Positions 1 through 53,849 of a DNA stretch of 53,849 nt are shown in pieces (the first letter of the stretch is position 1; each line of letters begins with the position of its first letter). The position numbers and the translations under genes were made by a program. The stretch comes from an uncultured delta proteobacterium (lineage in GTDB: Bacteria; Myxococcota_A; Polyangia; Haliangiales; Haliangiaceae), in assembly GCA_900696455.1 (NCBI GenBank), contig CAADGB010000285.1, positions 1-53,849 of the forward strand. The letters are read 5' to 3'. The notes below the pieces were generated by a model. The model made no database searches, had not been told where the DNA came from, and saw only the letters and a list, made by a program, of their open reading frames with translations.

Positions 1-141
1 CAAGCACCCGACATCGCTCGCGCGGGGCCCATCTTTCCGGTCGGCCTGAGCCGCCCGAGCGACAGCGAGGGCGTGTCGAAGGCCGACAAGCCGCGGCTGC
101 GTGCCGTTCGGTTTCCCGCGCGCTCCGACCGCGGTCGGTGA
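1..141 (+). CDS. possible 3' end of an upstream gene (partial)
   Basis: Frame 1 is open from the window edge to a TGA at 139-141 (46 codons). About 83% of its codons end in G or C, which is lower than clear genes here but better than the opposite-strand frame over the same bases (about two thirds). No motif is recognisable. It would converge on gspC. It may equally be non-coding; nothing else is seen up to 195. Confidence 0.2.
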   Translation, partial: QAPDIARAGPIFPVGLSRPSDSEGVSKADKPRLRAVRFPARSDRGR

Positions 142-195
142 AGGGCTCAGGGCGATCGGATGGTGACGGCCCGCTCTGGTCTGCGCGCACCGCCG

Positions 196-1128
196 TCACG
201 GCAGGTCGTAGATGAGGGTCCGCGCGGCGCCCTTGCGGCGCACGCCGAGATCGACCCGCCGCAGGTCGCCCATGCGACCGTAGAGGTCCATCAGCATCGC
301 CGGCGAGTCGATGGCGCGGCCGTCGACGGCCTCGATCACGTCGCCGGCCTCGAGGCCGAGGACGTGGGCGAGCGAGCCGGGGCGCGCCATCGCCACCTTC
401 ACGCCGGCGAGCTTGCCGTCGGCGCCCACCGGCTGCAGCCGCACGCCGCGGGCCGCGGCGCCGCCCGTCCCGCCGGTCCCGGCGGCGACCAGCTCGCGCA
501 GGAGCACGCGGTCGACCTCCCACCGATCGTCGCCCACCACGCGCACGCGATCGGCCCACGGCGAGCTCGCGGCGGAGGCGGACGCCGCGCGGCGCCCGGG
601 CGCGGGCGCGGCGGCGACGGCGTCGGCCAGGGACACGCGCACCGTGGCGTCGTGGCCGAAGCGGATCACGATCGCGCCGGGCTCGACGGCGTCGAGCACG
701 CCACCGCCCGGCAGCGCCGCGCCGCGGGTGAACGCGCCGGCCACCCCGGCCGCCTCCAGCGTCGCCCAGCCCGGCGACCCGGTGTGGGTGGCGATGAGGC
801 GTGGCAGCGCGCGCGGCGCGACGTCCGCCGTCGACCCGGCGTCGCCACCGTCACCGGCGGCCGGCGGACAGGTCGAGCAGAACATGTTGCGCGCCAGCAG
901 CGCGGCCCCCGCCGCCGCGCCGGCCGCGCCGGGCCGGGCGCCCGCGTCGAGCACGACCGGTGGCGGCGGCGGCGCGACCGACGTCACGGCGGCCGGCGGG
1001 GAGACCGGCTCGACCGCGCGCAGCTCCGCCGCCGCCGCCACCGCGAACCACGCCGACAGCGCCACCGCGACGACGGCGATCGCGGGACCGCTCGTGGCCA
1101 GGAGTCGACGCCGGACGACGGGGCTCAT
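196..1128 (-). CDS. gspC: type II secretion inner-membrane protein GspC-like, PDZ domain
   Basis: A 310-residue protein that starts MSPVVRRRLL; the frame stays open upstream to 1416, but this Met sits directly before the single N-terminal membrane segment (about residues 11-33). A Pro/Ala-rich linker follows, then a GspC homology region that begins LLARNMFCSTCPP and contains LPRLIATHTG and GVLDAVEPGAIVI. A C-terminal PDZ domain follows (about 225-310; LAHVLGLEAGDVIEAVDG). In type II secretion GspC links the inner-membrane platform to the GspD secretin. The next gene in the operon, normally gspD, would lie beyond the left edge; the 195 bases to its left do not show it convincingly. Another single-pass PDZ protein is the alternative. 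Confidence 0.75.
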   Translation of the reverse strand: MSPVVRRRLLATSGPAIAVVAVALSAWFAVAAAAELRAVEPVSPPAAVTSVAPPPPPVVLDAGARPGAAGAAAGAALLARNMFCSTCPPAAGDGGDAGSTADVAPRALPRLIATHTGSPGWATLEAAGVAGAFTRGAALPGGGVLDAVEPGAIVIRFGHDATVRVSLADAVAAAPAPGRRAASASAASSPWADRVRVVGDDRWEVDRVLLRELVAAGTGGTGGAAARGVRLQPVGADGKLAGVKVAMARPGSLAHVLGLEAGDVIEAVDGRAIDSPAMLMDLYGRMGDLRRVDLGVRRKGAARTLIYDLP

Positions 1129-1520
1129 GCCCCACGCCAATCCACGCCGCGTGCCGAGCCGCCGCCGGACCCGACCTCGCGCACTTGCGACCCCCGCCGG
1201 GCCCGCGCGCGACAGCTCGCCACGCCGGCGCACGCCGTCCGCGCCATCGTGGCAAGCCGATGCGCCGGCGACGATCGGCGGCCGGAATCGAACCCGTCCC
1301 CGAGCCCCGAGGACGTCGACGCCGCCCCGGCGAGGCGGCGCTCCGGGTGAGCGGCTCCTCGGGCCCGAGCCCGGCCGTGGCCGTGGCCGCCGCGCGCCGG
1401 GTGCGACGGCCGCCACACTCCCGCCCGCCGGGCCGGCCGGACCAATCCCGGGTCCTCGCGCCGCTCGAGGGCCGCCGGGACCCGCCGTCGAGGCCGTGGG
1501 TATAAGCTGGCCCGGCTGCG
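1129..1520. other. intergenic region between divergent gspC and kinase genes
   Basis: 392 bases separate the two divergent starts. Open frames cross it on both strands, but without protein-like composition. The only element I can support is the TAAGCT hexamer at 1503-1508 before the kinase. A minus-strand T-loop-like GTTCGATTCC (about 1283-1292) was checked and is not part of a tRNA. Confidence 0.5.
1503..1508 (+). promoter_or_regulatory. -10-like TAAGCT before the 1521 kinase gene
   Basis: A TANNNT hexamer ends 12 nt before the ATG. An overlapping TATAAG (1501-1506) is also possible. No Shine-Dalgarno sequence lies between it and the start, so the predicted leader is only a few nucleotides. 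Confidence 0.45.
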
Positions 1521-3386
1521 ATGTCGTTGCCGCCGTCCGTGGGCAAGTACCAGGTGCTCGAGCGCCTCGCCGTCGGCGGCATGGCCGAGCTGTTCAAGGC
1601 GCGCGCCGCCGGCGAGCACGGCTTCGAGAAGCTGGTGGTGATCAAGAAGATCCTGCCCCAGCTCGCCTCCGACCCGTCCTTCGTGCAGATGTTCCTCGAC
1701 GAGGCGCGCCTCACCGCCCGCCTCGACCACCCCAACATCGTCCACGTCTTCGAGCTCGGCTCCGACGCCGACACCCCGTACATCGCGATGCAGTGGGTGG
1801 ACGGGGTCGACGTGCTCGCCCTCATGCGCGAGTGCGCGCGCACCCAGCTCCGCATGCCGGCGCACCTGGCGGCGCTCATCGCCCGCGAGGTCGCCGACGC
1901 CCTCGACTACGCCCACCACGCCACCGGCCCCGACGGCCGGCCGCTGGGCATCGTCCACCGCGACATCTCGCCCGGCAACGTGCTGGTGTCGCGGCGCGGC
2001 GACGTCAAGCTCACCGACTTCGGCATCGCCCGCGCCGCCGAGCGCCAGCACAAGACCGAGGCCGGCATGCTCAAGGGCAAGTACGGCTACATGTCGCCGG
2101 AGCAGGTGTCGGGCGCCGAGCTCGACGGCCGCAGCGACGTGTTCTCGCTGGCGGTGGTGCTGGTCGAGATGATCATCGCGCGCCGCCTGTTCACCGCCGA
2201 CAGCGACCTCGACGTCCTGCTCATGGTCCGCGACGCCAACCTCGAGCGCCTGCACAAGTACGCCGCCGACGTCCCGCTCGAGCTGCGGGTGATCGCCGAG
2301 CGGGCGCTCGAGCGCCGGCCCGAGGCGCGGTGGGCCACCGCCGGTCAGCTCCGCGACGCCCTCACCGGCTGGCTGCACCGCAACGGCCGCCCCGACGCCC
2401 GCGACCTCGCCGCCTTCGTGTCCCGGCTCCAGGCCGCGCCGACCGCGCCCGAGGCCGCGGTGCGCGAGGTCCACGACGAGCTCGGGACCCTGAGCGGCCC
2501 GTCGACCCAGATGAGCAAGGCGGCGGCGGCCCGCGAGCGCGACGCGGCCCGCGCCGAGTTCATCGCCGGCGTCACCAGCGGCGCGCCCGACCGCGTGGTC
2601 GAGGACGAGCCCTCGCACGAGATCTTCCTCGCCCAGGAGCCGGGCGCGGCGCCGGAGCGCACGCCGCGGCCGCAGCCCGACGACAGCGGCGACCTGCGCC
2701 AGATCTCGCCCATCCGCGTGCTCTTCCGGCTCGCCCGCGACCGCGCCCGCGGCCTGCTCGTGCTCGAGGGCCGGGCCGGCATCCTCAAGGAGGCCTACCT
2801 CGACGACGGCCACCCCCAGTTCGTGTCGTCGAACGTCACCAGCGAGCGCCTCGGCGACTTCCTGGTGGCCCAGGGCGCGGTCACGCCGCAGGCGCTGCAG
2901 CGGGCGGTGGCGGTGATGCCGCACTTCGGCGGCCGCCTCGCCGACACCCTGGTCGGCCTCGGCCTGCTCAAGCCGCTCGACGCCTACCGCCTGCTCGCCC
3001 GCCAGGTCAGCGCCAAGCTCATCGACGTCTGCGCCTGGCCCAAGGGCCGTTACCGCTGGTTCGCCGGGCGCGCCAACCCGTTCGCGGTCCGCCCCCTCCA
3101 CCTCGACGCCTTCCGGATCCTCGGCGCCGGCGCCACCACCCTCGACGTCGCCTTCGTCGACGAGTGGGCCGGCCTCCACGCCGAGGCCCGCCCGCGCGCG
3201 CTGCCCGCCGGCGACCTCGAGGGCTTCGGCCTCGGCACCGCCCTCGACCGCGTCCACCAGCTCGCCGACGGCCGGAGCTCGCTGGCCGAGCTCACCGCCC
3301 GCGTCCGCACCCCCGAGGCGCGGACCAACTTCCTCCGCCTGCTCTACCTGCTGGTCGAGACCGAGCAGGTCGAGCTCGCGACCTGA
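1521..3386 (+). CDS. Ser/Thr protein kinase with C-terminal DUF4388 domain
   Basis: A 621-residue cytoplasmic Hanks-type kinase. The kinase domain spans about residues 8-275: Gly loop LAVGGMAELFKA, Lys42, alpha-C Glu61, catalytic loop HRDISPGN (Asp148, Asn153) and DFG at 166-168. The catalytic loop has the ISPGN form common in myxobacterial kinases instead of LKPEN. An acidic linker follows. From about residue 385 a DUF4388 (PATAN-like) region begins (ISPIRVLFRLARD, GILKEAYLDDG, ERLGDFLVAQGAV), a module found in myxobacterial regulators. No membrane segment is seen, so it is probably a soluble signalling kinase. The substrate is unknown. The ATG has no Shine-Dalgarno site but has TAAGCT just upstream. 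Confidence 0.9.
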   Translation: MSLPPSVGKYQVLERLAVGGMAELFKARAAGEHGFEKLVVIKKILPQLASDPSFVQMFLDEARLTARLDHPNIVHVFELGSDADTPYIAMQWVDGVDVLALMRECARTQLRMPAHLAALIAREVADALDYAHHATGPDGRPLGIVHRDISPGNVLVSRRGDVKLTDFGIARAAERQHKTEAGMLKGKYGYMSPEQVSGAELDGRSDVFSLAVVLVEMIIARRLFTADSDLDVLLMVRDANLERLHKYAADVPLELRVIAERALERRPEARWATAGQLRDALTGWLHRNGRPDARDLAAFVSRLQAAPTAPEAAVREVHDELGTLSGPSTQMSKAAAARERDAARAEFIAGVTSGAPDRVVEDEPSHEIFLAQEPGAAPERTPRPQPDDSGDLRQISPIRVLFRLARDRARGLLVLEGRAGILKEAYLDDGHPQFVSSNVTSERLGDFLVAQGAVTPQALQRAVAVMPHFGGRLADTLVGLGLLKPLDAYRLLARQVSAKLIDVCAWPKGRYRWFAGRANPFAVRPLHLDAFRILGAGATTLDVAFVDEWAGLHAEARPRALPAGDLEGFGLGTALDRVHQLADGRSSLAELTARVRTPEARTNFLRLLYLLVETEQVELAT

Positions 3387-3395
3387 CCGCCCGCG

Positions 3396-4658
3396 TCAGC
3401 GCTTGGGCACGAACAGCCGGACCTCGACCCGCCGGTTCCGGAGCTTGCCGCGCCGCGAGCTGTCGTCGGAGACCGGCTGGTCGGCGCCCGCGCTCTCGAT
3501 GACGAACCGGCCGCGCCCGACCCCGCGCGTCACCAGCGCGTCGCGGACCGCGGTGGCCCGGGCCCGGCCGAGCTCGCGCGCCAGCTCCGCCGGATCGGGC
3601 GGCTCGTCGTCGCCGGCGGCGTCGGGGGGCGGCGCCGGCGCCCGGGCCTCGGTATCGTCGGTGTGGCCGACGAGGACGAGCCGCACCGACGGGTGCTCGC
3701 GGAGGACCTTGACGATGCGATCGAGGCCGGGGCCGGCCGCGGCGCGGACCGCGGTCTCGCCCTCGCCGTAGAGCAGGCCCTCCACGGTGCCGATGATCGA
3801 GTCGACGTCGGGGTGGACGGTGTCGGGACAGCCGTCGTCGTCCTCGAAGCCGTTGTAGGTCTCGGCCACGTTGGGACACTTGTCGGCGACGTCGAGCACC
3901 TGGTCACCGTCGTTGTCGATGTCGGGGCAGCCGTCGCGATCCTCGAACCCGTCGTGATCCTCGGCGCGGTCCGGACACTGGTCGACGTCGTCGGGGTAGC
4001 CATCGCCGTCGCGATCGCTCGCCACCTCCGGCGCCGCGACCTGCGCGCGCCCGCGCGGGCCCGGGCCCGAGGCCGGGCCGCGGCCGCGGCCGCCGAGCGT
4101 GAACCAGACCCCGGCGGTGAGCTCGCCCTCGACCGTGATCGGCTTCTCGCCGTCGCGGCCCTGGAAGACGCTGAAGCGGGCGTCGAGGCGCAGGGCGACG
4201 CCGCGGCCCGGGTTCCAACCCACGCCGGCGCCGCCATAGGCCTCGCCGGTGAGCCCGCTGGGGAAGGCGCCGCGCTTGGACGACAGCACCACCGGCATGC
4301 CGCCGCCCAGCACCGCGAACGGGCGCAGGCGGCGCTGGGGCCGGAGCTGGAAGCGGAGGTGGGCGCGCGGCTCGAACCACAGGACGTCGATGTCGAGCGC
4401 GTCGGTGGTCGCCGGCGACAGCGCCAGCTCGACCTCCGGCACCAGCCACGGCGTGAGCGGCCGGGCGGCGCGCGCGCCCAGCACCAGGCCGTTGCGCAGG
4501 GCGGTGTCGAAGGTCTCGTGCTTGCCGAGGATCGAGTCGTCGGCGAACAGGCGCGGCCCGAGCATCACCCCGACCTCGATCGGCTCGGCGTGAACCGGCG
4601 TCGCCGCCAGCGCGGTCGCGCCCACGGCCACGAGCGCGAGAGGGAGGGCTCGCTGCAT
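3396..4658 (-). CDS. OmpA-family outer-membrane protein with thrombospondin type 3 repeats
   Basis: A 420-residue protein. Start MQRALPLALVAVG gives a clean signal peptide ending in VHA; the frame is open a further 33 codons upstream, but those do not look like protein. Residues about 22-210 resemble an outer-membrane beta-barrel (alternating aromatic and Gly-rich strands). Then come Ca-binding TSP3 repeats with DRDGDGYPDDVDQCP and DNDGDQVLDVADKCP. The C-terminal OmpA domain (about 290-420) has the VLVGHTDD core and a final RNRRVEVRLF, which bind peptidoglycan in this family. The OmpA domain carries a Pro/Ala/Asp-rich insertion after GHTDD. It converges on the upstream kinase with 9 bp between stops. 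It likely tethers the outer membrane to the wall. Confidence 0.88.
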   Translation of the reverse strand: MQRALPLALVAVGATALAATPVHAEPIEVGVMLGPRLFADDSILGKHETFDTALRNGLVLGARAARPLTPWLVPEVELALSPATTDALDIDVLWFEPRAHLRFQLRPQRRLRPFAVLGGGMPVVLSSKRGAFPSGLTGEAYGGAGVGWNPGRGVALRLDARFSVFQGRDGEKPITVEGELTAGVWFTLGGRGRGPASGPGPRGRAQVAAPEVASDRDGDGYPDDVDQCPDRAEDHDGFEDRDGCPDIDNDGDQVLDVADKCPNVAETYNGFEDDDGCPDTVHPDVDSIIGTVEGLLYGEGETAVRAAAGPGLDRIVKVLREHPSVRLVLVGHTDDTEARAPAPPPDAAGDDEPPDPAELARELGRARATAVRDALVTRGVGRGRFVIESAGADQPVSDDSSRRGKLRNRRVEVRLFVPKR

Positions 4659-4667
4659 GTGGGCGGC

Positions 4668-4673
4668 AGTATA
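4668..4673 (-). promoter_or_regulatory. -10 box TATACT before the OmpA/TSP3 gene
   Basis: TATACT on the minus strand ends 9 nt before the ATG, with no Shine-Dalgarno sequence between. Transcription would start at or next to the start codon. No convincing -35 box is seen. Confidence 0.6.
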
Positions 4674-4780
4674 CAGGAGGGGCCCCGCCGGGGACCCCGC
4701 CACCGGCGTGCGCCAGATCGCGCCGGCGACGGCGAAGGTGGACAGGGCCACCCGCACTCGGTAGCGTGAGCGATCGACGG

Positions 4781-5860
4781 ATGCGACGTAGCTCGACCCT
4801 CCCTGCCCGCGCGCTCGGTCACGGCCTGGCGCTGGCGCTGGCCCTGGCCGCCTGCGGCGACGGCACCACCGTGCCGCCGGTCGATGGCGCGACCGCGCCC
4901 GACGCCGGCAGCGACGGCGCCCCGGTCGACTGCCACGCCGAGCTCGCCGACCGCACCAACGACGGCAGCGCCGAGCCCACCGGCCGGATCTTCGCGGGCC
5001 AGCGCCTCGCCATCTGCGGCATGATCGAGCCCGGCGCGACCGGCGGCGACCTCGTCGACCGCGACCTCTACCAGGTGACGGTGGCGCCGGCGGCGCCGGT
5101 GGTGGTGCGGCTGAGCGCCCCGCTCGGCGGCGACGTCGACCGCCTCGAGCTGCTCGTCCGCGACGAGAACGGACCGCGCGCGGTCGCGCGTTGGCGCGCC
5201 GGCAACGCCGTCACCACCTTGCTCCTGCCCCAGGGCGAGTACGAGCTCGGGGTCGAGGCCCGCAGCGGCACGACGCCGACCGCCTTCCCCTACCGGATCG
5301 AGGTCTACGCCGACGATCCGGCGGCGCGCTGCCCGCCCCTGACCGGCGGCACCGAGCACGCCGAGGTCGACGAGGGCGCCGCCGGCCACCGCGCCAACGA
5401 CGTGGTCGAGGTCCAGGGCCTGCCGCCGCTGCTCGCGGCCCGCGCCACCGACGACCCCGACGACGGCCCCGACGCCACCGGCCAGGCGGTGAGCGCCGGC
5501 GGTCGCTTCGCCATCACCGGGCACTCGGCGAGCGTGGCCAGCGCCGGCGACGCGTACCGCGATCGCGACACCTTCCTCTTCTACACCGGCGCCACCACCA
5601 ACCAGCTCGACCTCCGCGTCACCTGGACCGGCGCCATCGCCGACCTCGATCTGCTGGTGTTCGAGGCCGGCAAGCCCGAGGATCCGCTGGGGACGCCGTC
5701 CGCCGCCCTCATCGGCGAGGAGATCGTCGTCACCGCGGTCAAGCCGCAGACCGCCTACTGGCTGTGGATCGGCGGCTCGGCGCGCTCGACCGCGCTGCCG
5801 GTCAGCTACACCGTCCACGTCTGCGGCCGCGAGATCGCGGCCGGCCCCGGGACGCTCTAG
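4781..5860 (+). CDS. secreted lipoprotein with two beta-sandwich (pre-peptidase-like) regions
   Basis: The protein is 359 residues from ATG 4781. A GTG at 4766 in frame would add five residues, but a TAGCGT -10-like element (4762-4767) overlaps it. The signal peptide ends in the lipobox LALAAC, followed by an Asp/Ala/Pro linker typical of this organism's lipoproteins. Two regions (GRIFAGQRLAICGMIEPG with DRDLYQVTV, and GRFAITGHSASV with DRDTFLFYTG) look like duplicated jelly-roll modules of the PPC (pre-peptidase C-terminal) kind. No catalytic motif is seen. Its stop overlaps that of the convergent gene by four bases (CTAG at 5857-5860). Function unknown. Confidence 0.8.
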   Translation: MRRSSTLPARALGHGLALALALAACGDGTTVPPVDGATAPDAGSDGAPVDCHAELADRTNDGSAEPTGRIFAGQRLAICGMIEPGATGGDLVDRDLYQVTVAPAAPVVVRLSAPLGGDVDRLELLVRDENGPRAVARWRAGNAVTTLLLPQGEYELGVEARSGTTPTAFPYRIEVYADDPAARCPPLTGGTEHAEVDEGAAGHRANDVVEVQGLPPLLAARATDDPDDGPDATGQAVSAGGRFAITGHSASVASAGDAYRDRDTFLFYTGATTNQLDLRVTWTGAIADLDLLVFEAGKPEDPLGTPSAALIGEEIVVTAVKPQTAYWLWIGGSARSTALPVSYTVHVCGREIAAGPGTL

Positions 5861-6378
5861 AGCGCGGCGAGCGCCGGCGCCGGGTTCGAGGCCTCGGCGT
5901 TCTCCCGCAGGTCGACCAGCTCGAAGTCGGTGGCGAAGACCAGGCCGTCGGGCGCGAGGTGCCCCGACGCGACCAGCCGTGGGCGCAGCGCCGTGGCCAC
6001 CCGGACGTGCACCGCGCGACCATGGCCGGGGACGCCGTCCGGCGCGGCGGCGCCGAGCGCGCGCAGCTCCTCCGCGAGCTCGTCGAGGTCGTCGGGCAAC
6101 CACAGCGCCTCGAGCTCGTACCCGTCCTCCCACTCCGCCGGGTTGTAACGGGCGACGCCGTCGAGCTCGAGCTCGGCGAGCGCGTCGTGCTCGTCCTGGG
6201 TGAGCACGCCGATCGCCGGCCCGAAGTCGAGGCCGTGCGCGTACGCGAGGGCGACCGCGCGCCACGGGCGAGGCAGCTCGAGCTCGCCGAGGGCCTCGAT
6301 CAGCCAGCCCTCGAGGCGCCGCGCGTAGGACTCCAGGCGGGCGCCTTCCGCCGCGTAGGGATCGAGGGAGCTGCTCAC
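5857..6378 (-). CDS. hypothetical cytoplasmic protein
   Basis: A 173-residue acidic protein with no signal peptide, membrane segment or motif I recognise. It has many Leu/Glu/Ala helices (LESYARRLEGWLIEAL, DDLDELAEELRAL) and an aromatic DGYELEALWLPDD stretch. The start is GTG at 6378, supported by TAGATT ending 6 nt upstream. It follows the histidine kinase gene on the same strand after 39 bp but seems to have its own promoter. GC-rich third positions and a sensible hydrophobic pattern argue that it is real. Confidence 0.7.
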   Translation of the reverse strand: MSSSLDPYAAEGARLESYARRLEGWLIEALGELELPRPWRAVALAYAHGLDFGPAIGVLTQDEHDALAELELDGVARYNPAEWEDGYELEALWLPDDLDELAEELRALGAAAPDGVPGHGRAVHVRVATALRPRLVASGHLAPDGLVFATDFELVDLRENAEASNPAPALAAL

Positions 6379-6384
6379 GTGCGG

Positions 6385-6390
6385 AATCTA
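6385..6390 (-). promoter_or_regulatory. -10 box TAGATT before the 6378 gene
   Basis: A minus-strand TAGATT ends exactly 6 nt before the GTG start, the spacing expected for a leaderless transcript. No Shine-Dalgarno sequence is present. Confidence 0.6.
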
Positions 6391-6417
6391 CAGGAGCCCG
6401 CGACCGCGCGCGGCCGA

Positions 6418-8559
6418 TCAGCGTGCGGGCAGGGTGACCACGAAGGTCGCGCCGGGGGAGCGATCGCGCCAGGACAGGTCGCCGTCCATCGCCTGGGCGA
6501 GGGACTGCGACAGGGCGAGGCCGAGGCCGAGGCCGGGCGGGCCGTCGTCGCCGATGCCGCGGGTGAAGGGCTCGAAGCGGCGGCGGCGCAGGCCCGGCGG
6601 CAGGCCGGGGCCGCGATCGGCGACCTCGATCTCGACGCGGTCGCCGGCGGGGCGCACGGTCACGGTGATCGTGCGGTCCTCGTGCTCGCGGGTGTACTTC
6701 TCGGCGTTGTCGAGGAGGTTGCCGAGGATGCGAGCCAGGGCGTCGCGATCGAAGCGGGCGGGGGCGGCGGCCGGCGCCTCGAGCTCGACGGCGGCGCCGG
6801 CGCGCAGGAGCGCCGGCTCGGCGCGCTCGACCGCGGCCCGCACCGCCTCGACCGCGTCGCCGGCCTCGGCCCGCAGCGCCAGGCTCCGGCGCTCGAGCTG
6901 GGAGAACCCGAGCACGTTGGCGACGACCCGGCCCAGGCGCGACGCCTCCTCGGCCACCCGCCGGGCGTAGTCGCGGTGCTTGGCCGGATCGCCGAGCCCG
7001 TCGACCAGCATGTCGCCGTAGAGCTGGATGCCGGCCAGCGGCGTGCGCAGCTCGTGGGCGGCGGCGGCGGCGAAGCGCGCGCGCTGGCGCGCCAGCTTCT
7101 CGGCGCGGGCGGTGAGCAGCACGACCAGGACCGCGCAGACGAGCGCGAGCAGGGTGATCGGCACGAAGCGGCCGAGGAAGGCGCTGCGCAGGCCGTCGCC
7201 GGCGGCGCGGGCGGCGGCGAGGGCGGCGCTGTCGTCGAGGGCGATCCACCAGCCCACGCCGGCCAGGGCCACCGGCGCGACCGCGCCCGCGGGCGGCTCG
7301 GCGGCGGCGACCAGGGCGGCGTGGGTCGCGGGCTCGCGCTCGGCCAGCCACTCGCCCAGGCGCTCGGTCGACACCACCAGCCCCTGGGTGAGCTGGCCGT
7401 CGGGCGTGGTCACGCTGCGCACCGCCACCAGCGCCGGCGCGCCGGCGAGGCGGACCGGGCGCCACACCAGGGGGGCGATCGTGATCGTGACCGGACGATC
7501 CGGAGGCGGCGGCGCCGCCGCGCCGGCGCCGGTGCGCGGGGCCGCGCTCGGTCGCGCCGTCGGTCGGGCCGCGGCCAGCGCGGCGTCGGGCACCGGCCCG
7601 TCGCCCTCGGGCGGGTTGCCCGCGAGCTGGACCGAGCGGTCGCCGTCGCCGCGGGCCGCCGTCGGCGCCGGATCCCGCGCCGCCTGCTGGGCCTGCGGCG
7701 TCTGCGACGCCTGCGGCTCCTGCGGCGTCCTCGGCGCCGCCGGGCGCGGCGCCTGCTGGGCCTGCTGCAGCTCGCCCTTGCCCTGGCGCGAGCTGACGAA
7801 GATCTCGTTGGACTGGAGGTTCTGGGCGTAGACCTCCGGGTCGATCTGCACCACCTGCGGCACCGGCTCCGGCGCCGACTTGACCGCGCGCTTCTTGCTC
7901 GCGACCGCGACCTTGTCGCCGCCGAACGGATCGTCCTTGGCGACCTTGCGGGCGAGCTTGTCGCCCCTGGCGGGCTTCGGCTCGAGCGGCGCGTCGTTCC
8001 GAGCCACCGCCACCGGCCGGGCCGTCTGCTCGTCGGAGGCCGCCGCGGCCACCGGCGCCGGACGCGCCATCGCCACCTGCACCGGATCGGCCGGCGCCAC
8101 CAGCGCGGCCTTGACCGCGGCCAGCTCGGCCAGCATCGCCAGATCGCTGGCCGCCACCGGCGCGTTGTTCTCCGGGACCTCCGGGTTCACGGTCGGCGAG
8201 GTCAGCTCGCCGGCGGGATCGAGCTGGAAGTGCATCGCCACCAGCGCCGCGCTGGGGCCGGTGGCCAGGGGCGACGGCACGACGCTCCAGCCCAGGCTGG
8301 CGCCGCGCGGATCGTGGAACAGGTTCTGGTAGTGGAAGTACGGGCGCTGCGACTCGCTGGCGCGCAGGAGCTCGAGCTCGGCGACCAGCTCGTCGGCGAG
8401 GCGGGCCGCGTCCTCGCCGGCCTCGGCCCGCGCCGCCGCCACCAGCGCCCGCTGCTCGCGCTCCACCGCCCGCCAGCCGCTGCCGAACCAGCCGATCAGG
8501 ACCGCGGTCAGCGCGCCGACCACCAGCAGCGCGGCGGTGAGGGTCCGCGTCGAGCTCAC
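6418..8559 (-). CDS. two-component sensor histidine kinase with long Pro/Ala/Gln-rich sensor region
   Basis: A 713-residue protein. TM1 is at about 8-28 and TM2 at about 465-485, leaving some 435 residues outside, much of it low-complexity (residues 115-350: PQEPQASQTPQAQQ and similar), with a folded stretch at about 355-455. After TM2 come the H-box AAHELRTPLAG (His502), N-box NLLDNAEKYT (Asn618), G1 DRGPGL and G2 GLGLGLALS. All catalytic residues are present. The start is GTG 8559, overlapping the response-regulator stop by four bases (GTGA), so the pair is translationally coupled. The signal sensed is unknown; the disordered external region is unusual for this family. Confidence 0.93.
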   Translation of the reverse strand: MSSTRTLTAALLVVGALTAVLIGWFGSGWRAVEREQRALVAAARAEAGEDAARLADELVAELELLRASESQRPYFHYQNLFHDPRGASLGWSVVPSPLATGPSAALVAMHFQLDPAGELTSPTVNPEVPENNAPVAASDLAMLAELAAVKAALVAPADPVQVAMARPAPVAAAASDEQTARPVAVARNDAPLEPKPARGDKLARKVAKDDPFGGDKVAVASKKRAVKSAPEPVPQVVQIDPEVYAQNLQSNEIFVSSRQGKGELQQAQQAPRPAAPRTPQEPQASQTPQAQQAARDPAPTAARGDGDRSVQLAGNPPEGDGPVPDAALAAARPTARPSAAPRTGAGAAAPPPPDRPVTITIAPLVWRPVRLAGAPALVAVRSVTTPDGQLTQGLVVSTERLGEWLAEREPATHAALVAAAEPPAGAVAPVALAGVGWWIALDDSAALAAARAAGDGLRSAFLGRFVPITLLALVCAVLVVLLTARAEKLARQRARFAAAAAHELRTPLAGIQLYGDMLVDGLGDPAKHRDYARRVAEEASRLGRVVANVLGFSQLERRSLALRAEAGDAVEAVRAAVERAEPALLRAGAAVELEAPAAAPARFDRDALARILGNLLDNAEKYTREHEDRTITVTVRPAGDRVEIEVADRGPGLPPGLRRRRFEPFTRGIGDDGPPGLGLGLALSQSLAQAMDGDLSWRDRSPGATFVVTLPAR

Positions 8560-9236
8560 GGCGTCGGCTCACCCCAGGCGTAGCCGGCGCCCTTGACCGA
8601 GACGATGATGCGCGGGTGCGCGGGATCGCGCTCGACCTTCTTGCGCAGGACGACGATCGCCATGTCGACGGCGCGGGTCTGCAGGTCGCCGCGCTGCCCG
8701 AAGACCTGCTCGAGGATCTCGGCCCGCGACACCGCGCGCCCGCGCTGGCGGTGCAGCCAGCGCAGGAGGCCGACCTCGCGCGGCGTGAGCGCGGTGGCCA
8801 CGCCGTCGCGCTTGACCACCAGGCGCGCGAAGTCGAGGACCGCGCCGTCGACGTCGATGTGCTCGGTGGTCGAGGCCGGCGCCCGCCGCCCCAGCGCCCG
8901 CACCCGGGCCAGGAGCTCGCGCGCCGAGAACGGCTTGGTCACGTAGTCGTCGGCGCCCTCGCCCAGGCCGCGGACCTTGTCGTCCTCGCTGCCGCGCGCG
9001 GTCAGCATCATGATCGGCATGCCGGGCCGGGCCGCGCGCAGGCGGCGGCACACGTCCATGCCGTCGAGCCGCGGCAGCATGAGATCGAGGACCACCAGGT
9101 CCCACGGCTCGGCCACGCCGGTGGCGGCGCCGGTCGCGCCGTCGCCGACCGCGGTGACCTCGTGACCATCGCCTTGCAGGAGATCGACCAGGCCCTCGCG
9201 GAGGCCGGCCTCGTCTTCGACCACGAGGATGCGCAC
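8556..9236 (-). CDS. OmpR/PhoB-family response regulator
   Basis: A 226-residue protein. The receiver domain (1-115) has acidic Glu7/Asp8, phospho-acceptor Asp51 (VVLDLMLP), Thr79 and Lys101 (VTKPF). A winged-helix DNA-binding domain follows (about 128-222; TPREVGLLRWL, RAVDMAIVVLRKKVE, KGAGYAW). The start is taken as GTG 9236 because these proteins normally begin (M/V)RILVVED; another in-frame GTG lies at 9257. It is the first gene of the pair with the histidine kinase. A direct repeat 30-48 bp upstream is a candidate autoregulatory site. Confidence 0.93.
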   Translation of the reverse strand: MRILVVEDEAGLREGLVDLLQGDGHEVTAVGDGATGAATGVAEPWDLVVLDLMLPRLDGMDVCRRLRAARPGMPIMMLTARGSEDDKVRGLGEGADDYVTKPFSARELLARVRALGRRAPASTTEHIDVDGAVLDFARLVVKRDGVATALTPREVGLLRWLHRQRGRAVSRAEILEQVFGQRGDLQTRAVDMAIVVLRKKVERDPAHPRIIVSVKGAGYAWGEPTP

Positions 9237-9265
9237 GCCTCCAGTGTGCCACCTCACCGCCCCCG

Positions 9266-9284
9266 GCGTGTAAGGCGCGCGTAA
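9266..9284 (-). promoter_or_regulatory. candidate OmpR-type tandem binding site
   Basis: On the minus strand TTACGCGC and TTACACGC lie 11 bp apart, about one helical turn, the geometry used by head-to-tail OmpR/PhoB dimers. The site is 30-48 bp upstream of the response-regulator start. The T/A-containing half-sites stand out in this GC-rich DNA. Autoregulation is inferred, not shown. Confidence 0.45.
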
Positions 9285-9337
9285 GCGCCCGCGGGGCCGG
9301 GCCCGCGGGGCCGGGACCGCGGCCCGGCGGCCGGCCC

Positions 9338-11023
9338 TCACCAGGGCGCCGGCGCGTAGTCCTTGAGGAACAGCCCCCAGCGGTGGGTGCCGGTGTTGTA
9401 CCCGTCGAAGATCGGGTCGAGCACCCGGGCGGCGCCGTCGACGATGTCGAGCGGCGGGTGGAAGCCGTGGACCTCGGTCTTGCGGGCGGCGATCGTCGCC
9501 GGGTCCTCGTCGGTGACCCAGCCGGTGTCGACCGCGTTCATGTAGATGCCGTCGCGGACGTAGTCGGCGGCCGCGGTCCGGGTCAGCATGTTGAGCGCCG
9601 CCTTGGCCATGTTGGTGTGGGGGTGCTTCTCGGTCTTGAAGCGCCGGTAGAACTGGCCCTCCATCGCCGACACGTTGACGACGTGGGCGTCGCGGCTGGG
9701 GACCGCCGCCAGGAGCGGCTTGAGCCGGGCGTTGAGGACGAACGGGGCCACCGCGTTGACGAGGTGGACCTCGAGCAGCTCGGCGGTGGGCACGTCGGTC
9801 AGGGTCATGCGCCAGGAGTTGAACTCGCGCAGGTCGACCTGCTGCAGATCGGCGTCGAGGCGCCCCGCCGGGTAGAGGTGGCCGCCGCGCTCGAGATCCT
9901 CGGCGAGCAACGGCACCTGGGACAGCACGGCCGACCGCCACAGCCCGGCGGCGCCCGCCGCCGGCGCCACGGCCAGCGCCGCCGCCGCGGGCGGGTCCCC
10001 ACCGGCGGCCCCGGCGGCGCCGCCGTCGGACCCGGCGTCGCCGCTCAGCGCCCGCGCCCGGGCCGTGGCCTCGGCCCGCATCCCCCCCCACCGCGCCAGC
10101 ACCTGCTGCTCGCGCCGTCCCAGGCTCGACCACGGCGCGGTCTCGGCCGCCAGCAGGTGATCGTAGAAGCCGCTGGGACGGCGCACGGTCTGGCAGGCGT
10201 TGTTGATCAGCACGTCGAGCCGGGTCAGCGAGGCCACCAGCGTCGAGCACAGGGCCTCCACCGATGGGGTGTGCCGCAGGTCGCAGCCGTAGACGTGGGC
10301 GCGGGCGCACAGCTCGTCGGCGTCGGGCTCGGCGGCGAGGCGCCGCGCGGCGTCGACCGGGAAGCGCGTGACGATGAGGGTCTCGGCGCCGGCGCGCAGG
10401 AGCTTGAGCGCGATCTGCGCGCCGATCTTGACCCGGCCGCCGGTGACCAGCGCCACCCGGCCCCGCAGGTCGGCGGTCTGGTTGCGCTTCTCCCAGTTGG
10501 TCGCGGCGCAGGCGGCACACATCGCGTCGTAGAAGGGGTGGAGCTCGAAGAAGTCGGCCTTGCACACGTAGCAGTTGCGCGCCTCGCGCACGCGGCCCGG
10601 CGAGGCGATCAGCGCGGAGGCCGCCTCGCCCGCGTCGTCGCGCCGGGCCTCGGCCGCCGCCCACGCCTCACCGTCGTCGGCGCCGCCGGCCGGCAGCGCG
10701 TCGATGGCCTCGGGGCCAGGGAGCTGCGGCACCGCGCCCAGGCTGGGGAACACCGGCAGGCGACGCAGCGCCCGGATGCCGGTGCCGTCGAGGATCGCGC
10801 GGTCGGCGGCCCGGCTCTCCTGCTTCGCCCGCCGCTGCAGGCCCTTGCGCATGGCCTTGCGGGTGTAGCGATCGGGCCGCGAGAGCTGCCCGGCGGCGAC
10901 CAGCAGCCGGCGGCGCACGTCGTCGTCGAGCTCGGCCAGCCGCCGGGGCTCGGCGACGAGCGCCTCGAGCAGCGCGGCGGCGGCGGCGGCGGCGGCGCGA
11001 GCCGCTGGATCTTCGACGGACAT
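9338..11023 (-). CDS. SDR-fold protein with zinc-knuckle N-terminus, catalytic Tyr missing
   Basis: A 561-residue protein. Residues 1-145 are an Ala/Arg-rich helical region. Cys151-x2-Cys154 and Cys169-x2-Cys172 form a likely zinc knuckle. From residue 188 there is a Rossmann/SDR domain: VALVTGGRVKIGAQIAL (a variant glycine motif with Lys where the second Gly is usual), LDVLINNACQT (the NNAG-type motif) and VNVSAMEG (Ser452). The expected Tyr-x3-Lys reads THR470-Asn-Met-Ala-LYS474, so the proton-donor Tyr is Thr. The domain carries an insertion of more than 100 residues after the NNA motif. NAD(P) binding is plausible, but classical dehydrogenase activity is doubtful. I recall related proteins sharing the HTNMAKAALNM segment. 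Confidence 0.82.
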   Translation of the reverse strand: MSVEDPAARAAAAAAAALLEALVAEPRRLAELDDDVRRRLLVAAGQLSRPDRYTRKAMRKGLQRRAKQESRAADRAILDGTGIRALRRLPVFPSLGAVPQLPGPEAIDALPAGGADDGEAWAAAEARRDDAGEAASALIASPGRVREARNCYVCKADFFELHPFYDAMCAACAATNWEKRNQTADLRGRVALVTGGRVKIGAQIALKLLRAGAETLIVTRFPVDAARRLAAEPDADELCARAHVYGCDLRHTPSVEALCSTLVASLTRLDVLINNACQTVRRPSGFYDHLLAAETAPWSSLGRREQQVLARWGGMRAEATARARALSGDAGSDGGAAGAAGGDPPAAAALAVAPAAGAAGLWRSAVLSQVPLLAEDLERGGHLYPAGRLDADLQQVDLREFNSWRMTLTDVPTAELLEVHLVNAVAPFVLNARLKPLLAAVPSRDAHVVNVSAMEGQFYRRFKTEKHPHTNMAKAALNMLTRTAAADYVRDGIYMNAVDTGWVTDEDPATIAARKTEVHGFHPPLDIVDGAARVLDPIFDGYNTGTHRWGLFLKDYAPAPW

Positions 11024-11071
11024 CGGCCGGGCTGTCTACCACGAGCGAGCCCCGTGGTAACAGTCGAGGTC

Positions 11072-13465
11072 ATGCGCTGCCCCTCGCCCGCGCGCGCCGC
11101 GCTCGCCGCCGCGCTCGCCGCCGCCACCGCCTGCGGTGGCTCGTCGACGACGCCGCCGGCCACGCCCGCCGGCGCCGCCCCCGCCGCCCGCGCCGCCACC
11201 ATCCGCTGGACCGAGCACGGCGTGCCCCACGTCGAGGCCGCCGACCTCGGCGGCCTCGGCTTCGGCCAGGGCTACGCCATGGCCCGCGCCCACCTGTGCG
11301 TGATGGCCGATCAGTTCCTGCGCGTGCGCGGCGAGCGCGCCCGCCACTTCGGCCCCGGCGACGACGACGCCCACGTCGACAGCGACTTCGCCAACCTCCA
11401 CCTCGGCTGGCGCGCCCGCGCCGAGGCCATGCTGCCCCAGCTCTCCCCCGACGCCCGCGCCATGATCGACGGCGTCGCCGCCGGCTACCGTCACTACCTG
11501 GCGCGCACGCCGCGCGCGGCGTGGCCGGCGCCGTGCCGCGACGGCGCCTGGGTGGCGCCGGTCGACGGCGCCGACGTCCTCGCCGTCGTGCTGGCGACCG
11601 CCGCCCTGGCGTCGTCGCGCTTCCTCGAGGGCGCGATCGCCCGCGCCGCGCCCGGCGCCGCCCTCGGCGCCGCGCCCGCCGCCCTGCCCGACCGCCGCGA
11701 CCTCGCCGCCGCCTCCAACGCCTGGGGGCTGGGCGCCGACCGCACCGCGTCGGGCGGCGGCATCCTGGTCGGCAACCCGCACTTCCCGTGGGAGGGCGAC
11801 CTGGTCTTCTTCGAGCTCCACCTCACCGCGCCCGGCCTCGACGTCTACGGCGCCACCCTGGTCGGCGTGCCCGGGATCGCGATCGGCATGACCGCGCGCC
11901 ACGCCTGGAGCCACACCTTCTCGTCGTCGACCCACATGGCGCTGTACCGGCTCGAGCTCGACGCCGCCAGCCCGCTGCGCTACCGCGCCGGCGACGCCAC
12001 GGCGCCCATCGTGCCCACGACCTACCGGATCGAGGTCGCCGGCCCCGACGGCGCCCGCGAGACCCGCACCCGCACGCTGTACCGCAGCGCGCTCGGCCCG
12101 ATGATCGTGACCGCGCAGTCGCCGTGGGACGGCGCCGGCGGCCACGCCTTCACCGTGCGCGACGTCGCGCTCATCGGCCCCGCCCAGCTCGACCAGCCGC
12201 TGGCCATGGCCCGCGCCGCCAGCCGGGCGGCGTTCGAGGAGGCGCTGGCCCTGTCGGCGACCCCGTTCGTCAACACGGTCTACGCCGACGCCGACGGCGA
12301 CGCGCTCTACGTCGACGGCTCGCGGGTGCCGGCCCTGTCCGAGCCGGCGCTGGGGGCGTGGCGGATCGCGCGCAAGGTGGTGCCGGCGGTCGAGGCGGCG
12401 TGGCGCCGCGGCGTGGTCATCCTCGACGGCTCGAACCCGCTGTTCGAGCTCGAGGCGTTCGATCCAGGCGCTCCCGGCGCCATCCCCATCGCGCTGGCGC
12501 CGCGGCTGGTCCGCCGCGACTTCGTGATGAACGCCAACGACAGCTACCGCTTCACCAACCCGGCGGCGCCCGCGGTCGAGCACTCGCCGCTCTACGGCGA
12601 GGACGACGGGCAGCCGTCGCCGCGCACCCTGGCCAACCTCGCGCTCCTGCGCCCGGGCGACCCCGCCGCCGGCCCCGACGGTCGCTTCACCCTCGACGAG
12701 GCCGCGGCCGCGATGCTGTCGGGGCGCTCGTTCACCGCCGAGCGCCTGCGCGCCGACGTCCTCGCCGCCTGCCGGCCGCCGGCGGCGGCGGCGCGCCCGC
12801 GCGAGCGGCCCACGCCGTGCGAGGTGCTGGCGGCGTGGGACGGCCGCTACACCGCCGACAGCCGCGGCGCCGCGCTGTGGCGGGAGCTGACCGTCGGCCT
12901 GGCCGTCGGCGGCGAGCTGCCGTGGCGGCAGGGCTTCGATCGCCAGGCCGCGACCAGCACGCCGGCGGGCCTCGCCGTCGATCGCCCCGTGATCGTGGCC
13001 GCGCTCGACGCCGCCGCCGATCGCCTGGTGGCGGCGGGGCTCGCCCTCGACGCCCCGCTGGGCGCGGTCCAGCACGCCCCGCGCGGCGAGGCCCGCGTCC
13101 CGGTGCCGGGCGGCGACGAGCTCGACGGCGTCGCCAACGTCGTCGGCTACCGGCACTTCAACGCCTCGCTCCTGCCCCGCACCCCGCGCGGCCCGGCCAG
13201 CCCGTCGGGCCTGACCGTCGGCGGCTACGTCGTCAACTACGGCTCGAGCTTCATCCTGGCCGCCGAGCTCGGCCCCGACGGCGCCCGCGGCAAGGCGCTG
13301 CTCACCTACGGCAACAGCAGCGACCCGGCGTCGCCCCACTACCGCGACCAGCTCGCGGCCTTCGCCGCCGGCGCGCTGCGCGACGTCCGCTTCACCGCCG
13401 CCGCCATCGCCGCCGATCCGACGCTGGTGGTGGAGGAGCTGGTCGAGGACCGCGCCGGCAGGTAA
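11072..13465 (+). CDS. penicillin acylase family (Ntn hydrolase) lipoprotein
   Basis: A 797-residue protein. The N-terminal signal ends near Cys21 (ATAC), a slightly weak lipobox, so it is probably a lipoprotein or periplasmic. An alpha-subunit-like part with GFGQGYAMARAHLCVMADQF is typical of the family. The autocatalytic site is AASNAW with nucleophile Ser215, which becomes the beta-chain N-terminus after self-cleavage. Further family features are GNPHFPWEGDLVFFELHL and GVPGIAIGMTARHAWSHT. Relatives cleave amide-linked acyl chains (acyl-homoserine lactones, cyclic lipopeptides, penicillins). Quorum quenching or antibiotic inactivation are both plausible. ATG 11072 has GAGGT just upstream. 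The gene is divergent from the SDR gene, 48 bp apart. Confidence 0.88.
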   Translation: MRCPSPARAALAAALAAATACGGSSTTPPATPAGAAPAARAATIRWTEHGVPHVEAADLGGLGFGQGYAMARAHLCVMADQFLRVRGERARHFGPGDDDAHVDSDFANLHLGWRARAEAMLPQLSPDARAMIDGVAAGYRHYLARTPRAAWPAPCRDGAWVAPVDGADVLAVVLATAALASSRFLEGAIARAAPGAALGAAPAALPDRRDLAAASNAWGLGADRTASGGGILVGNPHFPWEGDLVFFELHLTAPGLDVYGATLVGVPGIAIGMTARHAWSHTFSSSTHMALYRLELDAASPLRYRAGDATAPIVPTTYRIEVAGPDGARETRTRTLYRSALGPMIVTAQSPWDGAGGHAFTVRDVALIGPAQLDQPLAMARAASRAAFEEALALSATPFVNTVYADADGDALYVDGSRVPALSEPALGAWRIARKVVPAVEAAWRRGVVILDGSNPLFELEAFDPGAPGAIPIALAPRLVRRDFVMNANDSYRFTNPAAPAVEHSPLYGEDDGQPSPRTLANLALLRPGDPAAGPDGRFTLDEAAAAMLSGRSFTAERLRADVLAACRPPAAAARPRERPTPCEVLAAWDGRYTADSRGAALWRELTVGLAVGGELPWRQGFDRQAATSTPAGLAVDRPVIVAALDAAADRLVAAGLALDAPLGAVQHAPRGEARVPVPGGDELDGVANVVGYRHFNASLLPRTPRGPASPSGLTVGGYVVNYGSSFILAAELGPDGARGKALLTYGNSSDPASPHYRDQLAAFAAGALRDVRFTAAAIAADPTLVVEELVEDRAGR

Positions 13466-13468
13466 GGT
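13463..13468 (+). promoter_or_regulatory. -10-like TAAGGT overlapping a stop codon
   Basis: The TAA stop of the acylase gene forms the first three bases of TAAGGT, which ends 10 nt before the next ATG (13479). No Shine-Dalgarno sequence lies between. Confidence 0.5.
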
Positions 13469-13478
13469 CCGCGCGCCC

Positions 13479-14780
13479 ATGACCCTGACCTCTCGCCTCA
13501 AGGGCGCCGCGATCGGCGCGTTCCTCGGCGCCGACGGCGCGCGCCGCACCGCCGCCGAGCTGCGCCGCAAGCTCACCGGCGGCGCCCGCGCCGTCGACCT
13601 GTGGTTCGATCTGGCCGATCCGTGGAGCTACCTGGCGGCGCAGGCCGCCGCTCGCCTCGTCGCCGCCTACCCCGTCGAGCTCCGCTTCCACCTGGTGTCG
13701 CCGCCCGCCGCCGACGTCGATCCGGCGCCGGCCCTGCGCCGGCAGCACGCGCTGCGCGACGCCGCCGAGCTGGCCGGCTACTGGGACGTCGACTTCCCGG
13801 GCACCAAGGAGCTCGAGCCCGGCGGCCTGCGCCGGGGCAACCAGATCCTGATCGTGCCGCGCCCCGATCGCGAGCAGCTCGCGGTCGCGCTCGCGGTGGC
13901 GCGCGCGCTGTGGACCCGCGACGACAAGGCGCTGACCGCGCTCATGGGCAAGCACGGCAACGAGGCCTCGGGCTCGGTGCCGCCGGCCCTGGCCGCCGGC
14001 TACGACGCCCTGCGCCGGGCCGGTCACTACCAGGGCGGCATGCTGACGTACGGCGGCGAGTGGTACGCGGGGATCGATCGCCTGGACCACCTCGAGGCCC
14101 GGCTGCGCGCGGACACCGGCACCGACGCGCCGCCGGTGGTGCGCGTCCGGCCCGAGGCCGAGCGCCCGCCCGCGAAGCTGGCCGGCGTCGGCGAGCAGCT
14201 CACCCTCGAGTACTGGTTCTCGTTCCGCTCGCCGTACTCGTACCTCTCGCTCGGCCGCACCGCCGAGCTGGTCGAGCGCCACGGGCTCGACCTGCGGATC
14301 CGGCCCGTCCTGCCGATGGTGACGCGCGGCCTGGCGGTGCCCCGCGCCAAGCGCCTCTACATCGTGCGCGACGCCCACCGCGAGGCCGAGCGCCTCGGCG
14401 TGCCCTTCGGCAACATCTGCGATCCGCTGGGCCAGGGCGTCGAGCACGCGCTGGCGGTGAGCAAGCTGGCGATCGAGCGCGGCCGCGGGCTGGCCTTCCT
14501 CGAGTCGGCGGCGCGCGGCGCGTGGGCCGAGGCCCTGGATCTCGCCAGCTACGTCGACCTGCGGGCGGTGGTCGAGCGCGCCGGCCTCGACTGGGACGAC
14601 GCGCGGGCGGCGCTCGCCGACGACGGCTGGCGGGCCTGGGTCCAGGACAACGCCGCCGACCTCGACGGCGCCGGCCTGTGGGGCGTGCCGTCGTGGCGCG
14701 TCGGCGACTTCGTCACCTGGGGTCAGGATCGCCTGCCCTTGCTCGCCGACCGCCTGCGCCGCCACGTCGCGGCGGCCTGA
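13479..14780 (+). CDS. duplicated DsbA-family/2-hydroxychromene-2-carboxylate isomerase-fold protein
   Basis: A 433-residue cytoplasmic protein with two thioredoxin-fold DsbA-like domains in tandem: residues about 35-215 (VDLWFDLADPWSYLAAQ) and 240-430 (LEYWFSFRSPYSYLSLG). The SPYSYL motif in place of CxxC is typical of HCCA isomerases and kappa-class GSTs, which use Ser and glutathione in place of a redox Cys pair. The second copy is nearer the canonical form (GVPFGNICDPLG; GVPSWRVGDFVTWGQDRL). The first has WSYLAAQ and is more diverged. The substrate is unknown. The fusion of two copies in one chain is less common than single-domain forms. Confidence 0.8.
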   Translation: MTLTSRLKGAAIGAFLGADGARRTAAELRRKLTGGARAVDLWFDLADPWSYLAAQAAARLVAAYPVELRFHLVSPPAADVDPAPALRRQHALRDAAELAGYWDVDFPGTKELEPGGLRRGNQILIVPRPDREQLAVALAVARALWTRDDKALTALMGKHGNEASGSVPPALAAGYDALRRAGHYQGGMLTYGGEWYAGIDRLDHLEARLRADTGTDAPPVVRVRPEAERPPAKLAGVGEQLTLEYWFSFRSPYSYLSLGRTAELVERHGLDLRIRPVLPMVTRGLAVPRAKRLYIVRDAHREAERLGVPFGNICDPLGQGVEHALAVSKLAIERGRGLAFLESAARGAWAEALDLASYVDLRAVVERAGLDWDDARAALADDGWRAWVQDNAADLDGAGLWGVPSWRVGDFVTWGQDRLPLLADRLRRHVAAA

Positions 14781-14787
14781 TCTGACG

Positions 14788-14793
14788 TAAGCT
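14788..14793 (+). promoter_or_regulatory. -10 box TAAGCT before the 14800 gene
   Basis: TAAGCT ends exactly 6 nt before the GTG start, which predicts a leaderless message. This spacing supports the GTG as the true start. Confidence 0.6.
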
Positions 14794-14799
14794 CTGCTC

Positions 14800-16173
14800 G
14801 TGGGAGCGCGCAGCGAGCGACCGCCGGCGGACCAGGGGCTGTCGTCCCTGGGCCTCCTCATGGCGCTCACCGGCTCGGTGATGGCGCCGCTGGTCGGCGT
14901 CATGCTCCTCCTGCAGATCAAGGTGGCGGCCGACCACGCCGAGGCCATGTCGCGCCACGGCCGCGAGGCCGGCGGCGAGGCGCTGTGGCTGTTCGTGATC
15001 CTGATCGCCACCATCGTGCGCTCCCTGGTGCACCGCATGGCGGGCATGCGCCTGTGGCGCGACGCCCCGACCGACCCGCCGTGGCGCGCCGGCATCACCG
15101 CCTACGCCGGCGCCGCCGCCGCCCACACCGCGCTCTGGCTGCTGTTCCTGAAGGTCAAGGCCCACGCGCCGGTCGGCGCCCTGCTCGGCGCCGCCGTCCT
15201 GTTGATGGCATGGCCGGTCGCCGTGCTCGCCATCACTCGCCTGCGCCGGTTCCGCGACCTGGGGCCGCGGCCGCCGGGCGCCGAGGACAACGGCTTCGAG
15301 GGCCTGGCGGTGCTCATGTCGATCCTCGGCTTCTGCGGCCTCGTGGTCTCGATCGCGATCCTGGTCACGGGGATCTCGGTCCGCGATCAGGCCTCGGGCC
15401 TGGCCAACGTGCTGATGCTCGCCGGCGTGGCGCTGATCGTGCGCTCGATCATCCACGTCAGCGTCGGCGCGCGCGCGGTCCGCGGCACCGCGGTCAACGC
15501 CGCCGCCGACTTCCTGCGCTACGCCGCGGTCGGCATCGCCATCGGCGCGGCGGTCGGCCTCCTGGCGACGCTGTGGCTCTTCATCGCCTCGATCGACTTC
15601 TTCGGGCTCGCGACCGGCGTGGCGGTGACGCTGGCGCTGGTGGCGTGGCCGGCGATCGTTCGCCGCTTCGTCACCTGGCGCCACCTCGCCGACGTCGCCG
15701 CCGAGCACGTCCGCCGGCGCAGCCCCGACGCCGGCATCACCGCCCTGGGCTGGCTGCTCCTCGCCGGCGGCGCCGCCGCCCTGGGCGCCCAGCTCGCGCC
15801 GCTGCTGTGGGGCGACAGCTTCGGCCACCGCACCTCGACGATGATGATGCAGATGGCCGGCATGCCGGCGACCGGCGGGGACGAGCCGTGGCTGCTGGCG
15901 CTGGCCGGGGCCCAGCTCTGGGCCGCGCTCGAGCTCCTGGCGGTGACCCCGCGCCGGCGGCTGGTGGCGAGCGCCTGGGCGCTCGCCGCCCTCGTCGTCA
16001 CGGTGATCGAGCAGGCGCCGGGGCTCGAGGCGCTCCTCGACGCCGAGGTCCGGGTGATGGCGCTGGGCCTGGTCGCGTTCGCCCTCACCCTGGCCCTGCC
16101 CGCCGCCACGCTCCTGCTGGTGAACCGCCGGCCGCCGGCCGCCGTCACCACCGCGGTGCGCGCGTTCGAGTAA
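14800..16173 (+). CDS. polytopic membrane protein of unknown function
   Basis: 457 residues starting at GTG 14800, with roughly ten to twelve hydrophobic segments (SLGLLMALTGSVMAPLVGVML, GLAVLMSILGFCGLVVSIAIL, AAVGIAIGAAVGLLATLWLFI, LVAFALTLALPAATLLLV). A short basic N-terminus comes first and there is no signal peptide. A His/Met-rich loop, GHRTSTMMMQMAGM (about residues 344-357), could bind metal but is not a known motif. I recognise no family. It is not clearly in an operon: it has its own -10-like element. Confidence 0.7.
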   Translation: MGARSERPPADQGLSSLGLLMALTGSVMAPLVGVMLLLQIKVAADHAEAMSRHGREAGGEALWLFVILIATIVRSLVHRMAGMRLWRDAPTDPPWRAGITAYAGAAAAHTALWLLFLKVKAHAPVGALLGAAVLLMAWPVAVLAITRLRRFRDLGPRPPGAEDNGFEGLAVLMSILGFCGLVVSIAILVTGISVRDQASGLANVLMLAGVALIVRSIIHVSVGARAVRGTAVNAAADFLRYAAVGIAIGAAVGLLATLWLFIASIDFFGLATGVAVTLALVAWPAIVRRFVTWRHLADVAAEHVRRRSPDAGITALGWLLLAGGAAALGAQLAPLLWGDSFGHRTSTMMMQMAGMPATGGDEPWLLALAGAQLWAALELLAVTPRRRLVASAWALAALVVTVIEQAPGLEALLDAEVRVMALGLVAFALTLALPAATLLLVNRRPPAAVTTAVRAFE

Positions 16174-16274
16174 GCCTCGGGTCGCGGCGCCCGGCCGGAC
16201 GTGTGCCAGACCGTGCCCGCCCCGGCGACGTGAGGGCGCGCCCGCCGACCGACGGTGTGCCAAGATAGGGCCGC

Positions 16275-18200
16275 ATGCGCGAGGAGCGCCGCGACGAGCC
16301 GACCGAGACCTTCGGGCCGTACGTGCTGTACGAGTGCCTGGGCCGAGGCGGCATGGCCACCGTCCACCGCGCCAAGAAGCAGGGCATCGAGGGCTTCGAG
16401 CGGCCGGTGGCGCTCAAGCGCATGCTGCCGTGGCTGTCGAGCGACGTCGACTTCGTCAAGTCGTTCGTGCGCGAGGCGCGGCTCGCCGCCCAGCTCCGCC
16501 ACACCAACATCGCCCAGGTCTACGACCTGGGGAAGGTCGACGGCACCTACTACATCGCGATGGAGCTGGTGCCGGGCCGCGACCTGCGCGAGATCCTGCG
16601 CCAGGCCCACCACGCCAGCGGGCCGCCGGCGGTCGGCGTCGCCATCAACCTGCTGTTCCAGGTCTGCGACGCCCTCGACTACGCCCACACCTTCCGCGAC
16701 GATCAGGGCCGCGCGCTGGGCCTGGTCCACCGCGACGTGTCGCCGGCCAACATCATCGTCAGCCACGACGGGGTGGCCAAGCTCGTCGACTTCGGCGTGG
16801 CCAAGGGCACCACCAACACCCTGGCGACCCAGAGCGGGATGCTCAAGGGCAAGTTCTCGTACATGGCGCCCGAGATGCTGCAGGGTCAGGCCGACGCCCG
16901 CTGCGACCTGTTCGCCGTCGGCGTCGTGGCCTGGGAGATGCTGACGGCGCGGCCGCTGTTCGCCGGCGGGGACGACATGGAGGTGCTGGGCAAGATCGCG
17001 ACCTGGGATCCGCCGGCGCCGTCCACGTTCAACCCGGCGGTGAACGGCGAGCTCGACGCCTGGCTGGCGATGGCGCTGGCCAAGGACCCGCGGCGCCGCT
17101 TCCAGTCGGCCGCGCAGATGCGCGCCGGCCTCGAGCTGGTGGCGCGCACGCCGCAGCTCCGGGCCTCGACCACCGACGTCGCCGGCTGGGTGACGTGGGC
17201 CTTCGCCCAGCCGCGCGGCGCCTGGCTGGCGGCGACCGCGGGGGCCGGCGCCGCGCCGGCCGTGCCCACCGCCGCGCCCACCGCCGCGCCCGGCCCCGGC
17301 TCGGTGACCAACCTGGTGCCGGCGGCGGCCGCGCCCCGCGCGGCGACGCTGGCGATCGAGGAGGCGAGCATCGAGGTCGAGATCATGCGGCGCGCCACCG
17401 CGGTCGGCGCCCCGCCGGCGCCGCGACCGTCGGCCGCGCTGGCGACGCCGCACGCGATCCCGGCGCCGATCGCGCCGGCGCCGTCGACGGCCGTCCCGCT
17501 GCCGGTCGCCGCCTCGCCGTCGACGGCGATCCCCGCGCCCATCGTGCTGCCGGCGTCGGGGCCGGTGCTCGCGCCCATGGCGCTGGTCGGCTCGAGCGCG
17601 GTGCCGAGCGCGGCGGCGGCGGCGGCGCGCACGATGCTCTCCGATCCGGGCGCGATGGCCGGGGCGCCGACCATCGCGCCGGGCGCGCCGGCCGCGCCGG
17701 GCACGCCGGCCGCGATGGTGACCACCCAGGCGATGTCGCCCTTGCCCCCGCTGCGTCCGACCCAGGCGCTGGGGCTGCCGGCGATGCCGCCGGGCGCGGC
17801 CGAGGTGCCGCTCGCGGCCATCGCCCCGACGCTCTCGCCGGAGGCCGGCGTGGTGGCGCGCGCCCACGGCGGCCCCATCCCGCCGGCGGCGCCCGAGCAC
17901 GTCGCGCTCCACGGCGACGATCTCCGCAGCCGCCCCGAGTACGCCGCCGCCACCGCCGCCTACCAGGCCGCCGTCGACCTGATCAGGCCGGCGCCTGGCC
18001 CCGGCGCCTGGGGCGCACCGGGGCCCGGGCCGATGGCCCGCGGCACTCCGGCCTCGCACCCGGTCCCCCGCGACTCGGCGCCGCGCTCGGCCGCCCGGCC
18101 CGCGGTCGCCCGCGGCTCGGCCGCCGGCACCGTCCTCGTCGTGCTGCTGTGCGCGGCGGCGGCGGTCGGCGGCTTCTTCCTGGTCCAGCACCTCATGTAG
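16275..18200 (+). CDS. Ser/Thr protein kinase with Ala/Pro-rich linker and C-terminal membrane anchor
   Basis: 641 residues. Kinase domain at about 15-285: Gly loop GRGGMATVHRA, Lys48, Glu68, HRDVSPANI (Asp154), DFGVAK (Asp172), APEM. Residues about 300-610 are low-complexity Ala/Pro. A single membrane segment (about 616-636) and a three-residue tail close the protein, so the kinase is tail-anchored and faces the cytoplasm. Its TAG stop forms part of the -10 element of slyX. Direct repeats of GTGTGCCA lie upstream at 16201 and 16255; their role is unknown. The partner is unknown. Confidence 0.9.
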   Translation: MREERRDEPTETFGPYVLYECLGRGGMATVHRAKKQGIEGFERPVALKRMLPWLSSDVDFVKSFVREARLAAQLRHTNIAQVYDLGKVDGTYYIAMELVPGRDLREILRQAHHASGPPAVGVAINLLFQVCDALDYAHTFRDDQGRALGLVHRDVSPANIIVSHDGVAKLVDFGVAKGTTNTLATQSGMLKGKFSYMAPEMLQGQADARCDLFAVGVVAWEMLTARPLFAGGDDMEVLGKIATWDPPAPSTFNPAVNGELDAWLAMALAKDPRRRFQSAAQMRAGLELVARTPQLRASTTDVAGWVTWAFAQPRGAWLAATAGAGAAPAVPTAAPTAAPGPGSVTNLVPAAAAPRAATLAIEEASIEVEIMRRATAVGAPPAPRPSAALATPHAIPAPIAPAPSTAVPLPVAASPSTAIPAPIVLPASGPVLAPMALVGSSAVPSAAAAAARTMLSDPGAMAGAPTIAPGAPAAPGTPAAMVTTQAMSPLPPLRPTQALGLPAMPPGAAEVPLAAIAPTLSPEAGVVARAHGGPIPPAAPEHVALHGDDLRSRPEYAAATAAYQAAVDLIRPAPGPGAWGAPGPGPMARGTPASHPVPRDSAPRSAARPAVARGSAAGTVLVVLLCAAAAVGGFFLVQHLM

Positions 18201-18203
18201 AGT
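18198..18203 (+). promoter_or_regulatory. -10 box TAGAGT overlapping the kinase stop codon
   Basis: The kinase stop TAG is the first half of TAGAGT, which ends exactly 6 nt before the slyX ATG. This fits a leaderless start and gives slyX its own promoter inside the end of the preceding gene. Confidence 0.6.
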
Positions 18204-18209
18204 GCGGCC

Positions 18210-18419
18210 ATGGCCAGCGAGCACGAGCGGCTCAACGACGCGCTGATCGATCTCGAGGTCCGCGTCGCCTACCAGCAGCGGACGATCGCCGAGCTCGACG
18301 CCCTGGTGCGCACGCTGTTCGGGCGCGTCGACGCCCTCGAGAAGGAGCTGCGCGACCTGCGCCAGGCCGAGGACGCCCCCCCCATCGGCCCGGCCAGCGA
18401 GCCGCCGCCCCACTACTGA
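18210..18419 (+). CDS. slyX: SlyX-family small coiled-coil protein
   Basis: A 69-residue protein. Residues about 4-50 form a continuous coiled coil (LNDALIDLEVRVAYQQRTI, ELDALVRTLFGRVDALEKEL). The C-terminus is Pro-rich and ends PPHY; the heptad pattern and length match SlyX. The family's role is poorly known. The asparaginase-like gene follows after 16 bp and may be cotranscribed. Confidence 0.75.
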   Translation: MASEHERLNDALIDLEVRVAYQQRTIAELDALVRTLFGRVDALEKELRDLRQAEDAPPIGPASEPPPHY

Positions 18420-18435
18420 GCCGCCCCGGGATCCG

Positions 18436-18948
18436 ATGAAGAAGCGCGTCGTCATCATCTCCACCGGCGGGACGATCGAGAAGACCTACGACGAGCTGTC
18501 GGGGGTGCTGCACAACCAGGTCTCGGTGCTCGACGTCATGCTGGCCTCGCTCGAGCTGCGCGGCGTCGAGGTGTCGCGGCTCCAGCTCCTCAACAAGGAC
18601 AGCCTCGACATGACCGACGCCGACCACGCGCTCGTCGCCACCACCGCGCACCGCCTGGCCGGCGAGCACGACGGCGTCGTCGTCGTCCACGGCACCGACC
18701 GCCTCCAGCACTCGGGCGAGCGCATCGTCGAGCTGTTCGGCACGCCGCCGGCGCCCGTCGTCTTCACCGGCGCGATGCGGCCCTACGAGCTGCGCGCCAC
18801 CGACGCGCTGCAGAACCTGACCGAGGCCCTGCTCGCCGTCCAGCTCCTGCCACCGGGCGTCTACGTGGCGATGCACAACCAGGTGCTCGCCTTCCCCGGC
18901 GTGGTCAAGGATCGCCACCTCGGGACGTTCGTGAAGCCCGGGGCGTGA
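18436..18948 (+). CDS. single-domain L-asparaginase-like protein
   Basis: 170 residues, about half the length of classical asparaginases; it corresponds to the N-terminal catalytic domain only. Catalytic elements are visible: TGGTI (Thr13), Tyr18, KDS (Ser56), HGTD (Thr87, Asp88) and a candidate Lys158 (VVKDR). HGTDRLQHS departs from the usual HGTDT(L/M)EET. VVFTGAMRPYEL matches the family TGAMRP motif. The second domain, which completes the active site by dimer contact in classical enzymes, is missing, but the frame ends cleanly with a stop and no leftover coding follows. Stand-alone small members of this family exist, so it may be functional, with activity unproven. Confidence 0.8.
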   Translation: MKKRVVIISTGGTIEKTYDELSGVLHNQVSVLDVMLASLELRGVEVSRLQLLNKDSLDMTDADHALVATTAHRLAGEHDGVVVVHGTDRLQHSGERIVELFGTPPAPVVFTGAMRPYELRATDALQNLTEALLAVQLLPPGVYVAMHNQVLAFPGVVKDRHLGTFVKPGA

Positions 18949-18950
18949 GG

Positions 18951-18956
18951 TACGCT
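18951..18956 (+). promoter_or_regulatory. -10 box TACGCT before the 18964 gene
   Basis: TACGCT ends 7 nt before the ATG and only 2 nt after the previous stop codon. No Shine-Dalgarno sequence is seen. Confidence 0.55.
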
Positions 18957-18963
18957 CGGCGCG

Positions 18964-20646
18964 ATGCAGCCACCTGGCGGCAATCCGCCCAGTGATCGCA
19001 AGAAGCCGCCGCCGCCGTTCGCCGGCCCGGGCGGACGGCCGCCGCAGCCCGCGTATCCGCAGCAGCCCCCGCCGGCGGCCTATCCGCAGCCGCCGGCGCC
19101 CCAGCAGCCGGCGGCGCAGCCGCAGCAGCCCGCCTATCCCCAGCAGCCCGCCTATCCCCAGCAGCCCGCCTATCCCCAGCAGCCCGCGTACCCGCAGCAG
19201 CCCGCCTATCCCCAGCAGCCCGCCTATCCCCAGCAGCCCGCGCAGCCCCAGCCGCCCGCCCACCAGCAGCCCGCGCAGCCCGCGTATCCCCAGCAACCCG
19301 CGCAGCCCGCGTATCCCCAGCAACCCGCGCAGCCCGCGTATCCCCGGCAGCCCGCGCAGGCCGCGTATCCCCAGCAGCCCGCGCAGCCCGCCTACCCGCA
19401 ACCGGCGGGCTATCCGGCGCAGCCCGCCTACCCGCCGCAGCCGCCGCCCGCGCAGGCCGCGCCGCACCAGCTCCCGCTGCCGCCGCCGGGCTCGCCGCCG
19501 CCGTCCCCGGCGCTGTCCGTGGCCAGCGACCACAGCTTCGTCGACTTCCTGAAGATCTCGCTCCGCCGCGCGTTCCGCCTCCGCATCGATCCCAGCGAGG
19601 TCACGCCGCAGGAGCGGGCCGCGCTCGCCCGGGTCGGCATCACCGATCCGTCGCTGCAGGCCTTCCTGTCGTGGCGGCGCTCGGTCCTGTTCGCGTTCGC
19701 GACCCTGCTGGTGCCGCTCATCGTGCTCAAGGCCATCGAGGTCTTCGACAAGGAGGAGGTGCCGGCCCTGCTCGAGTCGGCGGTCAGCACCCTGCAGGGC
19801 CTCAACGCCGTCGCGCTCCTGGTCGAGGTCGCGTTCTGTGCCCTGTGCTGGGTCCAGCTCCGCAACTGGACCGACTGGCGCAAGCAGCGGCGCATCGTCG
19901 CCATCGGCTGGATGGTCTTCTTCCTCGCGCCGTTCGTCATCTACCTCTACCCGCTGCGCACCACCGTCGCCGACGCGGTGCAGAGCGCCGGCGGGTCGAG
20001 CGAGGAGGTGAAGGGCGCCGGCATGCTCTTCGGCATCCTCTTCTCGCTGCAGGCGATGATCATGCTGGCGCCCAAGGCGGTGTCGCTCATCCCCGGGATG
20101 GTGCGCTCGGCCCTGGTCACCAAGATGCTCTTCCCCGGCACCGCGGCCCCGGGCTGGCTGATCGTGCTGGCGGCGCCGATCTACGCGCTGTTCATCTACG
20201 TCGTGATGGTGGTGCCGTACCAGCTCACCGGCAGCGGCTACTTCGTCGCCGCCATCATCGGCATCGTCGCCGCCCAGTACTTCCTGGGCCGGGGCGGCTA
20301 CGGCCTGGCCCGGCCCATGACCCGCGACGAGGTCACCGTGGCGGTCAAGCGGGCGCGCGGCTCGTACCTGATCGCGCTCGCGATCGGCGCGCTGTTCATC
20401 GTGATCGCGCTGGCCGAGCTCGTCGATCAGCTCGACTTCAAGCCGATCTCCGTGGTGACGCTCCTCGGGACCTTCCTGTCGAGCGTGTGGATCCTGACCC
20501 TCATCATCACCGACGTGCTCATCGCCAACCTCGACCGCGCCCGCGGCATCTCGGCCGGCACCGCGCAGCTCGCCGAGGAGTCCAACCGCCAGATCGCCGC
20601 CTTCGTGTCGGCCGACCTGCCGCCGGGCCCGCCGCCGCCGTCGTGA
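18964..20646 (+). CDS. membrane protein with N-terminal PQQPAY repeats
   Basis: 560 residues. Residues about 20-170 are an extreme Pro/Gln/Ala/Tyr low-complexity domain of AYPQQP-type repeats with no charged folded part. After a short linker the C-terminal half (about 235-545) has around eight hydrophobic segments (VLFAFATLLVPLIVLKAI, WLIVLAAPIYALFIYVVMVV, YFVAAIIGIVAAQYFLG). There is no signal peptide, so the repeat domain should be cytoplasmic. The Pro/Gln repeat resembles disordered, self-associating tails, but no specific function can be assigned. The gene converges on the thioesterase operon. Confidence 0.75.
   Translation: MQPPGGNPPSDRKKPPPPFAGPGGRPPQPAYPQQPPPAAYPQPPAPQQPAAQPQQPAYPQQPAYPQQPAYPQQPAYPQQPAYPQQPAYPQQPAQPQPPAHQQPAQPAYPQQPAQPAYPQQPAQPAYPRQPAQAAYPQQPAQPAYPQPAGYPAQPAYPPQPPPAQAAPHQLPLPPPGSPPPSPALSVASDHSFVDFLKISLRRAFRLRIDPSEVTPQERAALARVGITDPSLQAFLSWRRSVLFAFATLLVPLIVLKAIEVFDKEEVPALLESAVSTLQGLNAVALLVEVAFCALCWVQLRNWTDWRKQRRIVAIGWMVFFLAPFVIYLYPLRTTVADAVQSAGGSSEEVKGAGMLFGILFSLQAMIMLAPKAVSLIPGMVRSALVTKMLFPGTAAPGWLIVLAAPIYALFIYVVMVVPYQLTGSGYFVAAIIGIVAAQYFLGRGGYGLARPMTRDEVTVAVKRARGSYLIALAIGALFIVIALAELVDQLDFKPISVVTLLGTFLSSVWILTLIITDVLIANLDRARGISAGTAQLAEESNRQIAAFVSADLPPGPPPPS
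19110..19400 (+). repeat. coding tandem repeat, 15-18 bp units
   Basis: Units of the type CCCGCCTATCCCCAGCAG recur and encode (A)YPQQP; some are changed to CAGCCCGCGTATCCC. The repeat is in frame throughout and is part of the coding sequence, so copy number could change without a frameshift. Confidence 0.8.
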
Positions 20647-20680
20647 CCCGCGCCGACACTCGCCCTCGGCCGCGCCCCGG

Positions 20681-21124
20681 TCAGGCCTCGCGCTTGACCA
20701 GGAAGTGGACGTTGGCGGTGGCCACCGGGTTGCCGGGATCGTCCTGGTAGGCCTCGACCCGCACCGTCGCCACCCGGCGGCCGTGGCGCGTGATCGTGGC
20801 CCGGGCGCGGGTGTCGACCGGGCGCGCCGGGCGCAGGTACTCGATGGTGAGGGTGATGGTCTTGGGCAGGACCGCCGACTCCGCCGCCCACAGGAGCTTG
20901 AACGCCGCCGCCGACTCGAGCAGCGCGCCCAGCGTCCCGCCGTGGAGCGCCGGCAGGGCCGGGTTGCCGACCAGCCGCGGGTCGTAGCGCATGGTCGTGA
21001 TCAGATCGTCGTCGACGACGGCGCACGACAGGCCGAGGAACGCGGCGTAGGGGATGGCGGCGACCAGCGGCGACAGGTCGCCCTGGGCCCGGGCGGCGGC
21101 GATGTGCTCGAAGACGGTGGTCAC
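20681..21124 (-). CDS. PaaI-type hotdog thioesterase, copy B
   Basis: A 147-residue hotdog-fold protein with YDPRLVGNP, the HGGTLGALLESAAAF segment (HGG plus a catalytic-type Glu in the central helix) and TLTIEYLRPARP. This is the PaaI-like acyl-CoA thioesterase pattern. The start is GTG 21124, overlapping the stop of copy A by four bases. The two share YDPRLVGNP...LHGG and IxYLRPA, so they arose by tandem duplication and may form a heterodimer. The acyl substrate is unknown. Confidence 0.85.
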   Translation of the reverse strand: MTTVFEHIAAARAQGDLSPLVAAIPYAAFLGLSCAVVDDDLITTMRYDPRLVGNPALPALHGGTLGALLESAAAFKLLWAAESAVLPKTITLTIEYLRPARPVDTRARATITRHGRRVATVRVEAYQDDPGNPVATANVHFLVKREA

Positions 21125-21609
21125 GGCCGCTTGCCTCCGCCGGCGGTGGTGCCCAGCATGAACGTCCCGGTCGAGGTCGCGATGGGCTCGTCCTCGCGGT
21201 CGTGGAAGGCGACCGCGCGGGTGAAGCCGACGTTCTTGCTGGTGTGGTAACAGGTGGCGCGGGCGGTGACGTCGCGGCCGGGCTCGGCCGGGCGCAGGTA
21301 GTCGATGCGGAGGTCGAGGGGGGCGATGGGCTGCATGCGCTCGAGGGCCGCGAACACCGCCGCCCCCGAGCAGGCGTCGAGGAGCGCGGTGATGGGCCCG
21401 CCGTGGAGCACGCCGGTCTCCGGGTTGCCGACCAGCCGCGGGTCGTAGGGCAGGCGGATGAGCGCGGCGCCGTCGCCGATGTCCACCACCACCAGGCCGA
21501 GGGCGCGGTTGTGGGGGACGTTCTCGGAGAACCCGACGTTCCAGGCCCGGCGGCGGGCGCGCTTGCGCTCGGCCTCGTCGTCGGGGGGCGGGGGCGCGCT
21601 GCCGGTCAT
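21121..21609 (-). CDS. PaaI-type hotdog thioesterase, copy A
   Basis: 162 residues, starting at ATG 21609 ([16 protein letters not shown]), inside a much longer open frame whose upstream part belongs to the opposite reading of other genes. A charged N-terminal extension precedes the hotdog domain: YDPRLVGNPETGVLHGGPITALLDACSG (HGG, with Asp in place of the usual central-helix acid of copy B) and LRIDYLRPAEPG. The start overlaps the sulfatase-like stop (ATGA) and the stop overlaps the copy B start (GTGA), so three genes are coupled. It probably hydrolyses acyl-CoA thioesters in the cytoplasm. Confidence 0.85.
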   Translation of the reverse strand: MTGSAPPPPDDEAERKRARRRAWNVGFSENVPHNRALGLVVVDIGDGAALIRLPYDPRLVGNPETGVLHGGPITALLDACSGAAVFAALERMQPIAPLDLRIDYLRPAEPGRDVTARATCYHTSKNVGFTRAVAFHDREDEPIATSTGTFMLGTTAGGGKRP

Positions 21610-23825
21610 CGCGCCGAGGTTAGCGCGTCGGCGGCCAGCGGGTTGCCCGGCGCCAGATCGTTGAGCGCGCCCCAGCTCGACGCCCGCCAGGCCGCGCGGT
21701 GAGCCAGGTAGAGCCCGGCGGCGTCGCGCAGGTAGCGCAGCGGGATGGCCGCCGCCGGCGAGCCGCCGCGCCGGCGGCCGCTGCGGTCGTCGAGCTCGTC
21801 GGGGTCGGCGGCGGTGTCGAACAGCTCGGCGCGGCCGTCGTAGCCGACCACCAGGTGCCAGCGCGCGGCGCGCAGCGCGTAGCTCCGACCGTACTCGCTG
21901 GCGGCGACCCGCGGCAGCGGCGGGGCCAGGGCGTCGGCGACCAGGCTGCGGCCCTGCATGCGGCGGTCGGCGGGGAGGCCGAGCAGCTCGAGCACCGTGG
22001 GCGCGAGGTCGGCGTTGCTGGTGGGCGTGCTCACCCGCGCCGCCGGCACCCCGCCGATCACGACCAGCGGGGTGTCGACCAGCTCGCGGTAGAGACCGTA
22101 GGCGTGGCCGACGTTGGCGCCGCGCTCGCCCAGGCCCTCGCCGTGGTCCGACGCGATCACGATCGAGGTGCGCTCGAGCACGCCGGCGTCCCGCAGCCCG
22201 TCCTCGAGCGCGGCCAGGCAGCGGTCGACGCGCTCGACCTCGCCGTCGTAGAGCGCCCGCACCTGGGCCCACAGCGCGTCGGTCATGCGCATCTTCTTGA
22301 TGCGGCCGAGGTGGGCGCTGGTGACCTTCTTGCCGAAGGGCGCGGCCCACGGCCCGGCGAAGTACTTCTCGGTGATGCCCTCGTGGAAGCGGTAGGCGAC
22401 GTGGGGCTCGATGGGCAGGAGCGTGAGGAAGAAGCGGCGGCGCTCGGCGGCGGCGGCGCGGGCCAGCTCGAGGCCGCGCGCGAACATCGGCCCGCAGTCC
22501 TTGCCGTGCCGGTAGTACGGGGTCTCGAACACCTCCCACTGGCCGCGGGCCCGCCACCGCCCCATCGCGAAGTCGTTGTTGCCGACGTAGAGCGTGGCGA
22601 GGCCGGCCGCGCGCGCGATCACCGACAGCAGCGGCGTGTCGGGGCCGAGCTCGCCCTCGTCGCCGACGATGCCGTGGACGCGCGGGATCTGGCCGCTGTG
22701 GATCGTGCCGTGCGACGGTGGCGACGACGGCGCCATCGCCTGGTTGCGCAGGAAGACCGCGCCGCGGGCGGCGGCCGCGGTCAGCCACGGGGTCTCGACT
22801 CGGGTCTCGCCGTAGGCGCGCAGGCGATCGGCGCGCAGCGTATCGATCACGACCAGCACGACGTTGTCGACCGGCGCCGGCCGCGCCGCCGGCCGCGCCG
22901 CCGGGGCGTCCGCGGGCACCGCGAGCTGGACGCCGTCCCAGCGCGCGCAGCCCGGGGCCTCGAGGTCGAGGCGGACGACGCGCTCGCCGACCTCGGGCAG
23001 GGCCAGCGCCGGCGGCAGGCCGGCGGCCGGGCCGGCGTAGAGCTCCTGGGTCGGGCCGTCCTCGGGGGTGAGCGCGATCCGCACCGGGCCGGTCGCCACC
23101 GGCCGCGCCACCAGGTGGGCGGCGGCGGGCAGCTCGGCGTGGAGGCTGACGCGGCGCCAGCCGTCGTCGCACGGCGGGAGCTCGGCGCGCGCCGCCGGCA
23201 CCAGCTCGAGCCCGCCGAGCAGGGCGCCGCGGGCGTCGACCGTGAGCTCGTGCTCGCCCGGGGTCAGCGCGCCGGCCGGCACCGCCACCTCGCCGCTGCC
23301 CCAGCCGGCGCCGAGCGTGGCCTCGCCCAGCTTCCTGCCGTCGAGCGCGAGGGCGATCCGGGCCGGGCCGCGGCCGCGCACCACCACGGTCGCGGGGCCG
23401 TCGTCGTCGAGCCAGGGGAAGGTCAAGGTCGCCTTGCCGCGCGCGGCGCGGGCGCGACGGCCGTCGACGGTCACGGCGTCCCGCCACGGCGAGCGGTAGG
23501 CCAGGTCGTACTTGCGCAGGCCCTCGTCGCCGAGCGGGATGACCAGGCCGCGATCGGCGACGTGCCAGCGGGCGCGGTTGGCGTCGAGATCGAGCCGCGG
23601 CGCCGGCGCCAGGACCGGGGCGCGCGGGCCCGGTGGGGCACCCGGACGGACCGCGGCGCCGTCGGCGGCGCCCGCGCCGGCGGCCGGGCCCTCGTGCGCG
23701 ACCGCGGAGGCGGGGGCGACGCGGAGCGCCTCCTCGCCGGGGCCGGTGGTCCCGCAGCCGCCGGCGACGAGCCCCGAGATCAGCGCGCCGAGTGGGAGCG
23801 CAGCGGTGAGCGCACGCGAGAGCAT
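21606..23825 (-). CDS. sulfatase-like (alkaline phosphatase superfamily) lipoprotein
   Basis: 739 residues. Signal peptide with lipobox ending AGGC (Cys24); low-complexity linker to about 70. An N-terminal beta region with two carbohydrate- or protein-binding-like segments runs to about 310. A sulfatase-fold domain follows: [11 protein letters not shown] (metal Asp328), site SPPSH (368-372) where sulfatases have C/S-x-[14 protein letters not shown] metal motif and GHAYGLYRE. The formylglycine Cys is Ser and the following Arg is His, so it may be a Ser-type sulfatase or another phospho- or sulfo-transferring member. It heads an operon with two thioesterases through ATGA/GTGA overlaps, an odd pairing of an exported lipoprotein with cytoplasmic enzymes. 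Confidence 0.82.
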
Positions 23826-23831
23826 CCCCCG

Positions 23832-23837
23832 GTTCTA
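23832..23837 (-). promoter_or_regulatory. -10-like TAGAAC before the sulfatase-like operon
   Basis: TAGAAC lies 6 nt before the ATG. It departs from TANNNT only in the last base. No Shine-Dalgarno sequence is present; the few bases between are CGGGGG. Confidence 0.4.
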
Positions 23838-23866
23838 GCGGCCCGCGCCGGCGCGCGCACGTTTTC

Positions 23867-23890
23867 GCCGCGGGGCCGCGGGGCCGCGGG
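23867..23890. repeat. three direct copies of GCCGCGGG downstream of the DUF3108 gene
   Basis: Three head-to-tail 8-bp copies, followed on the minus strand by GCGAAAACG. The CCGCGG palindromes can pair with each other, so this may act as a terminator for the DUF3108 lipoprotein gene. No T-run is present. Confidence 0.3.
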
Positions 23891-23917
23891 GGGCGGAGGG
23901 CGACCGGCCGGCGGCGC

Positions 23918-24802
23918 TCAGCGGCCGGTGGTGTCGCCGGGTTCGTAGGCGACCAGGGCCATCTCGATGTCGCCGTAGTCGGTGCGGGCGACGAGCCGGA
24001 CCGGCACGCGGTCGGCGTCGTCGGACAGCCAGATCGAGAAGCGGCGCCGATCCGACGCCGTGTCGGTGGTGCCGTCGCGGGCCATGCGCACGCCCTCGCC
24101 GTCGTAACGGACCGCCGGCAGGTTGCCGAGCGCCGTCGACAGGTTCTCGTAGCCCACGACCTCCATCTGGACGCGCCACACGTAGCGGCTGCGCACGACG
24201 TCGGCGTCGACCCGCGCCCCGGGCTCGGCCTCCCAGCCGCGGAGGAAGACCAGGAACGAGTTGAGGTCGAACCCGCCGTGGCCGGCGATGACCTGCTCCT
24301 CGTCGAGCGGCGGGTCGTCGCCGCGCTGCACGCGGAGCCCGACCGTGCCGGCGCCGAGGCGAGCCTCGGTGACCTCCTTGCGATCGTCGTCCTTGGACGC
24401 CCGCTCGCTCGACACGAAGCGGAGCGACCGCCCGTCGCGGGTGCTGATCCAGCTCGTGAAGACATCCTCGACCGGCTTGAGCATGGCCGCGACCCGGGTG
24501 GTGCGGGCCGCGGACTGCACGATCACGACCTCGGCGCCGTCCAGGGTCGCGAGCTCGCCGACCGCGATCGAGAACTCGGCCAGCTCGAAGCCGTGGATCG
24601 AGACCCGGTAGAGCATGCGCTCGCCGGGCACCGCCAGCGGGGGCCGCGCCACCGGGCCCCCGCCCAGCACCAGGTCGTTGCCGGCCGACGCCACCTTGGT
24701 GCCCATGGGCGCGGGCGCGGCGGCGCCGGCGCAGGCGCTCACCGCGAGGCCGGCGGCGGCGGCGAGGCCGTGCACGAGGCGGGGTTCGGGACGGACCGGC
24801 AC
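23918..24802 (-). CDS. DUF3108-family lipoprotein
   Basis: 294 residues, starting GTG 24802. The frame continues upstream, but the GTG is followed at once by a signal peptide (about 1-20, lipobox VSAC), and TAATCT lies 8 nt before it. The mature part is beta-rich: GERMLYRVSIHGFELAEFSIAVGEL, EDVFTSWISTRDGRSLRFVSSE, and the C-terminal FSIWLSDDADRVPVRLVARTDYGDIEM. The last is the DUF3108 hallmark (limits on conversion of a lipid- or periplasm-facing beta-domain). Function is unknown; family members are predicted periplasmic. Confidence 0.8.
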   Translation of the reverse strand: MPVRPEPRLVHGLAAAAGLAVSACAGAAAPAPMGTKVASAGNDLVLGGGPVARPPLAVPGERMLYRVSIHGFELAEFSIAVGELATLDGAEVVIVQSAARTTRVAAMLKPVEDVFTSWISTRDGRSLRFVSSERASKDDDRKEVTEARLGAGTVGLRVQRGDDPPLDEEQVIAGHGGFDLNSFLVFLRGWEAEPGARVDADVVRSRYVWRVQMEVVGYENLSTALGNLPAVRYDGEGVRMARDGTTDTASDRRRFSIWLSDDADRVPVRLVARTDYGDIEMALVAYEPGDTTGR

Positions 24803-24810
24803 GCCCTCGA

Positions 24811-24816
24811 AGATTA
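24811..24816 (-). promoter_or_regulatory. -10 box TAATCT before the DUF3108 gene
   Basis: A minus-strand TAATCT ends 8 nt before the GTG and supports that start over the longer open frame. Confidence 0.5.
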
Positions 24817-24947
24817 CCCCCCGGGATGACCGCCTGGCCACGACAACGTGACGACCGGGCGTGCGGCGCCGACGCCGCGCCCCCTGACAGATTCTCACCA
24901 CCCCCCCGGCCTCGCAGGTCTGCGATGGACACGCGCCCCGGGAAGGC

Positions 24948-24953
24948 TAGTAT
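24948..24953 (+). promoter_or_regulatory. -10 box TAGTAT before the DsbA-like gene
   Basis: TAGTAT ends 7 nt before ATG 24961 with no Shine-Dalgarno sequence. It makes the in-frame ATG at 24925, which lies upstream of the element, an unlikely start. Confidence 0.6.
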
Positions 24954-24960
24954 CCGCGCC

Positions 24961-25842
24961 ATGATTCGTTCCCTCGCACTCGTTTTCGGCGTGGCCGCCG
25001 CGCTCGCCGGCTGCCAGCAGGACAAGCAGAACCCCAACTGGGGCGACAACGGCCCCCGGCCCGTGGGCGCCAGCGCGGCGACGTCGAACGCGCCCGCCGG
25101 CAGCGTCGAGGATCGCCTCGCGCGCGTCGAGCGCCGGCTCGACAAGATCACCGGCTTCCTCAAGCAGGCGGTCCCGCCCAAGATCGACGAGAACGCGGTC
25201 TACGGCATCCCGCTCGACCCGGCGGACCCGGTGCGCGGCCCGGCCGACGCCAAGGTGACGATCGTCGAGGCCTACGAGTTCCTGTGCCCGTACTGCGCGA
25301 TGGTGGCGCCCACGGTCGATCAGCTCCTCGCCGAGTACCCCAAGGACGTCCGGGTGGCATCCAAGTACTTCCTCATCCACGGCGAGCCGGCGATGGCGTC
25401 GGGGCAGGCGGCGTGCGCCGCCGCCAAGCAGGGCAAGTACCAGGACTTCGAGTCGACGCTGTGGAAGAAGGCGTGGCCGGCGCCCGGCCAGCCGTCGGTC
25501 AAGGAGCACCTCACCGCCGAGGGCACCGCGGCCATCGCCGCCGAGCTCGGGCTCGACATGAAGCGCTACCAGGCCGACGTCGACGGCGACTGCAAGGAGT
25601 GGCTGAGCCGCAGCATGCGGACGCTGCAGCAGTTTGGCGCCGGCGGCACCCCCACCTTCTACGTCAACGGCCGCGTCACCCAGGCCGGCAACCTGGCCGG
25701 GTTCAAGCGCGTCATCGACGAGGAGATCAAGAAGGCCGACGAGGCCATCAAGGGCGGCGTGAAGCAGGCCGAGTACTACGAGAAGGTCATCGTCGGTAAG
25801 GGCGAGAAAGAGGCCCGCATGGTCTCGCCCTTCGACGACTGA
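24961..25842 (+). CDS. DsbA-like thiol:disulfide oxidoreductase lipoprotein
   Basis: 293 residues. Signal peptide with lipobox LAGC (Cys18), then a flexible linker and a short coiled coil (DRLARVERRLDKITGFL). The thioredoxin-like domain begins about residue 90: EFLCPYCAM with Cys109 and Cys112, FLIHGEPAMASG, and cis-Pro loop GGTPTFYVNG. It belongs to the DSBA/thioredoxin_4 group. Both active-site cysteines are present, so it can form disulfides in exported proteins. It lies at the edge of the Cys-rich lipoprotein region and, unlike the triple-domain protein at 34359-36245, has a full CxxC. A strong hairpin follows the gene. Confidence 0.88.
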   Translation: MIRSLALVFGVAAALAGCQQDKQNPNWGDNGPRPVGASAATSNAPAGSVEDRLARVERRLDKITGFLKQAVPPKIDENAVYGIPLDPADPVRGPADAKVTIVEAYEFLCPYCAMVAPTVDQLLAEYPKDVRVASKYFLIHGEPAMASGQAACAAAKQGKYQDFESTLWKKAWPAPGQPSVKEHLTAEGTAAIAAELGLDMKRYQADVDGDCKEWLSRSMRTLQQFGAGGTPTFYVNGRVTQAGNLAGFKRVIDEEIKKADEAIKGGVKQAEYYEKVIVGKGEKEARMVSPFDD

Positions 25843-25866
25843 GCTCGGCTGATCTAGTGTCCGGGC

Positions 25867-25894
25867 GGCCCCGGCTCGAGGGGAGCCGGCGGCC
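25867..25894 (+). terminator. GC-rich hairpin after the DsbA-like gene
   Basis: GGCC-CCGGCTC / GAGCCGG-GGCC pair with one bulged base around a 5-nt loop, 24 nt after the stop. There is no T-run, so it may be an imperfect intrinsic terminator or RNA 3'-end structure. Confidence 0.5.
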
Positions 25895-25946
25895 GCCGCC
25901 CATCACCACTGGCACACGTCACGCTTGCCGCGCCGCGCGCGGGTCC

Positions 25947-25953
25947 GGGAGGA
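25947..25953 (+). promoter_or_regulatory. Shine-Dalgarno GGGAGGA deciding start 25957
   Basis: A consensus Shine-Dalgarno sequence ending 3 nt before ATG 25957. It is notable because most genes on the left of the window lack one. Confidence 0.6.
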
Positions 25954-25956
25954 ACC

Positions 25957-26709
25957 ATGGCTTGCACCGTTCGTACCTCGCTCGCCTCCACGTTCATCGC
26001 CCTCGCCGCCGCGCTCGCGCTCGGCGCCTGCGGCGGTGACGACACCGTCACCGTCACCGACGCCGCCGTCGACGCCGAGATCGACGCGCCGATCGACGCG
26101 CCGCCGCTGACCTGTAACCCACCGACCATGAACTGCGGCGGCATGTGCGTGAACACGACCAACGACGAGCAGTTCTGCGGCAACTGCACCACGCAGTGCG
26201 CGGGCGGTGAGATCTGCACCAACAGCACATGCAACTGCCCGACCGTCACCCTGCCGACGAACGCGTCGGGAGGCTTCGCCATCGAGATCTCGGGCTTCAT
26301 GCTCGGCACCAACGCCCTCACCGGCAACGCGCTGATCATCGCGCTCGATCCCGCGACGGTCGTGGTGGATCAAGACTACGTGCTCACCGAGGGCACGCTG
26401 GGCACGCTGCCCACCGCTGGGTTCGGCGTCGACGTCGACCTGCTCGGCATGACCGCAGGGGCGACGTTCGCTGCGACTGAAGGCACGCTTCGCATCACGC
26501 AGGTCTGCCCCGATGACACGGGCACCCAGCTTCCCGAAGGTGGGATCGCGGGCACGCTGACCGGCGTGAAGTTCTCTGCGGTGGACGGCTTGCTCCAAGG
26601 CAACCCCGTGCTCGTGCCCGATGGGTGCACGCTGCCGCCAGACGGTGCCACTCCCGAGACGGTCGATATCACCTTCTCACTCGGAAACGTGAGCTGCAGC
26701 AACATGTAG
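25957..26709 (+). CDS. lipoprotein with Cys-rich CGGxC motif domain
   Basis: 250 residues. Lipobox LGAC, an Asp/Ala linker (DAAVDAEIDAPIDAP), then a small Cys-rich module (CNPPTMNCGGMCVN...CGNCTTQC...GEICTNSTCNC) of a type very common in myxobacterial surface lipoproteins. The remainder (about 110-250) is a beta-rich domain of unknown function. Unlike most genes to its left it has a perfect Shine-Dalgarno GGAGG 4 nt before the ATG and a TAGTGT about 100 nt upstream. Codon third positions are less GC-rich than in neighbours (TCA, GGA, GCA, GCT occur). Confidence 0.8.
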   Translation: MACTVRTSLASTFIALAAALALGACGGDDTVTVTDAAVDAEIDAPIDAPPLTCNPPTMNCGGMCVNTTNDEQFCGNCTTQCAGGEICTNSTCNCPTVTLPTNASGGFAIEISGFMLGTNALTGNALIIALDPATVVVDQDYVLTEGTLGTLPTAGFGVDVDLLGMTAGATFAATEGTLRITQVCPDDTGTQLPEGGIAGTLTGVKFSAVDGLLQGNPVLVPDGCTLPPDGATPETVDITFSLGNVSCSNM

Positions 26710-26712
26710 CGG

Positions 26713-28101
26713 TCACGGCGAGCGCGGCGCGAGCACGAGCGAGCTGCTCGAGAGCCTCATCGTGCCCGCCGGGATGATCGGCGTTCCGGTTCGTGTCCGG
26801 ACGTGGCAGCGCCCGGCCGCCCCTCCTCCGCCGCCGAGCGCTCCGGTCGAGCCGATGCCGTTCGTCGGCGGAGAGGTCTCGGTGCCGCCGGTCCCGCCCG
26901 TCCCGCACCCCGAGCAGGTGCCGCCTGCGGCGCCGGCAGTTCCCGTGACGGTTCCTTCGGCTCCGGCGGCGCCTCCGGACGGTCCTCCGGCCCCGCCGCC
27001 CCCACCACGTCCGGCCACGACCGCGCCCGGGCCAAAGAACACCACCGGCGCCTGGAGCAGCACGTTGCCGCCGGATCCGCCTCCGAGCGCGACGTTGGTG
27101 AGCCCGGCGCCCCCCCCGCCACTGACGTCGATCTGCGCGGTCGACGCGAGCGCGATTCGCGTGCGGCTGGCGAGTTGAATGCCGCCGCCGCCGCCCACCT
27201 GACCGCTGCCGGCACAACCGCCGGCCAGCGCGGGTGGCCCCGCGGGGTGAAGTCCGCCTCCCGTGAGGCCGTTACTCGAGCGCCCGCCGTTGGACATGTT
27301 CCCGGCGCCTCCGGAGACGAACGACATCCACTGGCCCACGCATGACGCCGAGTCGCCGAGGCTACCGGGTCCCGCCCCCTGCTCCGCCACGCCGGGCTGA
27401 CCAGAGCCGTCGAGGACTCCCTCGATACGAACGTCGAAGTGCGAGGCGATGGCGAGCGCACGGGCGCCATCGAGACGCAGCGTGCTCCCCGCGCGGAGCG
27501 TGAAGGTCCTGGTCTTCAGCACGAGCACCGCCGGCGCCGGTGGGCTCTGGGTGAGGACCTCGGCCGGGATGCGGATCGTACCCCCGCCCGTGTCGGTGAT
27601 GCGCACCTCCGCGGCGACGCTGTCGAACTGACCGTTCGGACCGGTATCGAGCGCGATGGTTCCATCGGGACTGCCGGCGAGGGGCAAGACGACGTCCGTG
27701 CCGGTGGCGGACACCCCGTTGTCCAGCGCCGCGTTCACGACATTGAGCGTGTCGATGTCCGCGCAGCGCGGCGCCGTGGTGTGGCAGCCCATCGGGCACT
27801 CGTAGTCGTCCATGGTGATCGTGATCGGCTCGCCGCTGGCGCCGCCGTTGGGGATGAGGTGCTGGACGAAGTTGCCGGTCGCGTCGCAACGCGTGTAGCG
27901 TCCGTCGGCGCAGGACTCCGCCTCCGGAACGCACACCGTGGCCGCGTCGGGATCGCCGCCGTCGCCCGGCGCCCCGTCGCCGGCGCTGCCATCGCCCGGC
28001 GCGCCGTCCTCGTCGATCGGCGGGAGCTCCGGGAACTTGCAGGCCCCCACTCCCAGCACCAGCCCCACGACGACCGTGATCCTCGAGGTCAACCGCATCA
28101 T
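26713..28101 (-). CDS. Gly-rich surface lipoprotein of unknown function
   Basis: 462 residues from ATG 28101, with lipobox GVGAC. An Asp/Gly linker (GAPGDGSAGDGAPGDGGDPDAA) is followed by a Cys-containing region (CVPEAESCADGRYTRCDATGNFVQ) and by a beta-helix-like middle: GGTIRIPAEVL, AGSTLRLDGARALAIASHFDVRIEGVLDGSG. The C-terminal third is extremely Gly-rich (SGGGGAGLTNVALGGGSGG), a composition seen in surface or adhesin-like proteins. Codon use is less GC-biased than in the window average. TACCGT 8 nt upstream suggests a leaderless start. It converges on the 25957 lipoprotein with 3 bp between stops. No catalytic motif is visible. Confidence 0.78.
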   Translation of the reverse strand: MMRLTSRITVVVGLVLGVGACKFPELPPIDEDGAPGDGSAGDGAPGDGGDPDAATVCVPEAESCADGRYTRCDATGNFVQHLIPNGGASGEPITITMDDYECPMGCHTTAPRCADIDTLNVVNAALDNGVSATGTDVVLPLAGSPDGTIALDTGPNGQFDSVAAEVRITDTGGGTIRIPAEVLTQSPPAPAVLVLKTRTFTLRAGSTLRLDGARALAIASHFDVRIEGVLDGSGQPGVAEQGAGPGSLGDSASCVGQWMSFVSGGAGNMSNGGRSSNGLTGGGLHPAGPPALAGGCAGSGQVGGGGGIQLASRTRIALASTAQIDVSGGGGAGLTNVALGGGSGGNVLLQAPVVFFGPGAVVAGRGGGGGAGGPSGGAAGAEGTVTGTAGAAGGTCSGCGTGGTGGTETSPPTNGIGSTGALGGGGGAAGRCHVRTRTGTPIIPAGTMRLSSSSLVLAPRSP

Positions 28102-28109
28102 CGACGACG

Positions 28110-28115
28110 ACGGTA
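28110..28115 (-). promoter_or_regulatory. -10-like TACCGT before the 28101 gene
   Basis: A TANNNT hexamer ends 8 nt before ATG 28101 on the minus strand. No Shine-Dalgarno sequence is present. Confidence 0.4.
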
Positions 28116-28302
28116 TCACCGGATCGCGGGCGACGGCACTGCCACGCTCGACGGCGGGCCCGACCTGGTTCCAGGGAGTGTGGTGTGACTCGCTGGCTCG
28201 TTCATGCCGGAAGCTATCGATCGCCTCCGCCGGATGTTGCGTGTGGACGCGCTCCGCCGCCGTCTCAGCGCAGAGCGCTCGCAAGATCAGGGACTTGTGG
28301 GC

Positions 28303-29130
28303 TCAATACGCGGTCGGCGCGGGGCTCGCCGGCGCGAACGGCGTGGCCGTGGGGGTGGGCGGAGCCGGCGTCGCGGCAGGTGTGGCCGTCGGGGTGGGCG
28401 TCGCGGTCGGCGCGGGGGTCGCCGATGGTGCCGTGGGCGCGGGCGTGGGCGTGGGCGGGATCGGCTCGCAGCCGTCCGCGCCGAGGCGGAGGCCCTCGCA
28501 GCACGCGCCGCCGCCCGGTCCAGGGCGTTCGCCCTCACCCGCGCAGCAGCCCCAGCCGGTGTCCTCGCAGCAGTGGCCCTCGGGGCGGCGCGGCGCCGGC
28601 GTCAGGTCGATCCCGCGGCGCCCACACTCGCACGGATCGGTGATGAGCTCGGGCGGCCGCCGCGTGCGGTCGTAGCAGGCCTGCTCCTCGCCGCAGGTGT
28701 CGTCGTCGGGAGCGGCGGGGTCGCCGCAGCACGCGCTCGGACCGCAGTCGCGACCGCCGAAGGTCTCGCAGCGCAGGATGCAGCCGGTGACCGCCCGATG
28801 GCAGGCGAGGCACGCCTGCGGACAGTCGCCTCGCTCGACCGCCTCCGCGGTGCAGCTCCGGACGTCGCCGAACCCGAACGGGCAGTGCTGGTCGATGCAG
28901 TCGTCGTGAACGTCGCAGCAGCGCCCCCGAGCCCCGCAGCTCCCGCCGATGACGTCACAGCCGGCCTGGTTGTAGGTCTCCACCATCACCGCGTGCTCGC
29001 CGGCCGCGAGCGACCCCGGCTCGCCGGCGATCGTGGGTGGACGCGCGGGGTCGTCCAGCTCGAGACATGCGGCGAGCGCCAGGGCGGCGCTCAGCGCCGC
29101 GCACAGGAGGAGCGAGTGCTTGCTGGTCAT
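28303..29130 (-). CDS. Cys-rich lipoprotein with phospholipase-A2-type HD motif and Pro/Thr tail
   Basis: 275 residues; lipobox ALAAC (Cys22). The mature region carries 26 more cysteines (residues 58-221), mostly in pairs. CCDVHDDC (71-78, His75/Asp76) matches the phospholipase A2 histidine active-site pattern C-C-x-x-H-D-x-C. The Ca-binding Gly loop of animal PLA2 is not obvious; GGSCGARGR just before is a weak candidate. Residues 225-275 are a Pro/Thr/Ala tail (PTPTPAPTAPSATPAP and on). A GGAGAGG Shine-Dalgarno site lies 5 nt before the ATG. It is the last gene of the lipoprotein run. It is likely a disulfide-bonded surface protein; lipase activity is a hypothesis only. Confidence 0.8.
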   Translation of the reverse strand: MTSKHSLLLCAALSAALALAACLELDDPARPPTIAGEPGSLAAGEHAVMVETYNQAGCDVIGGSCGARGRCCDVHDDCIDQHCPFGFGDVRSCTAEAVERGDCPQACLACHRAVTGCILRCETFGGRDCGPSACCGDPAAPDDDTCGEEQACYDRTRRPPELITDPCECGRRGIDLTPAPRRPEGHCCEDTGWGCCAGEGERPGPGGGACCEGLRLGADGCEPIPPTPTPAPTAPSATPAPTATPTPTATPAATPAPPTPTATPFAPASPAPTAY

Positions 29131-29224
29131 GCTCGCCTCTCCATCACACGCCGTGCCATCGCTCGAGGCGCGCCACGCACCTGGGACGTCGAGGCCGACC
29201 GGGACGCTCGCTGCGGGGCCCAAC

Positions 29225-29254
29225 CCTCGATGCAGGCAGGGGCCTGCATCGAGG
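29225..29254 (-). terminator. 13-bp perfect hairpin downstream of the 30191 gene
   Basis: Arms 29225-29237 and 29242-29254 pair perfectly around a 4-nt loop. It lies about 70 nt after the stop of the gene ending at 29322 and before the next gene. No T-run follows, so it is a structured 3' end or terminator. Confidence 0.6.
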
Positions 29255-29321
29255 CCGGGGACCTGGCTCCCGCGAGCGCTCTGCCTGCGCGGCCCGCGAG
29301 GCGCGCGACCGCGGCGCCGGC

Positions 29322-30191
29322 TCAGCTCGGCGTCGGCGTCGGCCCCGGCGTGGCGGTCGGCGTCGGCCCCGGCGTGGCCGTCGGCGTCGGCCCCGGCGTG
29401 GCCGTCGGCGTCGGCCCCGGCGTGGCCGTCGGTGCTGGCGTCGCGGTCGGCGTCGGCGCCGGCGTGGCCGTCGGGGTCGGCGTCGGCGTGCAGACCGGCT
29501 CCGGGTTGCACGCAGGATCGGTCGCGACCGCGTACGCGCAATCCTCGTCGCAGACCTCCGCGCCGCTGCCCGAGCCGCTGCCGCCCGTCACGGCGTACGT
29601 GTCGCACGGCATGCACGCGCACCCGACCTTCTTGCCCGGCTCGGAGCACGCGGCCTTCTTGCGACACTCGTTGACGCTGGCGTTGCTCGGCGGCCCCACC
29701 GCGCACATCTCGCGTGCGGTCGCCGCGCCGTCGCCGTCCGGCCACTTCGGCTTGCCGTCGGGCCCCTTGGGGAGTCGATCGCACGACACGCTGATCGCCG
29801 CGGTCACGAAGCACATGTCGGCCTTGGCGGCCTGGCCCGGCAGGAGGCCCGCCTCGCCGCACTTGACGAAGCGCTGGTTGAGGCACTTGTCGTAGTCGGC
29901 GTCCGGGACGTTGAGCCGGTTGCACTTGTCGCAGGTCCCGATCTTGTCGCCGAACCCCAGGCAGATCGGCTGACCGTTCACCCAGCCACCGTCCTTGTCC
30001 CACGGCTTCCCGGGGGATGGACCGGCGCAGCTCGCCGCGGTGGGCGTGAACGCCGGGCACCCCGCGTACGGGTCACCCAGGTCCTTGCAGTCGTCCTTGT
30101 TGATGAACTGGTCGGTGACGTCGTAGCCGGCCGGCTCACCGACGCAAGCCGCGACCAGGACGATGACCGAGATGAAGCATGACGTGCGCAT
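29322..30191 (-). CDS. Cys-rich lipoprotein with repeated Pro/Thr/Ala tail
   Basis: 289 residues; lipobox VAAC (Cys16). Twenty further cysteines (35-234) lie in a charged, Lys/Asp-rich domain with no family I recognise (DKIGTCDKCNRLN, KKVGCACMPCDTYA). A short Gly/Ser stretch precedes the last Cys group. Residues 235-289 are TPTPTATPAPTP-type repeats, four of them identical octapeptide units. A strong AGGAGG Shine-Dalgarno site ends 7 nt before the ATG. An even cysteine count plus the export signal suggest a fully disulfide-bonded extracellular domain on a mucin-like stalk, inverted relative to the usual order because the tail is C-terminal. Confidence 0.8.
   Translation of the reverse strand: MRTSCFISVIVLVAACVGEPAGYDVTDQFINKDDCKDLGDPYAGCPAFTPTAASCAGPSPGKPWDKDGGWVNGQPICLGFGDKIGTCDKCNRLNVPDADYDKCLNQRFVKCGEAGLLPGQAAKADMCFVTAAISVSCDRLPKGPDGKPKWPDGDGAATAREMCAVGPPSNASVNECRKKAACSEPGKKVGCACMPCDTYAVTGGSGSGSGAEVCDEDCAYAVATDPACNPEPVCTPTPTPTATPAPTPTATPAPTATPGPTPTATPGPTPTATPGPTPTATPGPTPTPS
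29333..29430 (-). repeat. four 24-bp coding repeats in the Pro/Thr tail
   Basis: Near-identical 24-bp units encode TATPGPTP-type octapeptides in the C-terminal tail of the overlapping gene. Read on the plus strand they give GVGPGVAV, which is not a gene. Confidence 0.75.
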
Positions 30192-30198
30192 CGCTGAA

Positions 30199-30204
30199 CC
30201 TCCT
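30199..30204 (-). promoter_or_regulatory. Shine-Dalgarno AGGAGG deciding start 30191
   Basis: A consensus AGGAGG lies 7 nt before the ATG on the minus strand. Similar strong sites precede genes starting at 29130, 31089, 31552 and 34095. Confidence 0.65.
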
Positions 30205-30249
30205 GCAGGTGTGTGATCCGCTCCCGGCCCGCCCGTGGGTCCGGAATGC

Positions 30250-30278
30250 AGGCGCCCGGCCACACCGGCCAGGCGCCT
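30250..30278 (-). terminator. hairpin after the 31089 gene
   Basis: Twelve-base arms with one mismatch (AGGCGCC-c-GGCC / GGCC-a-GGCGCCT) around loop ACACC, 17 nt after the stop at 30295. It separates that gene from the next. Confidence 0.6.
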
Positions 30279-30294
30279 TCGCTCCTCCCGCGCG

Positions 30295-31089
30295 TCACAT
30301 CCCCGGCGTCGCCGACGGGGTCGTCGTCGCGACCGGCGTCGACGACGCGGTGGCGGTCGGCGCCGGGGTCGGCGCCGCCTTGCGGCAGTTGCACGAGTAT
30401 CCGAAGTCGGTGCCTCCGTTCGGGTTGGTGACGATGCCGCACCCGCAGCTATCGACCCCGTGCGGCTCGCAGTTGTTCTTGCACATGTAGTTGCAGCCGA
30501 GGGTGATGCACGCCAGGTACGCGGCCAGCCCGATGACCGCGATGACGATGATCGTCGTCGAGATCGGCTCGACGTTCGCCCCACCGCTCTGGGTCGTCGC
30601 GAGCGTCGCCAGCGTCGACAGCGCGAAGAGCCCGGCCTCGCGATCGTAGGCGCGCACGCCCTCGAACCGAACGCTGAGCGTGGACAGGCCCGAGCCCGCG
30701 AACACCAGCGTCGCTGCCGCCGGGCTCCAGCGCAGCGAGATCGGCAGCAGGTCGCCGTCCAGGCGCACCGCGATGGAGCCGTCGGCCTGCGGCGCGAACG
30801 CCAGGCCGCGGCCGTTCGTGGTCCGGAAGGCCGTCGCGCTGGCGAAGATCCGCTCCGGTGCGGCAGGGGCTCCCCCCTCGAGGATCGCCAGGCTGGGCTC
30901 GACCTCGAGCTCGAAGTCGAGATCGGCGACGGTCTCCTCACCTGCCGAGTCGGTGAGGACGACCCGGGTGCGCACGCCGTCGGACTCGCCGCGCGGTCCC
31001 GCGTCGTGGCAGCCGGTCACCGCCGGGATGAAGCACGCGAGGGTCACGAGCGAGATCAACGAGGATCCCAGGGAGTGTCTGCTGAACAT
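30295..31089 (-). CDS. lipoprotein with internal membrane segment, Cys-rich end and Pro/Thr tail
   Basis: 264 residues; lipobox VTGC (Cys27). Residues about 30-160 form a beta-rich region (RTRVVLTDSAGEETVADLDFELEVEP; GSIAVRLDGDLLPISLRWSP). Then a hydrophobic stretch TTIIVIAVIGLAAYLACIT, a short Cys-rich segment (CNYMCKNNCEP...CGCG...CNC), and a tail ending SATPGM. A membrane segment after a lipid anchor is odd: the C-terminus may cross back or the stretch may be buried. AAAGGAG lies 6 nt before the ATG. It shares the TPGM end with the protein encoded at 32429-33199. Confidence 0.75.
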   Translation of the reverse strand: MFSRHSLGSSLISLVTLACFIPAVTGCHDAGPRGESDGVRTRVVLTDSAGEETVADLDFELEVEPSLAILEGGAPAAPERIFASATAFRTTNGRGLAFAPQADGSIAVRLDGDLLPISLRWSPAAATLVFAGSGLSTLSVRFEGVRAYDREAGLFALSTLATLATTQSGGANVEPISTTIIVIAVIGLAAYLACITLGCNYMCKNNCEPHGVDSCGCGIVTNPNGGTDFGYSCNCRKAAPTPAPTATASSTPVATTTPSATPGM

Positions 31090-31129
31090 GTCCGTCTCCT
31101 TTGCTGAACGTTGTTGTCACTCGAGCTAC

Positions 31130-31552
31130 TCAAGATCGTTCGGGCGCGCCACACGACGGGCCCGCGACCCACAGTCGACAGGCCTGGATCTGCTGCATCG
31201 TCACGGCGCCGGCGGCGCAGCCCAGCGCCAGCGCGAAGTCATCGTCGCGCCGCCGGGCCTCACACCGCGCCGCCAGGCGATCGGCGCTGAACCGGTCGTC
31301 CAGGCTCGCCATCCACGCCGTCCGGTCCGGCGCGGGCAGTCGGGAGGCGAGCGTCTCGAAGTGCCGCACGATCACCGCCGCGCCGCGCGCGGCGACCCGG
31401 ACGCAGTCGACCTCCGGATCGCCGTCGAGCACGAGCGCCGGCGGCGTCTCCACCCGCCCGCCCCGTGAGGCCGGCCGCACCTCGTCGCGGTCACAGGCCA
31501 TGACCGTCGCGGCGAGCACGCATGGCAGCAGCACCCAGGCATATCGCTTCAT
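31130..31552 (-). CDS. small lipoprotein without Pro/Thr tail
   Basis: 140 residues; lipobox VMAC (Cys20), five more cysteines. The mature part is helical and charged (VDCVRVAARGAAVIVRHFETLASRL; RLAARCEARRRDDDFALALGC), not like the neighbours. No motif is recognised. GAGGAG lies 6 nt before ATG 31552. The frame is open 40 codons upstream, but that part is Arg-rich and overlaps a hairpin, so the shorter start is preferred. It is followed by the gene starting at 31089 after 40 bp, possibly in one transcript. Confidence 0.7.
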   Translation of the reverse strand: MKRYAWVLLPCVLAATVMACDRDEVRPASRGGRVETPPALVLDGDPEVDCVRVAARGAAVIVRHFETLASRLPAPDRTAWMASLDDRFSADRLAARCEARRRDDDFALALGCAAGAVTMQQIQACRLWVAGPSCGAPERS

Positions 31553-31612
31553 CTGGCTCTCCTCGCCGGGACAGGGCGCCCTGGGGGCGCGATCTCGTGA
31601 CGGCTCGCGGTC

Positions 31613-31655
31613 GCGCGCGTCCCGCTCCCGGTCCCGGGTGGGTGGGGACGCGCGC
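31613..31655 (-). terminator. 11-bp hairpin after the 32421 gene
   Basis: GCGCGCGTCCC and GGGACGCGCGC pair perfectly (31613-31623 with 31645-31655), with a smaller hairpin-forming loop. It lies about 14 nt after the stop at 31669. Confidence 0.6.
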
Positions 31656-31668
31656 CGTCGCCGCTTGG

Positions 31669-32421
31669 TCACAGCACGGCGGTGGCCGTCGGCGTCGGCC
31701 AGGCCGTCGCGGTCGGCGTCGGCCAGGCGGTCGCGGTCGGCGTCGGCGGCGGGGGCGTCGGCGAGGACGTCGCCGACGGGGTCGCGGTCGCCGAAGGGGT
31801 CGCTGGCGGCGTCGCCGGCGGCCCCTGACAGCCGCTCGCCGTCGCCTGCCGGTACGCGGTGACGGTCAGGTCACGGACGCACTGCTTGTTGATGCGCTCG
31901 CTGAACACCGTCCCGCCCAGGAACGTCACTCTCCCCTCGCCCGACGCGATCATGATCGCGACGGCCTTCACGGAGCCGGCCTTGAAGATGTAGTCGCCAC
32001 CTGCCGCGGTCGGCACCGGCGTGCGCGCCGTGAGCGCACACTCCTGCGCCGTGGACCAGTAGAGCGCGTACTCGGCCGAGACCGTGAGGGTGCCCTCGAC
32101 CTTCCACCCCAGTGTGGCCCCGGTAGCGCCGCTGATCGTGAACCGAACCGCGCCCTTGTCGCACGACCGGTTGTCGCGCGCGACCGCCTCGTGCGTGAAG
32201 CAACCGAACGGGGTCCCGCTCACGACGGCGCACGCCGCGCGTGCCCCTTCGGTCGCCTCGCATGCCGACAGCGCCATCGCCTTCACGGCCGCGGTGTTCG
32301 CCGGTCTGGGCTCGCACGCCCAGTCGAGCAGCGTCAGGTAGTCCGCGCCCCGGGCGTCCCCTGCCCCGACCAACCCGACACACGCGAACGACAGCGCGAT
32401 CATGCCTCCGATCGGACGCAT
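31669..32421 (-). CDS. secreted protein with eight Cys and Pro/Thr tail, paralogue 1
   Basis: 250 residues. Signal peptide 1-25 (ending GDARG-A), no lipobox Cys. The mature domain has eight cysteines: WAC, SAC, AAC, SGTPFGC, RSC, QEC, KQC, SGC. The same order and the SGTP(F/W)xC block occur in the next protein upstream, so the pair are tandem paralogues. The last 50 residues are a PATPSATATPSATS-type tail with WPTPTATA units. A GAGG lies 6 nt before the ATG. It starts 7 nt after the stop of its paralogue, so both are in one operon. No enzyme motif is seen. Confidence 0.78.
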   Translation of the reverse strand: MRPIGGMIALSFACVGLVGAGDARGADYLTLLDWACEPRPANTAAVKAMALSACEATEGARAACAVVSGTPFGCFTHEAVARDNRSCDKGAVRFTISGATGATLGWKVEGTLTVSAEYALYWSTAQECALTARTPVPTAAGGDYIFKAGSVKAVAIMIASGEGRVTFLGGTVFSERINKQCVRDLTVTAYRQATASGCQGPPATPPATPSATATPSATSSPTPPPPTPTATAWPTPTATAWPTPTATAVL

Positions 32422-32428
32422 CGGCGCC

Positions 32429-33199
32429 TCACATCCCCGGCGTCTGGACCGGCGTCGGCGTGGCCGAGGGCGAGCTCGGGGGCGGTGAGGCGGTCGGCGC
32501 CGGCGTCGGCGACCCCGGCGGCGGCGTCGGCGTCGTGGTCGGCGTCGTGGTCGGGGTCGCGGTGGGCGTCGTGGTCGCGGTCGGCGCCGGCGTGGGCATG
32601 CCGCACGAGTTGACCTCGGCCTTCTTGAAGTACTGCGTGCTCGTGGTTCGCTCGCACCCCGCCGCCGCGCTGAGGTTCACCGTGATGCCGACCGGGCTCG
32701 TCACCTCGAGGCTGCCCTCGATCTTCATCTCCACCATGAAGGAGATGTCACCTGACTCCGCCGAGTAGGCCCCGCCGCTGGCGATCGGCGTGGGGATCAC
32801 CGGCGCGACGTTGCAGATGTTGATGTTGTTCTTGATCGCCAGGCGGTGGTACTTGGCCTTGGCCTCCCCCTTCACCTTCCAGGTCCCCGGCATCGCGAAC
32901 CCCGCGCCGATCTGGAACTCGATCTTCAGCTCGTCGCACGCCTCCCCCTTCTCCTTCGGCTTGGCGCTCGGCGTCGAGCACGTCCACGGCGTGCCGGAGA
33001 GCACCGAGCAGGCGGCCTTGATCCCCTTCTCGACCCCACACGCGGCCATCGAGTCGGTCTGGATCTTGGCGTCGATGGTGGCGTCGCCGCCCACGCAGTA
33101 GGCGAGCCACTCCCCGAACGTCGCGGCCTCGGCGCGCGGGCTCCCGGCGAGGGCGGTCACGACCGCGATGCCGACGATTGCGATTCCGTGCTTGTACAT
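32429..33199 (-). CDS. secreted protein with eight Cys and Pro/Thr tail, paralogue 2
   Basis: 256 residues. Signal peptide to SPRAEA; mature start ATFGEWLAYC. Eight cysteines in the same spacing class as the downstream paralogue (AYC, AAC, AAC, SGTPWTC, EAC, NIC, AGC, NSC). A beta-rich middle (ISFMVEMKIEGSLEVTSPVGITVNLSAAAGC) precedes the tail PTPAPTATTTPTATP that ends QTPGM. GAAGGAA lies about 9 nt before the ATG. It follows the gene at 33226 by 26 bp. No known family. An intramolecular four-disulfide fold is inferred from the even, conserved count. Confidence 0.78.
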   Translation of the reverse strand: MYKHGIAIVGIAVVTALAGSPRAEAATFGEWLAYCVGGDATIDAKIQTDSMAACGVEKGIKAACSVLSGTPWTCSTPSAKPKEKGEACDELKIEFQIGAGFAMPGTWKVKGEAKAKYHRLAIKNNINICNVAPVIPTPIASGGAYSAESGDISFMVEMKIEGSLEVTSPVGITVNLSAAAGCERTTSTQYFKKAEVNSCGMPTPAPTATTTPTATPTTTPTTTPTPPPGSPTPAPTASPPPSSPSATPTPVQTPGM

Positions 33200-33225
33200 G
33201 TTCGTCGTTCCTTCCGGGTGTGGGG

Positions 33226-34095
33226 TTACCTGACGAGGCAGGCGCTGAACTCGGGGACGTCCGCGACCAGGATCTCGTGCAAGCCGGCGAGCTCGCGGCC
33301 GACCAGATCCATCCGCGTCGCGCACACGACGAACGCCGCGTGCGGCCGCTGGCGCGCGCGACCGAGATCGATGAAGGGATCGCGCTCGGCCCCCTCGACC
33401 TCGTTCAGCCTGGCGAAGCGCAGGACCTGCCAGCCGTGGCCCGGGATCTTCACGAGGTCGACGACGTGGAGGTAGGCGGTCCCCAGGTCGGCCACCCCCA
33501 GGCTCCCGTCGTCGTCGACGTAGTGCAGCCGGTTGTTCGCCCGACCCTCGACGCGCACGAAGACCTTGTCGCCGAGCGGGACGACCGCGGAGGGCGCGTG
33601 CTTCATCTGCTGCCAGAGCACCAGGCGATCCTGGTCGGCCTCGGCGAGGACGTAGTCGAGATCGGGTGGCGGCGACTCGTACTCGACATCGAGCACGAGC
33701 GAGGTGTCGGCCTCGGGCAGCAGCTCGAAGAGATCGACCGCGCCGGCCGGAAGGTCGGGACGGATCGTGGGCACCCCATCCGACAGCGTGACGGCGCGGC
33801 GAGAGGACTTCTCGCGCAGACCGGCCTCGACCTCGATGTCGGACCGCAGGCCCTTCCGCCCCTTGAACGCGAGCGTCACATCGGCCTCGGTCGTGCGCGA
33901 CGGCTGCGCGTCCGCCTTCTGCTTGCCCCAGGTCGCGTACTCGGTGACCGTCGGGACCGCGGGAAAGACCTGGTCTCCCACGGCGAGCCCCGCGGACGCG
34001 GACACCTCGTCGCGGGACGTGGAGTCCTCGTGCGCGCACCCGCTCATCGCGAGCAACGAGCCGAGGACGACAGCATGCTTGCAGGTTCTGATCAT
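33226..34095 (-). CDS. lipoprotein of unknown function in the Cys-rich cluster
   Basis: 289 residues; lipobox MSGC (Cys20). Unlike its neighbours it has few other cysteines and no Pro/Thr tail. Long beta-rich stretches: DVTLAFKGRKGLRSDIEVEAGL, LDVEYESPPPDLDYVLAEADQDRLVL, VFVRVEGRANNRLHYVDDDGSL. The C-terminus ends FSACLVR. No catalytic motif. AAGGAGGA lies 5 nt before the ATG, the best ribosome site in the window. It starts a likely operon with the two eight-Cys paralogues. A terminator hairpin lies upstream at 34305-34332. Confidence 0.75.
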   Translation of the reverse strand: MIRTCKHAVVLGSLLAMSGCAHEDSTSRDEVSASAGLAVGDQVFPAVPTVTEYATWGKQKADAQPSRTTEADVTLAFKGRKGLRSDIEVEAGLREKSSRRAVTLSDGVPTIRPDLPAGAVDLFELLPEADTSLVLDVEYESPPPDLDYVLAEADQDRLVLWQQMKHAPSAVVPLGDKVFVRVEGRANNRLHYVDDDGSLGVADLGTAYLHVVDLVKIPGHGWQVLRFARLNEVEGAERDPFIDLGRARQRPHAAFVVCATRMDLVGRELAGLHEILVADVPEFSACLVR

Positions 34096-34304
34096 CGTGC
34101 TCCTCCTTGCGACCGTCGCACTGCAAGGCCGATGCCCGCGCTCCTGCCGCCGCGGCGCGCGCCTCCGATGCGCGAGGCGGCGATCGTGCAGGCGCGAGCC
34201 CTCGCGTGCAGGCCAGCGTCCGCAGCGGAGCTCGGCGGCGCATCGACGATCGCCGGAGGCGCGGGCATCCCGAGCACCCACATCGCGGCCGCGCCGAAAC
34301 GACC

Positions 34305-34332
34305 GACGCGGGGCACCGGCGTGCCCCGCGTC
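34305..34332 (-). terminator. 12-bp perfect hairpin after the triple-thioredoxin gene
   Basis: GACGCGGGGCAC / GTGCCCCGCGTC around loop CGGC, 26 nt after the stop at 34359. It closes the two-gene unit 37066-34359. Confidence 0.65.
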
Positions 34333-34358
34333 GAGGACTGCCATGGCGACGGCGCGCG

Positions 34359-36245
34359 CTACCGCGCCGCGCCCTCGACCAGCTCGTCGAGCAGCTCGTC
34401 GGCGATGAGCCCGGGCACGACGTGACCGGCGATGACGAACGTGGGCGTGCCGGTGAACCCGCGCGCCTGACCGTCGGCCTCGGCGGCGGCGATGGGCAGA
34501 TCGGTCACGTCCGGATCGTCGAAGTCGCGCGCGAAGCGGACCGGATCGAGGCCGAGCGCCGGCAGCGCCGCCTCGATCGCGCGACGGTCGAGCGACGCCT
34601 GGTTGGCGAACAGCCAGTCGTGCATCTCCCAGAAGCGGCCTTGCCGCTGGGCGGCCAGCGCCGCCGCCGCCGCGTTGCGAGCGTGGTCGTGCATCGCGAG
34701 CGGCAGGTGCTTGAACACCGTGCGCACGCGGTCGCCATGGCGACCCCGGAGCCGCTCGAGCGCGCGCGCCGCGTCGGCGCTGTGACCGCACTCGAAGTCC
34801 AGGAAGGCGACCACCGTGACGGGGGCGTCGACCGGCCCCCGGGTCGGATCGTCGGCGCCCACCGTCACCGGCGCGCTCTCGGCGAGGGCCAGGTGTGGGG
34901 CCGCCGGCGTGGGTGGCGCCGCGTCGGTCCGGGCGTCGGCGAGGACTCGGTCGTAGACCGAGCCCGGCCCGTCCGGCGTCGCGCGAGCGACCTCCAGCTC
35001 CTCGGCGACGAGCTCGGCGAGATGGGCCGGAGGGATCACGCCCACCACCGGGCGCCCGTTGATGAAGGTGGTCGGCGTCCCACGGACGCCGAAGCGCGCC
35101 GCCAGGTGCCGATGCGCGCGCACCTCCTCGACCACCGCGGGGGCGGAGGCGAGCGCCTCGACGCGCGCGGGATCGAGACCGACCGCACGTAGCGCGCCGA
35201 TCAGCTCGGCGTGGCGACGCAAGCCGCGGCCACCGATCAGCCGCGCGAACAGCGCCTCGCCGTGGCCGAGGCGCGCGGCCGCCGCGAGCGCGAGGTGGGC
35301 GTCGACGGCGAACCGATGCCGCGGCAACGGATCGTGCTTGATCACCAGCCGCAGCTCGGTCCCGAAGCGCGTCCGGACCCGATCGAGCGCGCGCCACATC
35401 CGGCGGGTGTGCGGGCACTCGACGTCGGCGAACAGCACGGCGGTCACCGGCGCCGCGACCGGGCCGAAGGCGAGATCCCCTTCGCCGACCGGGATGGCGT
35501 AGCGGAGCTCGGGATCGAGGGTCTCCGCCGGCGCGGGCGCGTCGGCCAGCGGCGCCGCGCCCGCCATGATGTGCGCGTGGATCCTGGACGGCGCGACGCC
35601 GCGCGCGGTCAGCTCGGCGACGTACCCGCGCTCGGCCTCGACGATCGCCGCCAGACGGCCATCGTCGAGCTTGCCCTTGAAGCCGACCCCGTTCACGAAC
35701 CACCACGGCGTCACGTCCACACCCAGCGCACGCGCGACGGCGACATCCCGCCGCACGTGCGCCGCGACGTCGGGATCGTCGAGATCGCGCTCGAAGCGCG
35801 CCGGCGCCAGGCCGAGCACCCCCGCCAGGGCGACCACGGAGGCGCGGTCGTGGTGGTCCGTCGAGAACAGCGCGCGCGCCATGGGCAGGAAGCGCCCCTG
35901 GCGGTGGGCGGCGAGCGCGGCGCGCGCGGCGGTGGCGGCGTGGAGGTTCCCCGGGAGCGGCAGGAACCGCACGGCCAGTCCGACATCGCCCGGCGCGTCG
36001 CCCACCGCGACGGCGCGCTCGAACGCCTCCCGCGAATGGGGGCAGGTGAAGTCGACGAACAGCGTCGCCTCGATCGGGGCCGCCGCCGCCCCGAGCCGCG
36101 GCGCTCGGTCGTCGCGGGGCACCTGCCGGCGCGGGCTGGCCGGATCGCCGTCGACAGGCGGCGCCCCCGGCGTCGCCTCCAGGCAGCCGGTCGCGATCAG
36201 GGCGATGGCCATCACCCACGCGGCCCGAGCGCGGCGCCGGATCAC
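34359..36245 (-). CDS. lipoprotein with three monothiol thioredoxin-like (DsbA/DsbG-type) domains
   Basis: 628 residues; start GTG 36245 overlaps the preceding stop (GTGA). Lipobox IATGC (Cys21). Three tandem thioredoxin-like domains: D1 about 55-230 (FVDFTCPHS, Cys68; cis-Pro VTPWWFVNG), D2 about 245-425 (FADVECPHT, Cys277; GTPTTFINGRPVVG) and D3 about 455-625 (FLDFECGHS, Cys486; GTPTFVIAGHVVPG). Each has lost the second active-site Cys, so the protein has exactly four cysteines: the lipid anchor and one per domain. Single-Cys sites cannot catalyse net oxidation alone but can shuffle disulfides or hold mixed disulfides. Its coupling to a 22-Cys lipoprotein gene suggests a folding helper for it. 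Confidence 0.85.
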   Translation of the reverse strand: MIRRRARAAWVMAIALIATGCLEATPGAPPVDGDPASPRRQVPRDDRAPRLGAAAAPIEATLFVDFTCPHSREAFERAVAVGDAPGDVGLAVRFLPLPGNLHAATAARAALAAHRQGRFLPMARALFSTDHHDRASVVALAGVLGLAPARFERDLDDPDVAAHVRRDVAVARALGVDVTPWWFVNGVGFKGKLDDGRLAAIVEAERGYVAELTARGVAPSRIHAHIMAGAAPLADAPAPAETLDPELRYAIPVGEGDLAFGPVAAPVTAVLFADVECPHTRRMWRALDRVRTRFGTELRLVIKHDPLPRHRFAVDAHLALAAAARLGHGEALFARLIGGRGLRRHAELIGALRAVGLDPARVEALASAPAVVEEVRAHRHLAARFGVRGTPTTFINGRPVVGVIPPAHLAELVAEELEVARATPDGPGSVYDRVLADARTDAAPPTPAAPHLALAESAPVTVGADDPTRGPVDAPVTVVAFLDFECGHSADAARALERLRGRHGDRVRTVFKHLPLAMHDHARNAAAAALAAQRQGRFWEMHDWLFANQASLDRRAIEAALPALGLDPVRFARDFDDPDVTDLPIAAAEADGQARGFTGTPTFVIAGHVVPGLIADELLDELVEGAAR

Positions 36246-37066
36246 TGGCCACCTTCCTCGGGCTCGCTCCACGACGCCGGCGCCGCTGCGGTCGGCGCCG
36301 GCGCGGGGGTCGCCGACGCGGTCGCGGTCGGCGAGGGGGTCGGCCACGGGCTCGCGGTCGGCCAGGGAGTCGGAGTGGCCGACGCGGTCGCCGTCGGAGA
36401 CGGCGGCGGCGGCGTGCTCGACGCGGTCGGAGTCGGGGTCGGCGTCGAGCACTTCTCGGCGGCCTTCGTACACTCCTTGACCTTCGTCGTACCCGGACAG
36501 ACCAGCGCCGGACACTTGCCGTTGCCGGGCTTGCCGCAGCCCTCGTACTTGGTGTTCGCGTCCGGGAGCGATGCGTTGCACGTCACCTTGCAGTTGCAGA
36601 TGCGGTAGGGCTCGCTCGGCGACAGGCCGAGGGTCCCGGCGGGATCGCTCAGCTTCTCGCAGCCGTTGCCGCTCGTCGTCACCCAGCACAGCCCGCCCGC
36701 CTTGTTCGGGCATTCGGTGTCGTTGAGCGTGCTGCAGTCCTTGTCGCACGACCCGTACTTGTACGTGTGGTAGGTGCCCTGCCCGCCGGTAGGCTTCGTG
36801 TTGTCGCAGCAGCACTTGCAGTAGCCCGTGTCGCACCACTGGCCCTGCGGACAGGCCTTCCCGTCGCAGCTCCCCTTCTGATCCTTGCCTCCCTTGCACG
36901 AGCTGCAGTCGCCCGCGTAGGCGTACTGCTCGTCGACAGACAGACCCTCCCACGGATCCTCGTCACTCAGACATCCGGTGAACGCGAGGGTGAGGGCGGC
37001 GAGGGCGAGGAGCGGCGCGACGCGCCGGACGCGGCGGCGCAGCGCAGCGAGCAGGTGGTTCATCAT
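36242..37066 (-). CDS. 22-Cys lipoprotein with Pro/Thr/Ser tail, coupled to the triple thioredoxin
   Basis: 274 residues; lipobox AFTGC (Cys32) after an Arg-rich n-region. Residues 54-206 have 22 cysteines, including a CKCCCD cluster (83-87), in a Lys/Gly-rich domain (CKGGKDQKGSCDGKACPQG). The remainder, 207-274, is a tail of PTPTASSTPPPPSPTATA with WPTASPWPTP units and an acidic end EEGGQ. It is the first gene of a two-gene unit with the thioredoxin triple (4-bp overlap). The start region has ATG ATG (37066 or 37063) without a clear Shine-Dalgarno site. It is divergent from the glycosyltransferase operon. Family unknown. Confidence 0.78.
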   Translation of the reverse strand: MMNHLLAALRRRVRRVAPLLALAALTLAFTGCLSDEDPWEGLSVDEQYAYAGDCSSCKGGKDQKGSCDGKACPQGQWCDTGYCKCCCDNTKPTGGQGTYHTYKYGSCDKDCSTLNDTECPNKAGGLCWVTTSGNGCEKLSDPAGTLGLSPSEPYRICNCKVTCNASLPDANTKYEGCGKPGNGKCPALVCPGTTKVKECTKAAEKCSTPTPTPTASSTPPPPSPTATASATPTPWPTASPWPTPSPTATASATPAPAPTAAAPASWSEPEEGGQ

Positions 37067-37088
37067 GGGTTGCGCCGGCTGCAACGGA

Positions 37089-37155
37089 GATGCCAGCGGA
37101 GCGGCCGGCGCCCACGCCACGCGTCCGGCCCTCGGTCGCGCGGCGTGGCTGGCAT
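37089..37155. promoter_or_regulatory. inverted repeat in the divergent lipoprotein/glycosyltransferase promoter region
   Basis: ATGCCAGC (37089-37096) and GCTGGCAT (37148-37155) are perfect inverted copies 51 nt apart between the two divergent starts (37066 and 37178). A nested GCCACGC/GCGTGGC pair lies between or beside them. It may be an operator serving both directions, but there is no TANNNT element here. Confidence 0.3.
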
Positions 37156-37177
37156 GCCTGGTGCACCACCGCGCCCC

Positions 37178-38761
37178 ATGGCCGAACGCCCCTTCGACCG
37201 TCGCGCGATCCGCTGGCTCGCCGTGCTCGCCCTCGTCGCGCTGGCCGCCGCCCTGCGGCTCAGCGCGCTCGAGCTGCGGCCGCCGCACCACGACGAGGGC
37301 GTCAACGGCTGGTTCGTCGAGAAGCTCCGGCGCGACGGTCACTACGCCTACGACCCGGGCAACTACCATGGCCCGTCGTACTTCTACCTGCTGACCGCGT
37401 CGCGCGAGGCCTTCGGCTTCGGGCTGTGGCAGCTCCGCCTGCCCGGGGCGGTGATCGGCGTCGCGCTGTGTCTCACGCCGCTGCTCCTGCGCCGGCGCAT
37501 GGGCTGGGGGCCGGCGCTGGCGGCCGGGGCGCTCCTGGCGACCTCACCGACCCTCGTCTACTACGCGCGCTACGCGATCCACGAGACGCTGCTGGTCGGG
37601 CTCGGACTGCTGGTCGCAGCCTGCATGCTGCGGTGGGCAGACCGCGGCGGCGGGGGCTGGCTGATCGGCGGCGCCGCCGCGCTCGCCGGCATGATCGCGA
37701 CCAAGGAGACGACCATCCTCTTCCTCGCGGTGAGCGGCGCGTGGCTGCTCGGCGAGATCGTGGTCGAGTCGTGGCGCGCGCGCCGCTTCACCGTCCTCGG
37801 CCGCGCCGGCGCGTGGTCGTGGCGCGCGTCGGCGGTCGCGCTGGCCATGGTCGGCGTGATGGCGGCGATCCACGTCGCCCTGTTCACCGGGTTCCTCCAG
37901 CAGCCGGGCGCGCTGGGCGACCAGCTCGCGCGCTCGTTCGAGGCCTACTTCCTGTGGCAGGAGACCGGTACCGGCCACTCCGGCCACGAGAAGGACGGGT
38001 GCTACTACCTGCACCTCGGCGCCCGCTACGAGCTGGTGCTCTACGCCCTGGCCGCGGTCGGGCTGGTCGCCGGGTTCCGTCAGCGGTGGGTGCGCGGCCC
38101 CGGCCTCGTCGGGTTCGGACTGTGCGCCGCCTACTCCTGCGTCGCCTACAAGATGCCGTGGCTGCCCATGAGCTGGCTGGTCTTGCTGGCCCTGCCGGCG
38201 GCGCACGGGCTCTCGCTGCTGGTTCGCGTCATGCGCGACGAGGTCGCCGCGCGCTGCGGCCTCGGGCACGCGGTCGCCCTCGCGCTGGTGCCGGCGCTCG
38301 TCATCACCGCCCGCTCCTCGTTCCTGCGCCCGGCCGACGAGCGCGAGCACCTCGCCTACGTCCACACCCACCCCGACTACTGGAGCTGGTTCGGGCTGAT
38401 CGAGGCCGGCGCGACCCGGGTCGGCCGCCAGCGCCTGGTGGTCGCGGTCGAGCACGACGCGACCTGGCCGTTGCCGTGGTCGCTGCACCCGTACCCGCGC
38501 ACGCGGTGGAGCGCCAGCGGCGACGAGGACGTGATCCTCGCGGCGAGCAGCCGGGTCGCCGCGGTCGAGGAGCGGCTGCGTCGCGACTACCTGTGGCGCG
38601 AGGTCCGGGTGCGCGGCAGCGCGGAGCCGGCGCGCCTCTACCTCCGGCGCGGACTCTACGCCCGCGTCCTCGGCGACCGCGTCGCCCGCGACCGCTACAC
38701 CCTCGTCCCGGCGCGCGCGGCTGGCGTGCAGCTCGCCGCCGGCGCCGCCGCGTCGCGCTGA
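37178..38761 (+). CDS. GT39/Agl23-like membrane glycosyltransferase
   Basis: 527 residues, starting MAERPFDRRAIRW. About 10-12 membrane segments. After TM1 the loop PPHHDEGVNGWFVEKL has an acidic pair, Asp39/Glu40, where GT-C enzymes keep their catalytic Asp; DPGNYHGPSYFYLL follows. These features match the Agl23-like (TIGR03663) branch of GT39-type protein O-mannosyltransferase relatives, which use polyprenyl-phosphate sugars. The C-terminal part is soluble-like. The gene is divergent from the mucin-tail lipoprotein genes by 111 bp, which makes it a candidate enzyme for glycosylating their Thr/Ser-rich tails. A role in lipid-linked sugar or O-antigen handling is the alternative. Confidence 0.78.
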   Translation: MAERPFDRRAIRWLAVLALVALAAALRLSALELRPPHHDEGVNGWFVEKLRRDGHYAYDPGNYHGPSYFYLLTASREAFGFGLWQLRLPGAVIGVALCLTPLLLRRRMGWGPALAAGALLATSPTLVYYARYAIHETLLVGLGLLVAACMLRWADRGGGGWLIGGAAALAGMIATKETTILFLAVSGAWLLGEIVVESWRARRFTVLGRAGAWSWRASAVALAMVGVMAAIHVALFTGFLQQPGALGDQLARSFEAYFLWQETGTGHSGHEKDGCYYLHLGARYELVLYALAAVGLVAGFRQRWVRGPGLVGFGLCAAYSCVAYKMPWLPMSWLVLLALPAAHGLSLLVRVMRDEVAARCGLGHAVALALVPALVITARSSFLRPADEREHLAYVHTHPDYWSWFGLIEAGATRVGRQRLVVAVEHDATWPLPWSLHPYPRTRWSASGDEDVILAASSRVAAVEERLRRDYLWREVRVRGSAEPARLYLRRGLYARVLGDRVARDRYTLVPARAAGVQLAAGAAASR

Positions 38762-38778
38762 CGGCGCGCGCCCGCGCC

Positions 38779-38798
38779 GTGCAGGCCGCCGCCTGCAC
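38779..38798 (+). terminator. 8-bp hairpin after the GT39-like gene
   Basis: GTGCAGGC / GCCTGCAC with loop CGCC, 17 nt after the stop. It contains the TGCAGGC core seen in other hairpins and spacers of this region. Confidence 0.4.
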
Positions 38799-38865
38799 CC
38801 GACCGCGCGCCGCCCGTGGCGACGCCGTTCACTCGCCGGCCCACCCGTTGCAACCCGGAGCGCTC

Positions 38866-39645
38866 ATGATGATCACCGACGCCCAGCGCCCGTCCCTGTC
38901 GATCGTGATCCCCGCCTACAACGAGGCCGCTCGCATCGGCCCCACGCTCGCCCGCGTCACCGCCTTCCTCGATGCTCGCGCGGAGCGCTACGAGGTGATC
39001 GTCGTCGACGACGGCTCCCGCGACGCCACCCGTGACGTCGTGACCGCGGTCGCGCGCGAGCGGCCGCGGGTGCGGCTCTTGCCGCTGCCGGCCAACGCCG
39101 GCAAGGGCGCCGCCGTGCGCGCCGGGGTCCTGGCCAGCCGCGGTCGGGACGTGCTGTTCTCCGACGCCGACCTGTCGACGCCGATCGAGGAGCTCGAGCG
39201 CCTCGAGGCCGCGCTCCGCGCCGGCGCCGACGTGGCGATCGGATCGCGGGCCGTCCCCGGCGACGTCCATCGCGAGCAGCCGCTTCTGCGGCGCCTGCAG
39301 GGCCGCGGCTTCCACCTGGTCGTCCGCGCCCTCGGCTTCCGCGCGGTCGCCGCGATCCGCGACACCCAGTGCGGCTTCAAGCTGTTCCGTGGCCCGGTCG
39401 CCCGTGCCCTCTTCGGCGAGCTCACGCTCGCCGGCTTCGCCTTCGATGTCGAGCTGCTCGAGCTCGCTCACGACCGCTTCCGGATCGCCGAGGTGCCGGT
39501 GGCGTGGACCCACGCCGACGGCTCCAAGGTGCGGCCCGGCGTCGACGCGCTGCGGATGCTGCGCGACCTGACCCGGATCCGCTGGGGGTGGCTGCGCCGC
39601 GGCCGGCCCGTGCTCGGCCTGCCGGCCGGCGAGCAGGTGCGCTGA
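38866..39645 (+). CDS. GT2 dolichyl-/polyprenyl-phosphate glycosyltransferase, ALG5-like
   Basis: 259 residues. GT2 fold: SIVIPAYNEAARI, VVDDGSRDAT, and the nucleotide/metal motif DADLSTP (with Asp-x-Asp), then TQCGFKLFRG and AFDVELLELA. DADLSTP together with the TQCGFK block is typical of the ALG5/dolichol-phosphate glucosyltransferase branch. It probably transfers a sugar from a nucleotide donor to undecaprenyl phosphate at the membrane surface, giving the substrate for the neighbouring GT39-like enzyme. A C-terminal amphipathic Arg-rich end is present, without a clear TM. GGAG lies 7 nt before the ATG. The next gene starts 1 nt after its stop. Confidence 0.85.
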   Translation: MMITDAQRPSLSIVIPAYNEAARIGPTLARVTAFLDARAERYEVIVVDDGSRDATRDVVTAVARERPRVRLLPLPANAGKGAAVRAGVLASRGRDVLFSDADLSTPIEELERLEAALRAGADVAIGSRAVPGDVHREQPLLRRLQGRGFHLVVRALGFRAVAAIRDTQCGFKLFRGPVARALFGELTLAGFAFDVELLELAHDRFRIAEVPVAWTHADGSKVRPGVDALRMLRDLTRIRWGWLRRGRPVLGLPAGEQVR

Positions 39646-39646
39646 G

Positions 39647-53849: not shown

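Follow-up and report, generated by a model that had tools for sequence, protein, structure and literature searches.

In Caldicellulosiruptor bescii, a GT39 enzyme encoded close to celA probably glycosylates CelA at its TPTPTATATP linkers, and deletion of that GT39 gene both abolishes glycosylation and results in far higher cleavage of CelA (PMC6151902, PMC12757957). In Cellulomonas fimi, as many as 32 mannoses are attached to a protein with a PT linker. Multi-component GT-A/GtrA/GT-C systems represent as well a known extracytoplasmic route (PMC8035078).

Considered here is a locus resembling both kinds of system, found within a window of 53,849 nucleotides (the whole stretch of DNA analysed) from an uncultured delta proteobacterium. 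With GT39 systems, i.e., C. bescii Cbes_1864/CelA and the C. fimi PMT, it shares a membrane GT-C encoded close to presumed acceptors as well as almost identical P/T/A repeats (TPTPTATP here). The enzymes of those systems are of PF02366, however, whereas here a TIGR03663/PMT_2 GT-C is found, and indeed two GT-C enzymes plus GtrA; the stretches in question, too, are cellulase linkers there but C-terminal tails on Cys-rich lipoproteins here, with glycans predicted. With GtrABC-type transmembrane glycosylation, that is, LTA, WTA, or O-antigen decoration, the locus shares GT2, GtrA, and GT-C genes lying together in one direction, but the presumed acceptor would be a set of exported proteins and the GtrA frame runs on into a lipoprotein-like domain. 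Our best explanation, held tentatively, is of a glycoprotein island that was acquired recently; its tails would serve as O-glycosylated stalks, and a monothiol DsbA protein would aid disulfide shuffling.

Table 1. Features of the locus, with positions as found in the window.
Feature	Position	Strand	Tail	Cys	Description
DsbA lipoprotein, CPYC	24826..25842	+			PF13462/PF01323; genus-conserved
g9	28303..29130	-	28303-28458	26 downstream of lipobox, one in signal peptide	Lipoprotein, Cys-rich domain with CCDVHDDC (phospholipase-A2-like motif), P/T tail
g8	29322..30191	-	29322-29489	20 downstream of lipobox, one in signal peptide	Lipoprotein, Cys-rich domain, TPTPTATP-type tail, 24-bp tandem repeat
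g7	30295..31089	-	30295-30375	8 downstream of lipobox, one in signal peptide	Lipoprotein, hydrophobic segment, then Cys cluster, then short P/T tail
g6	31130..31552	-			Small lipoprotein without tail
g5	31669..32421	-	31669-31821	8, one more inside signal peptide	Exported, Cys domain and P/T tail; paralog of g4
g4	32429..33199	-	32429-32596	8	Exported, Cys domain and P/T tail; paralog of g5
g3	33226..34095	-			Lipoprotein without tail; no known family
g2	34359..36245	-			Lipoprotein, three DsbA domains; PF01323 E 1.7e-46, 3 stretches
g1	36242..37066	-	36242-36448	22 besides lipobox	Lipoprotein, Cys-rich domain, P/T/A/S tail
GTC1	37178..38761	+			Integral-membrane GT-C glycosyltransferase, TIGR03663/Agl23 family, PMT_2; HHDEG and HGP motifs
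GT2, DPM/GtrB-like	38866..39645	+			PF00535 E 2.2e-29; candidate polyprenyl-phosphate sugar synthase
GTC2	39647..41554	+			Second membrane GT-C protein, about 12 hydrophobic segments
GtrA frame	41551..42690	+			GtrA flippase domain aa 17-131 (PF04138 E 2e-12), then lipoprotein-like region
Edge lipoprotein linker	42118-42225				P/T/S tract within the GtrA frame

The array consists of nine genes (28303-37066), all on the minus strand and all with exported products as judged from translations. Six of these products (g1, g4, g5, g7, g8, and g9) join a Cys-containing domain to a P/T/A tail, just as the original prediction had it, and tails run from 26 residues (g7) to 68 (g1), i.e., inside the 25 to 70 residues which it had given. 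Also borne out is its claim of even Cys counts, that is, once lipid-anchor and signal-peptide Cys are set aside (Table 1). Six even counts would be expected by chance approximately 1/64 of the time and thus provide weak evidence for pairing. The further claim that the domains differ strongly holds for most of them but not for g4 and g5, which are evidently paralogous to each other (31% identity; Z against shuffles, 23). As the remaining domains are unrelated, five independent domains carry tails.

That these domains belong to no named family is upheld, with matches in Pfam, NCBIfam, PADLOC, and PHROGs being low-complexity or sub-threshold ones, and with g1 lacking a family match. Relatives of the tailed domains of g1, g4, g7, g8, and g9 were not found in 110-290 genomes of the class, using g4 and g8 as single queries and g1, g7, and g9 as a short chimeric query by which those three were recovered in their own genome; 4-5 candidates were scored per genome with the chimeric queries, and g5 was covered only partly, as a paralog of g4. 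Viral contigs similarly gave no relatives of g4/g5 or g8, nor did a plasmid collection give relatives of g4. Predicted structures, with pLDDT of 44 for g4/g5 and 47 for g9 (AF2), are too poor for interpretation, and a Foldseek search with that poor g9 model returned nothing below E 1.

The tails form the extreme C-terminus in all six proteins, except that g1 closes with WSEPEEGGQ, and they are free of K, R, and D. One might view such C-terminal tracts, common to otherwise unrelated exported proteins of one locus, as a MYXO-CTERM-like sorting signal. That is scarcely credible, however, as by inspection the tails have neither a hydrophobic helix nor an Arg/Lys cluster nor a common terminal motif, and so do not qualify as MYXO-CTERM; the MYXO-CTERM model in NCBIfam is unmatched by g1, g4, g5, g8, and g9 (the five scanned), lipoboxes are already present in most of the proteins, and the equivalent tract of a neighbouring lipoprotein is found mid-protein. 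Of the original suggestion of a shared targeting, spacing, or glycosylation module, targeting therefore finds no support, with spacing or glycosylation favoured by a glycosylation cassette some 110 bp off and by the P/T/S tract of that neighbouring lipoprotein.

Neutral low-complexity extension by GC-rich repeat expansion is a highly improbable origin for the tails, even with a 24-bp DNA tandem repeat making up the g8 tail and 6- to 24-bp repeats occurring within others. Against it, the P/T frame lies directly before the stop in all six genes, and synonymous codons are mixed (CCG/CCC/CCA/CCT for Pro, ACG/ACC/ACT/ACA for Thr). Such tails, too, are rare elsewhere in this same GC-rich genome. A strict P/T DNA pattern matched solely the g8 tail, and called genes around matches to the P/T DNA patterns supplied no further C-terminal P/T tails, with the looser genome-wide pattern recovering 3 of the 6 known tails. 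As the DNA patterns missed tails, 0.92 Mb of the genome (789 called genes) was sampled directly, and just one of those 789 genes ends in a P/T tract versus six of nine in the array (Fisher p about 2e-12, post hoc).

Divergent from the array, on the plus strand and starting about 110 bp away, is a GT-C/GT2/GT-C/GtrA cassette. The original prediction had overlooked this half of the locus. Its first product, GTC1, scores 197.5 bits against TIGR03663 (cut-off 126.25) and matches PF13231 (PMT_2) at E 5.7e-10, with a weak STT3 match. It is without a PF02366 match, i.e., to the PMT domain of GT39, but, as a multi-TM protein with 8 hydrophobic segments found, retains in its first outside loop, as HHDEG (aa 37-41), the acidic catalytic DE motif of GT39 PMT enzymes. 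The DE and HGP motifs are kept in 20/20 relatives, DE having been selected for in part by the search motif itself. In likeness to the Agl23/TIGR03663 family GTC1 stands above the cut-off, yet that cut-off is exceeded in just one of 290 class genomes, and no relative at E<=1e-10 was found among 32 other relatives. Partner GTC2 matches no named family. The GT2 protein matches NCBIfam models below cut-off, PpgS and PgfS among them. Domains PF00535, PF04138, and TIGR03663 occur within four consecutive genes, the make-up of a three-component transmembrane glycosylation system, with lipid-carrier activity being predicted. The last frame, GtrA and lipoprotein-like region together, may be two genes read as one. 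A literature search on TIGR03663/TIGR03662 found no paper.

The cassette need not act on the tails. Rather, the tails could be unmodified flexible spacers which lift Cys-rich heads through an outer surface layer, with the cassette decorating LPS or another polysaccharide and the two sharing nothing beyond the variable slot into which they were acquired. GT-C/GtrA/GT2 systems indeed have been described chiefly as decorating polymers (PMC8035078), and the slot varies between sister species. In addition, GTC2 relatives adjoin GTC1 relatives in 16/20 loci of other lineages, and P/T-tailed proteins were not seen near these pairs in Acidobacteria, Desulfobacterota, or others; the GTC1/GTC2 pair, therefore, is not generally tied to P/T-tailed substrates. 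This alternative is nevertheless rather unlikely, as P/T tails and tracts are concentrated here on both sides of the cassette, as stretches rich in Thr and without charge typically serve as glycosylation substrates, and as the resident lipoprotein at the island's edge differs from its ortholog in exactly its P/T/S tract.

That edge lipoprotein, read within the GtrA frame, consists of a P/T/S linker, mid-protein unlike the array tails, and a Cys-rich domain with CRTHDACYD. Its ortholog in sister species G005 is a stand-alone lipoprotein with the linker GSGSGSG, and no P/T/S-like tract was found in more distant relatives. The linker change is a single event in one ortholog pair, with the G005 copy near a contig end. 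Both this difference and the combination of tails that are rare elsewhere with an adjoining cassette argue for glycosylated tails as the better reading, from which we infer tail glycosylation itself. Counting against it is g7, the hydrophobic segment of which (aa 180-198, directly ahead of the Cys cluster) could leave the tail at the wrong face of the inner membrane.

The active-site motif of secreted phospholipase A2, CCxxHDxC, resembles both CCDVHDDC of g9 and CCVTHDACYD as seen in relatives of the edge lipoprotein, a sequence-level hint that these could be secreted phospholipase-A2-like domains. Neither g9 nor the edge family, however, has a Pfam or PDB profile match or a confident model; PDB sequence searches with the g9 and edge-lipoprotein domains gave nothing useful, and hhalign of g9 against the edge family gave P 0.04 (probability 1%).

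The sister species are informative also as to the slot itself. In the drafts of G002 and G005 (all genomes compared being drafts), which keep both flanks, searches turned up no array and no cassette, whether between the flanks or in their vicinity. For this reason, and with GTC1 being rare in the class, the locus reads as an acquired island. Contig contamination or misbinning is rejected in view of the left flank, syntenic with genus members at 73-87% nucleotide identity. In G002 the slot holds instead a Hint-domain, toxin-like protein of 1102 aa (L115:7700-11008). From this, from the C..HD.C motifs, and from the lack of class relatives of the tested tailed domains, the array might be suspected to encode secreted effectors or toxins, e.g., ones whose heads are PLA2-like, with the locus as a hypervariable cargo slot and the tails as shared delivery or anchoring modules. 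This is improbable given that most members carry lipoprotein signals, that no immunity-like pairs or secretion-system markers were seen, and that PADLOC and toxin-family matches are absent.

Gene g2, overlapping g1 by 4 bp, had been described as a triple thioredoxin. It is, instead, made up of three DsbA domains, none of which retains its resolving Cys (CPHS at aa 68, CPHT at aa 277, CGHS at aa 486). Each domain keeps the DsbA fold along with its cis-Pro motif (TP at aa 179-180, 390-391, and 600-601) but lacks the CxxC of a DsbA thiol oxidase. Tandem DsbA proteins of the class (CPFC/CGYC/CPYC) similarly repeat DsbA domains with cis-Pro kept but retain CxxC, where g2 has Ser or Thr, and CxxC is found in 58 of 59 aligned relatives. 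A candidate oxidant for the Cys-rich proteins is the CPYC DsbA lipoprotein, which has orthologs in G002, G003, G005, and G006.

Under the acquired-island explanation, then, GT2 would charge polyprenyl phosphate with hexose, GtrA would flip the sugar-loaded carrier, and GTC1 and GTC2 would, following Sec export, move sugar onto Thr/Ser of the P/T tails. So glycosylated, the tails would be stiff, protease-resistant stalks, holding disulfide-stabilised heads off of the membrane. The CPYC DsbA lipoprotein would oxidise those heads, with g2 not itself an oxidase but a mixed-disulfide isomerase or holdase. A more specific version, which we deem unlikely, is that the island is self-contained and was horizontally acquired, an Agl23-type GT-C/GtrA cassette travelling with acceptors of its own (Cys-rich proteins with P/T tails, otherwise unknown) and with a dedicated triple monothiol DsbA, its arrival making an acceptor of the resident lipoprotein via the swap of a Gly/Ser for a P/T/S linker.

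To our knowledge, protein O-glycosylation has been little described in this bacterial class, and we know of no acceptors for bacterial TIGR03663-type GT-C enzymes. If the tails are acceptors, then enzyme and substrates are paired in one locus, and the sister ortholog, with its non-P/T linker, is a natural control. With all three resolving Cys lost, g2 would be, in turn, a ready test of monothiol Dsb handling of Cys-rich clients.

Nine minus-strand genes (g1 to g9; translation, gene calling by codon-position composition) occupy 28303-37066, with gaps short enough (-4 to 263 bp) to suggest transcription as one or a few units. The original prediction of six tailed, Cys-rich exported proteins among them is borne out, the tails being Pro/Thr/Ala-type, C-terminal, nearly uncharged and of 26-68 residues (8-26 Cys per protein). 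Strong differences between the domains, also predicted, are seen with most but not with g4 and g5, which upon pairwise comparison are the sole related pair. Synonymous codons are mixed within tails, and DNA repeats are present, most strongly in g8.

Features in the window and in related genomes (Cys: counts outside lipobox and signal peptide)
Feature	Position	Strand	Cys	Description
g1	36242-37066	minus	22	tailed
g2	34359-36245	minus		no tail; three DsbA domains
g3	33226-34095	minus		no tail
g4	32429-33199	minus	8	tailed
g5	31669-32421	minus	8	tailed
g6	31130-31552	minus		no tail
g7	30295-31089	minus	8	tailed
g8	29322-30191	minus	20	tailed
g9	28303-29130	minus	26	tailed
GTC1	37178-38761	plus		divergent from g1; TIGR03663/Agl23, 197.5 bits vs cut-off 126.25
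GT2	38866-39645	plus		predicted polyprenyl-phosphate sugar synthase type
GTC2	39647-41554	plus		after GT2
GtrA frame	41551-42690	plus		after GTC2
P/T/S linker	42118-42225	plus		36 residues, in GtrA frame
DsbA lipoprotein	24826-25842			CPYC; conserved
Stig1-like lipoprotein	25957-26709			Cys-rich; PF04885 above cut-off
Flank lipoprotein	26713-28101
Flank gene	52373-53392
Lipoprotein	45783-47465			GWDGNRG repeats near N-terminus, GSGSGS tail; conserved in G005
G002 slot protein	L115:7700-11008			1102 aa
G005 slot	L118:5128-13385			~8 kb, GC 0.63-0.69
G003 protein	L120:12118-12648		21	exported; CNVHGCW repeats

A loose P/T pattern, applied to the entire own genome, caught three of the six tails, and among the called genes near its other matches a mere handful had P/T tracts, in no case at the C-terminus. 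Direct scanning of 80 stretches of this genome (0.92 Mb, 789 called genes) yielded just one P/T tract at a C-terminus, and the protein bearing it was of a different type. Six of nine versus one in 789 thus is a strong local enrichment, one for which hypothesis and test share the same data and in which g4 and g5 are paralogs.

The contig is authentic, as genus members are collinear with it over its left part. Two sister species, G002 and G005, keep the flanking genes on both sides: one flank has sulfatase, DsbA, the Stig1-like lipoprotein and the 26713-28101 lipoprotein, and the opposite flank has the 52373-53392 gene. Between the flanks, however, lie 8-9 kb of other material. The slot that the array occupies thus varies, and among the genomes compared, all drafts, only this one has the array. 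In G002 the slot holds a kinase and a toxin-like Hint-domain protein, whose CFVAGTKVW...YHVSSLGLLVHN region is Hint/intein-like and of a sort typical of polymorphic toxins. In G005 it is of lower GC with almost no called genes, and a kinase/FHA block and the edge lipoprotein (described below) are on another contig. The search of relatives that the original prediction proposed turned up no convincing homologues for the domains of g1, g4, g7, g8 or g9 among own-genus and class genomes (110-290; g5 covered only as a paralog of g4), the chimeric domain queries being less sensitive and scoring few candidates per genome. Viral contigs held no relatives of g4/g5 or g8, nor plasmids of g4.

Both g9 and the edge lipoprotein carry a PLA2-like C..HD.C motif, and profile and structural searches gave no support for PLA2 likeness of either. 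Exported Cys-rich CRGACG...C..HDxCYDxC domains, PLA2-like by motif and without Pfam match, occur in L087, L088, L089, L090, L092, L095 and L111 and apparently are an unnamed family.

The g2 active sites (CPHS, CPHT, CGHS) all lack the resolving cysteine and retain cis-Pro motifs; the best-scoring relatives have CxxC at 58 of 59 aligned sites. Thioredoxin-fold proteins with CxxS can form mixed disulfides and cannot be simple dithiol oxidases. Monothiol mechanisms have been described (PMC2757866). Given also the conserved CPYC DsbA lipoprotein next door, we infer a split in which the latter would oxidise and g2 would shuffle or hold. The Stig1-like lipoprotein is kept beside that DsbA across the genus, and in G003 a different Cys-rich protein directly adjoins the conserved CPYC/CPYC-type DsbA lipoprotein.

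A glycosylation cassette begins 111 bp from g1, in the opposite direction. GTC1 exceeds the TIGR03663 cut-off in 1 of 290 class genomes, and 32 other relatives gave no match at E<=1e-10. Its relatives (26-46% identity), whose HDEGVNGW is conserved partly by selection as this was the search pattern, are from Acidobacteria, Desulfobacterota, Melainabacteria, Elusimicrobia and others; a GTC2 relative adjoins in 16 of 20 loci, and GT2 is nearby in four. From this the cassette looks like an extracytoplasmic glycosylation module that can be transferred and has newly come into the lineage. What argues most against a fixed pairing of enzyme and substrate is that the 20 loci of GTC1 relatives have no P/T-tailed protein nearby.

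Beyond its GtrA part, the GtrA frame runs on through a lipoprotein-like segment and the P/T/S linker to a Cys-rich domain with CRTHDACYD; these later parts are the edge lipoprotein. Its G005 ortholog (domain 70% identical) is a stand-alone lipoprotein; the linker there is of GSGSGSG type, and no cassette adjoins the gene. In this one comparison the P/T tract thus accompanies the cassette; more distant relatives have no such tract. No other single argument for linking tails and cassette is as strong as this natural experiment, although it is one event.

A glycosylated-stalk model leaves unaccounted for a hydrophobic stretch of g7 (aa 180-198), directly ahead of its Cys cluster and tail; if this spans the inner membrane, then the tail would not be exported. 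Precedents are the TPTPTATATP linkers of C. bescii CelA, likely glycosylated by a GT39 enzyme encoded near celA, deletion of which abolishes glycosylation and leaves CelA cleaved far more (PMC6151902, PMC12757957), a C. fimi PT-linker protein with up to 32 mannoses, and the outside-membrane action of GT-A/GtrA/GT-C systems (PMC8035078). As Pfam does not place GTC1 in GT39, the likeness is one of ‘works like’ rather than ‘is’. By analogy, then, the tails most likely are O-glycosylated stalks.
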